From positions 124,001-188,000 of the forward strand of contig ML996692.1 of the NCBI GenBank assembly GCA_010356995.1: a stretch of DNA of 64,000 nucleotides, written 5' to 3'. Source of the stretch: Trichodelitschia bisporula (taxonomy: Eukaryota > Ascomycota > Dothideomycetes > Phaeotrichales > Phaeotrichaceae). The notes under the pieces are model-generated. The model did not search any database. It saw nothing but the letters and a program-made list of their open reading frames with translations, and was not told where the DNA came from. Numbering within the stretch: the stretch's first letter is position 1; each line of letters opens with the position of its first letter. Shown here piece after piece: positions 1-64,000 of the stretch. Both the position numbers and the translations under genes were made by a program.

Positions 1-3000
1 CGCGGCAAATTGGGCAACGCCAGGAATCAGGATCGCTAGGCCAGTCGAGCTTCTCGCGCGGCCGGCTCTGCAGAAAAATATCAAGATCGAAGCCCTCGCG
101 GTGAACGCATGACCGGCCACGCACTGGAAAGGACACGAGCTGGTACGGCGCAATGGGGTCGACCAGCGGAATCGTTATGTTCGCTGAAGCTACAATGAGA
201 TCGTCGTCTTCGTCGTCGTTTGTCATGGTGACATCGCCAGTGGCATCGGGTCTGGTGGGCGCGAGCGAGGCTTTGATGGCGTCCAGCGTTGTCTTTGGGT
301 CTCTGCGGTGCGTGGCTGCGACCTTCTTGATCCAGGTATGCGAGACTACATCGACATATTCGATTCCGATGATATAATGGAAATCCGACTGATTGGCTGA
401 GCCCGCATTGATAGAGATGGTGACCACGTTGGAACCCAGGCGCAAGAACTCCGTGATATCGATGGGCATGTCTTTTCCCCAGTGGATCTTGCGACGGATT
501 TCCAGGTGGTGATCTTCGATGGAGAGGTAGATATTTGGAGGAAAGGATGTTTCTTTACAAACCCACGCGCTTGGAAAGAGGGAGTCTGGAAGTGGAACTT
601 CCCCTAAATTCCCAAGAGACTCGTGGGCCTTCACGCATCTCACCCTGTACTGCCGATGTCCACTCTGGAGATGTCGAATCTGGCCGTTGTTCGACTTCTT
701 GGTCTGCGGGATTTTGGACATTTTCGCCTCGTCCAAGATGAAACTAAGCCGATACCTGTGCTTATCGGGCTTGATGGATATGGGCTGAGCCGCGAAACCT
801 GCGGGGTATTGGTAAAGCGGGTTCGCTGGAGGCGACCAAGGGTAAGGCGCCATGTCCGGGTCAAAAAGCTGCGGACCGCGTAGATGAGCCTGGTGAATAG
901 CGGTATGGCGCCAGCTAGCCGTCGCAGGCTGAGGTAAGGACGGCCCGTTATGAGGAGGAAAGAAGGCCGTGAGTGCCGGGGGCGCTGAGTTGGGCGGAGC
1001 CGGGGGGAGTGGGAAGGAAAAGCGGCGATCGATCTGCTGATGCGGGTGGGCAGACTGCGGGGGCGATTGTTGATGTTGCTGCCCAAGACGGGTTTGTATT
1101 TGCTGGATAAGCTGGACGAACGGTTCTACTTGCGTCCTAGGAACGTTCGTGGTTTGCTGTACCGGAACGAACCCTCCTGGACCACCGCGAGGTGGGGCCT
1201 GCGCCTGGACACCGCCAGGGGTTCCTGGCGGACCGTAGACAGACTGGTAGCCAGTAGAGGCAGTCTGGAGCATGGCGGGGCGCGTCTGCGTTCGTGCTCG
1301 AGCTCGTGCCTGCGGTTGCTGCGTGTGTGTCGGTGTAGAGGTCTGCGCGTGTGCCTGCGCTTGGGCTTGCCGCGCTTGAGCTTTCTGCGCCTGTACCTGC
1401 GCCTGAGCTTGCCGAACCCGTGCCTGCGCTTGAGCTTGCCGCGCTTTAGCCTGAGTATGAGCCTGCTGCGCCTGTGCCAGCTCCTGGGCTTGGCGCACTT
1501 GTTCCCGTGCCTGCGCTTGCTGCACGATCGCCTGTGCTTGAGCTTGCTGCACCTGCTGCGCGCGCATAAAGGCCTGTGTTTGCGCTTGCGCTTTCGCTAG
1601 CGCTGCCTGGTCCCTCAAGGGTTGAAGAAGCTGATTGAATTCGTTCATAAAGCGTCTCCGAAAGACGGATCGCTCCTCCCGATCAGGGCCGCGGCTGCCC
1701 CGCTGTTCCAGATACTCGAAGTAGATGCCTATGTGGTGTAGGCAAATCATATCTCCAGCGTCTGCAATCGCCTGGTGGTCAGGGAAAGACACCAGAAGCG
1801 ATCGGAATGCAGCAGTGAACAGGCAGTGCACCAATGTCTTAGATGGCAAGGCGAGACGATGTACCAGTTCTGGAACAATCAGCGGGAAGCCACGCTGTTG
1901 GCTGCTCTGACACATGTGGTCCCAGCACACATCCAGCTGCGGGAAGAAGAGGGTGAGCGACTTGAGGGCGATCTGGTAAGTCGAAGCCCAGTTCATGGCG
2001 ACTTGAGGAAGCGCAACGGGAAAGTTGGCAAACCACCTGACAAGGACGGGACTCAGAGCAGTATTGCTCACGAGGATGCTGTCAAGCTTGTTGAGAGCGG
2101 AGTCGAACTCTGGCATGGACAGGAGTGGAATTGGAACAGAGTTCCGATCCAGAAAATTTAGGCATACGATCTGGTGTAGGAAAAGGTAAAAGGCATCACT
2201 GCGTTCAATCGCGAGCTTCAACACCCCCAGTCTAGACGCTTCCATGCCGTTAAAGGAGACGTTAGACTGGTGCTCTATGAAGCCTTCGTATAGAGGTCTG
2301 CAGAAGTCGGCGGTGTATGGGAAGAAGACCCCATGCATCATGGGTGACACTAGTTCGAATATCAGCGATCTGGGATCGGGGGTAGCGGAAGCTGAAGAAG
2401 GTGCCGAACCCGACGTCATGTTCGGCTGACCCAGGGGTTCCGGTTGAGATGCAAGTGTTGCCTGAGGCGAAGGTCGAGGAAGTGATATGGGAGGAGATTG
2501 AACCGGCTGCGAGGGCAAAAGGCCGCTTGGGCGCCGCTCATGCCCACCACGAGCGAAACTGAACTGCTCGTGTCCCATTCCTGCACCGGGAGCGTTGCCC
2601 TGCGAGGAGCCAAAGGGTACAATACGCGGTTGTCCAGAGGAGAGTGGTGGAATTGCCTTGTATTGCGGCGAGAAGCCGGTTTGGGGGACGGAAGGTGATG
2701 CCTGGTTGCTGCACGAAGGCGCCGAGTAGGATGCGAAGTTTTGATCAGGAGGCGGTGCCGTGTATATTGCCACCTGGGCATGAGGCGCCTGAGTAGGCGG
2801 AACAGACGTAAACGGAGCTGCGAGCTGCTGCTGCTGACCTTGTACCGTCCCAGCCGGTATCGATATCTGATTCTGCTGCGGTATCTGACCCCGCGGTGGC
2901 GGACTCATTTGACTTCGCGTCTTTGAGGGCTTTGGTTTGCGAGGAGGGACCAAAGGCGGAGGCGACGCGGAGGGCGTCTTTGGCAGTACAATGACTTCTC

Positions 3001-3739
3001 GAGGTGTATTCGCAGCGTCTTCGGGCTGGGCAGTTTTCGGTTCGACGGTTTGAGGTAGGAAATCGGTCGGCTGGCTCAAAGGAAGCGTGCTTGCGAGTGT
3101 GGGCTGAGAGGTAGGAGACTGGGGCGCTGCCCGGCTGTCAGCGATTGTGGAAGTCGTTTCAATGAGCCGCTCCTCTGGGCCTCGAAGAGAAAGTGGTTGG
3201 ACCTGCTCTGCATTCAATGGGCTCTCAGCAAGCGAAACAGGTTGCGAACCGTGAGGGGTGGTCAACCCTATCGTGGGTGGAAAGGAATGTCGCGGCGGTA
3301 CGCCCTGAAGCAACACTGAAGGCGCTGTCTGCGGACCATTCAGGGGCGGTTGGCCGGACGGAGCAGTTTGCGAAGGATCGGGAATGAGCTCTGCATGCTG
3401 AGCGATCGTGTCATTATTTGCAGGCGGCGAAGGCGACAGGTTGTGTTGACGTTCAGTCGATGTCGGACGCGATTGAACCGCAGGAAGTTTAGGCTGAGTG
3501 GAGTCATTCTGCTGCGGTTGGGTGCCATCATTCGCGGATTGGTCTGTGCTTGTCGGCCTGGAGACACGGTGCGAGCGTCTAGATGCAGACGAGCCATCGG
3601 CAACTCCACCATTCATCCACGACCTCTTGTGTGTTCCGAGAAACCTGTTCATTGTCTGGTTTGAAGTCTCGACAGCGTGGGCGGCGATCCGGGGATCGAC
3701 GCCAGAGTCCGCATTGCCGCTGGCTTTCTTTGGGGGCAT
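1..3739 (-). CDS. SP-RING (MIZ) zinc-finger protein, glutamine-rich, SUMO E3 ligase-like; 3' end outside window
   Basis: The reading frame is open from the ATG at 3739 (MPPKKASGNADSG) to the left edge, about 1,246 residues, and appears intronless. The last ~45 visible residues carry the start of an SP-RING: SFPVRGRSCVHREGFDLD, then a CPIC motif, matching the Cys-His-Cys-Cys pattern of PIAS/Siz MIZ fingers. The first ~480 residues are a Pro/Ser/Gln-rich disordered tail. A helical region of ~200 residues follows, then a low-complexity stretch built from AQ/RQAQ units (about 1300-1620), then a PINIT-like conserved region (about 150-750). Family knowledge: SP-RING proteins recruit the SUMO E2 and act in the nucleus. 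SUMO ligase activity here is inferred, and a transcription-cofactor role of the Zmiz type is possible. The upstream region is shared divergently with the BOI-type gene. Confidence 0.85.
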   Translation of the reverse strand, partial: MPPKKASGNADSGVDPRIAAHAVETSNQTMNRFLGTHKRSWMNGGVADGSSASRRSHRVSRPTSTDQSANDGTQPQQNDSTQPKLPAVQSRPTSTERQHNLSPSPPANNDTIAQHAELIPDPSQTAPSGQPPLNGPQTAPSVLLQGVPPRHSFPPTIGLTTPHGSQPVSLAESPLNAEQVQPLSLRGPEERLIETTSTIADSRAAPQSPTSQPTLASTLPLSQPTDFLPQTVEPKTAQPEDAANTPREVIVLPKTPSASPPPLVPPRKPKPSKTRSQMSPPPRGQIPQQNQISIPAGTVQGQQQQLAAPFTSVPPTQAPHAQVAIYTAPPPDQNFASYSAPSCSNQASPSVPQTGFSPQYKAIPPLSSGQPRIVPFGSSQGNAPGAGMGHEQFSFARGGHERRPSGLLPSQPVQSPPISLPRPSPQATLASQPEPLGQPNMTSGSAPSSASATPDPRSLIFELVSPMMHGVFFPYTADFCRPLYEGFIEHQSNVSFNGMEASRLGVLKLAIERSDAFYLFLHQIVCLNFLDRNSVPIPLLSMPEFDSALNKLDSILVSNTALSPVLVRWFANFPVALPQVAMNWASTYQIALKSLTLFFPQLDVCWDHMCQSSQQRGFPLIVPELVHRLALPSKTLVHCLFTAAFRSLLVSFPDHQAIADAGDMICLHHIGIYFEYLEQRGSRGPDREERSVFRRRFMNEFNQLLQPLRDQAALAKAQAQTQAFMRAQQVQQAQAQAIVQQAQAREQVRQAQELAQAQQAHTQAKARQAQAQARVRQAQAQVQAQKAQARQAQAQAHAQTSTPTHTQQPQARARARTQTRPAMLQTASTGYQSVYGPPGTPGGVQAQAPPRGGPGGFVPVQQTTNVPRTQVEPFVQLIQQIQTRLGQQHQQSPPQSAHPHQQIDRRFSFPLPPAPPNSAPPALTAFFPPHNGPSLPQPATASWRHTAIHQAHLRGPQLFDPDMAPYPWSPPANPLYQYPAGFAAQPISIKPDKHRYRLSFILDEAKMSKIPQTKKSNNGQIRHLQSGHRQYRVRCVKAHESLGNLGEVPLPDSLFPSAWVCKETSFPPNIYLSIEDHHLEIRRKIHWGKDMPIDITEFLRLGSNVVTISINAGSANQSDFHYIIGIEYVDVVSHTWIKKVAATHRRDPKTTLDAIKASLAPTRPDATGDVTMTNDDEDDDLIVASANITIPLVDPIAPYQLVSFPVRGRSCVHREGFDLDIFLQSRPREKLDWPSDPDSWRCPICR

Positions 3740-4464
3740 CTCGGCGCCTTGTTGAAAGTGGGGCCCTTGGGCCCACGGGAACCCGGATAAACCGAGCACA
3801 AGACAGATCGTGAGCCGGGCCGATCCCGATGCCTAAGCGCGCCCGAAATCCGAATCTATAGACTAATGGCAAAGGAGTTAGTGTACTGGTTGGCGAAGCT
3901 GCTCCTGCGATTTTGCGTTTATATGCCTCGTGGTAGAGAGACTACAGGCGGAAACTTGCTGCTGTGTTACCTTGCGGTTTAAATGCAAGAGCCACAGTTT
4001 TGGTGTTGGTAACTGGAGTTGTAGCGGTGAAGTAAAGAGAAATTTGTAAAGGATTCGACACTCACTTCACAGTTGATTTCGATTTTGTGAGACACAGTAA
4101 CCTTATGACAAGGTGAACGCGGAATGTACTGAAACGGTAGAGGGGCGGCCTAGGGCGATGGAGAGATTTTGTGAGGCTCCGATCGATCGATTACTTCACT
4201 TTCCTTGATTGCTTGCTTGGTGGGAGCGGATTTATCAAAAGAGTAAAGGAAACGGCGAATCGATGTGAATAAAAGATGGTCGTAGTTTCCTACTGTGGAG
4301 ATAAATAGTTGCAGCCCAACCGCGCGGGGCTACGCATGAAATGAGGAAAGAACTTTTGAAGGGCATAGCGCTCTCCATTTTCGGAGAGGGAAGGCACGTG
4401 CAGGGGGGTTGTAGCGTACGGAAGGAGTGGAGAAAGAAAGTGACAGGGCCAACGGCCAAAGGGC

Positions 4465-4577
4465 TACCTGAAAAAGTGTCGAGCGCCCCCCGAGAAAGTT
4501 ATGGCCGGCTTTTGCTCAGGCCTTTGCTGAGCATGAAGCAAAGACTATCGGAGGGGCGCTCGAGACTTTTTCGGGTA
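4465..4577. repeat. Imperfect inverted repeat (fold-back)
   Basis: A left arm at 4465-4490 pairs with the reverse complement of 4551-4577 with about three mismatches over ~26 nt (core GAAAAAGT..TCGAGCGCCCC). The ~60-nt loop contains its own short pairing (TTTGCTCAG / CTGAGCA). Both arms are flanked by similar GAAAGTG..GGGCCAA direct motifs. No transposase or clear target-site duplication is visible. Confidence 0.6.
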
Positions 4578-5055
4578 TGGAGGAGAAAGTGCAAGGGCCA
4601 AGCGGTGGAAGCCTCGAGTGCGTGCGGGCGTGTCACGTTCGTAAGGTTATGTGCCGCTCCTTCAAACTTAGGAATGAAGCCGAGGTCAAGACAACAAGAT
4701 CTAGAACTAGTAGAGACTGCACACGAGTCACCAGTATTTGGTAAAAGAACACTTGCGAAAGCGAGGTTGTACCTCTCTTCCGGGCCACAGGGCAGTGTAA
4801 GTAGTCTCGCGTCAGGTAAATGCAATCGCCGAACCCGATCTTCCGACATGGATGCCGCGCGTTGCTGACGTCTGCGGGCGGACTGTCAAATCGACCGATC
4901 GGGCCGTGGCTTCTAGAGCAGCCGATCGCCGTGTCCCGTTGGCCATCGTTGGCGCTTTTGGGAAGGAGGCTACTGAATGCTACGAAGTAGGTAGGTGGAC
5001 GATGAACCAGAGCGGCGGCCGGGCTGCAGTACGGAGCATATATAGCACTCATCCA

Positions 5056-5084
5056 CTTGCTCCCTTGCTCCCTTGCTCCCTTGC
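5056..5084. repeat. Tandem repeat, 8-bp unit CTTGCTCC, about 3.6 copies
   Basis: The unit CTTGCTCC is repeated three times without mismatch and followed by a partial copy. It lies just after a TATATA stretch (5039-5044) in the divergent intergenic region. It may be a simple slippage repeat. Confidence 0.8.
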
Positions 5085-6654
5085 CGACCTGCTCACTTCA
5101 TCGTACTCCGTCCGGTTTCCGGCCGCTACTCTCTCTCTCTTGAAACGCTCGACGCCATGGTGCGCTGGCCTCGCACATAGGTACGGAGTTCCTGCGGAGG
5201 ACAACCAACCAAATATATACAAGAGTCAGCTTGCGTTGGTCCAGCAGAATGTACCAAAGTGTACTGTACTCGTTGAGAGTGGGCATGGCCTACATAAGAC
5301 GGACAGCGATATGTAGTGAGATGCGGGTTGTTATGCCGTTGTCGCGCTGCTGTTGTTCAGCTCGTTGAGTTGGCCAGCAGTGCAACGGCATTGACCCCTT
5401 CGTCAGCAAGTTCAATATCCACAGGCGCGGGAAAACAGGGAAAGGTGTAACGGTCCGACGCTCACGACCGTGGCCACAAGAACAATCATGGATGATGGCT
5501 GCTTGCAGATGCTTGGGGGTAGTAGGTTTACGGTTACGCTTAACGGTTAGGAAGGACGCAAAAAAGCAATACGACTCAGTTGCCGAAGGCGGGCAATATC
5601 GCTCCTCCGTGTCTTCTTGTACGGATTGTACTGTGCATCTTCAGTCATCTCTATCGTCTCTCTCTTGCGTTGTGGTTGCGTACCTTGCGGTACTACAAAG
5701 TACGGAGTACAGGATACTTCTTCGCTAGGGATCGGAAGCTTTTCTCTGCGAGTCGGCTCCATTTCACAGCTTGCAGGTCGCCGGCCAGTTGTTCGCAGTG
5801 CAGCTTTGCTTTCCATGCGTGCAATTGCCAGGGCCCGCCACCGTTTTTCAAGCAGCACCCCATCCATCCACCCGTCCAATCCATCAATCCATTTCATGCC
5901 ACCCCACGCCCGCCAGACCAGCCCGGTTGCGCCCACACAGAACTGCCCAACAAACAAATCCGACCTGTCCGCCGCCTCCGCAAGCCGCTTGAAGCAACGG
6001 TCAGACGTCAACGCATCCATCTCATCGTGAAATAAATCCAACCCCATCCACCTCACACCCCCACCTGCAACCTATAACCGTCCCGTCGCATCATCTTCAA
6101 TCGCCTTGCCCTCTTCTCCTACCTCCTCCCCAGTTCCACACAATCATCCCCCACGTCCAACAAAGTTCGCGCTGCAATCTCCGGCCCAGACCAACTGGTT
6201 CCTCTGAACTCCGCGCCTCCGCCGCCCTCCGCCCTCCGCAACCGCCTTCGCGCCCAAGTTGCGCGAGACGAACCCGACCCAAAAAGCCAAAGCGCTAGCC
6301 ATCGCCCCGTCGCTCGAGACCATCCGCCATTTACCATAGTCACAACAAACACGCCAGCTTCCCCACCTTAAACAATCTCGCTCTCCCCCCATCTCCCTGC
6401 CAAGACGTTCGCCCGCCAGCAAGCGTTGGTCTCTTCGCGACATATCAACAGATACACTTCAGATCTTTCCGCACGCAAGAAGGGTCCTCGTCGATGATTT
6501 GGAGCAATTCCCGGCCCCCCAAGCTGTGAGATGCCCCTCAGTCTGCGGACCTTGTAGCTGCGCCCATTGGATGTTGCACGCCATCGACGCGACCGTTCCG
6601 ATATAAGCTCATGCTCACGGCAGAATAACTGGGTCTTCCGCTGCTGCTTGGGTC

Positions 6655-9600
6655 ATGGAGTCGGTCTCGCGGGCCCCTACGAGCCACGCCCAGCCCGGCG
6701 ACATCCTCCTCGTCCTTCGTAAGTCCTCTTCCTCCCCTCCCATCAGATGTGGCGCGGTGCGGGGCACCAAACTCCAAACAGCCCACAACTACGCAATCAC
6801 CTCACTCAGCACATGGTGCCCTCATGCCTTGCACACCTTACAGGACCGTGCCTTGCAGGCCCATGCACGAAATAATGCTGACAGATGCAGACAACTTCAA
6901 AGCTCGTAGTGGTGATGAGTTGACGTTACGAAAGGGTGATCGCATTGAGCTTATTGAACGCGATGACGACTTCGGCGATGGCTGGTTTTTGGGACGCCAT
7001 GTCCAAAGGGGGACCACTGGCCTGTTCCCTGAAGGCAAGTCTGCCCCCGCTCTTCTCCTACCTTTACTTTCGCTGACGTTCCGTGCCACAGTCTACACAA
7101 CTCCCGAACCGAAGCCCACAAACCCACCAACGAGCCAACCACCACTACACCAAGCCACTTCCTCTTTGCACTCTGTCGAAACCAACGGTTCTGAAGTTCG
7201 CCCTCTAGGCTCAATGGATTCGAGCCTCGGGTCAGTTCCGTCTCCCGAGCAGCTCCGCATCGCTTCCTCGATGGAGAATACGTCTCCCGTTCCACCTTCG
7301 AACCCAGTCACACCGCCCTCTGTATCCACTATCCGTCGAACACCCCCGACGTCGACTGCTCATCGCAGTATCAGTCTAAGCAACGGAACACATCAGAACA
7401 GCCCTGTGATGAACGAGACCCTGAGCGTCATAGAGGAGCATATTACAGATATGAACACCCCGCGTCATAGCATATTGATACCCGAAGGCCTCGCCCTTCC
7501 AAATGATGACAATTTCACCTCCAGGCTGGATCGTCGCCTCTCGTACATCAATGGCAACGAGACCGACGAAGAAGAAGCAGGTATACTCACAGACAACGAG
7601 GTCAGAATATGGACACCTGAGCAAGTTGCCGCATACCTGGACGAGGTAGGCGCCGACAAGCAGCACTGCAGGGTGTTCAGAGACCAGGAGATCACCGGCG
7701 AAGTGTTGCTCGGCATGGATCAAGGGTCGCTCATGCTCAAAGAGTTCGAGCTCGGATCCATTGGCAAGCGTCTCGCGTTGTGGCAGAAGATCAAGGCACT
7801 CCAGGATGAAGTGAAGAACGGCCGCAAGACTCCTCGTCCTGGCTCGGAGTACAGCAATGCCACTCACGACACTGGCCGTGCACGTAGTACGTCCTTTGGT
7901 ACCGTTCTCCCTCGCATCCCTAGCTTGATGGAGGGATCTCGTACACCGTCGCGCCAGCATACACACCCCAGAGGGGTAAATGAGAGTGTTTCCTCTCTTC
8001 CTCCCATCATGGATTCTCCCCACATGACGCATTCCCCGCGTCCCTCAGCGGCATCCATTCGCGACTTCAACAACAGTCGGAGGCATTCGTCCATCGACTG
8101 CACGTCGCAGACGGATGACCAGTCACGAGCCTCGACCGCCCTCACTGCTCACACACATCACACACACACAAAGCAAGGCTCCTTCGACCAGACGTGGACC
8201 ATGAGGGCTGCCCCCGGGGAGGAAACTTCCATCGCGGGCATTCTGCATTCACCTCGCGCGGATTCACCGCATAGCCAGGCGAACGCGCCCGAAGTGCGGC
8301 TAAGTGTTGTCAACTCGATTGACCTTGATCGCGGCTATTTCTCGGGCAATGAGGTTGAGAATCGCAAGGCAAGGAACGTACTGAAGAAGCGGACAGCTGA
8401 AACGACACACATGCGAGCTCCCAGCGATGGGTACAACAATCGCCGACTCAGCCACGTGTTCCGCCAGAAGAGGACCGGTAGCACCGACTCGATCCACGAC
8501 ATCAGCACGCCCATGTCTCCTGCCGCACATATGTATTACAACACGAGCAAGCCAGGTGTAAGGGCCACCAGTGTGCCCCAATTCGGCAAGCCGCTGAAGC
8601 AGACGAGCCAAATCACACCCACCGTCACCAAACTCGACTACACCGCCTCGCCGAGCAGTGACGCGCTTGCGGCACCGCCCAGTGAAACTTCTTCAATTGA
8701 CCATCCTGGTCCTTCTCCCGCCCACAAGTCTCTTTTCTCGAGAACTCGGGCAACGGGCCTGCGCGCCATCTCGGATGCCATCACGGGCGACGAAAAGGCC
8801 CGCATTCAGGTCTCCGCCCGTAGGTCACCAGTCAAGGAGGCTGCTCCTCAAGCATCATCTCGTACCGGCTCTAGCACACCCTCGATCAACTCCAAGAGCA
8901 TTGATATAGACGAGAATTCAGTGAGCTCATTGATCAAGGGTACAAGCACTGGGGGGTCCGGTCGGCGCCACACGGCCAGCCAGCCGAAGCGCAAGTCGAA
9001 GAAGGATACGAGCGCCTACCGCCACGGACTTCAGAAGAAGTCGCCAAAGGAGCAGATGATTGGATGTGATTACAGCGGTTGGATGAAGAAGAAGTCGAGC
9101 CACCTCATGACCACCTGGAAGCCGCGGCTTTTTGTCCTTCGCGGCTGCCGCCTGTCGTATTACTACTCCGAGGAAGACACAGAGGAGCAAGGCGTGATCG
9201 ATATCGCGGGTCACCGCGTTCTTTCCGCCAATAACGACCGGATCACCGGGCTCCACGCCACCTTCACCGGCGCCGCCTCGTCGCCTTCGTCGCCGCAAAA
9301 TGCCCAAATCGAGACAACTGCATCCTTGGATGCGGTCAAGGCAGCGGGCGTCGAGAAGGAAGACGCCTCGGGCATGTTCATCTTTAAACTCCTGCCGCCC
9401 CGTCCCGGAGGCCACGGCGTCAACTTCACCAAACCTACTGTCCACTACTTCGCCGTCGACAACGTCCAGCAGGGCCGTCTCTGGATGGCGGCCCTCGTGA
9501 AGGCGACGATTAACCGGAAAAACGGTGAAGTCATCTCGACCTACGCTCATAAGACGATCAGTCTGCAGAAGGCAAAGGAGATGCGCCAGCGCCCGCCGGC

Positions 9601-9826
9601 GCTTATGGAGCCTGAGGACTCTGAGCCGGCTAAGAGCGACAAGTCGGACGATGAGAAGAAGGGGTTGGCGATTGAGCTCGAGTCAATTAAGAAGGTTGAT
9701 GACGACCTGAACGCCGGGCCTGGCGCGGAGAAGACCTCGTCTAATACGGACCTTACGACCCTCGTTCACGTCCCGACGGGCAGCATCGATGTGAACAATA
9801 TTCTTGGCAGCGCAACTGCCGTCTAG
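6655..9826 (+). CDS. BOI2: BOI-type polarised growth scaffold (SH3 - SAM - PH)
   Basis: Exons 6655-6718, 6891-7034 and 7092-9826 give 980 residues. The SH3 domain (about residues 18-70) spans exons 1-3 (VLHNFKARSGDELTLRKGD ... GWFLGRH ... TGLFPEVY). A SAM domain lies near residues 243-310 (WTPEQVAAYLDEVGAD), and a PH domain near 725-875 (YSGWMKKKSSHLMTTWKPR). The linkers are Ser/Thr/Pro-rich and disordered. This order is that of yeast Boi1/Boi2, which act at sites of polarised growth with Cdc42/Bem1 and the exocyst; a hyphal-tip role is inferred. Intron 1 is 172 nt. Intron 2 (57 nt) has a GC donor (AG|GCAAGT) and is in frame with no stop, so its retention would only insert 19 residues. The start at 6655 places the SH3 right at the N terminus, as in homologues. 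Confidence 0.93.
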
Positions 9827-10498
9827 GTCATTGCGCCTACCTCATCCTCCTCAACGGAAGTTCATTGCATATATATTATCTTCCATTTGCGTCTTTTTAG
9901 TGGTGTAAAGTAGCTAATTGCCCCCCTCGGGGACGAGTTGACGAGACAACAGCATTGGGCATGGGTGGGGTCAAGGGTGTCGAAATTTCGTTAGCGAAGG
10001 CGTTTTTAGATCTGCTCGTTTCGGGGTTGCGAGTAATTTCTGAGTATATGGTCAGTGGCTAGGGAATGGGAGAGGGGAGTGGGGGGATCTGTCTTTCGAT
10101 CTGTACTCCATGCGGGGAGTAGGATCATGGTGGGCTACAACCCCGCAGTGGGCGGGGCAGGGGTCGTGTGTAGCTACAACCAGGCGCACGAGAATCGCCA
10201 ATCCATCACAGTCATGCAAACTCGCTCGCTGTACTTGTGCTCTTTTTGCGGGGTGCGCAATGCGGGGAAGATCGCCGTGCCGCTGATGACGCGAGGGGCT
10301 GCCCGCACGGCTATCGCTACCCGCCGCTTCGGCCTTTCTCGGCGCAAGATCTACTAATCTCACCCGCCAGCTCTTCAGCCTGGCGGCATAAAACGTATGT
10401 GGGCGCGGTGTTCGCACCAGCAGCTCACACAGCATCAATATACGATCCCAATACCCCAGCCGCGCTCAAATTCCAATCCCCCATCTCCAGCAAGCACA
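9827..10498. other. Intergenic: 3' end of BOI-type gene and promoter of the crotonase gene
   Basis: I see no supported gene. The left part would hold the BOI-type 3' UTR. The C-rich stretch from about 10400 to 10498 looks like the 5' leader of the downstream gene. Confidence 0.5.
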
Positions 10499-11528
10499 AT
10501 GACCCCTCAACCTTCCCCCCTCAGCCTGCCCGCATCCTACCACGACCTCCCCTTCACCGACATCAAGTTATCCCACCACCCCGCTTCATCCCCAGAACCA
10601 ACACCCATCATAATCCTCACCCTCCACCGCCCCGGAAAACACAACGCCTTCACCGAAACCATGACGCTCGAACTCGAATCCGCCTTCGCCCACCTCTCCG
10701 CCGACCCCCGCGTAAAATGCATAATCATAACCGGCCACGGGAAGATATTCTGCGCCGGCGCCGACCTCGAACTTGGCTTCCCAGCCCACCCAGGCTCCCC
10801 CGCCGAAGTCGCAAATGCGAGAGACGGGTGTGTCCTCCCCCTTCCCTCCCCCCTCCCCACTGTCCAGTATCAGCAGAGAACTAACCTCCCCCCCCCACCT
10901 CAGCGGCGGCCGCGTCTCCCTCGCCATCCACCGGTGCCTCAAACCCACCATCGCAGCACTCAACGGCTCCGCCGTCGGCGTCGGAATAACCATGACGCTG
11001 CCCATGAGCATCCGCCTAGCCCCCCGGAGCGCAAAAATAGGCTTCGTGTTCGCGCGGCGCGGGCTGGTCATGGAAGCCGCGTCTTCCTATTTCCTCCCCC
11101 GGCTGATCGGACGCAGTCGTACGATGCACCTCGTCACCACGGGCGCGGTGTACCCGGCCGAGCATAAGCTGCTCGAGGGGCTGTTTAGCGAAGTCCTCGA
11201 TTCGCCGGAGGAGGTCATGAGGCGAGCGGTGGAGATCGCGACGGAGTATGTGGACAATTGTTCGGGGGTGAGTTGGGCGCTGATGCGGGATATGGTGTGG
11301 CGCGGGCCGGGGAGTGCGGAGGAGGCGCATTTGCTGGATAGTCGGGTTATTCATGATCTGTTTGGGAGCAAGGATAATGAGGAGGGGGTACGGTCGTTTA
11401 TGGAGAAGAGACCGGTGAAGTTTACTGGCAAGCTGGAGGAGGATGCACCGGCTGTGTATCCCTGGTGGACGCCTGTCGATGTGGTGCCGCGGGCCAAGGG
11501 CGTGCTGGATGACAAGGCGAAGCTCTGA
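10499..11528 (+). CDS. Enoyl-CoA hydratase/isomerase family protein, probably peroxisomal (AKL C terminus)
   Basis: Exons 10499-10827 and 10904-11528 (76-nt C-rich intron) encode 317 residues. The crotonase signature is clear: HRPGKHNAFTETM near the N terminus, an oxyanion-hole segment FCAGADLELG, a second one LNGSAVGVGITMTL, and RRGLVMEAASSYFLPRLIG, where a Glu sits at the usual catalytic position. Family knowledge: these enzymes hydrate or isomerise unsaturated acyl-CoA in beta-oxidation. The protein ends in AKL, a good PTS1, so peroxisomal location is inferred. Delta3-Delta2 or dienoyl-CoA isomerase activity is as likely as hydratase. Exon 1 is strikingly rich in C at third positions compared with exon 2. 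The stop faces the convergent RPL20 gene only 192 bp away. Confidence 0.92.
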
Positions 11529-11720
11529 GAGGAGTACAATGAGCAGTGATCAAGTGTACAGTCAGTAACCAGAGTCAAAGTGTGTACATAGCAAGCGCAT
11601 CAGTCATTAATTGAGGCCATCAGCAGTTCATCCGATTCCATGTGTCTATGCTGGAAGCTAACAAACATGCCCACGCCTTTTGTCCCTGGCCGCTCATCCC
11701 GCAACACCGAGTAAGAACAC

Positions 11721-12627
11721 CTAGTAGAAAGTAGAAGGCCGGCTGGCCGAGAAGATCTTCCGGGTAGATGCCTTGGCGACACGGTGGGGCAGAGGGAACG
11801 ACAGCTTCTTGGTGAGGAGCTGCTTGATGTACGGGCGGCGGATGTCGTCGGCCTTCTCGATCTCGACGACCTTCAGGATCTGCGGGGTGTCAGCAGTACT
11901 CCCAAAAAATGGCTATGGTGTAACGTACCTGAACCGACCGGAAGCGGGCACGGTGACGGGCAGCCATATCCTGGTACAGCGTGTCGACGGCCTCTGTCCG
12001 GGACATCTCACGGTACTCCTTGTACATGTTGTGGGTGCCGGAGCGCGAGTCGTAGCGGATCCAGATGCCGAAGTTCTTGACCTTCTGGGGGCGCTTCTCG
12101 TGGATCTGAGCCGGTTAGCTATCAACCATCGCCCACATCTAAGCAGCCGTACCTGGTTCAGGCTGACGATCTCGCCGTTCGCCTTCTTGATCTTCCGGAG
12201 CTTGCCGAGGAAGTACCAGAAACGCGACTTGGCAACCACATCGTTCGGCGCAAAGATGCGCATGCGGTACAGCTTAGGCGTGGGGTTCGCCTCGCTCGGC
12301 AGATGCCGGCCCACAACCTGGTATTCCTGGAGACGGCCTGCGAAAAGGTTAGATCATGATCTGGTAATGTCGAGACGGCGGTGGAGAGCATCGCGGCGGG
12401 TGACGGTGAGGGGTGGTGGGTATCGGGCTGGCGTCGTAGCTGCATTGCCACTCTACCCAAAAACGGTGTTCCGATGAATCCATCTCTGTCTCTAAACGCA
12501 TAAGGTCGAACAGTCGCCCACTCCTACTCCCCTACAGCCATATTGAAGTTGTGTGTGTGCACAGCGCGACGTCATTGTGATGCTCTCCACTCGACGGCGT
12601 AAAGAAAAATGAAGGTGCTTACCCATC
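11721..12627 (-). CDS. RPL20: 60S ribosomal protein L20 (eL20, L18a family)
   Basis: Coding exons 12624-12627, 12153-12337, 11929-12105 and 11721-11879 give 174 residues, close to the 172 of yeast Rpl20. The product begins [15 protein letters not shown] and contains [35 protein letters not shown] and [18 protein letters not shown], all near-identical to known eL20 proteins; function in the large cytosolic subunit is secure. Only four coding bases (ATGG) lie in the first coding exon. They are followed by a 286-nt intron and directly preceded by a good acceptor (CCATAG) of a probable 52-nt 5' UTR intron (12628-12679, branch site GCTAAC). The gene shares a 400-bp divergent promoter with the CSN12-type gene. 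Confidence 0.96.
12381..12590. repeat. Perfect 12-bp inverted repeat inside RPL20 intron 1
   Basis: GTGGAGAGCATC at 12381-12392 is the exact reverse complement of 12579-12590. On the transcript, the first arm lies ~34 nt after the donor. The second lies ~44 nt before the acceptor, just upstream of the CTAAC branch site. Pairing would loop out ~186 nt and bring donor and branch site together. Confidence 0.8.
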
Positions 12628-13027
12628 TATGGAATGTTAGCAGTTGCTCCGAATATATGGGCGACGGTATGAAGCGTACCTTTTTTGTCGGAGTTGTCGT
12701 TGAAGATGGAGAGGAATCGACGGGTTGGAGTTGGGGAAGTGTAGAATTCGAGTGTCTTCTTGGCTGTGTGTTCGGCAAGCGAAGACGCGCTAGTCCCTAT
12801 CGGGCATGGCGGGGGACCGCTCATCATGGTGCTTGGCGCTTTCATGGCTCTCGAACATCAAGTGCGCGTGCGACCAACAACAATCTCCGACTGCACTCTC
12901 ACTTCTCGTAATCACGAATTTTTCTGTAACCCGAGCTGACAGTTTACTCGAAGACTTGATCGAGGAACTTGCCAACCTGTCGATTTCTGGATCTTAGCTG
13001 TTTGCTCCTCCTTCAGGCATCTCCAAG
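12628..13027. promoter_or_regulatory. 400-bp divergent promoter, RPL20 / CSN12-type gene
   Basis: The two start codons are only 400 bp apart on opposite strands, so both promoters must lie here. The RPL20 side carries a predicted 5' UTR intron (12628-12679) and, further upstream, a short open frame that runs in phase toward it. I see no clear TATA box. Confidence 0.6.
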
Positions 13028-14557
13028 ATGGAGGTGGTGCTTGGTCTGTTCAAGCGTGGAATGATAGAACAGAATGGCCATATGGTTGCAGATGCCTTAA
13101 CGCCCATCGCACCTCCGAGAGACACAGGAAGACTATATGCCTTCTACCGGGCCTCCAGCGCCTTCAGTATCCAGGCCGACCTGCGGCATGAGATCGTCTA
13201 CTCTAGCGACATTCACCTCAACAAGGCGGAGTCGAATGCCTGGATCGATGTTTTTGTTGCCTACTGGAAAGCCGTCGGGGCGCTACTGGCTACGGAGGAG
13301 GCAACTAACCAGGGAAAGGCCCAGGATGCGGAGTGGGGAAAGGCATATGAGCAATGGAAGGAGATGGTGAATGCGCTCATCCGGGGGTATACCACCAACG
13401 TGTTTCCGCCGTGGACGCTTCCCTGTCTCTACACTGCTGGGAAGTATCTCCGGAACCTCGCCATCAAGGCCGACGAACAGACGCGCAAGTCGACTGGGAA
13501 TGTGACGTACAACGAAGGCTTCCAGGACGATGTTGTCAGTTCGATCGGCAAGAACGACAGTCTCCAGGATGCGGCCCGGCAGATCAACCGTATCTTCAGT
13601 CTCTGTATCAGCGACCGGTGGGTTAACACCGGCTCTTGTACGAATACATACTGATCAGACAGGGCTCCGCTTGAAGAGTCAAGGAAATGGGGCGTCTACT
13701 ACATCTCGAACCTCCTGTTCAAAATATACTTCAAGGTATATTGATTCATCCGGTTCCAGTCATCAGTACTGACAAGCCAGCTCAACTCGATCAGCCTATG
13801 CAAGAACATCCTCCGTTCCCTCCAAGTCTCCCAATCAGACATGCCGCCCTTTGAAGGCTTCCCCAAGTCCCACCAAGTAACCTTCCGGTACTACGCCGGC
13901 GTAATCCACTTCCTCGACGAAGACTACAAAACAGCCGAAGACTACCTCACCAAAGCCCTCACCGCCTGCCACCGCACCGCCCACAAGAACCAAGAACTAA
14001 TCCTCACCTACCTAATCCCCTGCCGCCTCCTCACAGCCTCCCAACTCCCCACCCCCACCGTCCTCGCCCAATTCCCACACCTAGAGGCCCTCTTCACCCC
14101 CCTCATAACCGCCATGAAGCAAGGCAACCTCGCCGCCTTCGACGCCGCCCTCGTCGCCGGCGAACCCGCCTTCATCAAGCGCCGCATCTACCTCACCCTT
14201 GAGCGCGGCCGCGACATGGTCCTGCGCAACCTGCTCCGCAAAGTCTTCATCGCCGGCGGCTTCGAGCCCGTCAAGGAAGGCGCAGCTGACGCGTCGCGTG
14301 TGCGCCGGACGCGTATTCCGGTCAAGGAGTTTTGGGCGGCTGTCCGCCTAAGCTCGGGACCGGTGGCGGGCGAGCATCTTGAGGTCGATGAGGTGGAGTG
14401 CATGCTTGCGAATCTGATTTACAAGGTGAGTCGTACTTCCCCTACTGTCGGCACGTGCTGATCGAGATAGGGCTTTATCAAGGGCTACATTAGCCGCGAG
14501 TTCGGCAAGGTGGTCTTGAGCAAGAATAACCAGGCGTTTCCCGGGACGGGAGTCTAG
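13028..14557 (+). CDS. CSN12: CSN12 / Thp3-partner PCI-domain protein
   Basis: Exons 13028-13617, 13663-13735, 13781-14425 and 14471-14557 give 464 residues. All three introns are exactly 45 nt. The N-terminal half (ALTPIAPPRDTGRLYAFYR, ... WIDVFVAYWKAVGALL) and the helical C-terminal half ending in a PCI winged-helix ([34 protein letters not shown]; read as residues about 400-450) match fungal Csn12. Family knowledge: Csn12 pairs with Thp3 in transcription elongation and mRNA maturation and was first described with the COP9 signalosome; its human relative is PCID2. Which complex it serves here is not visible. It is divergent from RPL20 and convergent with the BTB gene. Confidence 0.92.
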
Positions 14558-15942
14558 GCTAGCTTTATGTATGCACAAGGCTACATAAGTTCGCTATCAT
14601 CATACCCCAGCATGACGAATCGAACACGTCGAGCCCGTGCCCCGGCTGTGCACCACCTACCGTAACCCCCCGGCTAGGCGGGCGGCCTCTCTGATGTATT
14701 CTTCCTAAGCTCAATCCCTGCTAGGCCGTACGAATCGTCCCCCGGCGCAGTATCGCGGTATCACATCCCAACGGGCCACCGCCACTACCATTCGGAACAC
14801 ATGCCATCCCCGTCGCTCATCACACCTTCTGCCCCCCCTCTCCGCTTCAGATTCCCCTCCGAAACAAAAGCAAAGTTCTATTCACACCCCATCTCCCCCC
14901 TAAGCCCCCCCGTCCCATCCTCAGCCCGATCGCCTCTACCCTGCCCGCTCCCCCTCCGCCTTAGCACCTTGATAATCGTCCCCCATCCTCCGCCACCCCT
15001 CCGCCACGCAGTGACTCATACGCCCCTCCCCATCCCACAGCCCGGCACCCCTTGCCTCGCCACCGCCCACTCTAGCCCAGCAACCCGGCCCGTCGGGCCC
15101 GCGATCTGTGTCCCGGGGCAAACGGCCTCAACCCTTTTCCTTCTCCAAACGCCCCCTCCGCCCCCGCCCACCTCATCCTCCCTTTTCGGACCCCGCCCGC
15201 GTGGGTAAGGGGTGGCAAAGTTGCCGTTAGTTTAGAGTTGAGCGTGGAGTGGAATACGGCGCGGAGATCAACTTGGCTAGTTCACGGTTCACGGCAAATC
15301 GCGATGTAATAAAGAGTGGTCTTGTTTTCGTAATATGTGCACGAAATGCAACTGTCCCCCTTCCTCCACCAATATCTTCTTCTTCTGCTGCCAAAGGCAG
15401 ATAAGTATGTACAATCAAGTCAAAGAGTGCGCGAGGCGTGTCGAAAACCGCGACAGAAGCAGCACAAGTCGCAAATATCCCCGATACAAAATTCCCAGCA
15501 GTAAGATAAACTGCCCCAATTTATCTCCATCAAAAACTACTCCCAGCAAAAAAAAAGATCGCGCCCATCTTTTTTGGGGTTTGGTGATCTTGAAAGGAAA
15601 CAGGCCGTGCCTGCACTTGGCGGTAGTCCCACCAGGCTGCAGCCTTGCACACACACGCCTACGGCCAGGCGTGGTATGGGGCGAAGATAATGATACACGC
15701 AACGCCTTGTAAAACCCCAAAGCCCAAGATAAAGACCCAGTAGTGCCCCAAAACGCCGGAAGAATACAGTCCATGCCAAAAGGTAAATGTAATATCTACA
15801 AGAACGGCATCGTGACGAGGCTGTGATCAGAAAATGCGCGAATAAAAAAAAATGCTAGCATCGTAGACATGAACGAGAGTACGAATGCAAGGCTAACAAT
15901 CACACCAAAGCAGACAGGCAGTCATGAGCGCAACACCGCAGC
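14558..15942. other. 1.4-kb convergent intergenic region
   Basis: It lies between the 3' ends of the CSN12-type and BTB genes. From 14750 to 15210 the plus strand is extremely C-rich. A 135-codon Pro/Ser-rich frame there (14801-15208) has no domain and is probably a by-product of composition. Nothing else is recognised. Confidence 0.5.
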
Positions 15943-16922
15943 CTAATAAGGCGACTTGACACCCGCCAAATCATCCTAAAACGGTCAGCACGATATCGCG
16001 CAAGGCAGCCGCAAAACGCACCATGTGATTCACCATCGCAACGAACAAGTCAAAGAACAGCTTCCCACCGGCCTCCATCTCGACCTGCATCGTTCCGCTA
16101 CGCTTGAACGTGTGCCTGCTGCGGATGATAAGCGCAAGGTAGTGCGCACGCAGCTTCGAGTCGTCGTCCGGCGTGTGCGCGTACGCGTACCGCGCCGACG
16201 TCAGGATGGTGCTGCACTGGATGCCGCTTTGCAGACCTTGCTTGCGGAGGGCGAGGCGTTGAAGCTCAGGGAGTCCGTACTTTTCTGCCGTGCACTGAAG
16301 GGGTCAGATAGGTAGGGCAGGATGGGAAAGGACTTACGTAGATGACCGTATCCTTGAGCACGACCACGCCCACGCCGTTGACGAACAAAGTGCTCTCCAC
16401 CGTGCCCTGGCGCACCTCGCTCGTCCCGTCCTCGAGCTGCCAGCTGTGCCGCCGCTTGTCGTACTCCAGCCGTGGGTAGTAGTCCCCTTTGTACAGGTAC
16501 TCGAGGACGGAGGAGAAGATCTCCGGCTCGTCGTCGGGGAGGTCGATGCGGCGCGTCGTTTCGAAGAACTGTGAGCGGCATAGGGCGGCCAGGTAGGGGC
16601 TGTGGCTCAACACGTCTTCATGGGCGGCAAAGAGGCGCTGCTCGCGGCCGATACAGAGGGTGACGATGGCGCTGACGAGGGACCTGGCGGGTTAAATGGG
16701 AGAAGATGAGATTGTGGAGGGGGGGACGAACGGAGACACTTGAGCAGCCGCGGCCTGTTGTTGCTGCTGGGCGTGTTGGAGCTGCTCAGCAGCGGCCTCT
16801 TCATACCGCCGGTTGGAAGACGAAGAGGGCGCGCGGAAGGAAGTGCGCTGCTTCTTGGACTTGCTGGCACGATGCTTCGAAAAGCTATCGTTGGTCCGCT
16901 GGGTGCGACTCGAGCTGAACAT
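15943..16922 (-). CDS. BTB/POZ domain protein
   Basis: Exons 16732-16922, 16338-16683, 16294-16022 and 15975-15943 give 280 residues (introns of 48, 43 and 46 nt). A Ser/Gln/Ala-rich tail (residues 1-65, including a QQQQQAAAA run) precedes a BTB fold: LVSAIVTLCIGREQRLFAAH, EDVLSHSPYLAALCRSQFFE, INLP-like RIDLPDDEPEIFSSVLEYLY and KGDYYPRLEYDKRR. The C-terminal part is helical (YCTAEKYGLPELQRLALRK). Many Pezizomycotina have this short BTB-only class. They are thought to act as adaptors, for instance with Cul3, but no substrate-binding domain is present, so the role is unknown. The upstream side faces the 3' end of gtb3. Confidence 0.88.
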
Positions 16923-18295
16923 TTTTTGCTGATGGAATCCGATGGAAACGCGACAGAAACAGCAACAAAAAGGACGAGAGGCACAAGAGACTTAAGAAGG
17001 ACCAGCCGGCGTACGGGTACTTAAATAGGCCACAGAAACTGGGATGGCGAACCGACGACCTCAGGCAACACTGCTGGCGACGAAGCGAGGATGTTGGGCG
17101 GGCGATGAGAAAAGCGGCCTCAAGCACCGGGAAGAAGGGGACTAATATACCAACGGCCTCAGAGAGCCGGGGCCTACGGGACACGCACCCAGGACACACA
17201 TTCACACGGATTCCCCGGTGCAAAGCAAGCAAGTAACTTGTCCATCGCTGAGCCACCATGGCGTTGAAGACGCGTTGATTGGACGCGTCGGGGGGGCCTC
17301 GCGATATTGGCGCGCTCTCACGGGATAGGCCTCCATGGCTCCGCGGCCCATTACATGCCCTAAAGCGGAAAGGCGCGTGTGTGCTCGGAGGGGGGTGGAA
17401 CGAAAGGCGACAAGGGTCGGCCGTGTTTCACGGCTCCGACGGTGGCCAAAGCGGGGAGTCAGGCTTGGGCGGGGGGCGTTTGATGGCTTGAGCTGTGCTG
17501 TTGAGTGCTGGGGGAAAAGAAAAATGGAGTGAGGGGTGGTCTGGAGCGACTCGTGGGCGGGCGAGTACATCCGTAGGCAACTGCGTATAATATTTACAGT
17601 CAGCGATAGAGCAAATATAGCACGAACACATGGCAGATGGAAAACTCAGATTCATTCGATGGCTAAAGGACAATTGATGGAAGCATTTCATCCCGAGGGA
17701 TGGTCGTTGGAAGCAAGCGGGATGGATGAGACGAGAAGGAAAAGCAAGGAGAGCTTGAAGGAGTGGGTCCGTGCCTGCGTGCAGCTCTTGGCATTCTCCT
17801 TGCTCCGAGAGGCTTGGCACCTGCATTCATCCCTGCTTTCCTGTGCTGACCCGGAGCTAGTCCTAATACGGTATCGGCCAGGAACCGACGATCCGAACAG
17901 CCTGGGACTTGCCCCGCTCCTTCAACGCCTATCGTGATAAGACTTTGCCTTCGTGCCTTGCGATGCTCTCTCTGTGTGCTCCTTGTGCTTGACTTCATCT
18001 TATCGGTTTTGATAAGAGTCCTCGTGCCATTAACAGAGGCGTCGAATATCAAGGCGGTCGCACACCAGCAGCCTCAGATGAAAATGGACTCAGTTGTACA
18101 GGCTAACCCCGGAATGGGATATATATATACACGCGCTCTATCCAACTCAATACCCCCCCTTCCACTCCTCAGGCCCTACTCCACCTCTAATGCAATATCG
18201 CCCTGATGCTAATGCTAATAGAGAGGCTGAAAAATCGCCCATCCGGACCAAGGAAACAGGAAAACGGCGGACTAGTGTACAAATGCTTCTTACCC
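16923..18295. other. 1.4-kb intergenic region, promoter of the BTB gene and 3' flank of gtb3
   Basis: No supported gene. Two ACGCGT palindromes lie close together (17270-17275 and 17283-17288), about 350 bp upstream of the BTB start, and could be MBF/StuA-type sites. Confidence 0.45.
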
Positions 18296-21200
18296 TCAAT
18301 GCGCATCCGACGCATTGTGCACCTCACTCAACGTACTCGGTACATAACGACTCGGGGTGCTCACCCGACTAGCCTTCCCCTCCTTCTCCCTCATGCGCGC
18401 AGCAAAACTCAACCGCTCTGAATGCGTCCTCCCCACTCCCGCACTCGGGCCTCCAACTTGCACCCTCCCCTCATCGCCCGGCAACATCGCGCTGGGCGGA
18501 ACAGGCACCCTCTCACTCGCCCCAGCAGCCGACTCCTCATACACACTCGTAAAACTCGTAGCCGCAGTCCTCGCGCCGGGCCGTTGTCTTCCATCGCCCT
18601 TCACCCACGGCGCCCTGGGGTGCGCCATCTTCTCCAGCTGTGCATCCACAACCTCAGCATACGTCCGGGCCGGTGCGGCAACCGCATTGCGCACGTCCGG
18701 CGGAATCGGCACGTCCAACGTCGGCACCCCGTACGACTCATACCGCGCCTTGCCCACCCACAGCATCTGCTCGTGCTCGCGCAAGTAGCGCTCACCACTG
18801 AAAGACGTTTGCACGATCTCGCGCGCCATCATGCCTAACGCACGGCGCTGATCCGTCTTCGCATACATCCGCGTCGTGATGATGTCCACGTCTTTGCGGG
18901 TGGGGTTGATAGGCAGGACCGGAGCGGGATCGCCGGGTTCGTCGTTGGCGTATTTGGACCATTGGCCGAGCATGGCGAGGAGATTGATTTGCGCGCGTGC
19001 GAGGCTGAGCGGGTCGTTCGGTGCGACGATCTCGCTGTATCGCTCGTTGCTCTCTGGATGCGTCAAGACGCGCAGGGAGGCGCCGACGTCGGTACAGACG
19101 ACGGGTGCTCCCGTGAGGGCGGCTTCGCCAAGCGCCAGTGGCAACCCTTCGGACACGGAAGAGTTGAGAAAGAGCCATGTCTTGGAGAGCACGACACCTG
19201 GATCGCCTGACCCGCGCAGCGTAACGTTTGGCGCAAGACCCTTGGTCGCGATGATTTCTTGGCATTCCGACGAGTAGATGGGTGCCTTGTTGAGTGCGCC
19301 GTAGATGTCGAGATGGTATTCGTCGAAGCCCCATTGGTTGACGATGACGTCGGCAGCGAGGAGCGCTGTCTTGATATCCTTTGCAAACCACACGTGCGAA
19401 AGCATAGTGACGGTGGGCTTGGTTGTCGTGATTTTCGTGACAGGCGCAAACTTTTGCATGTCCGTGATGCCGTTGACCACGGGGTCGATCTTCCGCTTGA
19501 AGACATTGCGATGCTCCACGGTCCCTTGCGATGTACCGATTTCGGTTTCCCAGCCGGGGTTGAAGAAGTCGGCGCCTGAGTGTTTAGCACAAAACTGATA
19601 TTAGGAACAGAGAGAACCTACATGGCAAGATATGGTCCGCATGGTGTAGTGTCAGCATCGAAGTCAACCGCATCAAGCCGAGCAGCGAGTTCCGGATGAA
19701 GGGCGGGAGGGTGCAAAGCGCTGACGACAGGTACAGATTCGTCTCGCGCCAACTGATTGCATGGTCCCAGATCTGGAGCACGCAATTGCGCTTAATCTTG
19801 CAGACAATACCATACGCGGCCGAGACGCTGTGGTGAGAGGCCTGGAAAACGGCAGGGACCCGCTCGGGAATGGGGATTGAAAAGATGAAGAGATACCGGA
19901 ACCACAGCTCGAGCGCGGAGTCGAGATGGCCAAGTGTAGGCCTCTCCGTGTCAAACCACTCTGACGGCGGCTTCGTGTTGGGGATGTCGTCCGCGAGCCA
20001 GAGTTGCCGCCAGCTCTCCTTGACCGTGTCGCTTTCCCACACCTCCTTCCAGTGGCGCGAGTCTTGGAAGTAGGTGTTGAGATTGACCAAGGCGCGGGTA
20101 GCTTGCTTGACATCCGCGTCGGAGAGCGTGATTGCACGAGCGCCCTTGACCAGTGCCGTCAGGGTGGGGACAAAGTTACGCTTGATGTCCTCACGCGTCG
20201 CATCCTTGATGAGATGGTCGACTTCGCTGTCCAACTTGTTGAAGAACATGCCGTGGACGGGGTGCATGAAGTCGAGACCCCATAGCGGAATAACCTTGAG
20301 CGACTCGACATTTTCCTGCGTCTGGTGCTTGGGCAACCCGAAGTCATTTGCCGACTCCACGACCATGTTCCACCGGATGGTGCGCAGATTGTTGATCAAG
20401 TCTCGACGGCAGGCCGACACACCACCGCCCTCGTTAGGCCAGGTACCAGTGTCAACGGCGATGACGTGGAGAGTGTCCTCGGTATCTGGCTGCAGCATCT
20501 TTGTGCGAGTGTAGACGACTGCATCACCACCTTGACCGAAGCTGAAGAGATCGCTGAGACGAATGGCGAGCGGAGTCCACGCAGAAATATCGTTAGACAG
20601 CTCAGAGCTGGCCATGATGGTATCTGCATGAAGCGCAAGGTAGTCCTCGGCTTTATCCAGCGCGCCGCGGTCCCGCTTCCTCCAGTATGGCTTGAGCATC
20701 GAATCTTCGCGGAGCAGACGCTCATCAAGCCAGCGAATGACCACACCATCAATGTCTGCTCGCTTCTTCCAAATCTTCCACAGCTGCGAGCGCTTCTGCG
20801 AAGTTGACGAGGGGAGCACCTTGGCATTATACCGAAACAGTTGGCTGAAGTAGCCGGTCTTGATCGAGGGGAAGCTAAGCAAAGGGTTGTCGATGAGAAA
20901 GGTGCAGCCGTCGGGCTTTTTGAGAAGGCCGAGCCAGTCATGTCGAATCATCTCTGGAGTCTCGACCTGCACCCCGTTGAGCTTGGTCTGGATCACGGGA
21001 TGGTACTGATGGTTGTAGACCCAAAGACACTCGTACACATCCGAGTTCTGGACGAACGTAGCTTCTTGAACACGGGAGTGAGGAATCCACCGCTCTGGCT
21101 TCTCGGGATGCCGAATGGGAGGTGCCGCCCACGAGACGTTAGCGGAGAGATGCGGCAATACGAATTCGGCCCGCAGGAGCTCGTCGTCGTATTTTGCATT

Positions 21201-24200
21201 TTTCCGGTAATGGTACTTGAAGCGGACCAGGTTACCATGACGTGTGTAGCACCCAGACTCCACAAAGCCCTTGTGGTTGTACTGAAAAATGGCGTCCTTG
21301 TCAAAGCCGCGGGTGCACGTCCGAGAAAGTGGAATCCGCGTGACCTCATGTTTCGACAGCTTGGACTTGCGAGTTTTGGCGTTCTCCGAGTACTTGTAGA
21401 CAAACTCGTTAAGCGGTCTGCCGTCCTCAAACTCTTCTCTGGCCATCAGACGCATGTCCTTAGAGTAGGTGTTGACAGCGAGCACCTGCCCGTCCCGCGG
21501 CTCCTTTTCGTGGATTCCAGAGTAGTAAAACAGCTTGAACGAGCCCTCGCCTCCCTGGTGTATGAATGCTGTCATGTTCCCTTGGTAGGCTTGAATCGTG
21601 AGCCTGCCTTGCTTGAGCGTGATAAACTTGCCACGCAAGCTTTTCCACGTCTTCGCAAGGTCGGCGCGGCCTTTGAAAATGAACCAGGGCAAGATGATGG
21701 ATTGGACATGACGTGAGTATATCCAGATAAACGGCAGCACATATCTGGAGATGCGAGTGAGTGGACCAGACCGCTGAATCACGCAGTTGAGCTCGCGCTG
21801 ATATTCGGGATCAGCAATTGGCGCAATGGCAAGAAACTTGACCCAGATGAGGAGACTCCGTTGAACCATCCCAAGTGGAACTTTGATCTTGTCGAAAACG
21901 CGGCCGAAGAATGCCTTTTCGGTCACGATGTTGTGTTTCTCCTTCAGCCACTGAAAATCTTCCTGGACATCCGTGATGATGCTCTTCTCGTGGTTGAGTT
22001 TAGCCGACTGCTTGCGGAAGTAGTTGAACTTGTGCACTGCTAGGATTGCTCCGAGGTCGTATCGGGCGGTACGGGTCTCAAGTGCGCACCCAGCTTCCCC
22101 ACTCAGCTGTTCTTCCAGCCAGTTCCATTCTATATCGCCAATGGAGCATGGCTCGCCCAGTGCGCGCCTCAAAATCAGTCGCCGAATCTCTAGCGGCATC
22201 AAGTGCCATGTCGTGTCGCAGGGTAGCCCGTAGCAGAGGTACCGGAGGAGCTCACGCCTTGTCTGTGTCAAGAAGGCTTGCTTCTTCTGGACCGTCACCA
22301 CAGCAGGAAGGGCTCGTCGGAGTCGCTCTGGAACTCGAGTAATCTCCTCGTTGACGAAACGGCAGACAAGCAGCGACTCCGAGATCAGCGCGTGTTCATG
22401 ATTGAGCCCGAAGAACGCCTCCCCAACGGCATGGATCAGGGTTTCGGCAATGACGCGACAGTTACTGCCAATATTTGGCTGATCTTCGGTTGAATTGTCC
22501 GAGTCGGGATCGACGAGGATGTGCAGTCTTCCACCGGAATAGTAGCTGATGGCCCGGACATCGGCCTCGGCAGGAATGACTGCGCGCATTGAGGCCAGCT
22601 CCACCACGATCAAACCCCTGTCCCAAGCCAGCACGACCCTTCGCGCCAGATCGGTGACTGCAGGGAAGGCATCCAGTGCGAGTGCCGAAAGCGTGTCCTC
22701 ATTGCAAGAAAGCAGCAGCGATTTGATTTCCGTCCCTGGATGTTCATGAGGGCTGATCGTGAACCGCTTCTCGTGGAGAGTAGTAATCCCCACATAAAAG
22801 GCCTCAAGTTCACTCTGGCTCCACTGCTGGTCAATACCGAGGCCGCAGTACGCATGATATACACTTTGGGACTTCTTCTCCTCGAGAGACTCCTTGGGGG
22901 GGATAGTAATCTTGGCAGTGAAGAGCGAAAGAACGGCTGCGGTCCAAGTTGCCACTGCAAGCGCGACGACTTCGTTGTATGCCCAGCCAGGGTTCACCTT
23001 CTTGAGGATCAGCCCGAGGGGGAGCGCGAGAAGAACGGCAGTAAGGAGCGGCATCATGGCATGCGGGCCTGAGAAGATCTTGTTGTACTGGTAGAGCAAA
23101 AGACCCGAGTAGGCACCGATGTACGCGATGAAAGTGATGAAGGCGGTCCTGTTGCTGTCAAACACCCAAACCAGTGCCGAGCAAAGTGCGAGGGCCCACA
23201 CATGCACGCCGAGGAAACGGAAAAGAGTTCGCCAGTAGAGACGGCGTTTGATCTTCGCGTCGTGAATTTCTGCTGCCCGGATGTACTCCTTTGATTGGAT
23301 AGTGATGGGTGTCGACTCTTGAGCCAGCTGGTGGAGATGCTGCGCCTTGTAGTCGAGCAAGACCGCGCCGATGAGGTAGTAGGCTAGCCCAAAGCCAACT
23401 GCCACCCGGACCGCAGCACCGCAACGTGGACTGGACGTTCCATCGAGGATGTTCTGGTCTGCATTAACTCCGCAATCACCAGCTGTGAGACCGAGAAGTG
23501 GAGTCTTGTAAACCAGCCCGACCCAGCGGTCCATGAGGGCAACCAGAAAGTAGAGGATACCGCAGCCAACCTCGTCGCCGGCATTACGCCAATGGATAAA
23601 GGAGTTATGCAGCCTTATTCCCTTTTGATTTTGCATCAAACTGTCATAGGCCACTCGCACTTCGATGTTCCACGTGGAGCTGTAGGGCATGGGCCTCCTG
23701 ACGTCGGAGAGCCGGCAGTACCAGTTGAGTAAAAAGACTGTAGCATCCCAGCTTTTTGTGAGTTTCTGGACCATCTCGTCTTCCCTGGACTTCCTCCAAA
23801 ATGGCCGCTTGCGTTCCTTCTCGACCGCGTTCGCCAGGTTTTGGCGGGCAAGGCTCATGGCGGCGGGATCAGTCAATCCGTCGAAGGCATTAGGCCTGCC
23901 ATCGGCCATATTGTCAACGTACCACTTCTTGACCGCAGCGTCGTCGACAGTGTATACTTCGGAAAGCCACGTTACCCACCATGACCCAACCGAACGGAGG
24001 CCAATGAAGAGGAGCCCAATGAAGGCATAGAGTATGACAAGGTAGATAACTGTGTCATGCCCTTTGACAAATACAGTCACAAGAGGTGAGGCCAAAAGAG
24101 TGGGGATGAGGCCGATGATGATGGTTCTGCCGTTGAGAAATGAAGAGCCCGGAAACTGGTATGAGGAAAGTGCGGCGAGGACGGAGAGGTATGAAGTGAG

Positions 24201-27200
24201 GGCGATAAGGTAGAAAAAGAAGACCACTCCAGCGCGAAAGTTTTCTTTGGCTGTAAGCCCGATGAGACCGAGGAGACCGACCAGAACCGTAAAGGCAAGT
24301 CCACCAACCAGTCGCGTGAGAATGAACATATTCGCGGCTGAAAAGGCCATGGAAATCAAGTAGTACGTCCCGCCTATTGAGATCCATGTGCCGATGGCGC
24401 CGGAAAGCAGAAGAGATACCATCAACGCCAAAGTGGCGTTCTTGCTGTCATCGATGGACATGCTGCCACTGAGATAGAGCCCGCGTTTTATTGTTGTTAA
24501 GAGAATAATGTCCACGAGTGCTGGGATCGCAAAAACACTGAGGAAGGTAAATTTTCTGTACCCCGGCATCACACTTTCTTCTTGTTCCGGGTCGATGTCC
24601 GTCTGCGCCGCAGCATATGCAGATGCAAAAGCTGGGGCGTTATTGATCCACATCGGAGGTTGATTCTCCGGCAAAGTGTAGAATGCACGATGTCGATCCG
24701 ACAAGAGCTTGCCAAAAGAGCTCGGCGACACGTCAAAGTATGCCTCGCATCTCGATCCGAGTGCAAACAACTCCGCAAAAGCGGCACTCTGGTCCGAAAA
24801 TTCGTTGAACAGGGGATTGCGGTCCTGGACTTCGACATACACTTCTTCAAACGCGGCCTTCCGGGCGGCACAAAATAGGGAGAAGAGCAAGATGTCCACA
24901 TAGGGATCGATGCGGGGTTGGCCATCTGGACCGGCTTGCGCAACCACGATGCTTTCAATAACATTCGTGATTATGTCAAGGTCATCGTAGTGCCTGTTGT
25001 GGAGGATGTCTCGAAAGGCGAAGTGAACATCTGTAAAAATCTCTTGTGCAGTCATGACGTCCAGCTGCTCGAATCCATGTTGGCGGTACCACTTGACTCG
25101 CGATGCGACGAGGTCCTCTGTTGAAATGGAGTCTCTTAGGTACTCCACATTACCGTATTGCTTGAGCTGCTCAAAGGTCGGGGTCTCCAGCAGGATCTCC
25201 TCGCACCGGGTTTTGATTTTGTTGAGCAGTGGACAGCGCTCGTTCCATGTCGAAAACTTGTACTGCTGGAGGAAGAGAAGCACATCTGTTGGAGACAACA
25301 GGTCGAGGTCTTGATTCAAGCGTACGGGTAGCGTATCTTGGAGCCAAGGTGGCGCCGAACACTTGTGGAAATCCAGCTCCACCAGGAGGCAATGGTAACG
25401 AGAAACTGAGCGGTAGCTGAGGTAGGTGTGCATGACTGTGGATGCCATATCCTGTGTGTTTTTGGAGACGTAGATGCAAAGCCCACCGGTCCGGCGGTCA
25501 ATCTCGAAAACTGACCAGAACTGCGAAGACGCAGATCCGTGGAATCCAGAATCGATACCCTTGTATATCTGAATAGGATCACTGGACTGATCTAGGTCCG
25601 ACGCTTTGTTGAGGAGTTCAACAAGGTCCCGCAAAATGCGAACTGCAGTTGCTGGGCTATTGCTAGCGGCATGGGAAGCGAGATACCGTTGTATCGGAAT
25701 AGCCATATTCCGAACATCGGCAGGAGACAGTTGGATGAGCAAGCCGAGTCTTCGGAGACGCCGCTGAGATTTGACCACTTCTGCAAAGGCAGTGTCCGTG
25801 ATGTGTAGGCCAACGGGGAAGCATCCAAGCCCGGTGTAATTTGCGCCGGTGAGTGAAATGGAAAGGGGATCAAGCCCTGACTTGCTGATGCCCGCGACCC
25901 ACTCCACACCATTTCGGTTCTCTGCGAGAGTTCCATTCTCCGATCGCAGATGCAAGGAGTCGATCATGTGGTGTTCCTGCCCCTGCAAGGTGAAGGTGGT
26001 CGAAATGGAACTTGTGCCCGAGTCTCGTTCAAGAGCACCGAGTATGTATCGGATGCTCGGCAGGATGCATTCGATGGCCTCGAAGTCTTTGACATATGGT
26101 GGGTGGTTCAAGCTGATTTGGTGATTGAGCCGGTACGCTTCGTGGATCTTCATGACCCGCTGATCCTTGAGCCATTGGAACGCTGCCAGGGGCTCGAGAA
26201 CAGGCATGTTATCCTCCGCGCTCATCACAGACGCCTCCGAGCCAATCCAGACCAGTGCACCATGGTAACCACACCATGCATAACTCCGCTTCACGACCGC
26301 ATGCGACACCTCTATGCGATCATCTACCGTATCCCAGATCATTGTGGTGAACGGCCGCAGACAGGCTTGCGATACGAAGGCCCGAGTCGTCGACTTCAAC
26401 TTCTCCATCTGAAAGAAGTCTCTAGCCTGGCCATTGGGCAGGATAGTGCCGTTTCGGATGAGCATGCCAGCAAAGAGACCGAGGTCGGGCATCTTCACAT
26501 CCTCCAGAAAATGAGGTGGAACGACTTCCAAGTAAACATCGAAGCCAAGTTCGCTGAGGTACTTGGCAAGAGAGTTGAGGACCGGGGCGGGGAGGTTCCG
26601 CCAGCCGGCAAGAAGGAGCCCGGTAAATGCCCTTTGCGCTCCGGGATGCCGAAAGAGAGTGTCAATAGCTCCGAGAATCCTTTCCAGTGATCGCAGCATC
26701 TTGGAGTCGCTTCCAGCCGACTCCGAGCTAACCAGCTGGTAGAGATCCAGCCTGCCGACGACATGTGGTGAGAGATTCTGGTCAGGGTCGGACAGTGCAT
26801 CCAGCACACCGGCCTGTGAAGGGTCGAGGACAATGAGATCATAGCGGCTGAGAAGTCTGGTCTCGTCATAGTTGGGTGGATAGTGAATGGTTCCGAGGTA
26901 TACCCCAAAGGAAGTGGGTTTGGAAAGAACCTTTCCGAGCGCGCTGAACGCGATGTCGCTCTCGGTGAAATGGAGGCGGAGGCGCTTTGCTATTCGTCGT
27001 GAGATCTTCGAGTGATCTGTTTTTCTCTGCGGGATATCAACATGCGCCCATCTGCTAAGGAGGGGTAGACGGACTTGCAAGAAGCTTCGAACCAGCTTCA
27101 CCAGGAACCACGCAACGGCCACCCCACCCACAACTCCACTGGCGGCGATGACTGATATCAGCGCCCATTGCCACCAGTCTCTAGCCACCACGCCATCCGC

Positions 27201-27230
27201 AAATGGTTTGATGTCCAAAACTTCCGCCAT
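18296..27230 (-). CDS. gtb3: Giant multi-pass GT4 glycosyltransferase, galactosaminogalactan synthase
   Basis: Exons 19622-27230 and 18296-19575 (46-nt intron) give 2,962 residues. An N-terminal membrane helix (about 19-45) is followed by a region with barrel-like strand motifs (FGVYLG, YDLIVLDPSQ, FTGLLLAGW, FDVYLEVVP; ~100-330). Two blocks of membrane helices (about 885-1095 and 1275-1440) make a dozen or so spans. A Tyr/Gly-rich repeat-like stretch lies near 1870-2010. A GT4 module is at the C terminus: VDTGTWPNEGGGVSACRRDL (~2260) recalls the PelF-type N-lobe, HHADHILPCADFFNPGWE spans the intron, and EGLPLALGEAALTGAPVV (~2675) is the GT4 E-x7-E motif. In Aspergillus the orthologue (Gtb3/Gt4c) is required for GAG; polymerisation plus export by one polypeptide is inferred. 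It is divergent from agd3. Confidence 0.93.
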
Positions 27231-29224
27231 ACAGAGCTTCCAGCACCGGCATCGGGTACTGGTGAAGCAGAGAACAAAGGGGTACTCCGCTATTAGAAAT
27301 TAAGACCTGCGGACGGTGGGGCGGTTGTAGAGGAAAAGCGACATGCAGAGAGACTTCGCGGAAGGCATAGTGACGGTGCTTAGCACCTTGAGAAGCTCAC
27401 TCAGCAAAAGGGACGGGATAGAGGGGCGTAGAAACGAGCGGCGGCAAGATCCAGTGTGTGCACAAAGTCTCCACGTGCGTTAGATACTCGTGTGGGGAGC
27501 AGCACGACAGGTCGGCCAGGTCAAGGCCGTGAAAGTGCAATGGGTCAGCTGTCGGCAAAGGAAACACTGTTGGCAAGAATTACGATCTCAATCGGGGAAA
27601 CTGGACGCCATGGGTACCGCGGCCAGCACCACGCACCATCTCTACCTGTGGCAGACTGCAGAAAGCGTGTAGTCCCAGAGAGTAGGGAGCGGCTCTTTAG
27701 CGCGGTCTCCCACAATAGAACGCTGGGGACGCGCACCAGCGGAGAAGGCGTAATTGCAGCCATGGTGTGCTTGCGAGCCTGGTGACTGGGGCGAAATGGG
27801 AGGATCCTCGGTCCTTGACACACATATTGGAGAGTTAAAGGCGGAGGGCGGGGACCGTAGAAGAACTCCCATAAAGGCGAAACGGGCAGTCTTGGATGGT
27901 GTGGTGGGATATAGACCGAATTGACATGGGAATTTGGGAGATTTTGATGAGGTTGAAGTGGTGAGGTTCAATCCGCAAGGTTGAGGTGCGTCAGCCACAG
28001 AGCGGGTGCAGGGGTCAGGGTTCCCCAGTGGGGGTGCCCTTTCGCTTGGCCGCGGGGGAAGAAGGCAGACGTCTACTGCGTACATACCAGGCGCCCAGAG
28101 ACTCGGAGAAACCGTACCAGTGGGATTTTTTGACAGGAGAAATGCGGTTGAAGCAGCAAAAGTACGATAAGGCATCGCTAAACACTGGAGAGGACTCGAA
28201 GGCCCCCGATGTTCGAGAGCAGTTAATATCAGGCTGTTCCCCTTCCCCCACACTTGCACGCCCCGCCATAACTTCAAGACAAACGTGTCCCCCCCCTCCC
28301 ACTATGCAAGTACCACTGTACAATGTACACTTTGCATTCGTATACTGCGCATTGTATACTGTACACAGCCGGCCCTTCTGATCAGAGTGAGGAGTAAGTG
28401 AAGGTGAGTGAAGGTGAGGATAAAGAGCAGGGATGCCCCACATCATAACCAAAAGCTCGGACCGCGGGGTCGTCATCACTTTGGTACGACTGACTGCGAT
28501 TGACGGGCTGCGACTGCCATTGACCACCCACCCACTGCCACTCAACATCGTGCCGCGTTAATGAGGCCGAGACGAGTCTACCATGCCACTCTTTTCCCCC
28601 TTCCAAGCACACCCGTCAGCAACCTCCCACACCTAACGCCCACCACTCTGCCGTGACCACTATTCCTTCTCGCCCGGACGGCCACTTTGCATGATGCTTA
28701 CACCTCGGTCAAGGACGCGTGCCTGGCAATTGCACAGAAATGAATTCCCCCATGTCAACCTGGCAAGCTCCAATTCCGGGGCCACGGTGCTCTGGGTTCG
28801 TACGGCACACCCGCAAAATCCCATCCTCTTTCCAATCTTTCATACTTAGCATCACCGGCGCCGCTACACGCCTACGAAAATTCCGGGTCCCTTGCTTTAC
28901 GACGAGATCACGTTCAGCAACTCTCTTTTGCCCCAGGTTTGGAGGAGGTTATGTCAGTTGCGTAGGTGAAGGTTCGTAGACTGCCGCTCCTAAGAATCTC
29001 GGCGAAGTCTTGTCTAACGAGATCAAAGGCTTCTTAAGAAAAGGTGTGCAGAGCGGAGAATGAAAAAGGTGCCACCGGCAACTTCGCGGCCTCGAATCTC
29101 AACTCCTGCTGACATCCAGAGCAGACGATCTCCACTGCATGACCTCTTGACCCAACTGGCTATTGGCGGCGCTTCGTCTCCACTCAACACTCGTTTACAA
29201 AATTGCGCGTTCCCCGTCCGGAAG
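27231..29224. promoter_or_regulatory. 2.0-kb divergent promoter, gtb3 / agd3
   Basis: The start codons of the polymerase and deacetylase genes face away from each other across this region, and no gene is visible inside it. It holds one StuA-type element (28715-28722) and a cluster of GTATAC/TGTACA motifs (28315-28366) with a near-repeat of GCATT.GTATACTG. Aspergillus GAG genes are controlled by MedA and StuA; control here is inferred from cluster identity and the site. Confidence 0.65.
28715..28722. promoter_or_regulatory. Candidate StuA response element
   Basis: ACGCGTGC fits the published StuA consensus (A/T)CGCG(T/A)N(A/C), and because ACGCGT is palindromic the reverse strand (ACGCGTCC) fits too. 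It lies 503 bp upstream of the agd3 ATG. A single match by consensus only. Confidence 0.4.
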
Positions 29225-31722
29225 ATGGCACGAACGCTCCTGTCATTATTGCGCTTGCGCTTTTTCATCTTCGCCGCAATCCTTCTCCCGCTGGTCTCGG
29301 CAGCACTCACTACGAAATCAACTGTTCTTATAATAGCTCGCGACGATGCGTCCGCTAGATCTGCGCACTCTGGTCTCCAAGGTTACGGAATCCCTTACCG
29401 TGTTCTTTTGGTCCCGCAAACCGGAGCGCCGTTGCCACCTCTGAGCTCCGGGCCGACTTCGGGTAACTTCGGTGGTATCGTCGTTCTCAGCGACGTTTCG
29501 TATAACTATGGGACACCTCCGAATCCGTACCGCAGTGCCTTGACGGACGCGCAATGGACGCAATTGTATGAGTACCAAAAGACGTTCAAGGTTCGCATGA
29601 CCCGGATTGATGTGTATCCTGAAGTTCAGTTTGGTATGTGACTCTTTCATCGCATATAACATTTGCTGACCAAGAAAGGCACTTTGCCCGTCCTTAACGG
29701 AACCGGTTGCTGTAATCCCGGTCAAGAACAGCTTGTGAGCATTTCTAACTCATCCGCATTCCGCACCGCGAACATCAAGACGGGCGCTGGTGTCAGTACG
29801 CAAGGTCTGTGGCACGTGCCTGGAAAGGTGGTTGATCCTGCCACGACATGGGAAATTGCGACCTTTGAGCCGGCCGAGCAGTTCACGGAGAGGACCACTG
29901 CGGGTGTTATCAATATTCAGCCGGATGGTCGGGAGCAGATGGTGTTTTTCCTGGGTTGGGCTTCCGATTGGTCGTCTGCTTCCAGTTATCTGCAGCACGC
30001 CTGGATCCACTGGATGACCCGTGGTCTCTGTAAGTTGACGATCGTATATGGGATTCCATGTCTAATGCAAGCTCCAGATGTCGGCTTCCGGAGAATCTAC
30101 TTCAATACGCAGGGTAGGGATTGGACACCTGAATGAAGGACCTTAGCTGATAACGTACAGTGGATGACATGTTTCTGGTCACTGATCTTTATCAGGTATG
30201 TGGCTTTGCTGCATGACCCAAATCTCGGGTTTGCTAACCCAATCTTAGCCTCAAGGGTCGACCTTCCGTATCCGTCCAGCCGATATGGAACACCATATCA
30301 CTTGGCAAAAGTCCATCAATGCCCGCCTGCCCAAGGGTTCCCAATATGTGATGGAGATTGGTCACAATGGAAACGGAGACATCGAAGTAAGATGTTCGTG
30401 CCACGTGACTGACATCGACTGACCTTCCTTAGGCTGCTGTTTCCCTTGCAACCAATGGCCAGTGCAATCCGGTCGAAGCCATTGAGTACCCCGAGCAGAT
30501 TGATACCGCCCTGGAGTTTACCAAAACCCCTGGAAGCGGTGCCGATGTCTGGCCCGGTGCTCCGGTCGTCTACCAGTGGAACTATGCATGTGAGAACCTG
30601 GACCCCCTTTTCCGCTGGTTCCGCAACCCTGCCAAGCGCGATGCCTTTATGCATCTGTCTCATACCTTCACCCACGAGGCTCTGAATAACGCCACGTACA
30701 ACGACTGCTCCAAGGAGATTTCCTTCAACAAGGTTTGGCTCCAGCACTCCAGCATCTCCGCCGCCAAGTGGTTCTCGCCTAATGGATTGATTCCGCCTGC
30801 CATTACTGGCATGCACAATGCCGACGCAATCAAGGCCTGGCTGGACAATGGCATCAAGTATGTGGTTGGCGACAACACACGTAAAGTCTTGATGAACCCG
30901 GTATGAGTATTAGCACAATCTCTGACCTAAGCTGACATGAAGTAGCATAATCCGTATTGGCCTCTGATCTCAAGTGTCGCAAGTAACGGCTATGCCGGTG
31001 TGGTCATCGTGCCTCGGTGGGCGACAACCATCTACTACAATTGTGATCTGCCTGACTGCACGCTCCAGGAGTGGATCAACACGTCCGGTGGTTCCGGCGA
31101 CTTCCAGCATCTGCTCGACGACGCTCGCAACACGAACAGCAGGCATCTTCTCACTCTCCACTGGGATCCGTAAGCTGCCAATATTACCGCTTTTGCAACG
31201 CTGACGCAGCTAGTTTCATGTTTCATCAGGCCAACTTGCGCCAGGCCGATGTTCCGGCCGTTCCCATCAACGGTGTCATGCAGAAGCTGTCGCTTATCCA
31301 GATCTGGACCGAGGTCGTACTCCAGGAGATGGTTCGCTTGTAGGTGACCCCGGCTTAGACACTATGTCATACTATCCCCGATATCATTACTGACACCTAT
31401 TCCCAGGACGGATTGGCCAATCATCACGAAGAAACATGATGACACGGCAAAGGCTTTTCTCGACCGTATGGCGCGCGATCAGTGTAGCCCGACGCTCAAC
31501 TGGAATTACGCCAACGATGGCAAGAGCATCGTCAGCGTCACCGTTAACACGGTGACGAGCAACAAGTGCAGCGTGCCCATCCCCATTACGTTCCCAACCA
31601 ACATACGGTCCATCCCGTCGGGGGCAACGCGGGAGCAGGTGGGCTCAGATCCACTTACTCTTTGGGTCAAGCTCAACGGCCAACCGATCACCGTTCAACT
31701 CAGCCAACCGCTGAAGCTGTAA
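29225..31722 (+). CDS. agd3: Secreted exopolysaccharide (GalNAc) deacetylase, CE18 family
   Basis: Nine exons: 29225-29633, 29679-30029, 30078-30113, 30161-30195, 30249-30386, 30433-30900, 30946-31169, 31214-31339 and 31407-31722. They encode 700 residues; every junction keeps frame. The start at 29225 is chosen because it opens a signal peptide (MARTLLSLLRLRFFIFAAIL, cleavage near VSA). The N-terminal third (VLIIARDDASARSAHSGLQG, GIVVLSDVSYNYG) fits the region before and around the CBM87 domain of Agd3. The catalytic part has a metal-site HxxxH motif (HLSHTFTHE, His400 and His404) and a candidate metal Asp in VTDLYQPQ (Asp274). In Aspergillus Agd3 partly deacetylates GAG, which makes the polymer cationic and adhesive. 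Two of the exons are only 36 and 35 nt. The gene sits between gtb3 and ega3. Confidence 0.94.
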
Positions 31723-33140
31723 AGAGTACGGAGAACATTGATGGCGTTGTGTAGAGCTAAGCCTTTCTTTTGCACTGTTGCATTTGGTTTACACGCGGCG
31801 TAGTGGGTGAAAAACTATCGTCACCTTTCATTGCATTTTTGGTCTTTTTACCGCTTTCTCTGCAACGTGCAGATAAACTGCACAAAGTGTGGATATCCGG
31901 GGAAGGGAGGAGCCGAGCTCAGGGCTGCAGCGGCCGGCCCGATATTGTGCATATTTTGATGAGGCCGTTGGACTCGTCAGAGAAAAAGGGCTATTGGGAG
32001 TTTAATGCCACGTTCAAGGCCGGGGCTAGCTGGCAACTCGCCAGGATCGCCAGTCTTAAGTAAATATAGTATGCTATACACTGGTAGATCAGTCTTTCTC
32101 GAACCTCTGCATTGTCCATGGTGAGAACTACACTAGCGGGGCTGCTTTTGCGGGGACTGCACACTCATTTACGGCATATGACGTGAACAACGAAAAAATA
32201 TTCACGAAGCCGAAACGAGAATGAAGAAAAGGCCTCAGTAGATCTGCCTCTTCTGTCACCGACCCAAGTGACGCCGATCTCAAAACTTCGGTCCCCGCAT
32301 CTGCACTCGCGCCATATATTGCCCACGCCCCGCCCTACGCAAGAAGCGCATCACCTGCCCCCCAACGCAAGTACCTTCCCCATGAGCAGGGTAGCACATA
32401 TACCTGGGACAGTGAGCAGGGCGCTAGGGTGCTGAAACGAGGAAAGTGGAAACCTGCGCAAAGTGCGGCAGTCGGGGGGTGGGCCAATCAAACCCCGGCT
32501 GGGCGGACGCTTCAGCCTCGCGTGCAATCTCGCGCCTGAGTGCTCGTTAAGCCGGCGAAGATGGCAGGCAAGCTCGCGCACAGCCACAGGTGCTTTGGGA
32601 AGGCTAGGGACAGGTGGTGCTTTGGGGCAGGTGGGCTACTTTGGGGCATTTGGGCTGTGGGGGAGGAGGCGGGCGTACATACTTGAGGGCTGCGCCAAGC
32701 GTGGGAATCTGACTGCGGCGAAGGTCGGTCTTTTACCTATCTTACTGAGTTGCGGAGCCGTTCACGGAGGGTGAGACGAGATTCTTCTCCTGGATTGCAA
32801 CTTCATTGCAGCTACTCGCTTCAGAGACATAGGAGAGGGAAACTCCCAGGTTGCTGCTGCTGCCGCTGCCGTCACCGTTACTGAAGGACCGGATCCCGCG
32901 ATCCAGCTCCTGATCGCCCAGATTCCCGCTGCAATCTTTGCGAATCAATGAGCACTTGGCAAACACTACGGGACTGAACCGCCCAGCCCCGCTCACGACG
33001 TCGCAGCGTGGACACGCCGCCGAGGCCACTGCGACCGCCGCCGTACCGCCATCACCACTCCCGTATTCACCAACACAGCAACACAACATCAGACAAGCAC
33101 GGCGCCGTCGCCACATACACACCCCACCGCGCCCACCGCC
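31723..33140. other. 1.4-kb intergenic region between agd3 and ega3
   Basis: This is the only promoter region for ega3. A G-rich stretch (about 32595-32680) has repeated CTTTGGGGCA-like units. From about 32990 to 33140 the plus strand is C/A-rich, typical of a fungal 5' leader. No gene is supported. Confidence 0.5.
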
Positions 33141-34195
33141 ATGGACGCCAGCCCGCGGGGCCTCACCGGCCCGCGTCGCTGGTCCTGGAAATCGATATCC
33201 CCAAAAGCGCGCTGGACCATCATCGCCATCGTCAGCGCCTTCGTGATCCTCGCACTCGGCCTGGGGCTCGGCCTCGGCCTCACTCTCGGCGGGGGCAACG
33301 ACGCCGAAGGCGACCTAAGCAACGCAGCGCCGCTCGCACCACCACCCGCCGACTTGCAAATCTGGAAGCCGTCCGTCAACGCAACCTGGCAGATCGTGTT
33401 GCTGAAGCCGCTAGCGCTGGCGCCGGACGCGAACTCGGTGGAGCCGGATGTGGATGTCTACGACATTGATTTGTTTATCAATCCGAAGAGTACGGTGGAT
33501 GCGCTGCATCGGCTTGGGAAGAGGGTGGTTTGTTATTTTAGTGGGGGGAGCTATGAGCCCAACCGGCCTGATTCGAAGAGTTTTAAGGATTCGGATAAGG
33601 GGAAGGGGTTGGAGGGGTGGCCGGGGGAGCGGTGGTTGAATTTGAATAGTGAGGGTGTGAGGCAGATTATGGCGAAGCGGATTCAGTTGGCGGCGCAGAA
33701 GGGGTGCGATGCTATTGATCCGGACAATGTGGATGGCTTTGTACGTACCGATCCTGAGCTGCCTGATACGAGACTGACGAGATGCAGGATAACAAGAACG
33801 GGTTGGGTCTCACGCAAGCGGATTCAATCCGCTTCATGTCGTACTTGGTGCAGCAAGCGCAGAAGCACAACATGGCCATCGGCCTCAAGAACGCAGCGAA
33901 GATCATCCCTTCGGTGCTGCCTGCCATGCAGTTCTCCGTCAACGAGCAGTGCGTGCAGTATGCGGACTGCCGCAGCTTTGCGCCCTTCGTTGAAGCCGGG
34001 AAACCCGTCTTCCACATCGAGTACCCCTCCGAAGTCAAGCCGGACTTTGCGGCAAACTTTTGCAACAAAGACTTCAAGCCCGCGCAGGGCTCGGATGGCT
34101 TCTCGACTGTCATCAAGAACATGAACCTCGACGGCTGGGTCGTGTATTGCAACGGACAGACGGCGAGAACACCTTTGGCCGACGGAGACCGCTAG
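33141..34195 (+). CDS. ega3: Membrane-anchored endo-alpha-1,4-galactosaminidase, GH114 family
   Basis: Exons 33141-33740 and 33788-34195 (47-nt intron) give 335 residues. A short cytosolic tail is followed by a signal-anchor helix (about residues 27-50, with a GLGLGLGL run), so a type II membrane protein with the enzyme outside the cell is expected. The GH114 TIM barrel starts at WKPSVNATWQIVLLKPL. It includes DVDVYDIDLF, RVVCYFSGGSYEPNRPD and the acidic motif CDAIDPDNVDGF (Asp193, Asp195). It continues with IGLKNAAKIIP and then MQFSVNEQC, whose Glu253 is the likely second catalytic residue, and HIEYPSE. In Aspergillus, Ega3 cuts the GalN-containing parts of GAG. It could trim nascent polymer or allow detachment; which one is not shown by sequence. 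Confidence 0.94.
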
Positions 34196-37100
34196 CAGGT
34201 TTTGCTCGCATTCGGACTTAGATTTGTTTATTCTGCCTCATTTTGAATGTCTCGTTCGGCGCTGGGTAAAGGGATTGCAGTCTTGGGATAGCGATGTGCA
34301 TACTCTGGAGTTTCGAGATTCTCTAGAGAAGTGAGCTTGGATTTTTTTTTTGCCATCAAAGCTGCAACCAGCCTTACCTAATTATTGTGGTGCTGCGAAG
34401 GTCATAAGACTTTGATGTGTGCAAGTGCCACCCAACCACGATCGGACCTAGATCCCGCCTTAGCCATCTCGGATCTTTGCGCTTGAAACAAGCAAGTGCG
34501 TCTTCCATTTTGCTTCTTCGCCTTCCGACGGGAGATCCGAAGGACAGCAAATTTTTGACAAGGGAACGACCCCCCTCTACACCCCCGATCTCGGTGGGAG
34601 ACTCAGTTTAAGCGAGAATAGAGCTTCTAGAGAAAGGCATATGAGCGCTAGAAGAAAAATGTTCGATAAAGATTAGTTCAGGCATCTAGAAGAGCCCAGA
34701 CTTCACGATGTATCCCATGCGGAGAGATCATCACCATCAGCGATCCTCGGGTGGATCTCCATCCCCAGATCCTCATTGCTTCTAGAAGCTCAAATCCGAT
34801 TCGCACGGCATGTCCGCGCGCCCATCTTACACGATCACGACTTAGTTGGGCCACAGTTATACTGTACTGTATACTGGGCCAGGGCAGATATGGCAAGGTT
34901 CAACCCGAGAGGAGCATGGCATTAGGCAAGAGCAGCCAAATTACTCGCCAGAGCCTGGGCGTGTGGGGTCCCCTTGGGGAAGAGGGGCGCAAAGACCAAC
35001 AGAATCTCCACGGGAGCGCTGTATCCAGGAACAAGTGTAGGCCAGTCCTTGCAAGGCTGCGCAGCACGGTCGGCGCCTTAATTCTAGAAAACATGGGATT
35101 TAATGGTGAACGCGCGTTGCCTTTGCACGGACGTAGGGCCTCGTTTGAGCACGAGAGAAGGTGAGAAATTCTAAGGAGGCGGCATTGGCGTTCTCTTGTG
35201 CATCATATGAGCACTGCGTTTGTGCCTAACTAGCAAATTGGCGGGGGCGGATAGCGTCGCTATGCAGCGGTAGAGCGTCGGACGTCCTACCACTGTGCTA
35301 TTAACATAGCGCGGAAGTTCATGGAACGGGAACGGTTCGCACGATCATTCGTGCAGAAATGCCGTACAACGGTGATCATAGGCACCAATATAACCCTACG
35401 TCAGTGCTACAGGCCCGCAAACTATTCCAACGATTACATGAGCAAAAGCGGCTCTGAAATGTGGGGTGGCCGTAAGCATCCCAGAAATCCCCAGAAAGCG
35501 GAAGACGGGGTCTCGGCTTCTGCAAGGGTGGGGTAACAGCACCTTCAGCCGCGAGCCTCGGGACGCCGCTGCCGCCGCTAACTTGCTCGTTAACCCTCTT
35601 AGGCGCAGGATCAGTTGGGTTAGTACGTGGCAGGGCCGGTGATTACGCGCGGTCTCCAGGTCAACATTTGGGAGGGAAGACCAGCGACTCCGTCTCATGA
35701 ATGGTTGGCCGCGTGAGTAACACGAGGAATACTGGGTCAGAGTCGGTGAGGCCCAACCGTCCGATATCTCGGCGGACGTCGTCGGAAGGGAACAAATGGA
35801 GCAGTACACGGCTTCCCGTGCCGTTTCTGGAGGAACGAAGCTCCCAGGACATCGGGCATCGTCGCGGTCCTGAATCCCGACCACCGATGTGCCCCAAGCT
35901 CATTGAAAGTGATGGCAAACTAGTGATGATGATCGAACATGCGGAGACAGCAGAGGCCATGAAGTGAGCAATGTGCACTTCGGCCGGGGCCATGACTCGT
36001 CGGATAGAATCAATGTCGTCACCCGGGCTCTGCAAAGGGACAGAGAGGCGGCATTCGTCCAATGCCGTACTCAGGTTGCATTCCTCGGGAGTTCGAGCGA
36101 AAGTCCTCCAAAGAATCAGAAAAGATGGCCCAAAGAAGACAGCACGGTGAACTTGGCATCAATCTAATCGTGACGCCGAGAGCGAGATCTACCAATCTCG
36201 ATGCAACCGCATGCCACATCCTGACGAACATCCAAGGCTGACACGAGTCGAATCCCCGGTACGGACGGTAACGAGCGCAAATAAGGCGAAGAGAAGACGG
36301 AAAAACTTCGCAATAGTGCTGGAAGATGGCGGAGGATGGAGATGACATTTCGGCCGTGCTTGATGTGAGGTTGGAAGACTCCGAGCTCGGCCGAACAGAA
36401 CTTCCGGCCCGAACTTGCATCCACCAATCACAGCCCGGTAATTTCTGTACAAGGGAAGGCGTAGCCTTTTCTGCCCGCTTTTCATCCTTCCTAGCATTCC
36501 ACCCCCCAGTCTCGAGCCCAGCCTTGACCCCCACGATCACTCCATCATTGCAGCACGCCTCGTATGCCTCACCCCGCCATTGTCGTCAGCCACTCTACAA
36601 GCTGCCCCCACATACAGCAGCCAAGTTCATACTCGAGCTTGGCCGCCGCCCAACAGCTTCTAAATTTACCTCCCCCGCCATTCAGTCTCTCTGGGCGCAC
36701 CCAAAATCTGGGTTGCCGAGCTTTTAGCAGCCGTAATGTTGCGTGTGTGTGTGGGCCTCGTGGGCTGCAAAATACAAGCCTACCGAGGCCATGCAGCGGC
36801 CCAAAAAAAGAGTCTAGGCCTTGGTCGCTTTCTACCCCTCCGCACCCTCGTCTCGAAGCGGACACGCATGGGGGAAGGTGACGTGGAATCCTATCCACGA
36901 TCTATCGCATGGCCCGGTTCGTCGACCACGCGCCGCGCTCTCACCAAGTCCCCCAAGCCGCCGCGACATCCATCCCAGTCCTAAGAGCCGCCCGCCGCGA
37001 GCCGGCAGACAAGCCACCCGGGAGGCTAAACGACAAGCTCGGCAGACCATTTCGAGGCTTCGGCAGACCCATTGAGGCTTCGTTCCTCATCCATTCCTTC

Positions 37101-37844
37101 TATGCCGTAAGCGGGTATGCCCGCGCGGGGCCACTCCACCCGCCCTGGACTCGACGATCAGCGGCAGGCTCCGCTTGCGCAGGAACGCGCCTCCAGGCTG
37201 CAGACAGCCTCGCGCACACACTGTACTACCGTACACGAGGAGCTCGCGTCATCCCCCCGCAAGCAGCGAGATGCCCCTGCCCTACCCGCCAGAGTGGCCG
37301 CACCCGTGCCTCGCCTACCCACTACCCCCCACCCCCCCTTCCCCTTCTTCCGCTGCCCCACCTCCCGCCGCCCCAAGTTCCGTCCGATGATGTGCGTTGG
37401 CGGGCGCATGAGATCAGCGGAAGCGAACCCACAGCTCTACAGGAGACAGCGCCATGATGCACAGCCGACAACCCTTGAATTACTGGTGGGCGTTAAGCTC
37501 GATGACGGACGCCAACGAAAGGCAATGAGGACGCACCGTTTCTTTCCGGCTTTTGCCCCTCGCGCTTGGCTACGTCCGCGTGAACACGAGGATGTGAAAG
37601 TGGGCAGGCTGAAGGGTGAGTGGAACACGCAAGTTCTGGACCCAATGCCGCCATGCGCGACATACGAAGATAGGCGCAAATGACGAGAGAGCAGATGATA
37701 CAGTTGAAATTTTGTCTCGTGCAGAGCAAAATGCTCAGCAAAATTCTACACACGCAACCCCAAACCCCAAACATGCCCTTCCCCTGCCAGCTAGCCAGCT
37801 CACCTTCCCAACCGCCACTACTCCGCTAGCCGCCCCCCACTCCG
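34196..37844. other. 3.6-kb gene-free gap within the GAG cluster
   Basis: This is the longest gap in the window. It separates the 3' ends of ega3 and sph3, which converge. Open frames here (up to 188 codons) lack domains, overlap one another on both strands, and I recognise none of them. A tandem ~21-bp imperfect repeat is present (37039-37079). Nothing marks a transposon. Confidence 0.5.
37039..37079. repeat. Imperfect tandem repeat, ~21 bp x 2
   Basis: TCGGCAGACCATTTCGAGGCT is followed directly by TCGGCAGACCCATTGAGGCT, differing by a small indel and one substitution. Confidence 0.7.
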
Positions 37845-39001
37845 CTAAATCATGGCATCGATGAAGTCCTTGAACCGAGGACTAAAGCGATTGTAGTAAT
37901 TTTCCGACAAATCCGTAAGAAACAAGCTGCCCGCAAGCTCGCGCAGCTCCGCCACCAGAGTCTTGAGCTGCGGCATTTCCATGCTACTGGGAATTGAGTG
38001 CATGAGGCAGACAAGCATCTCGCGATCAGGAAGCGCCGCGAGCGATTTGGCTGCCTGGCGGTTGATGTACGTCTGGTACTGTTCCTCAAACACCACGGTC
38101 CGATCGGTGGTCCCCAGAATCCGAGATTCCGGTATGCTCCCTGGATTCATAACTGTGAATTCGGGCCATGTCAGCAAAGGATCTCTGCCATAGAGCACGT
38201 TGCGCGTTGACGAGCTCATGGCCAAACAAGGCTGGGGAAAGGCAAATCCTGCCGTATGCGGCAGGGGTTTGCCCCGGGATAAGGAATTGCGGAGCCAATG
38301 AGGAAGCAGAGACCAGAAAACACATACCGATAGATCCCGATGCTAGACCATTGGTACTTCTGATCCTGCTCTTGACATCGGCGAGAAAAGTAGTATTGTG
38401 GTCGTCCGCGAGCTGCGGCGACTCGTCCAGGAAGATTCCCTGCATAGCAAGCTTGGGGTTCTTCTGGCTCCATGTGGCGTACTGGGCAATGTCGCTGTAC
38501 GCGGCATCGATGCTGCGTCGGCCATAATCAATGGCGACGTACCCGACGGTCCTCACATTGGAGTACGAGTTGAGTCTCGGAATCTCTCTCGTGTAATTCG
38601 CATCGGGCAGTGGCGCGGCACCCGGTCCGCTTGCTGGGTTTATTACGATGGTAAAGTCTAACGATGGGTGTGACTGGATGCTGTGACCGACGCGCGGAAT
38701 CAGTAAGGCTTTGTGTGCGCAGGGGTGCTTAGATTGCGGGGATGGGGGGATATTGATAGAAATATGATCCTTACACAGCGTAGAGGGGGTCCCATGCTCC
38801 TCGAACGGGATAAATGTAGAGTGGTATTAACACTCCAGACCTCGGCGCCATCGCTTGCGCTGGATTGCCGGAGCCAGCAGTGACGGGGGTGGTGAAAAGG
38901 CAGATACTTGCAAGGAGGAGCGTGAACAGCGTCCACCTCCGGCAGGCGATAGGCTTTGTGAACCAATTTAGAGCATTGCCCATTTGGTAGGATGATAGCA
39001 A
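37845..39001 (-). CDS. sph3: Spherulin-4-like GAG glycoside hydrolase, GH135 family
   Basis: Exons 38775-39001, 38328-38680 and 37845-38152 give 295 residues. An N-terminal hydrophobic segment (RRWTLFTLLLASICLF, about 20-38) is a signal or signal anchor. The TIM barrel begins SGVLIPLYIYPVRGAWDPLY and includes FTIVINPASGPG, VGYVAIDYGRR and GIFLDESPQ; Asp161-Glu162 match the GH135 catalytic acids, and VVFEEQY (Glu216/217) the third. In Aspergillus, Sph3 hydrolyses GAG and is needed for its production. Intron 2 is long (175 nt); its chosen acceptor (TTCACAG, 38153) follows a perfect CTGAC branch site. A weaker acceptor 30 nt earlier would add ten residues. An ATG six codons downstream (38983) could also be the start. 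Divergent from uge3. Confidence 0.93.
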
Positions 39002-39619
39002 TGCAAAAGGGAAGAAATAGGGGGAGAAAGCTTAGGTTGACTGGGCGCCAAAACAGGAATCTCGGGGATGCATTGACCGGGAAGAGGTGAGGAAGAGAGC
39101 GAATGTCGGGGGGAAGGGGATGGAAGAGCAACAAAACAGAAAGAAGGTGTCTGAAGGGTAGAAAGGGAAGGACTGGAAACGGTAGTAGTGATGTAAACTG
39201 CTGCTGTGGGTCGTCAGCACTTCAATCTAATATTGGGATTTGCAAAATGACAGCTGGTTTGCGAGTGTGCCAAGTGACAAGGCTCCATGATCCGGACGAA
39301 GAGACAAAGTACTTCGCAGGGATGGCCTCGTGGAAGGGTTTCCGCTGGATCAGTCGGTCGGCCAGTTGACAGGAGGAGGCACGCCATCGGCTGCGCGAGA
39401 ATAAATCGAAGCCGACCGGACGGTCAATTTTTGATGGCCATTCCGCAGGCATCACGGGAGTCCCAGTTTCATCTAAATCGTGGCAAGACTCTCCACCCTC
39501 CTACTTTATAAGAGTTTCGAGTGTGTCGCATATCGTTGGGGATAAACCGCCAGCGCTAACACCATCTCAATTCTTTCGTTGTTCGTTTCCTTTGCCGTCA
39601 TCTCGTGCTTCCATTCGTT
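39002..39619. promoter_or_regulatory. 618-bp divergent promoter, sph3 / uge3
   Basis: The sph3 and uge3 start codons face away from each other across 618 bp with no gene between. A TATA-like TTTATAAG lies about 110 bp upstream of the uge3 ATG, followed by a C/T-rich leader. Shared control of the hydrolase and the precursor epimerase is inferred. Confidence 0.7.
39505..39512 (+). promoter_or_regulatory. TATA-like box of uge3
   Basis: TTTATAAG stands alone in a GC-balanced region ~108 bp before the uge3 start codon and is followed by a pyrimidine-rich stretch, the usual layout of a fungal core promoter. Confidence 0.5.
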
Positions 39620-41035
39620 ATGAGCACTCGTTCAGATTCGGGGATGTCATCCCCTTCACTCTTTTCGTCCATTTCGCGCTCGAGCAGCACATTTAACGTC
39701 GCCGCGGCCGACTCCGTCAGCACCCCCGGCACCGATTCTTCCATTCTTTTTGACGATGCCACCGTCGAGCCGCTGGACATCTCGAGCAATGGCGAGTCGT
39801 ATATCATGGTGGTCGGCGGGGCCGGCTACATCGGCAGCCACACAACGCTCGAGCTCATGAAGGAGGGGTTCAACGTTGTAGTTGTCGACGATCTGAGCAA
39901 CGCGTACCGCGACGTCCTCGATCGTGTCGAGTTCCTGGCCGCCGAGCACCGCATCGCGATCGGGGAGACCGTACCGACGCTCAAGTTCCACGAAGCCGAC
40001 TACAAGAGCCCAGTGATGCGGTCGATCCTGGATCTGTACGCTCTCAAGGGGGCCGAGCTCGGCACCCAGGGCGCAGCCGTCTCACGTATCCGGGGTGTCA
40101 TCCACTTTGCCGCGTTCAAGGCCGTCGAAGATTCCATCAACAACCCGATCCCGTACTACCAGAACAACGTGTGCGGAATGGTCAACTTCCTGGCGCTGTT
40201 GCAGGAGTTCGGGATCATGAACTTCGTATTCTCTTCCTCGGCCACCGTGTACGGCTCGCGTGCAAACCAGGGCCACCCGTTACGCGAAGAACATTGCGTA
40301 CACGAGCACGAGACGTTTGTGGATGACGATGGGGTGGAAAAGCAGGCGGAGCCGGGCGTCTTCGGTCTGACGTCGCCATACGGTCGGACAAAGTGGATGT
40401 GCGAGGCCATCCTCGCCGATGTCGCCAAGTCTGATCCGCGTTGGACCATCACCGCCCTGCGGTACTTCAACCCAGTCGGCTGCCACGAATCCGGTCTGCT
40501 CGGCGAGGATCCCAGGCAAAAGCCGACCAATCTCGTGCCCGTTGTGTTGCGCGTCCTCACGGGCGCCAATCCGGTGCTCAACATCTTCGGCACCGATTGG
40601 GACACGCCCGATGGTACTGCCATTCGCGATTTCATCCACGTTGTCGACCTCGCCCGCGGCCACATTGCCGCTCTCGATGCCGCCGCCAAAGGTCGTGTTC
40701 GGCACGCATTCCGGGCCTACAACCTGGGCACTGGTACCGGCCACACCGTCCGCGAAGTCGTCGAAAGCATCGAGAAAGCCTCGCAACGCACCATCCCCGT
40801 TGCGGAAGTCGGAAGGCGCCCCGGAGATGTCGGCTTCTGCGTCGCTGGTGTCAATCGTGCTGAGAAGGAGCTCGGATGGAAAACGGTCAAGACGATGCAA
40901 GACTGCTCGACCGACGTTTGGAACTTCACCGCAAGGTCTCGCGGTGTGAACAGCAGCACGCCGAAAAAGACCCTCCCCACGCAGCCCGAGTTCGCTCAGC
41001 AAGAACTTCCCATCGAGAACGCGGTGATGGTATAA
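39620..41035 (+). CDS. uge3: UDP-glucose/UDP-GlcNAc 4-epimerase (GAG precursor supply)
   Basis: A single exon of 471 residues. A Ser/Thr-rich tail of ~60 residues, absent from housekeeping GalE, precedes an extended SDR fold: the NAD-binding GGAGYIGSHT (Gly66-Gly72), VIHFAAFKAVEDSI, the Ser of FSSSATVYGS and the catalytic YxxxK in SPYGRTK (Tyr254, Lys258). RYFNPVG, DGTAIRDFIHVVDLA and the C-terminal substrate lobe (PGDVGFCVAGVNRAEKELGW) follow. Family knowledge: it interconverts UDP-Glc/UDP-Gal, and Aspergillus Uge3 also makes UDP-GalNAc for GAG. Preference for GalNAc is inferred from the cluster and cannot be read from a motif. The first ATG of the frame is used; the upstream in-frame GTG is ignored. 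Confidence 0.95.
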   Translation: MSTRSDSGMSSPSLFSSISRSSSTFNVAAADSVSTPGTDSSILFDDATVEPLDISSNGESYIMVVGGAGYIGSHTTLELMKEGFNVVVVDDLSNAYRDVLDRVEFLAAEHRIAIGETVPTLKFHEADYKSPVMRSILDLYALKGAELGTQGAAVSRIRGVIHFAAFKAVEDSINNPIPYYQNNVCGMVNFLALLQEFGIMNFVFSSSATVYGSRANQGHPLREEHCVHEHETFVDDDGVEKQAEPGVFGLTSPYGRTKWMCEAILADVAKSDPRWTITALRYFNPVGCHESGLLGEDPRQKPTNLVPVVLRVLTGANPVLNIFGTDWDTPDGTAIRDFIHVVDLARGHIAALDAAAKGRVRHAFRAYNLGTGTGHTVREVVESIEKASQRTIPVAEVGRRPGDVGFCVAGVNRAEKELGWKTVKTMQDCSTDVWNFTARSRGVNSSTPKKTLPTQPEFAQQELPIENAVMV

Positions 41036-42826
41036 CACTTGGAGGAAACCTCTGTACAATAAACTTGCATTGCCGGAAAAATAGCGGACTGGCGTTTGAC
41101 GGCGTTCCATACAAGGAAGCTCTTGTCGGGTTGACAAGAGTCGGGAGGGGATCCATCCTCGACCATCCACCAAACCATTTTGTTGTAGCTTTGTTTTTGT
41201 ACATCATTTCTCAGAGAGAAGCGCGCAAGCTGAGACTGCGTGGTAGCGTAGCGCTTTTGGCGGCGAGGGATTCCAGCCGTGTAGATTATTCATAATTCAC
41301 TGCGCAAAACTGTTCCTGCTGCTTCTCGTGTGGCGATTCAGACCATCGAGGAAACCGGCCAGAATCCAGGAGAAAAACACTCGACTAAAGATATCGGAAC
41401 GGCTCCAGAAGCTCCGGCACAAGCGGCACGCGGACTCGCAAACCAGCGGTCACGGGAAAGCAAAGAAAGGAGCACTCACCAAGGGAGAGACGAACAAAAA
41501 AGCTACCTGAGGAGGTAGCAAACACTGCTCACGAAACCGGAATTGACGGAGGTTTATATCTAGAGAAAAAACGTACTCAATGTAGCCGTGCAGCCCTACG
41601 AGCTTGAGCCACCCACAAAATTGTCACCCGCAGTCGTCAGATCACTTCCGGTCTGGCTTTTCTGTTCAGCACTTTGATCTGTAGTAAGCTGCCCGTCTCC
41701 AGGATCGCCAAGTGGTGGGGAATGGTGTATGATCGCGAAGGACTTCGCCTGGAGAACCTCAGGCCGCGTAAGAGAGACAAAAATGAAGGACGCGCCAGTG
41801 CTATTGGCGTCTTTGACGTTCCTGTCGCGGGCGAAAGTGAGTCGTAATAATTCTCCTACGGAAATGCTTTTGCGAGGGACTCAACTTGTAACAAGCTGCT
41901 GCTGGCCCGAAACGAGGATGGACGCATGGTGGCGTTGCACGACATGCATTGGCCGAAGTCAATCCGAATACTCGGTGCAGTATGGGGTAGCAGGCTTGAT
42001 ATGACTTGGCTCGACTGGAGATGTTGGAACGACAACTGTATGCTGTAGAGTTGGATCGAGGAAAGGTGTCTGGAAGCATTCCGCCATCCGTTGACTACCT
42101 GAAGCATCACATCCGTGATTGTGAATGAAGGGAGAAGACAGGCTCCGGATGTTAAGGCAGTCATATGCCGTCGGCTAGTGCGGTCGAGCTGCGAGGCATG
42201 AGTCGCGGTTGTACGGGTGCGGTAGTGCGGTTGTAGTGCGGTGCACGTCAGATGTCCCATGTGAGCATGAAGTCGAGCCAAGAACAGTTCCTTGAGCGGT
42301 TTGGTGAAAGTCCTTGCCGACTCTCTTTGGGCTGGTGCACGGGGAGCAAGCAAAGACTTGTTCACAGCACTACGCTCAGATATCATGCTACCTTGAGATA
42401 TATCCCAAGATTGCGAACCAAGCTTCCAAGGCTACTACGGTACGTAAACTTGTACCGTACATCACACTTCTAACAGCAGCGGCGACTTATGACAGGTCTG
42501 GAATAAAGTCTAGCCCCCATAGACCGAACTAGTTTCCAAGCGCACGGCGGACAATGACTACTATCGCCGAATATCGAGATATTCCTCCCGCTCCGTCATC
42601 GCTTGATATTGGGTATTCGCACATCAGTGGAGCACAATCGTTGCCGTCTAAAGAAACCCCTAGGGAGAGTACGAAGTAGGGCGTGTAGCCACCGCCAGAA
42701 AGCCAAAGTGATATCCAAAGACAATAGATTCACCAACACATCCACCCATCTATCAATCCAAGCAGCCACCCTCCCATCTCCAAAACCACAAACACATAAT
42801 ATACAAACTCTCCCCCCAATGAGCAC
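41036..42826. other. 1.8-kb convergent intergenic region, right border of the GAG cluster
   Basis: It lies between the 3' ends of uge3 and the SCP2 gene. Only short frames without domains are present. A run of GTGCGGT-like units (42218-42246) is the only repeat seen. Confidence 0.5.
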
Positions 42827-43510
42827 CTACAACTTAGCCTTCGTCCTCGCCTTAGCCAGAATAGGATCCAGCCTCGTCGCCTTCATAATATCGCCGCGCA
42901 CCTTGAGCTTCCCGCTCATAAACAGCGACTGCGCCTTCGCCGTGCCCTTGACCAGCTTGCCGAAATCGTCGTCCGAGACCACAATCGTGACTAGAGAGAA
43001 GCACCGAGGTTAGCCAATGTACCCAAGGTCAAAGCCAAATTTCTCCGTTCCCAATTCCCCGGTCGTTGTTCGCGCGTGCTCCAAGACGGGATATATGCGT
43101 GCCCTTAGTGCGAGCCCGCAAATAGAACGCAGACCAAGGGCTCAACGCATACCACGCGGGTAACGGCCAAGGGCCACGCGAAATATCATGGCCATCCGTA
43201 GCCAAGCCTAGGCAGGGCAACCAAGATCCTTCCGCGTGGCCCATCTTCACAACCTCAACAGAACTCAGAAAAGAAGAGGCAACCGACCATCCGCCTTCCC
43301 CCCCTCCGGCGCCGTCCCCTGCGCCACAACACCCGTCTCCTTCAAATCAATATACCAGCTCGCCGTCTCGCCCGCCTTATTCTTCAGCGTGAAGGCATAG
43401 ATGCCCGACCCCTTCTTGATCGCATCCTTCTTCTCCTTCGGGTCCTGCAGCGCCGCGTTGATGGCCTCGAAGGCTGCGCTGGCGGGGAAGGTGGGATTGG
43501 CGACGGACAT
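42827..43510 (-). CDS. SCP2 sterol-carrier / lipid-transfer protein, peroxisomal (AKL C terminus)
   Basis: Exons 43288-43510 and 42827-42990 give 128 residues, the size of a stand-alone SCP2 domain. The fold is covered by FEAINAALQDPKEKKDAIKK, GIYAFTLKNKAGETASWYID, VTIVVSDDDFGKLVKGTAKA and FMSGKLKVRGDIMKATRLDP. The protein ends in AKL, a PTS1. Yeast-type relatives (POX18/PXP-18) bind fatty acyl-CoA in peroxisomes and are induced by oleate; this role is inferred. The single intron is 297 nt, six times the local norm, and contains a perfect 10-bp stem (43171-43242). Confidence 0.94.
43171..43242. repeat. 10-bp perfect inverted repeat inside the SCP2 gene intron
   Basis: GGGCCACGCG at 43171-43180 is the exact reverse complement of 43233-43242, with a 52-nt loop. 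It lies 45-117 nt from the donor of the long intron. It may be an RNA stem or a paired DNA site. Confidence 0.7.
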
Positions 43511-43734
43511 TGTATTCGTTGAGTGAGGGAGAGATTATGGGGAGGTGGTAAGATGCGATGCGATGCGCGCGTGCGGTGAGGTAGAGTATTAGGAGGTCTG
43601 GTACAGTCAGCACTCCGCACCACGCCAACGAATCCCACACGACGCGGCCTCGGGCCGGCCGCCAAGGGGGGTACATACCGCGTGTTTAAAGTCACAAAAC
43701 GTGGAGCGTGAAGAAAGACGGACGGAAAGCGCGA

Positions 43735-43765
43735 GGGCCCCGGGGGTCTTTAATATCCCGGGCCC
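43735..43765. repeat. GC-rich hairpin of two palindromic arms
   Basis: GGGCCCCGGG and CCCGGGCCC flank a 12-nt A/T-containing loop and can pair over nine bases. It lies ~225 bp upstream of the SCP2 gene start and could be a regulatory dyad. Confidence 0.6.
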
Positions 43766-44151
43766 TTCGGCGCTGGGCACGGTTTGGGGTTCGGGGTGCG
43801 AAGGCGCGGGGCGCGCGAATGCTGAGCTTTGATTGCCACGAACAAATAGAATTACTGGTACGGCCGCCCGACGAGGCAGCTGATGTTAATCGGACCTTGG
43901 ATCTGATGTCCCGCGCTAATGGATTGCGATTTAGCTTGTGACAAGCAAGCTGCGCGGTGCCTTGGGATTGAGGGCGGTGCACTCCGAGGCGTTGGCATGT
44001 GATGCTACGTCAGTGGCCTGTGGGCGGTGGACGAAGGATGCAAGCTGCGATGCTCCACCCGTCTGTACGTACAACACGATTGCTTTGACTGCGATACGCT
44101 ATATACTCGGAGTACTTGAGGATGTACCTCTTCTATTCAATCATCCTCTCT

Positions 44152-44307
44152 ATGGACACGCCTATCCAGTCGAACAATAGCCATCGCACATTCCCCGCGG
44201 CCAGCGCACAGGCCTCCAGATCAAAGACCGAGACGCCGACGCCGAACGCATGTGCCACGTGCCGCAAACACCGTCTCCGAAACAGCATTGCTGCATGCAG
44301 CACCTAA
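44152..44307 (+). pseudogene. Possible remnant of a Zn2Cys6 transcription factor N terminus
   Basis: A 51-codon frame begins MDTPIQSNN and reaches ACATCRKHRLR, the very form of the first half of a fungal Zn(II)2Cys6 finger (ACxxCRxRKxRCD). It then runs to AACST and stops, so the third to sixth cysteines in their normal spacing are missing. No downstream exon with the rest of the finger or a fungal-TF domain was found in the next 650 bp. It may be a gene fragment or chance similarity. Confidence 0.25.
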
Positions 44308-44964
44308 TCCCATTTTGGGGCAATAAATCGAGGGCGAGCACAATATCAATCGAAAGCGTTGGAAGCTCATGTTTTTGAGTTCCATGTATGAGTTCTCAAT
44401 GCCATGGAAAGTCAAGCATACCGCATCAGACACCGATGTGCCGAGTGAGGACGGAATGACGGGCGGAATGGTTGTCAAAGGGCTGTTTTTGAAGCATTCG
44501 GACATGAAATGTGGAATAGTGACTAAGTACAACTAACTAGCATCATATCCAATAGCATCATATCTGGCCGGCAGCGATGCCTTTGCACTAAAGCTTACAT
44601 TCTATCATCATGATAGGGTCGTCAAAGAAGTGAAGCGAGGTCCAAAACCAACAAGCAAGAACACATAGCCAAAGGAATGAGTGCCGTAGTCGTCGTAAAT
44701 GCTTCAGGAGTCGAAGCGAGCATACCCGCCGTGACTAGCATGTACCTCATGTCGTATCGTTCGTAAAATGAGAAGGCCGCCGGAATAAAATGCACACACA
44801 TAAAGATGTCCAGCTATCCACCGTAGTCACAACCGTACCTCACATGTTTCTCGTCTCTCATTAAGCTTCCGTCATACCGATAACCGCAGTAACCAGACCA
44901 TCATCACGCCAAAGAGGATAGAGGAGTAAAGGAAACACACTCACGAAGTTCGAGCACTCATCCT

Positions 44965-47260
44965 TCAGCTGACATCCATCCCCTCCTCTCCGTCATCCGT
45001 CTCCGTCTCCTCCCCAACCAGGCTAGGAACGACACTGTTTGACTTTCTCTTCCTCCTACCGCCTCCTAGACCCATGCCGAACTTCGTGCCCCCGAGTCCG
45101 CCGACCAACTCCAGCTCCTCACCGCCAACAACCCGGCCCTCAGCATCAATCTCTTCGCACAGTTCAACAATGCTCCGTTGCGGCAGCGCCTTGAAGCCGG
45201 AAGTCCGGACGATGCGGCCCCAGTGAGTCATGCAAAAGGCAGCCGCCCGCCGGCGGAGCCACTGTTCATCAGCCACACCGGCGCGCTCCCAGATGACAGC
45301 TGCATGTTCAATGTCCAGCTCCTTGCCGAGCCGATTCACGCAGAGAAGTCGCAGTCTAGGCATGTCGTAGATGTTAGCCATGACAAGCATGCCTGCGACA
45401 TCGGCGAGCGTAGGGCCGTGTTCGGGATGCGGAGCGATTGAGTCGGTGTACAGGTAGTACAAGAAGGCGCGGACAGCTCCGTAAGGCTCGGGAATGTGCA
45501 TCTTCTTCTGTTGGAACTCGAGCATTTGTGACGCATAGAGACGGGAGAAGTGCGGCCAGCGAGCTTGGAGGATGAGCTTGTGCACGTGAATGGGCTTCGA
45601 AACCGCAGGCGGGGAGTCCCCAATTGCAGACACTGTCATGGCGCTACTGCTATCATCGACGTCATCGGCCTCGGCTGTGACGACGAAATCGACGCCGCTG
45701 CCGGTCTCCGGGGGCTGATCGAACATCCGCGCGAGATCGGCACCGATGCTGTTCAGGTGAGACGACTTTACGGTATCAGATGCCGGAAGCTTTGACTCTC
45801 CGGCCCGAGACTCGGCGGTTAGACTGTTCCCAAGTAGGCCAAACTTCCGCAGGTCGATTGGCAGCACGTCACTGAGGTATTCCTCCGAAGTACCCGCGTT
45901 AGTGCCGCCCTCCGTGGGACAGCCTAAGAGCCAGGCCTGAGTACCATCCTCGTTCATCGCACAATAATGCCAGCGGTAGTGGGGGCTGAAGAGATCCTTG
46001 CCCTCAGCAAGCCGCTGCCAGCGAAGAGTTTCCAGATCCAGCGACGTGATGCAGGTGTCGAACGCAGAAATGACGCTTGCCGGGGTCACGAAATCGAGCA
46101 GGCAACCGGACGAGTAGGCGTAGAAGTGCAACCCGAGACGCGGAGTTGGCAGATGCGGGCTCGAAATGAACTTGAGCGACGATATGGCTCCTGGCGCAAC
46201 GGGAGGGCTGGTCCGGCCGGTCAGGGAAGCGGGATTAGTCTGCAAGCTGCTCGAGTTCGCTGCGTAGCCGGTTAAAGCGGACACCGGCTGGGCCACTCTG
46301 TCGAAGGAGAACATGGCCTGTCTAGAGCTCATGAGGCGCCTGTCGACGGATCCGATGCCCATGGGAGACTCAAAGCTCGGGTTGCCTCGCAGGTCCAGCC
46401 ACCACACCTCCGTTGTCCGCTCCATCTCCTCGCCCATGCCGCCAAACACCCATATCCGGCCGCCCCAAACCCAGCTCGTATGATCGTACCGATGCACGAA
46501 CCTCCACGTCCGAGACCATGTCCAGGTTTTGAGATCGAGATAGCAGATATCATCCAACACGTAGCTCTCATGGCCGGTCATACCACCGACAATGTACAGC
46601 TTCTCGTCATGAATGACAGCCGAATGCCGAGCTCTTCCACGTGGAGCGGTACCGTGGAGCTCCGGCTGAGTCCAATGGGCGGTCTTTAGGTCGAAGATGA
46701 TGACATCGGAGAGGTACGCTCGGTGTTCGTTCTCGCCGCCGTAAACGAGGAGTTTATCGCCTTGCCAAAGGTTGGCAGTGTGGCCTTGCTTGAATGAGTA
46801 CGATAGCTCATGTGCAAAGGATGCGACATACCCATCCGGACACCGGGAATATCTCCATAGTTGTCCACGAGGCTCCACTGCCGCGTTTGCAGGTTGAGCT
46901 TCAATACGTGGTTGTAGACTAAAAGAAGGGACGTAAGCCACGCATTGCATGATTTCCACGCGACAAACCTTCATCCGTGTACTGGTCAAACCCGCCAAAT
47001 GCATAGATCTGGTCGTTGCCAACGTATGTGACGGACGCATTAACCAAGCATGCGGGGCGGGCGCCGACGGTAGTGATGATCTTGGGCGTGTAGCTGTCCT
47101 GGCTGGACTTGCGGTGACGCACGGGACTCGCCGACATGAGGTAGGTGTTTGAGGCAGCGGAAGCGACAGTGGTTGTAGAATGGCGATGCGAGCCAGAGGA
47201 GGGGGAGGAGCTCGTAGCAGCAGCAGCGGGGGTGTAGGTAAGACCGGGCCGAGACGCCAT
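44965..47260 (-). CDS. Kelch-repeat and BTB-domain protein (LZTR1/Ral2-like architecture)
   Basis: Exons 46969-47260, 46832-46918 and 44965-46784 (introns of 50 and 47 nt) give 732 residues. After a Ser/Thr-rich tail come Kelch blades, each with the paired Gly and spaced Tyr/Trp pattern: VGNDQIYAFGGFDQYTDE, WQGDKLLVYGGENEH, HDEKLYIVGGMTGHE and WGGRIWVFGGMGEE (to about residue 230). A linker with a weaker blade follows. The BTB/BACK region is near residues 490-640 (VHKLILQARWPHFSRLYASQ ... AVRAFLYYLYTDSI). A basic patch and an acidic tail end the protein. Kelch-BTB order is that of human LZTR1 (a Cul3 adaptor for Ras GTPases) and fission yeast Ral2 (Ras signalling). A Ras-related role is inferred only from architecture. 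Confidence 0.88.
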
Positions 47261-48436
47261 CAAAAGGCGGGGGTGAAAAAGCTGCGAAAACTTTTTGGGA
47301 CAAAGGCGAGAGAAGGTGTTTCGGTGATTGTCGCGGTCCCGATTCCGGTAGTTGCGGAGAGCAATGCTTGGGAGAATTTCAGGAGGTTGGTGAGTTCTGG
47401 GCGGAAGGTGGAAGGAGGGGATCATCATGGTGGGTGGGAGCGTAACATGGCTGGCCCGGAGGCCTGTAGGGCGACCAGGGATTGGGGCACGCTAGCTCTC
47501 TGGTTGGTTGACGACAAGATCAAGAAAATTATGGGGAAGAAGGAAGAGAAGAGATGCGGATTGCGGAGAGACAAACTTTGGGCATCTCTTTCTTGTTCTG
47601 CGGCAGTTTGTTTGAGTTGTTTTGGCGACAGTAAAGTAGTACCAGAGAACAACAAGCTATGGAATGGCTGGGCGCAGATACGTAGCTACGCCAGCAGCCA
47701 GCAAGTATGTAGCCAGCAGCCAGCAAGCAGGAAGATCCCCTCAGATCCAAGCAAAGCCTACAGCGACCCCGGTCAAGCTTGCATCCCACACATGGGGACG
47801 CGCGCGTCTGCACGCCATTCCGGCACATCACGCGAATAGGCCGACAACACGTCACAGCACACAGAACTCTTCGATTATCTATCAACCTCCCCCCACGCCT
47901 CAATCTCCGGCCCCCATAAAGCTCCCCACCAGAGCCTCCTCGGCAATGCTCAAGCTGCGCGTTACAAAAGCATGCCCGCGTCTCCCAACACCACTACCTC
48001 CTCCTCAACCTGCCGCTTTCCGCTGCGCAAACAAACGCAGCTGGCTCAGACAACCTCCGAATGCCGCATGAGAGTTGAGACATTAAAAAGCTTCCTAAAA
48101 CAGCAGAGAAAATAAACTAAACAGAAATAATACGGGTGCCATGCCGGCGCACCGCCCATGCTCCGTGCCGGACAAAGCGATGAATGGCGCAGGGTATTCG
48201 GTGGTTTTGCTGCAATGGTGGAAGTCGAGCACTGCCTAATGTGCGGTTTATGTACAAGGCGGGTATGAGCGCGGGTCGGTAAGGTGTGAAATATCGGTTG
48301 GCGACAACGGTCTTAGGCAAGAAGAACCAAGCCCAAGCCAGACCGATACAAAAAAGCAGATCCCTCTAACCACATGGTCCGGAAAAAGCACACTGAACGC
48401 CGTGGGTAGTCGATGGAAAATCAAGCTCCAAATCCT
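47261..48436. other. 1.2-kb intergenic region, promoter of the Kelch-BTB gene and 3' flank of BST1
   Basis: No supported gene. A short duplication (CCAGCAGCCAGCAAG twice, 47691-47727) is the only notable feature. Confidence 0.5.
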
Positions 48437-51400
48437 CTACGGCCGCTTCTTGGGGTGACCCTCGACTTCGGAAGCACCGTCTAAAAGTCGGAAGAGTCTA
48501 GAAAAGGACAGTGGACTCGTCGACCAGTGGATGATGACGAACCACATGCAGAGGATGTTGACGAGATGATGAAGAAGGTAGGCATAACTCACACCGTAAA
48601 CGGCGGCGGAGAAGGCGAGCACAAACAGGAGAAGGTCCGTGACATTGCGCAAACTACCACCAGTGAGTCAAAGACAACCTGCCGAGAACGCATATAACTG
48701 ACCGAGTTTGAAGACGCGGAATCATTCTGCCGGTGCTCAGTGTTTCCACGAGCAGGATATACGGCATAATGGAGAGGATGTTGTGGTGAGAGGAGAAGGG
48801 GGTCAGCCAGTGGACCGAGAGGTTGCGGATCCACACGGCCAGCGTCGGCACATTGATAGGGAAGATCCAGAGCATTAACACGAGGATGGAGTGGGTGTAG
48901 TTGTAGAAGTTGCAATTCGCATCCGATCGCTGTCTCTACTTAGTACCCGTGCATGACAACTGCTGGCTAACTTACGGTGTCCCAGGTCACACGGAGGGCT
49001 CGGACGCATGTGGCGATCTGAACGAGGCAAAGCACAATGTAGGCGAACTGGTAGGGAATCACGGTAGACACTAGGAGGAGTAGCAGGCCAGTCGTGATAA
49101 AGCGCGTCCGTATAGGAGTGACGGTGAAGGTCGCAAGCGTCCTGCAGTTGTCAGCGCGATCAGAAATCATGGTGGGATTCTTACCGTCCGTCACTCCTGG
49201 CCGCAATCGACCGCAATGAGGAATAGATCATCGTCAGAAAATAGGTCAGGGCCAATGCAACGTAGTTGATGGCGATGCAGAGTCCGAGACTGATTACGCC
49301 AAAAATTGGAAGGAGGAACCAGAAGAACGGGTCCGGCGAGCCCATCAGCAAGTCGTTCTTGGTATAGTCAATAAGGCTCTCAGTGGCGTTCCCAGGTTGC
49401 CTATTAAAGTAGTGATTAGACTGGTCGACCTCGGTATGGCCGTCCTGTGCGAAATACAGCGAACACCCTGAAAGCAGAGTGAATACGATGGGGACCGATT
49501 TGCGCAGACATTGGTTCATCCCTTCCGAGAAGCTCATGAAAACGCCTACAAGTGTCAATAGACAACCCACTGGAGGGAGGCAATCTTACCAGACTCCTCA
49601 TGCACTTGAAACTGCTTCCGGAGAACCAGAGCAACAGCCAACAGCGGGAATGTCGCGAAAATTGTCCGATAGCGCATCCACAACTTTCCGAAGCTTCCCA
49701 CAACGTCGAGTCGAAGGTCAAGGTCCAGGGCGCTCTTGCAGGTGGGGTCGGTCCAAATCTGCAAGGCAAGGCCGTTGCGCAAGTCGCGTCCCCGAAGAGC
49801 GGGAGGCATGTACGGAGCAACGCCATGCAAGTTGATATCTGCCTCATGGAGATTGACGAAAAACTTGGACTCGTAGACGTCCGAGATGTACTGTCGCACA
49901 AGAGGTGTGAAGAGAGCAGCACCGTCACCACAAGCGGGGGAAGAAATTTTCAATCTGTAGGCCAGCATGCTCGAATCCAAGGCCGGAATCTTGAGATCCA
50001 TCATCAAAGGACGCTTAGCAGGGAGTCTTAGGCGCAGGGATGTGCTCAACAGCCTCCGGAGGCCAAAGGTAGACCGCAAGACAGACTCTGATCCCGCATT
50101 GAACTCGGCCACGACCCAGCCAGCAGTGGGGCTCGTTGCCTTGTCAACCACTGCAACGAACTGGTGCTCGACAAGGTCTTCCAGATCATACTGCAAGTAC
50201 GAAAACGGAGGCCTCTTTTCGAACGGGTGCTTCGCGTCGCGTGTGGAAGCTGGCAGCCGGATGGTGTCAGAAGCGGCATTTTTGCAGGCGAGACGGGAGC
50301 CGGAGCCATCACCGGAGAGATCCATGTTCATGGAGAGCAATGTCGCCGTGTTGCCGACCTGCAGCGGGAATACGCTGCAGAACAATACTTCAAGATTTCC
50401 ACTCTCACCCGGCGCATCCAAATGCTGGTCGCTCAGCAAGGTGAATTTCCTCCCCTCTGACGATCCCTGAGGGGGAATTGGCAGCAGATAGGCCTTCTTC
50501 TTTCCATGCTGGCCAAAGCTACGCAGCACCAAGCGCTCCCCCTGCGAAATGATGGCGTTGGAATCGTCCTCCAGGGTCAGAAGGGTTTTGGGCTCCTCGA
50601 AAGGAAGGGTCTTTTCAGCAATATCTTCAAGCCCAGTTAAGAGCCACTTCTTAAAAGACCGCATGCGCATCCCGCGGGGCTTCGTTTGTGCAGCGCGATT
50701 GACATCCATTACGTCGTACAGTGCTCTGATTACGGCCTTCCGCAGCTCGTCGCACCAGGTTATGGCCAAATGATCCATGCCCATCCAGACGTCCGGGATG
50801 GACGAGGTGAAGACAGTGAAGCCATGCGTATCCGGCACCAAGGACGTGACGCTTGAGTACTCTGATGGGATCATTGTGTCCAGACCGCCTCCTGCAATTG
50901 AAATCAGGGTGACATGCCACAAAGGGTTGTCTGAGCCCCATTCCGTCGCATGCGCTTTCCTCCAGTACTCGTTAACCTGTTTGTAGGTGGACACCATTTG
51001 AGCATCGAAGGAAACCGGTGGCCGTGCATGGGGCGCCGCGAGCGTGATTATGGTATTAACCGAGTTGGCTTGGTAGTTTGGCATCGTGAGCATGGTGCGA
51101 GCAACCACGCCACCCATTGAGTGTCCAACAAGGATCACGGAGCTTGGATCGGGCAAACTGGGGTCCCTCTTCGACCGCTCCGGGTCGTGGTATATAGAGA
51201 GGATGTAAGCGATCGCATCGTTGAGGTACTCCGCCTGGTCTAGCAGAGTCTGGCCGTGAAAAGCGGTAATATCTTCGTTGAAATCTACCGTGAAGAAGTC
51301 CAGCGCCCGCTTCGCCTCATTGCCACCATACGGTCGGATGTGATTGGCGTAGTATTCCTCCGCTTCGGCGGCGAAGGAGCGCACTTGTTTGAAGCTACCG

Positions 51401-52041
51401 GCATTCCCGGGGATGAAGAGTACGGGAACTCCTTTCACCTGTGGGGTTGGTTAGCGCATCGGCGATAGAGGTGGTGAACTTACTCTGTAGTCTTCGTCGA
51501 TGCCCATTTCCCGGTAGAGATGCAGCGAGTACTTGGTGGCAAAGCGCGTATGCTCCGTGTCGAACTCTGGAAAAGGGACGTAGCCACTCGCCATGTAGGA
51601 CATGCCCGTGCCGATCGGATCCCGTTGTCGCGTTGTGAAGGACTGCATTATCGCAAGCATAAGTGTAGCAGCCGTCACCAGCGTAGCCACCGACAACCAC
51701 GAGCACGACCATGGATTTAACCAGCGCGCTCTCCGGCGAGGAGCCTGTGTCTCCACGACGACGTCGCGAGCGATGTCTTTGACGGCGGCGCGAAGCTCAA
51801 TCATCTCTTTTTCGCAAGGTGGAGACTTTTTGGGTGATTGATTCCATGCAGCCTTTGCGCCTGCGCCGGCTCCGGAACGACTGGTGCGTCGCTTCTTTTT
51901 ACTACTGTCGAGTTGGTGCGGCGCGGGGGTGTCTCGATGTGCGTCGTCGTTATCCGTGTCGGCCGACGCGAGGGGCGCATCGGCACTGGGGGTCGCATCC
52001 TCCTCCTCCTCAGTGCCCGACCCTGAAGGCCGTCTCCTCAT
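48437..52041 (-). CDS. BST1: GPI inositol-deacylase (Bst1/PGAP1), ER membrane
   Basis: Exons 51484-52041, 49590-51438, 49185-49545, 48976-49141, 48703-48929 and 48437-48653 give 1,125 residues. An acidic, Ser-rich cytosolic tail (1-~110) is followed by a signal-anchor helix (WSCSWLSVATLVTAATLMLA). The PGAP1 lipase domain follows, with VPVLFIPGNAGSFKQVRS and the nucleophile elbow ILVGHSMGGVVAR. A long luminal part and several C-terminal membrane helices close the protein (FWFLLPIFGVISLGLCIAIN; TGLLLLLVSTVIPYQFAYIV; HSILVLMLWIF). Known role: it removes the inositol acyl chain from GPI anchors after attachment, for ER exit of GPI proteins. A 2.7-kb divergent region separates it from the phosphatase-like gene. 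Confidence 0.95.
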
Positions 52042-54764
52042 TTAATCGAGTCCAGAGTGGACCACGAAATGCTGCACCTTGAGGGCGACGGTGACGATAA
52101 GGTGGGGAAGAGAGGGGGGAGGGAATTGGCAGCCGGGTTTGGTGGTTGTCGAGTTTCGCAGGCGGACCGAGTATTGGAAGCAGCGCGGCAAGCAGTCGTA
52201 AGCACAAGCACCAGGAGGAGGGAAGCCAAGAGTCTTGGTGGTTGGGTGGAGAGTGGAGACTGGACGGGAGGGGATTGATGTCCCCAACGCGCGCCAAGGA
52301 ACGAGGCGCAGATAGGAAGCGCGGAAGAGGGCTAGAATGGGGGTTTTGGGAGACAAATGGATGCAGATAACTCGTGCCGATAGGCGGGAGAATTCCTGTG
52401 ATGGGGTGGCTGGTGGGGGGAGAATGGAGACCGATGACAGAGGAAAAGACGCGCGCAAACACCTCGTGGGTGGGTACGGGTTTTGGCGGGACAGCTTTCT
52501 GGTTCGGGTGGAGACTTTCGTTCGGAGCAGTGAGCGAAAGAACGGGGCACAAGCGATGAAGAAAGAGAAGAAGAAGAGGTGTTTGTTTCTTCTCCACTTT
52601 GAACTACAGTTCTCTAGTATGTCATGATACGTTAGCTAGCAGTACATCCTGACGCTAGCCATTGCGAATCGCCTTCCATGTTCCAACAGTAACAGAGCTG
52701 CAGAAGAATTCTATTCCCATGTCCTACCTTGTTAGGGTCCCCCGCTATGCTCCTTGAAGATTAGCAGCTCGTTCACATTCAGCTTTTCAAGTATTTTGCC
52801 ACGCTTTTCACTCAGGTAGTGTGTCCAAGCCGTGATCAGTTCCTTGAGTGGCCTTCCCAGACGGGCAAAGATCTAGGGGAGCAAGAGAGCAAGTGAGCGA
52901 GAAGAATCGGGAGTGCGAAGGGCCCCCCGTTAAGCTAAGGTCTGAAGAGGCCAAGCGCGGCGCCTCGCAAACCCTCTGCGCACCACTCCCCTGCCCTTGC
53001 GTGCTGCGCGCCAAAAGACGCCTCAGCCTGCGGACGCAGCCAACTGCAAAAGCTGTGCGGCGCCGTGTAATAACTGGACATGACTGGCTATATATCGCAG
53101 ATGGTTTCCGAATCTCGCAATCCCGGACCAAGATGCGGTCCTCTAAGATCAGCCGCCGGCCGCGGGAGCCGCTCGAGCTCGGACAGAAAATCTCTAAAAG
53201 AAAGAAAAAAGCTTCGCGTGGTGCGCGCTTGTCTTCGGCTCCAGCTCCACTTCTCTCCAACCATGCCGTGACGCCATGCGGGACTCGCGCCATCCCGCTG
53301 TGTTCTGGGCAACGTTCCCGCGATGATGACTTCACAAACTGCAAAACACTCCACAGCTATTACTTTGAGTATCTGACACTTGCTTCCTGCCTCAGCGATA
53401 AGGCTTCCCTGCTGCAAATCTCCCTATGTATATCCCTCTATCCTGGTCTGGGGTCATCCCTCTCTCTCCATCTTGTCTGTCCGCCGAGGTCGTCGTCTCC
53501 GGATAGCCGAGCGACATCTCTTCGTCCGCGTGCATTGATACCTATCCTAGTTCTAAAGCGACAGGATCGCATTGCTCTGAAACTGATTGGCGTGGCACCT
53601 GCAAGGCGTAAGCCGGTTTGTGTTTTGGTGCCAGGTATGGCTGCTACGGCGTACAGCTGCATCCATTTGTCCTGCACAGCTTCCTGTTACAACTGCATGT
53701 CCGATGATCCACCCCAACTCTCCCGTGTCAGACTCCGATCAAGCTTCCCTTCTCTCTACCACAGTAGGCTTCTCTTAGGCTTCCATTGAGTCGGTGAGTC
53801 AACGAGAATGGTGTCGACATCCTGCTCCTTTCCGGCCCGCTTCGGCAGCCCTTTCCATTGAGCTTCTGTCCGACCCGAGCTGATTCTGTATTGGCCCTCA
53901 TGGCACTATATGGAGCAATATCCTTGCTATCATTGCTAACCCTTGGCGTGGAGAATGATTGAAACAACGTGCTACTTCGACCGAAGTCTTCCTTGCGCAC
54001 GACGTTTTAATGACTCGTAACCATCAGCCCAACCGCAATCTGAAACACAGACTTGCAGCGATACCTCAGCTTATATGTCGAACCTTTCTCCAGTCACCGG
54101 TACCGACACAAAGAAGCCGAACCATCAGTCGGCGTCGCTCTATCATATACACGTGGTGGACCTTCGCCTTGTAGTCGAATGCTAGGTGGGATGGGTTATG
54201 GCAAATTTTATGCTATTCCTTGTAGTTGAATATCTCCTACCCGCGGGGTAAACGGCCGACTGTACGTTGGCAAACATGACATCGATGGCGGTTCCATCTC
54301 GATTGTCCGACCCCACCTCCAGCTGCGCCACATTTTCTCGACGGGTGTGGCGCTTTCTCGGCATCTTGGCCTTTTGTTTGGTCCGCAGGGGTCTGACCAC
54401 ATCTCCAACATGTTCACTCCCAGACTCCTTCCTTCTCGCAGCTTTGTACCTCAACCATGATGAAAAGGTCAATCAGAGAACTCGCAGATACATCCTTATG
54501 GACGCTGTGAATCTATACCAGTGGTTCCCTCAATTCAGCAAGAGCGAGCCGGAGCTCCTCTTCCGCTCGTGATGCAAACAGCAAACCGTGTCCCCCACGT
54601 GACGGCATAATTCACAACATCGACTACGGAGCTATTGCTAAAGCCATCGCTGATATCATCCACTCCGCCACACTTTTCCACCACCAAACTCTTCATACCG
54701 GATACTCATCACTGGGCAGCACACTTCTCCAACATAAAAGCCTCAAGCGGAACTTGCGCCAACC
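52042..54764. other. 2.7-kb divergent intergenic region
   Basis: It lies between the BST1 and phosphatase-like starts. The longest frame is 313 codons (52848-53789, plus). It has no recognisable domain and a Ser/Arg/Leu composition that looks non-coding, so I do not call it a gene. The remainder should hold both promoters and leaders. Confidence 0.5.
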
Positions 54765-55667
54765 ATGGAGACCAACCACATCCCAAGTGCTGCTGCATTG
54801 CGGGAGTACACATACAGCCTTGCTCTCCCCCAGCCACCGCAAATCTACATTCCTGGAGAGCCTTGGGCTACTCCCCATGAGGAAGTCCCGCATGACAGGA
54901 TCATTTCGCTCTCGGATCCTGCTCTCGACATTTCATTCCTGAACGGCACCGGCTTTGCGAAAGTACTCCGGGAGCCGATGATCGACTGGGAATACCAGTG
55001 CCGCCACGAGGCACAGCAAATCCTGTCCTTCCTCTGGATTGGTCCGAAAAGCGCCGCGCGTGACCGGTACTTTCTCACGGACAACAACATCACCCTCATG
55101 ATCGGCATAGCCATTTCCCATTCCATGACCGAGAGAATGCAGAAAACGGTTGTTGCTGCTGCCAATAGCGTTGGCGCAGCTTATCATCTCCTCCAGCTTG
55201 GCCATCAGCGGGACTGCATTCGCATCTTTGCTCATTGCATGATGACCATCAACGCCTACGTTCGGAGGGCGCACGATCAGGGGGCTGAATGCAATGTTCT
55301 CGTCTACTGCGACACCGGAAACGATCTCGCTCCAACGGTCATCGCTGCGTACCTCATGGAGATCGTGGAAGGAGTTAAGATGAACGATGCTATCTTGATG
55401 ACACAGCGTCGGCGCTTCAGCTCGGCCTTCAGCGATGACGCCAAGCAAGTGCTCCTCACTTACGAAGGGATCATCAAGGCTCAGCGGGAGATGGGGCACC
55501 AGCCTGGTTGTCAAATGCTATCGGATACTGAGATGGCCGACAAGCGGAAGCGCAGCAACACTGTTACTGATGATGAGCGGTTTGACGGACGCTATAACGC
55601 GCCTTTCGTTGATCCTGATCTCGACATCGACATGGAAGATGACCTCGATCATATTTGCCAGTCTTAG
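54765..55667 (+). CDS. Dual-specificity-phosphatase-fold protein lacking the catalytic Arg (STYX-like pseudophosphatase)
   Basis: A single exon of 300 residues. The N-terminal ~85 residues are Pro-rich. The DSP-like domain (about 85-245) begins QQILSFLWIGPKSAARD, followed by LMIGIAIS and FAHCMMTINAYVRRA. Its active-site loop reads VLVYCDTGNDLAPTVIAAYL. Against the HCxxGxxRS signature the Cys (Cys182) and Gly are kept, but His is Tyr, Arg is Leu and Ser is Ala, so normal catalysis is unlikely. A basic KRKRS patch and an acidic tail (DPDLDIDMEDDLDHI) follow. Family knowledge: such dead phosphatases act as phospho-binding competitors or scaffolds. The partner is unknown. Confidence 0.8.
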   Translation: METNHIPSAAALREYTYSLALPQPPQIYIPGEPWATPHEEVPHDRIISLSDPALDISFLNGTGFAKVLREPMIDWEYQCRHEAQQILSFLWIGPKSAARDRYFLTDNNITLMIGIAISHSMTERMQKTVVAAANSVGAAYHLLQLGHQRDCIRIFAHCMMTINAYVRRAHDQGAECNVLVYCDTGNDLAPTVIAAYLMEIVEGVKMNDAILMTQRRRFSSAFSDDAKQVLLTYEGIIKAQREMGHQPGCQMLSDTEMADKRKRSNTVTDDERFDGRYNAPFVDPDLDIDMEDDLDHICQS

Positions 55668-56641
55668 ATCCACGGACATCTCTCATCTCATGCCGTGGTG
55701 TACGGCAATTCAACAATCACATACCATCAACGCCTCCACACTCTCACCTTCTATAATTTCATAGTTCATATTTCCTCCTTTTCCCCCACTCACAACATAC
55801 CCCCTTTCCTCGGTTCTCTTCCGGATCCTGTCTCGAAGCGTTCCGGCACCAGTATGGCGCATGGGATGATGGGTTCTCTGGCGTTCGGAACCAATGATTT
55901 CTTTTCGGACGGTGGATAGATGGTCTGTCTGTTCGGGCGTCCAGGATGATGGAGGTTTTGCTTCAATGTCTTGATAGGGTTGATTCGGTATGGAATGGGT
56001 AATTCAATAGTCTAATTTCTGCTATTGGGTTTACGTGTGATGTTGTTATGGAAGGAACATTGATATGTCAGGAAGGCGCATACTACGGGTCATGATGTGA
56101 TGAGCGCATGATGGAAGGGAAGGAGCAAAGGAGGATACTTGGCATCGTGTATCTGAGTTTCGAGAGTCTCTGACTCTCTTCCTCTCTTGGTCCTCTACTT
56201 CAACCTTCAGTTTGCACTGTTGCGTTGCCTGTGTAATGAACTTTGCCCCCATCGAACTGATTTTCATGTGTTCCATGTTCACCAGAAAATTTGATCATGT
56301 ATCCCGCCACAAGCTCCCACGAATGCATTCGCTTTTTCCCTTCGCCATCATAATAGCTGCCCAGGGTTCGATGAGACAAGCACAGAATCGCAGCGGGTTA
56401 GCTGCTGCTTCATGTCACTCATCACGATCACTGCAATTCATGAACCATCTTTCCATTACTCAATGAGACTAAACTAAAAGCAAACCACAGAAAGTGGTGC
56501 CACCTCGAACTCCGTATTTGTTGTCCCAGGGTATCTCGTCATGTTATGTCATAAATGCGTCCATTCTCGTAATCGTAATCTGTCATGGTGATCATTGCTC
56601 CGTATGCTGCCCACAGGTCGTGCGAGCCGAGCGCGGAACTC
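55668..56641. other. 1-kb convergent intergenic region
   Basis: It separates the 3' ends of the phosphatase-like and F-box-like genes and presumably contains both 3' UTRs. Nothing else is seen. Confidence 0.5.
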
Positions 56642-58399
56642 CTAATAATCCGTATAATCATCGTCGACATCCATGTCCTCAGCGTCATCGTCGTCGTTGT
56701 CGCCGTTGTCGTCGCCGTCATAGTCAGACTCTTCCTCCTCATCCTCATGCGCGAGGCACTCCGTGCAGGTGCAGAGCACATCAGAATTCGCCACATCCTG
56801 GATATCACGCTTGACGCGAGCATGCTTCAACTTCAACGTCCGCAGATCTTTCTTGATGATATCATCCATCTTCTTCTCTAGCTCGTCGAACAGCTTCTGC
56901 AGGCCCGTCTCATCGCCAATCTCGCGAAGCAGGCGCGCGCGGTGAATGAAGCCTTCCTTACCGTCTGGCATGCGAGCGGAATAGTGCTGCCGGAGCCGAC
57001 GTGAAAGGTCGACCATCTTCTGGTAATAGCCGCACACACGATGCCACTCTGGAGTGGGAATGAGAGCGGGGCCATAGGCGAGAGGACCGGGAGTTCCGAC
57101 AAGCAGGCGCAGAGTGGTCTGGAACTTCTCTTTGTAGGTGAGAAAGTCTTCGTGCTCGGTGAGCTGCTTCAGGACTGTCATCGGCGGGACCTTCGGGGAG
57201 TAAATGGTGGTCGGAACGTCGAATGTGAGTACATTATCGTCCATGGTGACATTTCCCTGTGCATCTATGGCTTGAGTGGGCTCAACGTGGTCCATAATAT
57301 ACACCGATGGCGCGATCCACTCCTGGGAGACGACTTCGTAGACGAACTCCAGAGAGACGTGCGTGATGTTGCGGAGGAAAAGAAGCGGTTCCGTGACTAA
57401 CTTAGCCATTTCGAAGACATCATCGTCGTTCCACTTGTCATGGACGTTGTGCACGCAGAGGACTACCGTAAGCGTGTGGACGAGCTTGTGGCGATTGATA
57501 ATCTTGGCAAGCTGAAGAACCGAGTCGCGCAAGTTCCACATGCGAACCTCGAAGTCCGCGAAATGGCCGGAGCCCTCCTTGATTTTGAGGAGGTTCAACT
57601 GTATGCGAACGTTCCGAATATGACGGAACATCGCCGGATCCCAGCGCGTTGGCATGCCGTACGGGGAGTCGTCGAGAGAGTGGGGAAAGACCATCCGACC
57701 GCAGACGGCAATCGTCCTATCAGCAACGACGGCGGTGTAGGGATGAGTGCCGTAAAGAACTTCAGAGGCTTCCTTATTTATGGTCTTGTTGACACGGAGC
57801 AAGCCTAGGGTGCACGCCACCTTGTCCTGGCGCAGAGGCACAGGGCGAGAATTGAAGGCCGAGATCGGCTTGTCCGGAAGGAGGTATGTGAAGATCTCGC
57901 GCCGCAGCTCCGTGGGGATCCTCATGATATGGCAAGGCATAACCTTCCAGCCCCGATGCTTGTGGCAGAGGTCGAACTCCGGCGGATTCGGTCGAATGCG
58001 CTCGCCGCAAGGCTTACCATCATCGTCGACGAAGATGCACTTGATCGCCGGAATCTTCTCGTCCTGATGAGCGGAGCAGACGTCCAGGAAGAGATCATTA
58101 CGACGCGGACACGATTTGCCGCAGATGGAGATCTGGTCACCATGGAACTCGACGTAGTTGCACTTGTTGGCCCGCGCGGGAAGCTTCTGAGGCTTGTACT
58201 TGATGGCAACATCAGGCGAAAGTACAAGCGGGGCGTGCTCGGCGAATTGACGTGGCTGCACACGAGTCGGAGGAGTTGGGATGGCCGGGATCAGCCCACT
58301 CATGGCAGGCACAGGATCTCCGACGGGCACCAATCCGGATGGGCCCGGCCCCATGTACAGCTGCACATAGTTGAGAGGAGGGACTGTGTTCCTACTCAT
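56642..58399 (-). CDS. F-box-like protein with two N-terminal Cys/His modules
   Basis: A single exon of 585 residues from the ATG at 58399. The frame extends 55 codons further upstream, but those look like leader. A Pro-rich tail (1-70) is followed by two similar Cys/His units. Unit 1 has Cys80, Cys93, Cys97, Cys108 and His111; unit 2 has Cys121, Cys131, Cys145 and His148. Both contain a C-x(2)-V...G...CG...C-x2-H outline. An F-box-like helix pair follows at once (MRIPTELRREIFTYLLPDKP, ~159-178). Next is a long helical region typical of fungal F-box orphans (LGLLRVNKTINKEASEVLYG). The C terminus has CTCTECLAHEDEEEES and a run of Asp. Fungal proteins of this type may be SCF adaptors. The substrate is unknown and zinc binding is inferred. 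Confidence 0.8.
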   Translation of the reverse strand: MSRNTVPPLNYVQLYMGPGPSGLVPVGDPVPAMSGLIPAIPTPPTRVQPRQFAEHAPLVLSPDVAIKYKPQKLPARANKCNYVEFHGDQISICGKSCPRRNDLFLDVCSAHQDEKIPAIKCIFVDDDGKPCGERIRPNPPEFDLCHKHRGWKVMPCHIMRIPTELRREIFTYLLPDKPISAFNSRPVPLRQDKVACTLGLLRVNKTINKEASEVLYGTHPYTAVVADRTIAVCGRMVFPHSLDDSPYGMPTRWDPAMFRHIRNVRIQLNLLKIKEGSGHFADFEVRMWNLRDSVLQLAKIINRHKLVHTLTVVLCVHNVHDKWNDDDVFEMAKLVTEPLLFLRNITHVSLEFVYEVVSQEWIAPSVYIMDHVEPTQAIDAQGNVTMDDNVLTFDVPTTIYSPKVPPMTVLKQLTEHEDFLTYKEKFQTTLRLLVGTPGPLAYGPALIPTPEWHRVCGYYQKMVDLSRRLRQHYSARMPDGKEGFIHRARLLREIGDETGLQKLFDELEKKMDDIIKKDLRTLKLKHARVKRDIQDVANSDVLCTCTECLAHEDEEEESDYDGDDNGDNDDDDAEDMDVDDDYTDY

Positions 58400-59743
58400 G
58401 ATGGCGGTTTGAGGCCGGAGGACAATGCCTATGCTATGGATATCAGCAACCGGTTGCAACCCGCAGTGTGAAGCTGCTCGTACTTCATATTGAACGATAT
58501 TACGGAAGACGTTAAGAGATACGATCAAAGTCTTGTCAATAACGTACTGGATCAGGATTGTCAAGCGTTGTGGGAAGCGGGGAACTCGGTGGTTTCAAAG
58601 CAGAGGGAGGTTGTTGGTGGTAGTTGCGAGGAAGATGGTAGAGAGAAAGCTGTAGCAGTTGTTTAGCTTTTGTGGACGGCGCACGAGCACCATTCACCAT
58701 TCCACAAAGCATTGCCGTCTTGGAAGCACGGTCCAAGCCGGCAGACTTGTGGGAGTGCCAAGTTTGTACAATTGAAGCCCGTGCTACGGAATCTCGTGGA
58801 CCCGGCGCAGTACACGGAGTCCAACGTCGTTCCCATTTGGCCGGCATATGGTCCCTTAGAAGAGCAACGACATAGCGTATCGCTATCCGGTAGAGACAAA
58901 AAATGACTTGCCTGATATTATACCAAGGGGAGGCAGAAGATGCATTGCCGCTGCTGTTCTGATGTTGCCCTTTGAAATAGATGTCGACGGTAACGTGAAG
59001 CTGAACGTGAGTTGTCGAGAGCCAGGTTGGCTATAATATATATACCTGACAGACACAGAGGGGGCTTGTACAAGCCTCTGGCATCCAATCGTAATTGTCG
59101 GCATAGGTTAAGAAGTGCATTACATCGGAAGTGGCCTTCACGTCTGCCATTCCCTGGTGGAGTTTGTTTCGGGAGTGTCTATTGGGATATTATATCTGCA
59201 ATTGCATCAGTCGTAGGTAATTGCAAGACCCGACTTAAGGGGGGAAGGATGGAAGGACATGAAGAAATACTAGCCGATGGTCTGGATCCAGGCCAGTGGT
59301 GCAAAGCATTATGAAGGCGGCACGTGAGCTCCTGAAGCCAGGGAGCCAGGCACTCGAGAGGATAGTGCAAAGGTTCCCATGTGGACCGAAACTTCGAAGA
59401 CATTAGCTTTCGGGGGTGAAGCAGAATATTACTGATAGCCACAAAATCTTAAAAACCAAAAGCACCTTGACAGCTACTCACAAAAGTCAAAATATACGGA
59501 GTATGAGGAGGAACAAAGATTTGGACCATGTACATCTGTACGTAGTACCGAGGCAGAGGTGATCCAGGGGAAGGCTAGATTTATGTACCGGTAGTCTGGG
59601 CCAGCCACGTGCACAGACGACTGCCTGCCAACTTGGCAGTGGCGGATTGTGGCGGTGCAGTCACCACCAGGTGCCACCTCGACGACCATCGTCTTGAAGC
59701 TTCTCAACCATCGACTACCTTCCATCACTATTAACAACAGAAA
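58400..59743. other. 1.3-kb divergent intergenic region, F-box-like / PPT1
   Basis: No supported gene. It must contain both promoters. A short TATATATA stretch lies near 59036-59043. Confidence 0.5.
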
Positions 59744-60706
59744 ATGCGTTCATCCCTCACCCTCCTCCTCAGCGCCGCCTTGGCTCTTGCCGCTCCTACA
59801 CCCCCAGAAGATGACACTCCCCTCCCCGTCCTCATCTGGCACGGTCTAGGCGACACCTTCAACGGCGATGGCATCAAGCAAATCGGCGAGCTCATCGACT
59901 CCGTCCATGAAGGCACCCTCGTCTATCCCATCGGCCTCGATCCTGACCCAAACTCCGACCGCACCGCTTCGTGGTTTGGCAACACGACACAGCAGATCGC
60001 ACAGGTCTGTGCTGAGCTTGCTGCGCATCCCATACTCTCCACCGCACCGGCAGTCGATGCGCTGGGCTTTTCGCAGGGCGGCATCTTCCTCCGCGCATAC
60101 GTCGAGAGGTGCAACTTCCCTCCTGTTCGGAATCTGGTCACGTTCGGCACTCCGCACAATGGCATCTCGGAGTTCCAGGCGTGCGCTACAACGGACTGGA
60201 TGTGCAAGGGGGCTATGGCCCTGCTGAAGATGAGGACGTGGAGCAGCTTCGTGCAGAATCGCCTGGTGCCTGCACAGTACTACCGCACCGTCGATCCGGA
60301 GACGGGTAATGCTAGCGAGGAGTATCTCGAGTACTCGAACCTGCTGGCGGACATCAACAACGAGCGGGAGGTGAAGAATGAGACGTACAAGAAGAACATT
60401 GCGTCGCTGAACAAGCTGGTCATGTTCCAGTTCTCGGACGACGTCACCGTTGTCCCGAGGGAGAGCGAATGGTTTGCCGAAGTAAACGGCACGACTCGCA
60501 CGGTGTTCCCGTTGAAGGACCGGCCCATCTACAAGGAGGACTGGTTGGGTCTGAAGAAGCTGGATGAGAAGGATGGTCTTGAATTCCGCATTGCTCCAGG
60601 CAAGCACATGCAACTGTCCGACAAGGTCCTGAAGGCCGCGTTCAAGGAGTACTTCGGACCGCTGAAGGCATCGTCGAAGGCGCCCAAGCCCAAGCTGGAC
60701 TTGTAG
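59744..60706 (+). CDS. PPT1: Palmitoyl-protein thioesterase 1
   Basis: A single exon of 320 residues. A signal peptide (MRSSLTLLLSAALALAAPTP) gives entry to the secretory route. The alpha/beta-hydrolase fold shows LPVLIWHGLGDTF at the start, the nucleophile in ALGFSQGGIFLRAYVERC (Ser110), and NLVTFGTPHNGISEFQAC. The acid is in FQFSDDVTVVPRESEWF (Asp232/233), and the catalytic His is in GKHMQL (His288). These match the Ser-Asp-His triad of the CLN1 enzyme. Known role: it removes S-linked palmitate from proteins in the lysosome/vacuole. Vacuolar location is inferred. Confidence 0.96.
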   Translation: MRSSLTLLLSAALALAAPTPPEDDTPLPVLIWHGLGDTFNGDGIKQIGELIDSVHEGTLVYPIGLDPDPNSDRTASWFGNTTQQIAQVCAELAAHPILSTAPAVDALGFSQGGIFLRAYVERCNFPPVRNLVTFGTPHNGISEFQACATTDWMCKGAMALLKMRTWSSFVQNRLVPAQYYRTVDPETGNASEEYLEYSNLLADINNEREVKNETYKKNIASLNKLVMFQFSDDVTVVPRESEWFAEVNGTTRTVFPLKDRPIYKEDWLGLKKLDEKDGLEFRIAPGKHMQLSDKVLKAAFKEYFGPLKASSKAPKPKLDL

Positions 60707-63154
60707 TGCGGGGGCTTGCAGATATGTAACATCAGTGTGTTGGAGTATCCGGTTGGCGGCGTTGAGGGAGCAAATCAGATATCTTGACCGGCTCCAGGCT
60801 ACTTTCATTCATGTTCTTTCTCACAATGAAACAAGTGTTTGCTGGATCATGGATGTAGGTTCTACATAAATTTAGCTGCCATGTGAAAGCCTGTCTTCTC
60901 GGAGAGGACTGGTAGCCCCACCCCACCCCACCCGACGCCTCGCGTATCTTGTACGCGCTATTTGGGAACGCGTCGCACGCCCTACCGGCAAAGCGGAAAG
61001 GCTAAGTGGCACAGTGACTCTCAAGCGAATCCGCGGAGCTGTAGTGCACCTTGTCGGTCAGGAATATTGACACAACGGCGGCAGTCCCGACTGCAGCAAA
61101 GTTTTCCCTCCTGAGACCCTAGCAGAATATCGCGAGTAAGACGTGAATTATGGTTCGCGAAGAGGGGAAGCTGGAGTTGATCCCCCTCTTCAGAAAAGCG
61201 CGATTGTGTCAGGTGCGGGGTGGGGTGGGGGGAGGCTGGGAGGGATTGATTCTTCAAGGCCCGAAAAGAAGCTAAGAAAAAACCTGGAGCAAGTGAGGTG
61301 CATCTCAGCTCCTGCGGGGTGCCTTCAAGGCTACTAAAACCGGAAAGACAAGGACACAAGCAGGCAAAGAGGCCGGCATGGCGCGGAGAGACTCAAACTC
61401 GTGCCGGCCGTCACGTCGTGTTGCCCGATAGTTAGTCATACACTGGTGGAGTCGTCCGAGGCACGCGAGAGTTGCGGAAGAGAAGACACACTTTGTTCGA
61501 AACGCTGGCGGAGCTTCTTCTTCACGACCAGCCTCCCCAAACGCGTTGCGGGTGTCGTACGGGCACGGCTCGGCTGACAGAGAGGCGGGGGAAGTGTTAA
61601 AGAGAAAGTGCGAGACGCGTTCTAGCGGCATTGACCTGGCCCCACCGGCCGAGGATGCTCCCCGCTAGTGGATACTCGAGACGCGCCGTTGGAGCTCTCT
61701 GCGGTCTGCCCCGCTACGCGCGAGCCGGCGGGAGGAATTGGGTCAAACGTGCCCGCCTCATGACGCAAACACGATGTGCACGCGGAGGGCGAGCTGTGGG
61801 TTAACCCCACGCGAGAGGCAGGGCGAGAGCAAGCGGGCCGAGGGGGGCCATCGCCGCGTGGAAAGCGGGTGTCAATGGGATTTTACTCGCGAATGCGTGT
61901 CCGCGTCTGCGTGCAGAGTGCATAGCGTCGGGAGGGTAGATACAGCTCTCTTGTTTCCCACTTTCCGGGAACAGGACGAGCGAGCTGTGACATACAGCAA
62001 TCGGCAAAGCAAGGTGGGGGAGAATAAGCCCGGGCAATACTCCGTATCAATATGCCAAATATGCAGCGATGGGGAGCGGTGGGATCGCGGTGGGCTGGCG
62101 CGTATTTAGCGGACCACTTGGACGCGTGGGCGCGAGGAATCGCGGTCGCGGGATGGGTGAAAGTGGCTGGGATTGATGCAGCAATCAGGCTGAGCGAGTG
62201 TTCCTTTCGGGCCAGCAAGCCGACCGGGAGGGAGAAGGAGGAGAAATAGAGATCGGGGCGAGATTATGCATCGCCTTGCTTTTGAAACGCAGGCTGAGTC
62301 GAGTCTTGCAGTTGGAGTTGACTGGGGAGGGGGAGAGAATAATGGTTCGTTCGCGTCTTCTTCTTTGATCGGGTATCAGATCTCTGCTGTCTCTGATGGC
62401 ATCACCACAGCTTTCCCAGAGGCAGCTTTCTCTCCGACGGTCGAAGAAGATAATATGCATTACGGATTAGAAGGCGGCGCCATGGATAAAACTATCAATC
62501 TACCGTAGTCTTGTCACTCCTCCCCCGCGCCCGCCATGGACGGCGTAAATGGCGACTGGCTGGACCAGACAAATAAGGTGCGTGCACTCGCGGAGTCGCG
62601 CGCGCTGCGGGTGTCCTTGATGTACCGCGTCCGCCGTGTCCGCACCGGCCGCCGCGCCCCACGGCCTGCCTACCGGCCCTTACACCCATTCCCATTATTC
62701 CCACTTACCACAGACACGCCTACACGCTCAAACCACACGCCTCCAGGCAAAAAAGTCACGTCCCAAGTGTGCCTGTGCTTGCTACCAGTGCCCAGCAAAA
62801 AGAGACGGCAGTGCCCACTCCCCAAACCCACCTCCCCCTCTCCACTTTGCTGGCCCACAACCCAACCCCAAAGTCAAACCTTGACTGACCCACCACCATT
62901 CGCGCGTCTCTTCCTCTCTCAAAACCCTCACATTCTCTTTTCCTTTCCTCTGCTCCTTCTTCTCTTCTCAGCCTCGACTGCGTCTCTTTTCGTCTCTTAA
63001 CCCACTTGTGCTCTCAGCTGCATACGCGCGCCTGCCTCTGCTGCACTCGCGTAAGTTGATACCCGCCTCTCCTCCCAACGGCATCCGAACAGCTTCGAGT
63101 CTTGAACCTTCGATACCAACCTCAAGGCCGCCAAAACGCGTCCTGGCCCTCGAA
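60707..63154. promoter_or_regulatory. 2.4-kb region upstream of the FHA gene with five ACGCGT boxes
   Basis: No gene is supported. ACGCGT (the MluI cell-cycle box bound by MBF) occurs at 60968, 61541, 61615, 62122 and 63136, the last ending 13 bp before the start codon. Chance would give fewer than one in this length. A G-quadruplex motif (61217-61244) and a CCCCA repeat (60915-60929) are also present. From 62640 to 63050 the plus strand is C/T-rich leader. Confidence 0.55.
61217..61244 (+). other. G-quadruplex motif
   Basis: Runs of four, four, six, three and three G separated by 1-5 nt loops fit the canonical four-run quadruplex pattern. Confidence 0.6.
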
Positions 63155-64000
63155 ATGGACAGTTCATCCCCCTCCAAGCCAAATTCGCTCGGTGGATTGC
63201 AATCGGCGCGTCGTGATGCCACGCGTCCGCGCGGTCTCCTCCCGCCTGTCGAGCTCTTCTCATCCCCCATCTCGGCTGGCAAGCGGAAACGTGATGTCCT
63301 CGAGCAGGACAACCTCTACCCCACTCCCGTCCCAACCTCATCACTCGGATTAGAGTGCACGTCACCAGCTCCTCACCTCCTGGATGGCGAAAGCTTCTCG
63401 CCTCTACGCATCGACCGTGAGCCCCTCTCCGATGTGCCTACCGTCGTGCTACCAGCCAATGGCCGCCCCGTCACCTTCGGTCGCTCATCCAAGTCCGCCG
63501 ACGTCAAAATGCACTCCAACACGCTCATCTCCCGCGTCCATTTGAGCGCGTGGTACGATCCCAACGACCGGATGATCTTGATCGAATGTCTTGGCTGGAA
63601 CGGAGCTCAAATTCACTGTCAGGGAAAGATATACGAGCTGCACAAGGAAGAGGCGTTTCATACGAGCGAAGTGGCGGCTACGGTTATGATCGATGCTCAT
63701 GGCTCGCGTGTGGTGGTCGGATGGCCGCAGGAAGCGTTGGTGGATGTGGAGCCCACTCCATCATCACGGAGCGGGACGGAGGAAGTGTCCCCCACACGCG
63801 CGTTTGGCCGTGCGGCTGCGAATCTCGCGTCAAGTCCGCCGCCAATGCCGATGGATCCGCCGTCACCTGCGTCATCACCTGCTCCCGCGATTGACATGTC
63901 AATCACAACCCAAATCGGTTTAGGCGACTCTCACGCCACTATCACCGTGTACGAAGACGACAAGGCCGAGCCTACCGCACCTTCGAGCAGCACTCCGCAG
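63155..64000 (+). CDS. FHA-domain protein, Tos4/Plm2-like; 3' end outside window
   Basis: The frame is open from 63155 (MDSSSPSKPNSLGG) to the right edge, 282 codons. A Ser/Pro-rich tail with a basic KRKRD motif (~49-53) precedes an FHA domain (about residues 95-190): VTFGRSSKSADVKM has the Gly-Arg-Ser loop, SNTLISRVHLSAWY has the Ser-x-x-His of the phosphothreonine pocket, and CLGWNGAQIH has the Asn-Gly turn. Pro/Ser-rich sequence follows. Family knowledge: FHA domains bind phosphothreonine. Yeast Tos4 and Plm2 are G1/S regulators with an FHA domain and are MBF/SBF targets; the ACGCGT boxes upstream fit that, but the match is by layout only. Confidence 0.82.
   Translation, partial: MDSSSPSKPNSLGGLQSARRDATRPRGLLPPVELFSSPISAGKRKRDVLEQDNLYPTPVPTSSLGLECTSPAPHLLDGESFSPLRIDREPLSDVPTVVLPANGRPVTFGRSSKSADVKMHSNTLISRVHLSAWYDPNDRMILIECLGWNGAQIHCQGKIYELHKEEAFHTSEVAATVMIDAHGSRVVVGWPQEALVDVEPTPSSRSGTEEVSPTRAFGRAAANLASSPPPMPMDPPSPASSPAPAIDMSITTQIGLGDSHATITVYEDDKAEPTAPSSSTPQ

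Follow-up and report, generated by a model that had tools for sequence, protein, structure and literature searches.

A predicted galactosaminogalactan gene cluster in Trichodelitschia bisporula and the relationship of its polymerase to bacterial PelF

Introduction

Filamentous fungi build the polymer galactosaminogalactan (GAG) with the products of a gene cluster. In the published model, as laid out in PMC4817252, an epimerase is followed by a polymerase/exporter and the chain is then deacetylated outside the cell. Two hydrolases complete the set: Sph3, which acts as an endo-N-acetylgalactosaminidase, and Ega3, whose specificity is for deacetylated regions (PMC7229062). According to genetic studies, deletion of cluster genes in Aspergillus fumigatus, A. 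oryzae, Metarhizium and Verticillium abolishes or alters GAG.

Lee et al. (2016) describe the cluster in 28 species among more than 250 genomes, all of them Pezizomycotina except one basidiomycete. By their selection rule, a locus had to combine a glycosyltransferase, an epimerase and a deacetylase with one or both of the hydrolases. In A. fumigatus the genes are numbered 3G07860 (gtb3), 3G07890 (ega3), 3G07900 (sph3) and 3G07910 (uge3) (PMC4817252 for all of these points). Two papers suggest that the fungal gene set came from bacteria (PMC4817252, PMC7229062), and operons of this kind in bacteria, encoding a membrane protein along with a glycosyltransferase located in the cytoplasm, have already been reported (PMC7229062).

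Here we analyse a window of 64 kb from Trichodelitschia bisporula (G+C content 55.7%, free of N). It holds what is almost certainly, judging from the encoded proteins, an orthologous GAG biosynthetic cluster of a filamentous fungus. The locus is a sound instance of a kind of cluster already published. We also find that the glycosyltransferase domain of its polymerase resembles that of the bacterial Pel synthase, and we ask how far the likeness extends to bacterial loci that carry a homologue of the deacetylase.

Results

Five intact genes in the Aspergillus order

The five genes span 18296-41035, a block of 22.7 kb, in the order gtb3 (minus strand), agd3 (plus), ega3 (plus), sph3 (minus) and uge3 (plus). 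Its edges are exact: the gtb3 stop codon, on the minus strand, ends at 18296, and the uge3 stop codon ends at 41035. After splicing, each of the five models runs from an ATG to a stop codon with no stop in between. The products are 2962 (Gtb3), 700 (Agd3), 335 (Ega3), 289 (Sph3) and 471 (Uge3) amino acids long, 4757 sense codons in all. There are eight introns in agd3, two in sph3, one each in ega3 and gtb3 and none in uge3; eleven of the twelve measure 44-94 nt, the exception being the longer second intron of sph3. Splice joins are consensus GT...AG sites picked with the aid of homology, and the intron scan had a limit of 130 nt.

Each product belongs to the expected family. The strength of the five matches (E-values of 4.1e-239 for Agd3, 5.3e-91 for Ega3, 1e-70 for Sph3, 1.7e-84 for Uge3 and 7.4e-14 for the GT4 domain of Gtb3) excludes chance resemblance. 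A glycosyltransferase, an epimerase, a deacetylase and both hydrolases thus stand at one locus, the combination that the rule of Lee et al. describes (PMC4817252).

The sequence-only reading had proposed a complete five-gene GAG cluster, with the strand pattern minus, plus, plus, minus, plus and an Aspergillus-like gene order. The families and the frames bear out the first point, and the strands within the window are as it described. The gene order, too, is the one given by the locus numbers of A. fumigatus quoted above, in which agd3 presumably has the number 3G07870. With that number assumed, the A. fumigatus cluster has the same five families in the same order as the window. Published work on Metarhizium robertsii and Verticillium dahliae reports the same five genes as well; in M. 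robertsii their order and orientation differ from those of A. fumigatus, whereas the window has the Aspergillus order. The protein searches that the same reading had proposed as a check matched Agd3, Ega3 and Sph3 to solved Aspergillus enzymes over their domains. No product fell in an unrelated family, and the frames of agd3, ega3 and sph3 are unbroken.

Epimerase, deacetylase and hydrolases

uge3 (39620..41035, plus strand) is a single exon encoding a UDP-glucose/UDP-GlcNAc 4-epimerase with an N-terminal extension of about 60 residues. It is an epimerase of the GalE type, matching GalE structures in the PDB at up to 1.7e-84 and the NCBIfam galE model at 316.3 bits (cut-off 262.3). S207, Y254 and K258 are present and C407 aligns with a cysteine of 3enk; we take the first three to have their usual roles and the position of C407 to decide on N-acetylated substrates. 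The sequence of Uge3 suggests that it can supply UDP-Gal as well as UDP-GalNAc. The claim that the five genes encode every known step stands as far as their presence goes. Its wording is slightly too strong because in A. fumigatus a second epimerase, Uge5, shares the UDP-galactose supply.

agd3 (29225..31722, plus strand) encodes, in nine exons separated by eight introns of 44-67 nt, a CE18 deacetylase with a CBM87 domain. At E 0.001 it matches a single PDB entry, that of the deacetylase Agd3 itself (6nwz; 4.1e-239, aa 30-699). The Pfam domains CBM87_Agd3, Agd3_CE and Agd3_C score 304, 592.7 and 76.6 bits against cut-offs of 27.5-27.6. The active-site set is kept: D267, D268, H400, H404, R503, M556 and H558 are the published D377, D378, H510, H514, R613, M666 and H668 minus 110, seven out of seven. 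Since this offset is constant at 110, the N-terminus seems to be about 110 residues shorter than that of A. fumigatus Agd3. M666 of the published protein is described as highly conserved; when the protein is aligned to four homologues from bacteria, every residue of the set except M556 (six of seven) is invariant.

ega3 (33141..34195, plus strand; intron 33741-33787) encodes a GH114 endo-alpha-1,4-galactosaminidase. It matches 6ojb and 6oj1 at about 5e-91, with identity at 148 of 269 aligned residues, and fills the whole Pfam Glyco_hydro_114 profile (PF03537, positions 1-231 of 231; 4.8e-85, 284.9 bits, cut-off 27). D195 and E253 align with the verified D189 and E247, a single offset fitting both. 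A hydrophobic segment lies near the N-terminus (aa 27-45).

sph3 (37845..38983, minus strand) encodes a GH135 (spherulin-4) endo-alpha-1,4-N-acetylgalactosaminidase with a hydrophobic segment at aa 19-37. Its introns lie at 38681-38774 and, probably, 38153-38327. The latter, at 175 nt, exceeds the 130-nt limit of the scan and was chosen by homology: with it the protein matches 5d6t in one stretch (1e-70; identity at 115 of 246 aligned residues) and a 32-residue insert is gone. The 79-nt candidate at 38249-38327 was rejected; it is in frame, yet it adds those 32 residues and splits the 5d6t match (1.7e-66). The Pfam Spherulin4 profile (PF12138) is covered from 2 to 239 of 239 (6.6e-76, 255.4 bits, cut-off 30.2). 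The aligned acidic residues D155, E156 and E210 are kept, and the catalytic residues are presumably among these three; the numbering in the literature, Asp196/Glu222, differs. That the catalytic motifs of the locus are intact, as had been claimed, is seen in the seven residues of Agd3, in D195/E253 of Ega3 and in these acidic residues of Sph3. The same Agd3 and Ega3 active-site residues occur in the A. fumigatus enzymes. Identity is only 55% between Ega3 and its A. fumigatus counterpart and 47% between Sph3 and the solved Sph3, so the window does not come from an A. fumigatus strain.

The polymerase/exporter

gtb3 (18296..27230, minus strand) encodes the putative GAG polymerase/exporter in two exons, 19622-27230 and 18296-19575, separated by a 46-nt intron (19576-19621). 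This splice is supported because the alignment to PelF described below crosses the junction with a one-residue gap. A simple hydropathy count finds 11 hydrophobic segments: one at aa 24-42, six within 896-1078 and four within 1274-1439. The Gtb of V. dahliae, at 2856 residues, is likewise reported to have 11 segments. A C-terminal GT4 domain occupies about aa 2250-2740 (Pfam glycosyltransferase group 1, 7.4e-14).

The rest of the protein matches little. The first exon (aa 1 to about 2536, with at most 12 residues read from the intron) has no significant match in the PDB, NCBIfam or plasmids, and its two Pfam matches, DUF3492 (E 0.011) and DUF4079 (E 0.95), fall short of the cut-off. No family model scores above its cut-off between aa 43 and about 2250, so the export role proposed for Gtb3 is drawn from its hydropathy and from the published model. 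A GH114/TM1410-like barrel at the N-terminus was considered and is unsupported, the non-glycosyltransferase pieces reaching at most 1.1% probability in profile comparison; this test compared a single Gtb3 sequence with operon proteins from bacteria, GH114 and TM1410-like ones included, and is a weak negative. An alignment-free AlphaFold model of aa 43-450 had a mean pLDDT of 34.3 and was discarded.

Spacers and flanking genes

The intergenic spacers along the cluster measure 2.0, 1.4, 3.6 and 0.6 kb. The longest, between ega3 and sph3 (34196..37844, 3.65 kb), appears gene-free by Pfam and by ORF and codon score: six ORFs tested there drew no match from Pfam at E 0.1, and no ORF of at least 100 amino acids with a positive codon score is listed, under a score that took this spacer as background. 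The codon score is weak and partly circular, having been trained on the cluster genes with the spacers as background. In the 64-kb window there are no Rfam matches at gathering threshold and no tRNA.

The upstream neighbours of the cluster are an enoyl-CoA hydratase-like gene, an SH3-SAM-PH protein and an ORF whose MIZ/SP-RING match is under the Pfam cut-off; downstream are a Kelch-BTB protein, PGAP1, a dual-specificity-phosphatase-like (DSP-like) ORF and a palmitoyl thioesterase. No known sugar-polymer gene is among those named here. The MIZ/SP-RING ORF is long (2-3832, minus strand) and contains a 27-nt/81-nt tandem repeat at 1352-1555. Two adjacent ORFs at 12998-14458 (plus strand) have a coding-like codon score and no Pfam match, and the same holds for a 650-residue ORF at 56645-58594 (minus strand), whose codon score is good. 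The PGAP1/GPI inositol-deacylase ORF at 49558-51450 (minus strand), 8.5 kb past uge3, matches 8k9q at 878 bits and likely has a further N-terminal exon upstream. The DSP-like ORF at 54738-55664 (plus strand), under the Pfam cut-off, reads YCDTGNDLA at the position of the phosphatase signature HCxxGxxR; going by this motif, it is perhaps an inactive phosphatase.

A PelF-like glycosyltransferase domain

For the spliced glycosyltransferase segment of Gtb3, the best NCBIfam model is that of bacterial PelF (NF038011; 72.9 bits, 2.7e-20), and the next GT4 model scores 32 bits. The PelF score is below the model's 100-bit cut-off, and the match covers positions 281-463 of 489 in the profile. The segment also falls below the cut-off of Pfam DUF3492 (20.2 bits against 23.3). 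Compared with three bacterial PelF proteins by hhalign, it aligns at 99% probability over 431 columns, PelF positions 8-444 of 486. The alignment thus covers nearly the whole of PelF, beyond the half that is common to GT4 enzymes. The PelF-like region comprises 18785-19575 and 19622-20513 on the minus strand, aa 2240-2800 of Gtb3. The probability is at most 1.1% when the remaining Gtb3 pieces are compared with PelF, or any of the pieces with six further sets of operon proteins. On these profile comparisons we regard the Gtb3 glycosyltransferase domain as a distant relative of bacterial PelF. A partial literature search found no explicit sequence link between Gtb3 and PelF; we do not claim that it is unpublished.

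Bacterial loci with an Agd3 homologue

Agd3 matched 8 plasmid records. Against genome contigs, the single Agd3 sequence yielded six pattern matches, none of them confirmed as a relative, and a five-row Agd3 alignment yielded 156 confirmed relatives. We picked 84 loci for their Agd3 homologue: four of the 8 plasmid matches and the best 80 of the 156. All 80 contig loci were reached via one motif around the catalytic histidine, which makes for a biased and redundant sample; Streptomyces accounts for 49 of the 80. Among the Agd3-like proteins from bacteria that were scanned, L001 and L002 are under the Pfam Agd3_CE cut-off, and L002 is under that of CBM87 too.

A PelF-like ORF is present in 64 of the 84 loci, or in 61 of 81 when the three loci used to build the model are left aside. 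For 61 of these 64, no more than 1 kb separates the PelF-like from the Agd3-like ORF when both are taken from stop to stop, a measure that overstates closeness. Used alone, the Gtb3 glycosyltransferase segment picks 63 ORFs among the 84 loci, and every one is the same PelF-like ORF. GH114-like ORFs occur in 46 loci and spherulin-4-like ORFs in 47, by search models that contained the window proteins and up to three of the 84 loci themselves. Loci without PelF count against a fixed pairing of Agd3 with PelF: among the 57 loci in which over 5 kb flanks the Agd3-like ORF on each side, 13 lack a PelF-like ORF, and one of the four plasmid loci, L003, has no PelF-like gene.

Three plasmids, one of Kocuria rosea and the others of two Deinococcus strains, carry GAG-like operons (L002, 11689-18394; L001, 3404-15604; L004, 5549-14560). 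These have Agd3-like, PelF and GH114 genes, with spherulin-4 in addition in Kocuria rosea, where the operon lies between two transposase genes that share one protein accession. In these operons and in others of the sample a CE18-like deacetylase, a GT4 polymerase, GH114 and often GH135 are adjacent, as in the fungus. The bacterial operons encode the PelF glycosyltransferase and a membrane protein separately, whereas the fungus has one protein of 2962 residues. In three bacterial loci the membrane protein adjoining PelF has no Pfam or NCBIfam name and does not match the membrane part of Gtb3, and four pieces of Gtb3 (aa 43-2230) have no match in the 84 loci.

Discussion

Every protein of the published GAG model has a counterpart in the window, and by analogy with the published orthologues the locus would work as follows. 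Uge3 would supply UDP-Gal and UDP-GalNAc, which the GT4 domain of Gtb3 would polymerise on the cytosolic side, the chain leaving through the membrane part of the same protein. Secreted Agd3 would then strip part of the acetyl groups, giving a cationic polymer that adheres to hyphae and surfaces. Outside the cell Sph3 and Ega3, both probably membrane-anchored, would cleave acetylated and deacetylated stretches, respectively.

Does the cluster make GAG, or anything at all? A complete-looking cluster could be silent or partly decayed, unexpressed and without polymer, which would be compatible with its orthologue status, and the length of the ega3-sph3 spacer could be read in that way. Against this, all five frames are open across the 4757 sense codons, and the active sites have been kept while Ega3 and Sph3 diverged to the identities given above. 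Divergence with intact active sites speaks for selection, and we consider silence or decay very improbable. Somewhat less improbable, though still unlikely, is that the product is a different alpha-1,4 polymer, for example a near-pure GalNAc/GalN chain like Pel, in place of a galactose-containing GAG. This alternative differs from the GAG explanation solely in sugar composition. Pel is an alpha-1,4 polymer of GalNAc and GalN (PMC9135694), and the kinship of the Gtb3 domain with PelF, distant as it is, would fit such a product. Sugar choice is not readable from sequence, however, and the five orthologues match the fungal GAG set. C407 of Uge3, in the role that we assume for it, also fits the making of both UDP-Gal and UDP-GalNAc. 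We keep to the reading of the locus as a GAG cluster.

How does this cluster relate to the bacterial loci? One hypothesis places the fungal GAG machinery, as a eukaryotic branch, within a bacterial Agd3-PelF-GH114-GH135 system. On this view Gtb3 would be a glycosyltransferase of the PelF type that has become fused to its own membrane exporter, and GAG and Pel would have their synthase ancestry in common as well as their chemistry. We put the chances of this hypothesis at about even.

As a clean example of a published cluster, the locus predicts an adhesive, cationic coat in the host fungus; its expression, polymer production and any part in virulence would follow the orthologues. The point of wider use is the link between Gtb3 and PelF alone. 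If it is true, work on the Pel synthase, which is better known, gives access to the least understood GAG protein, and the bacteria-to-fungi origin suggested in PMC4817252 and PMC7229062 becomes testable on the polymerase too.
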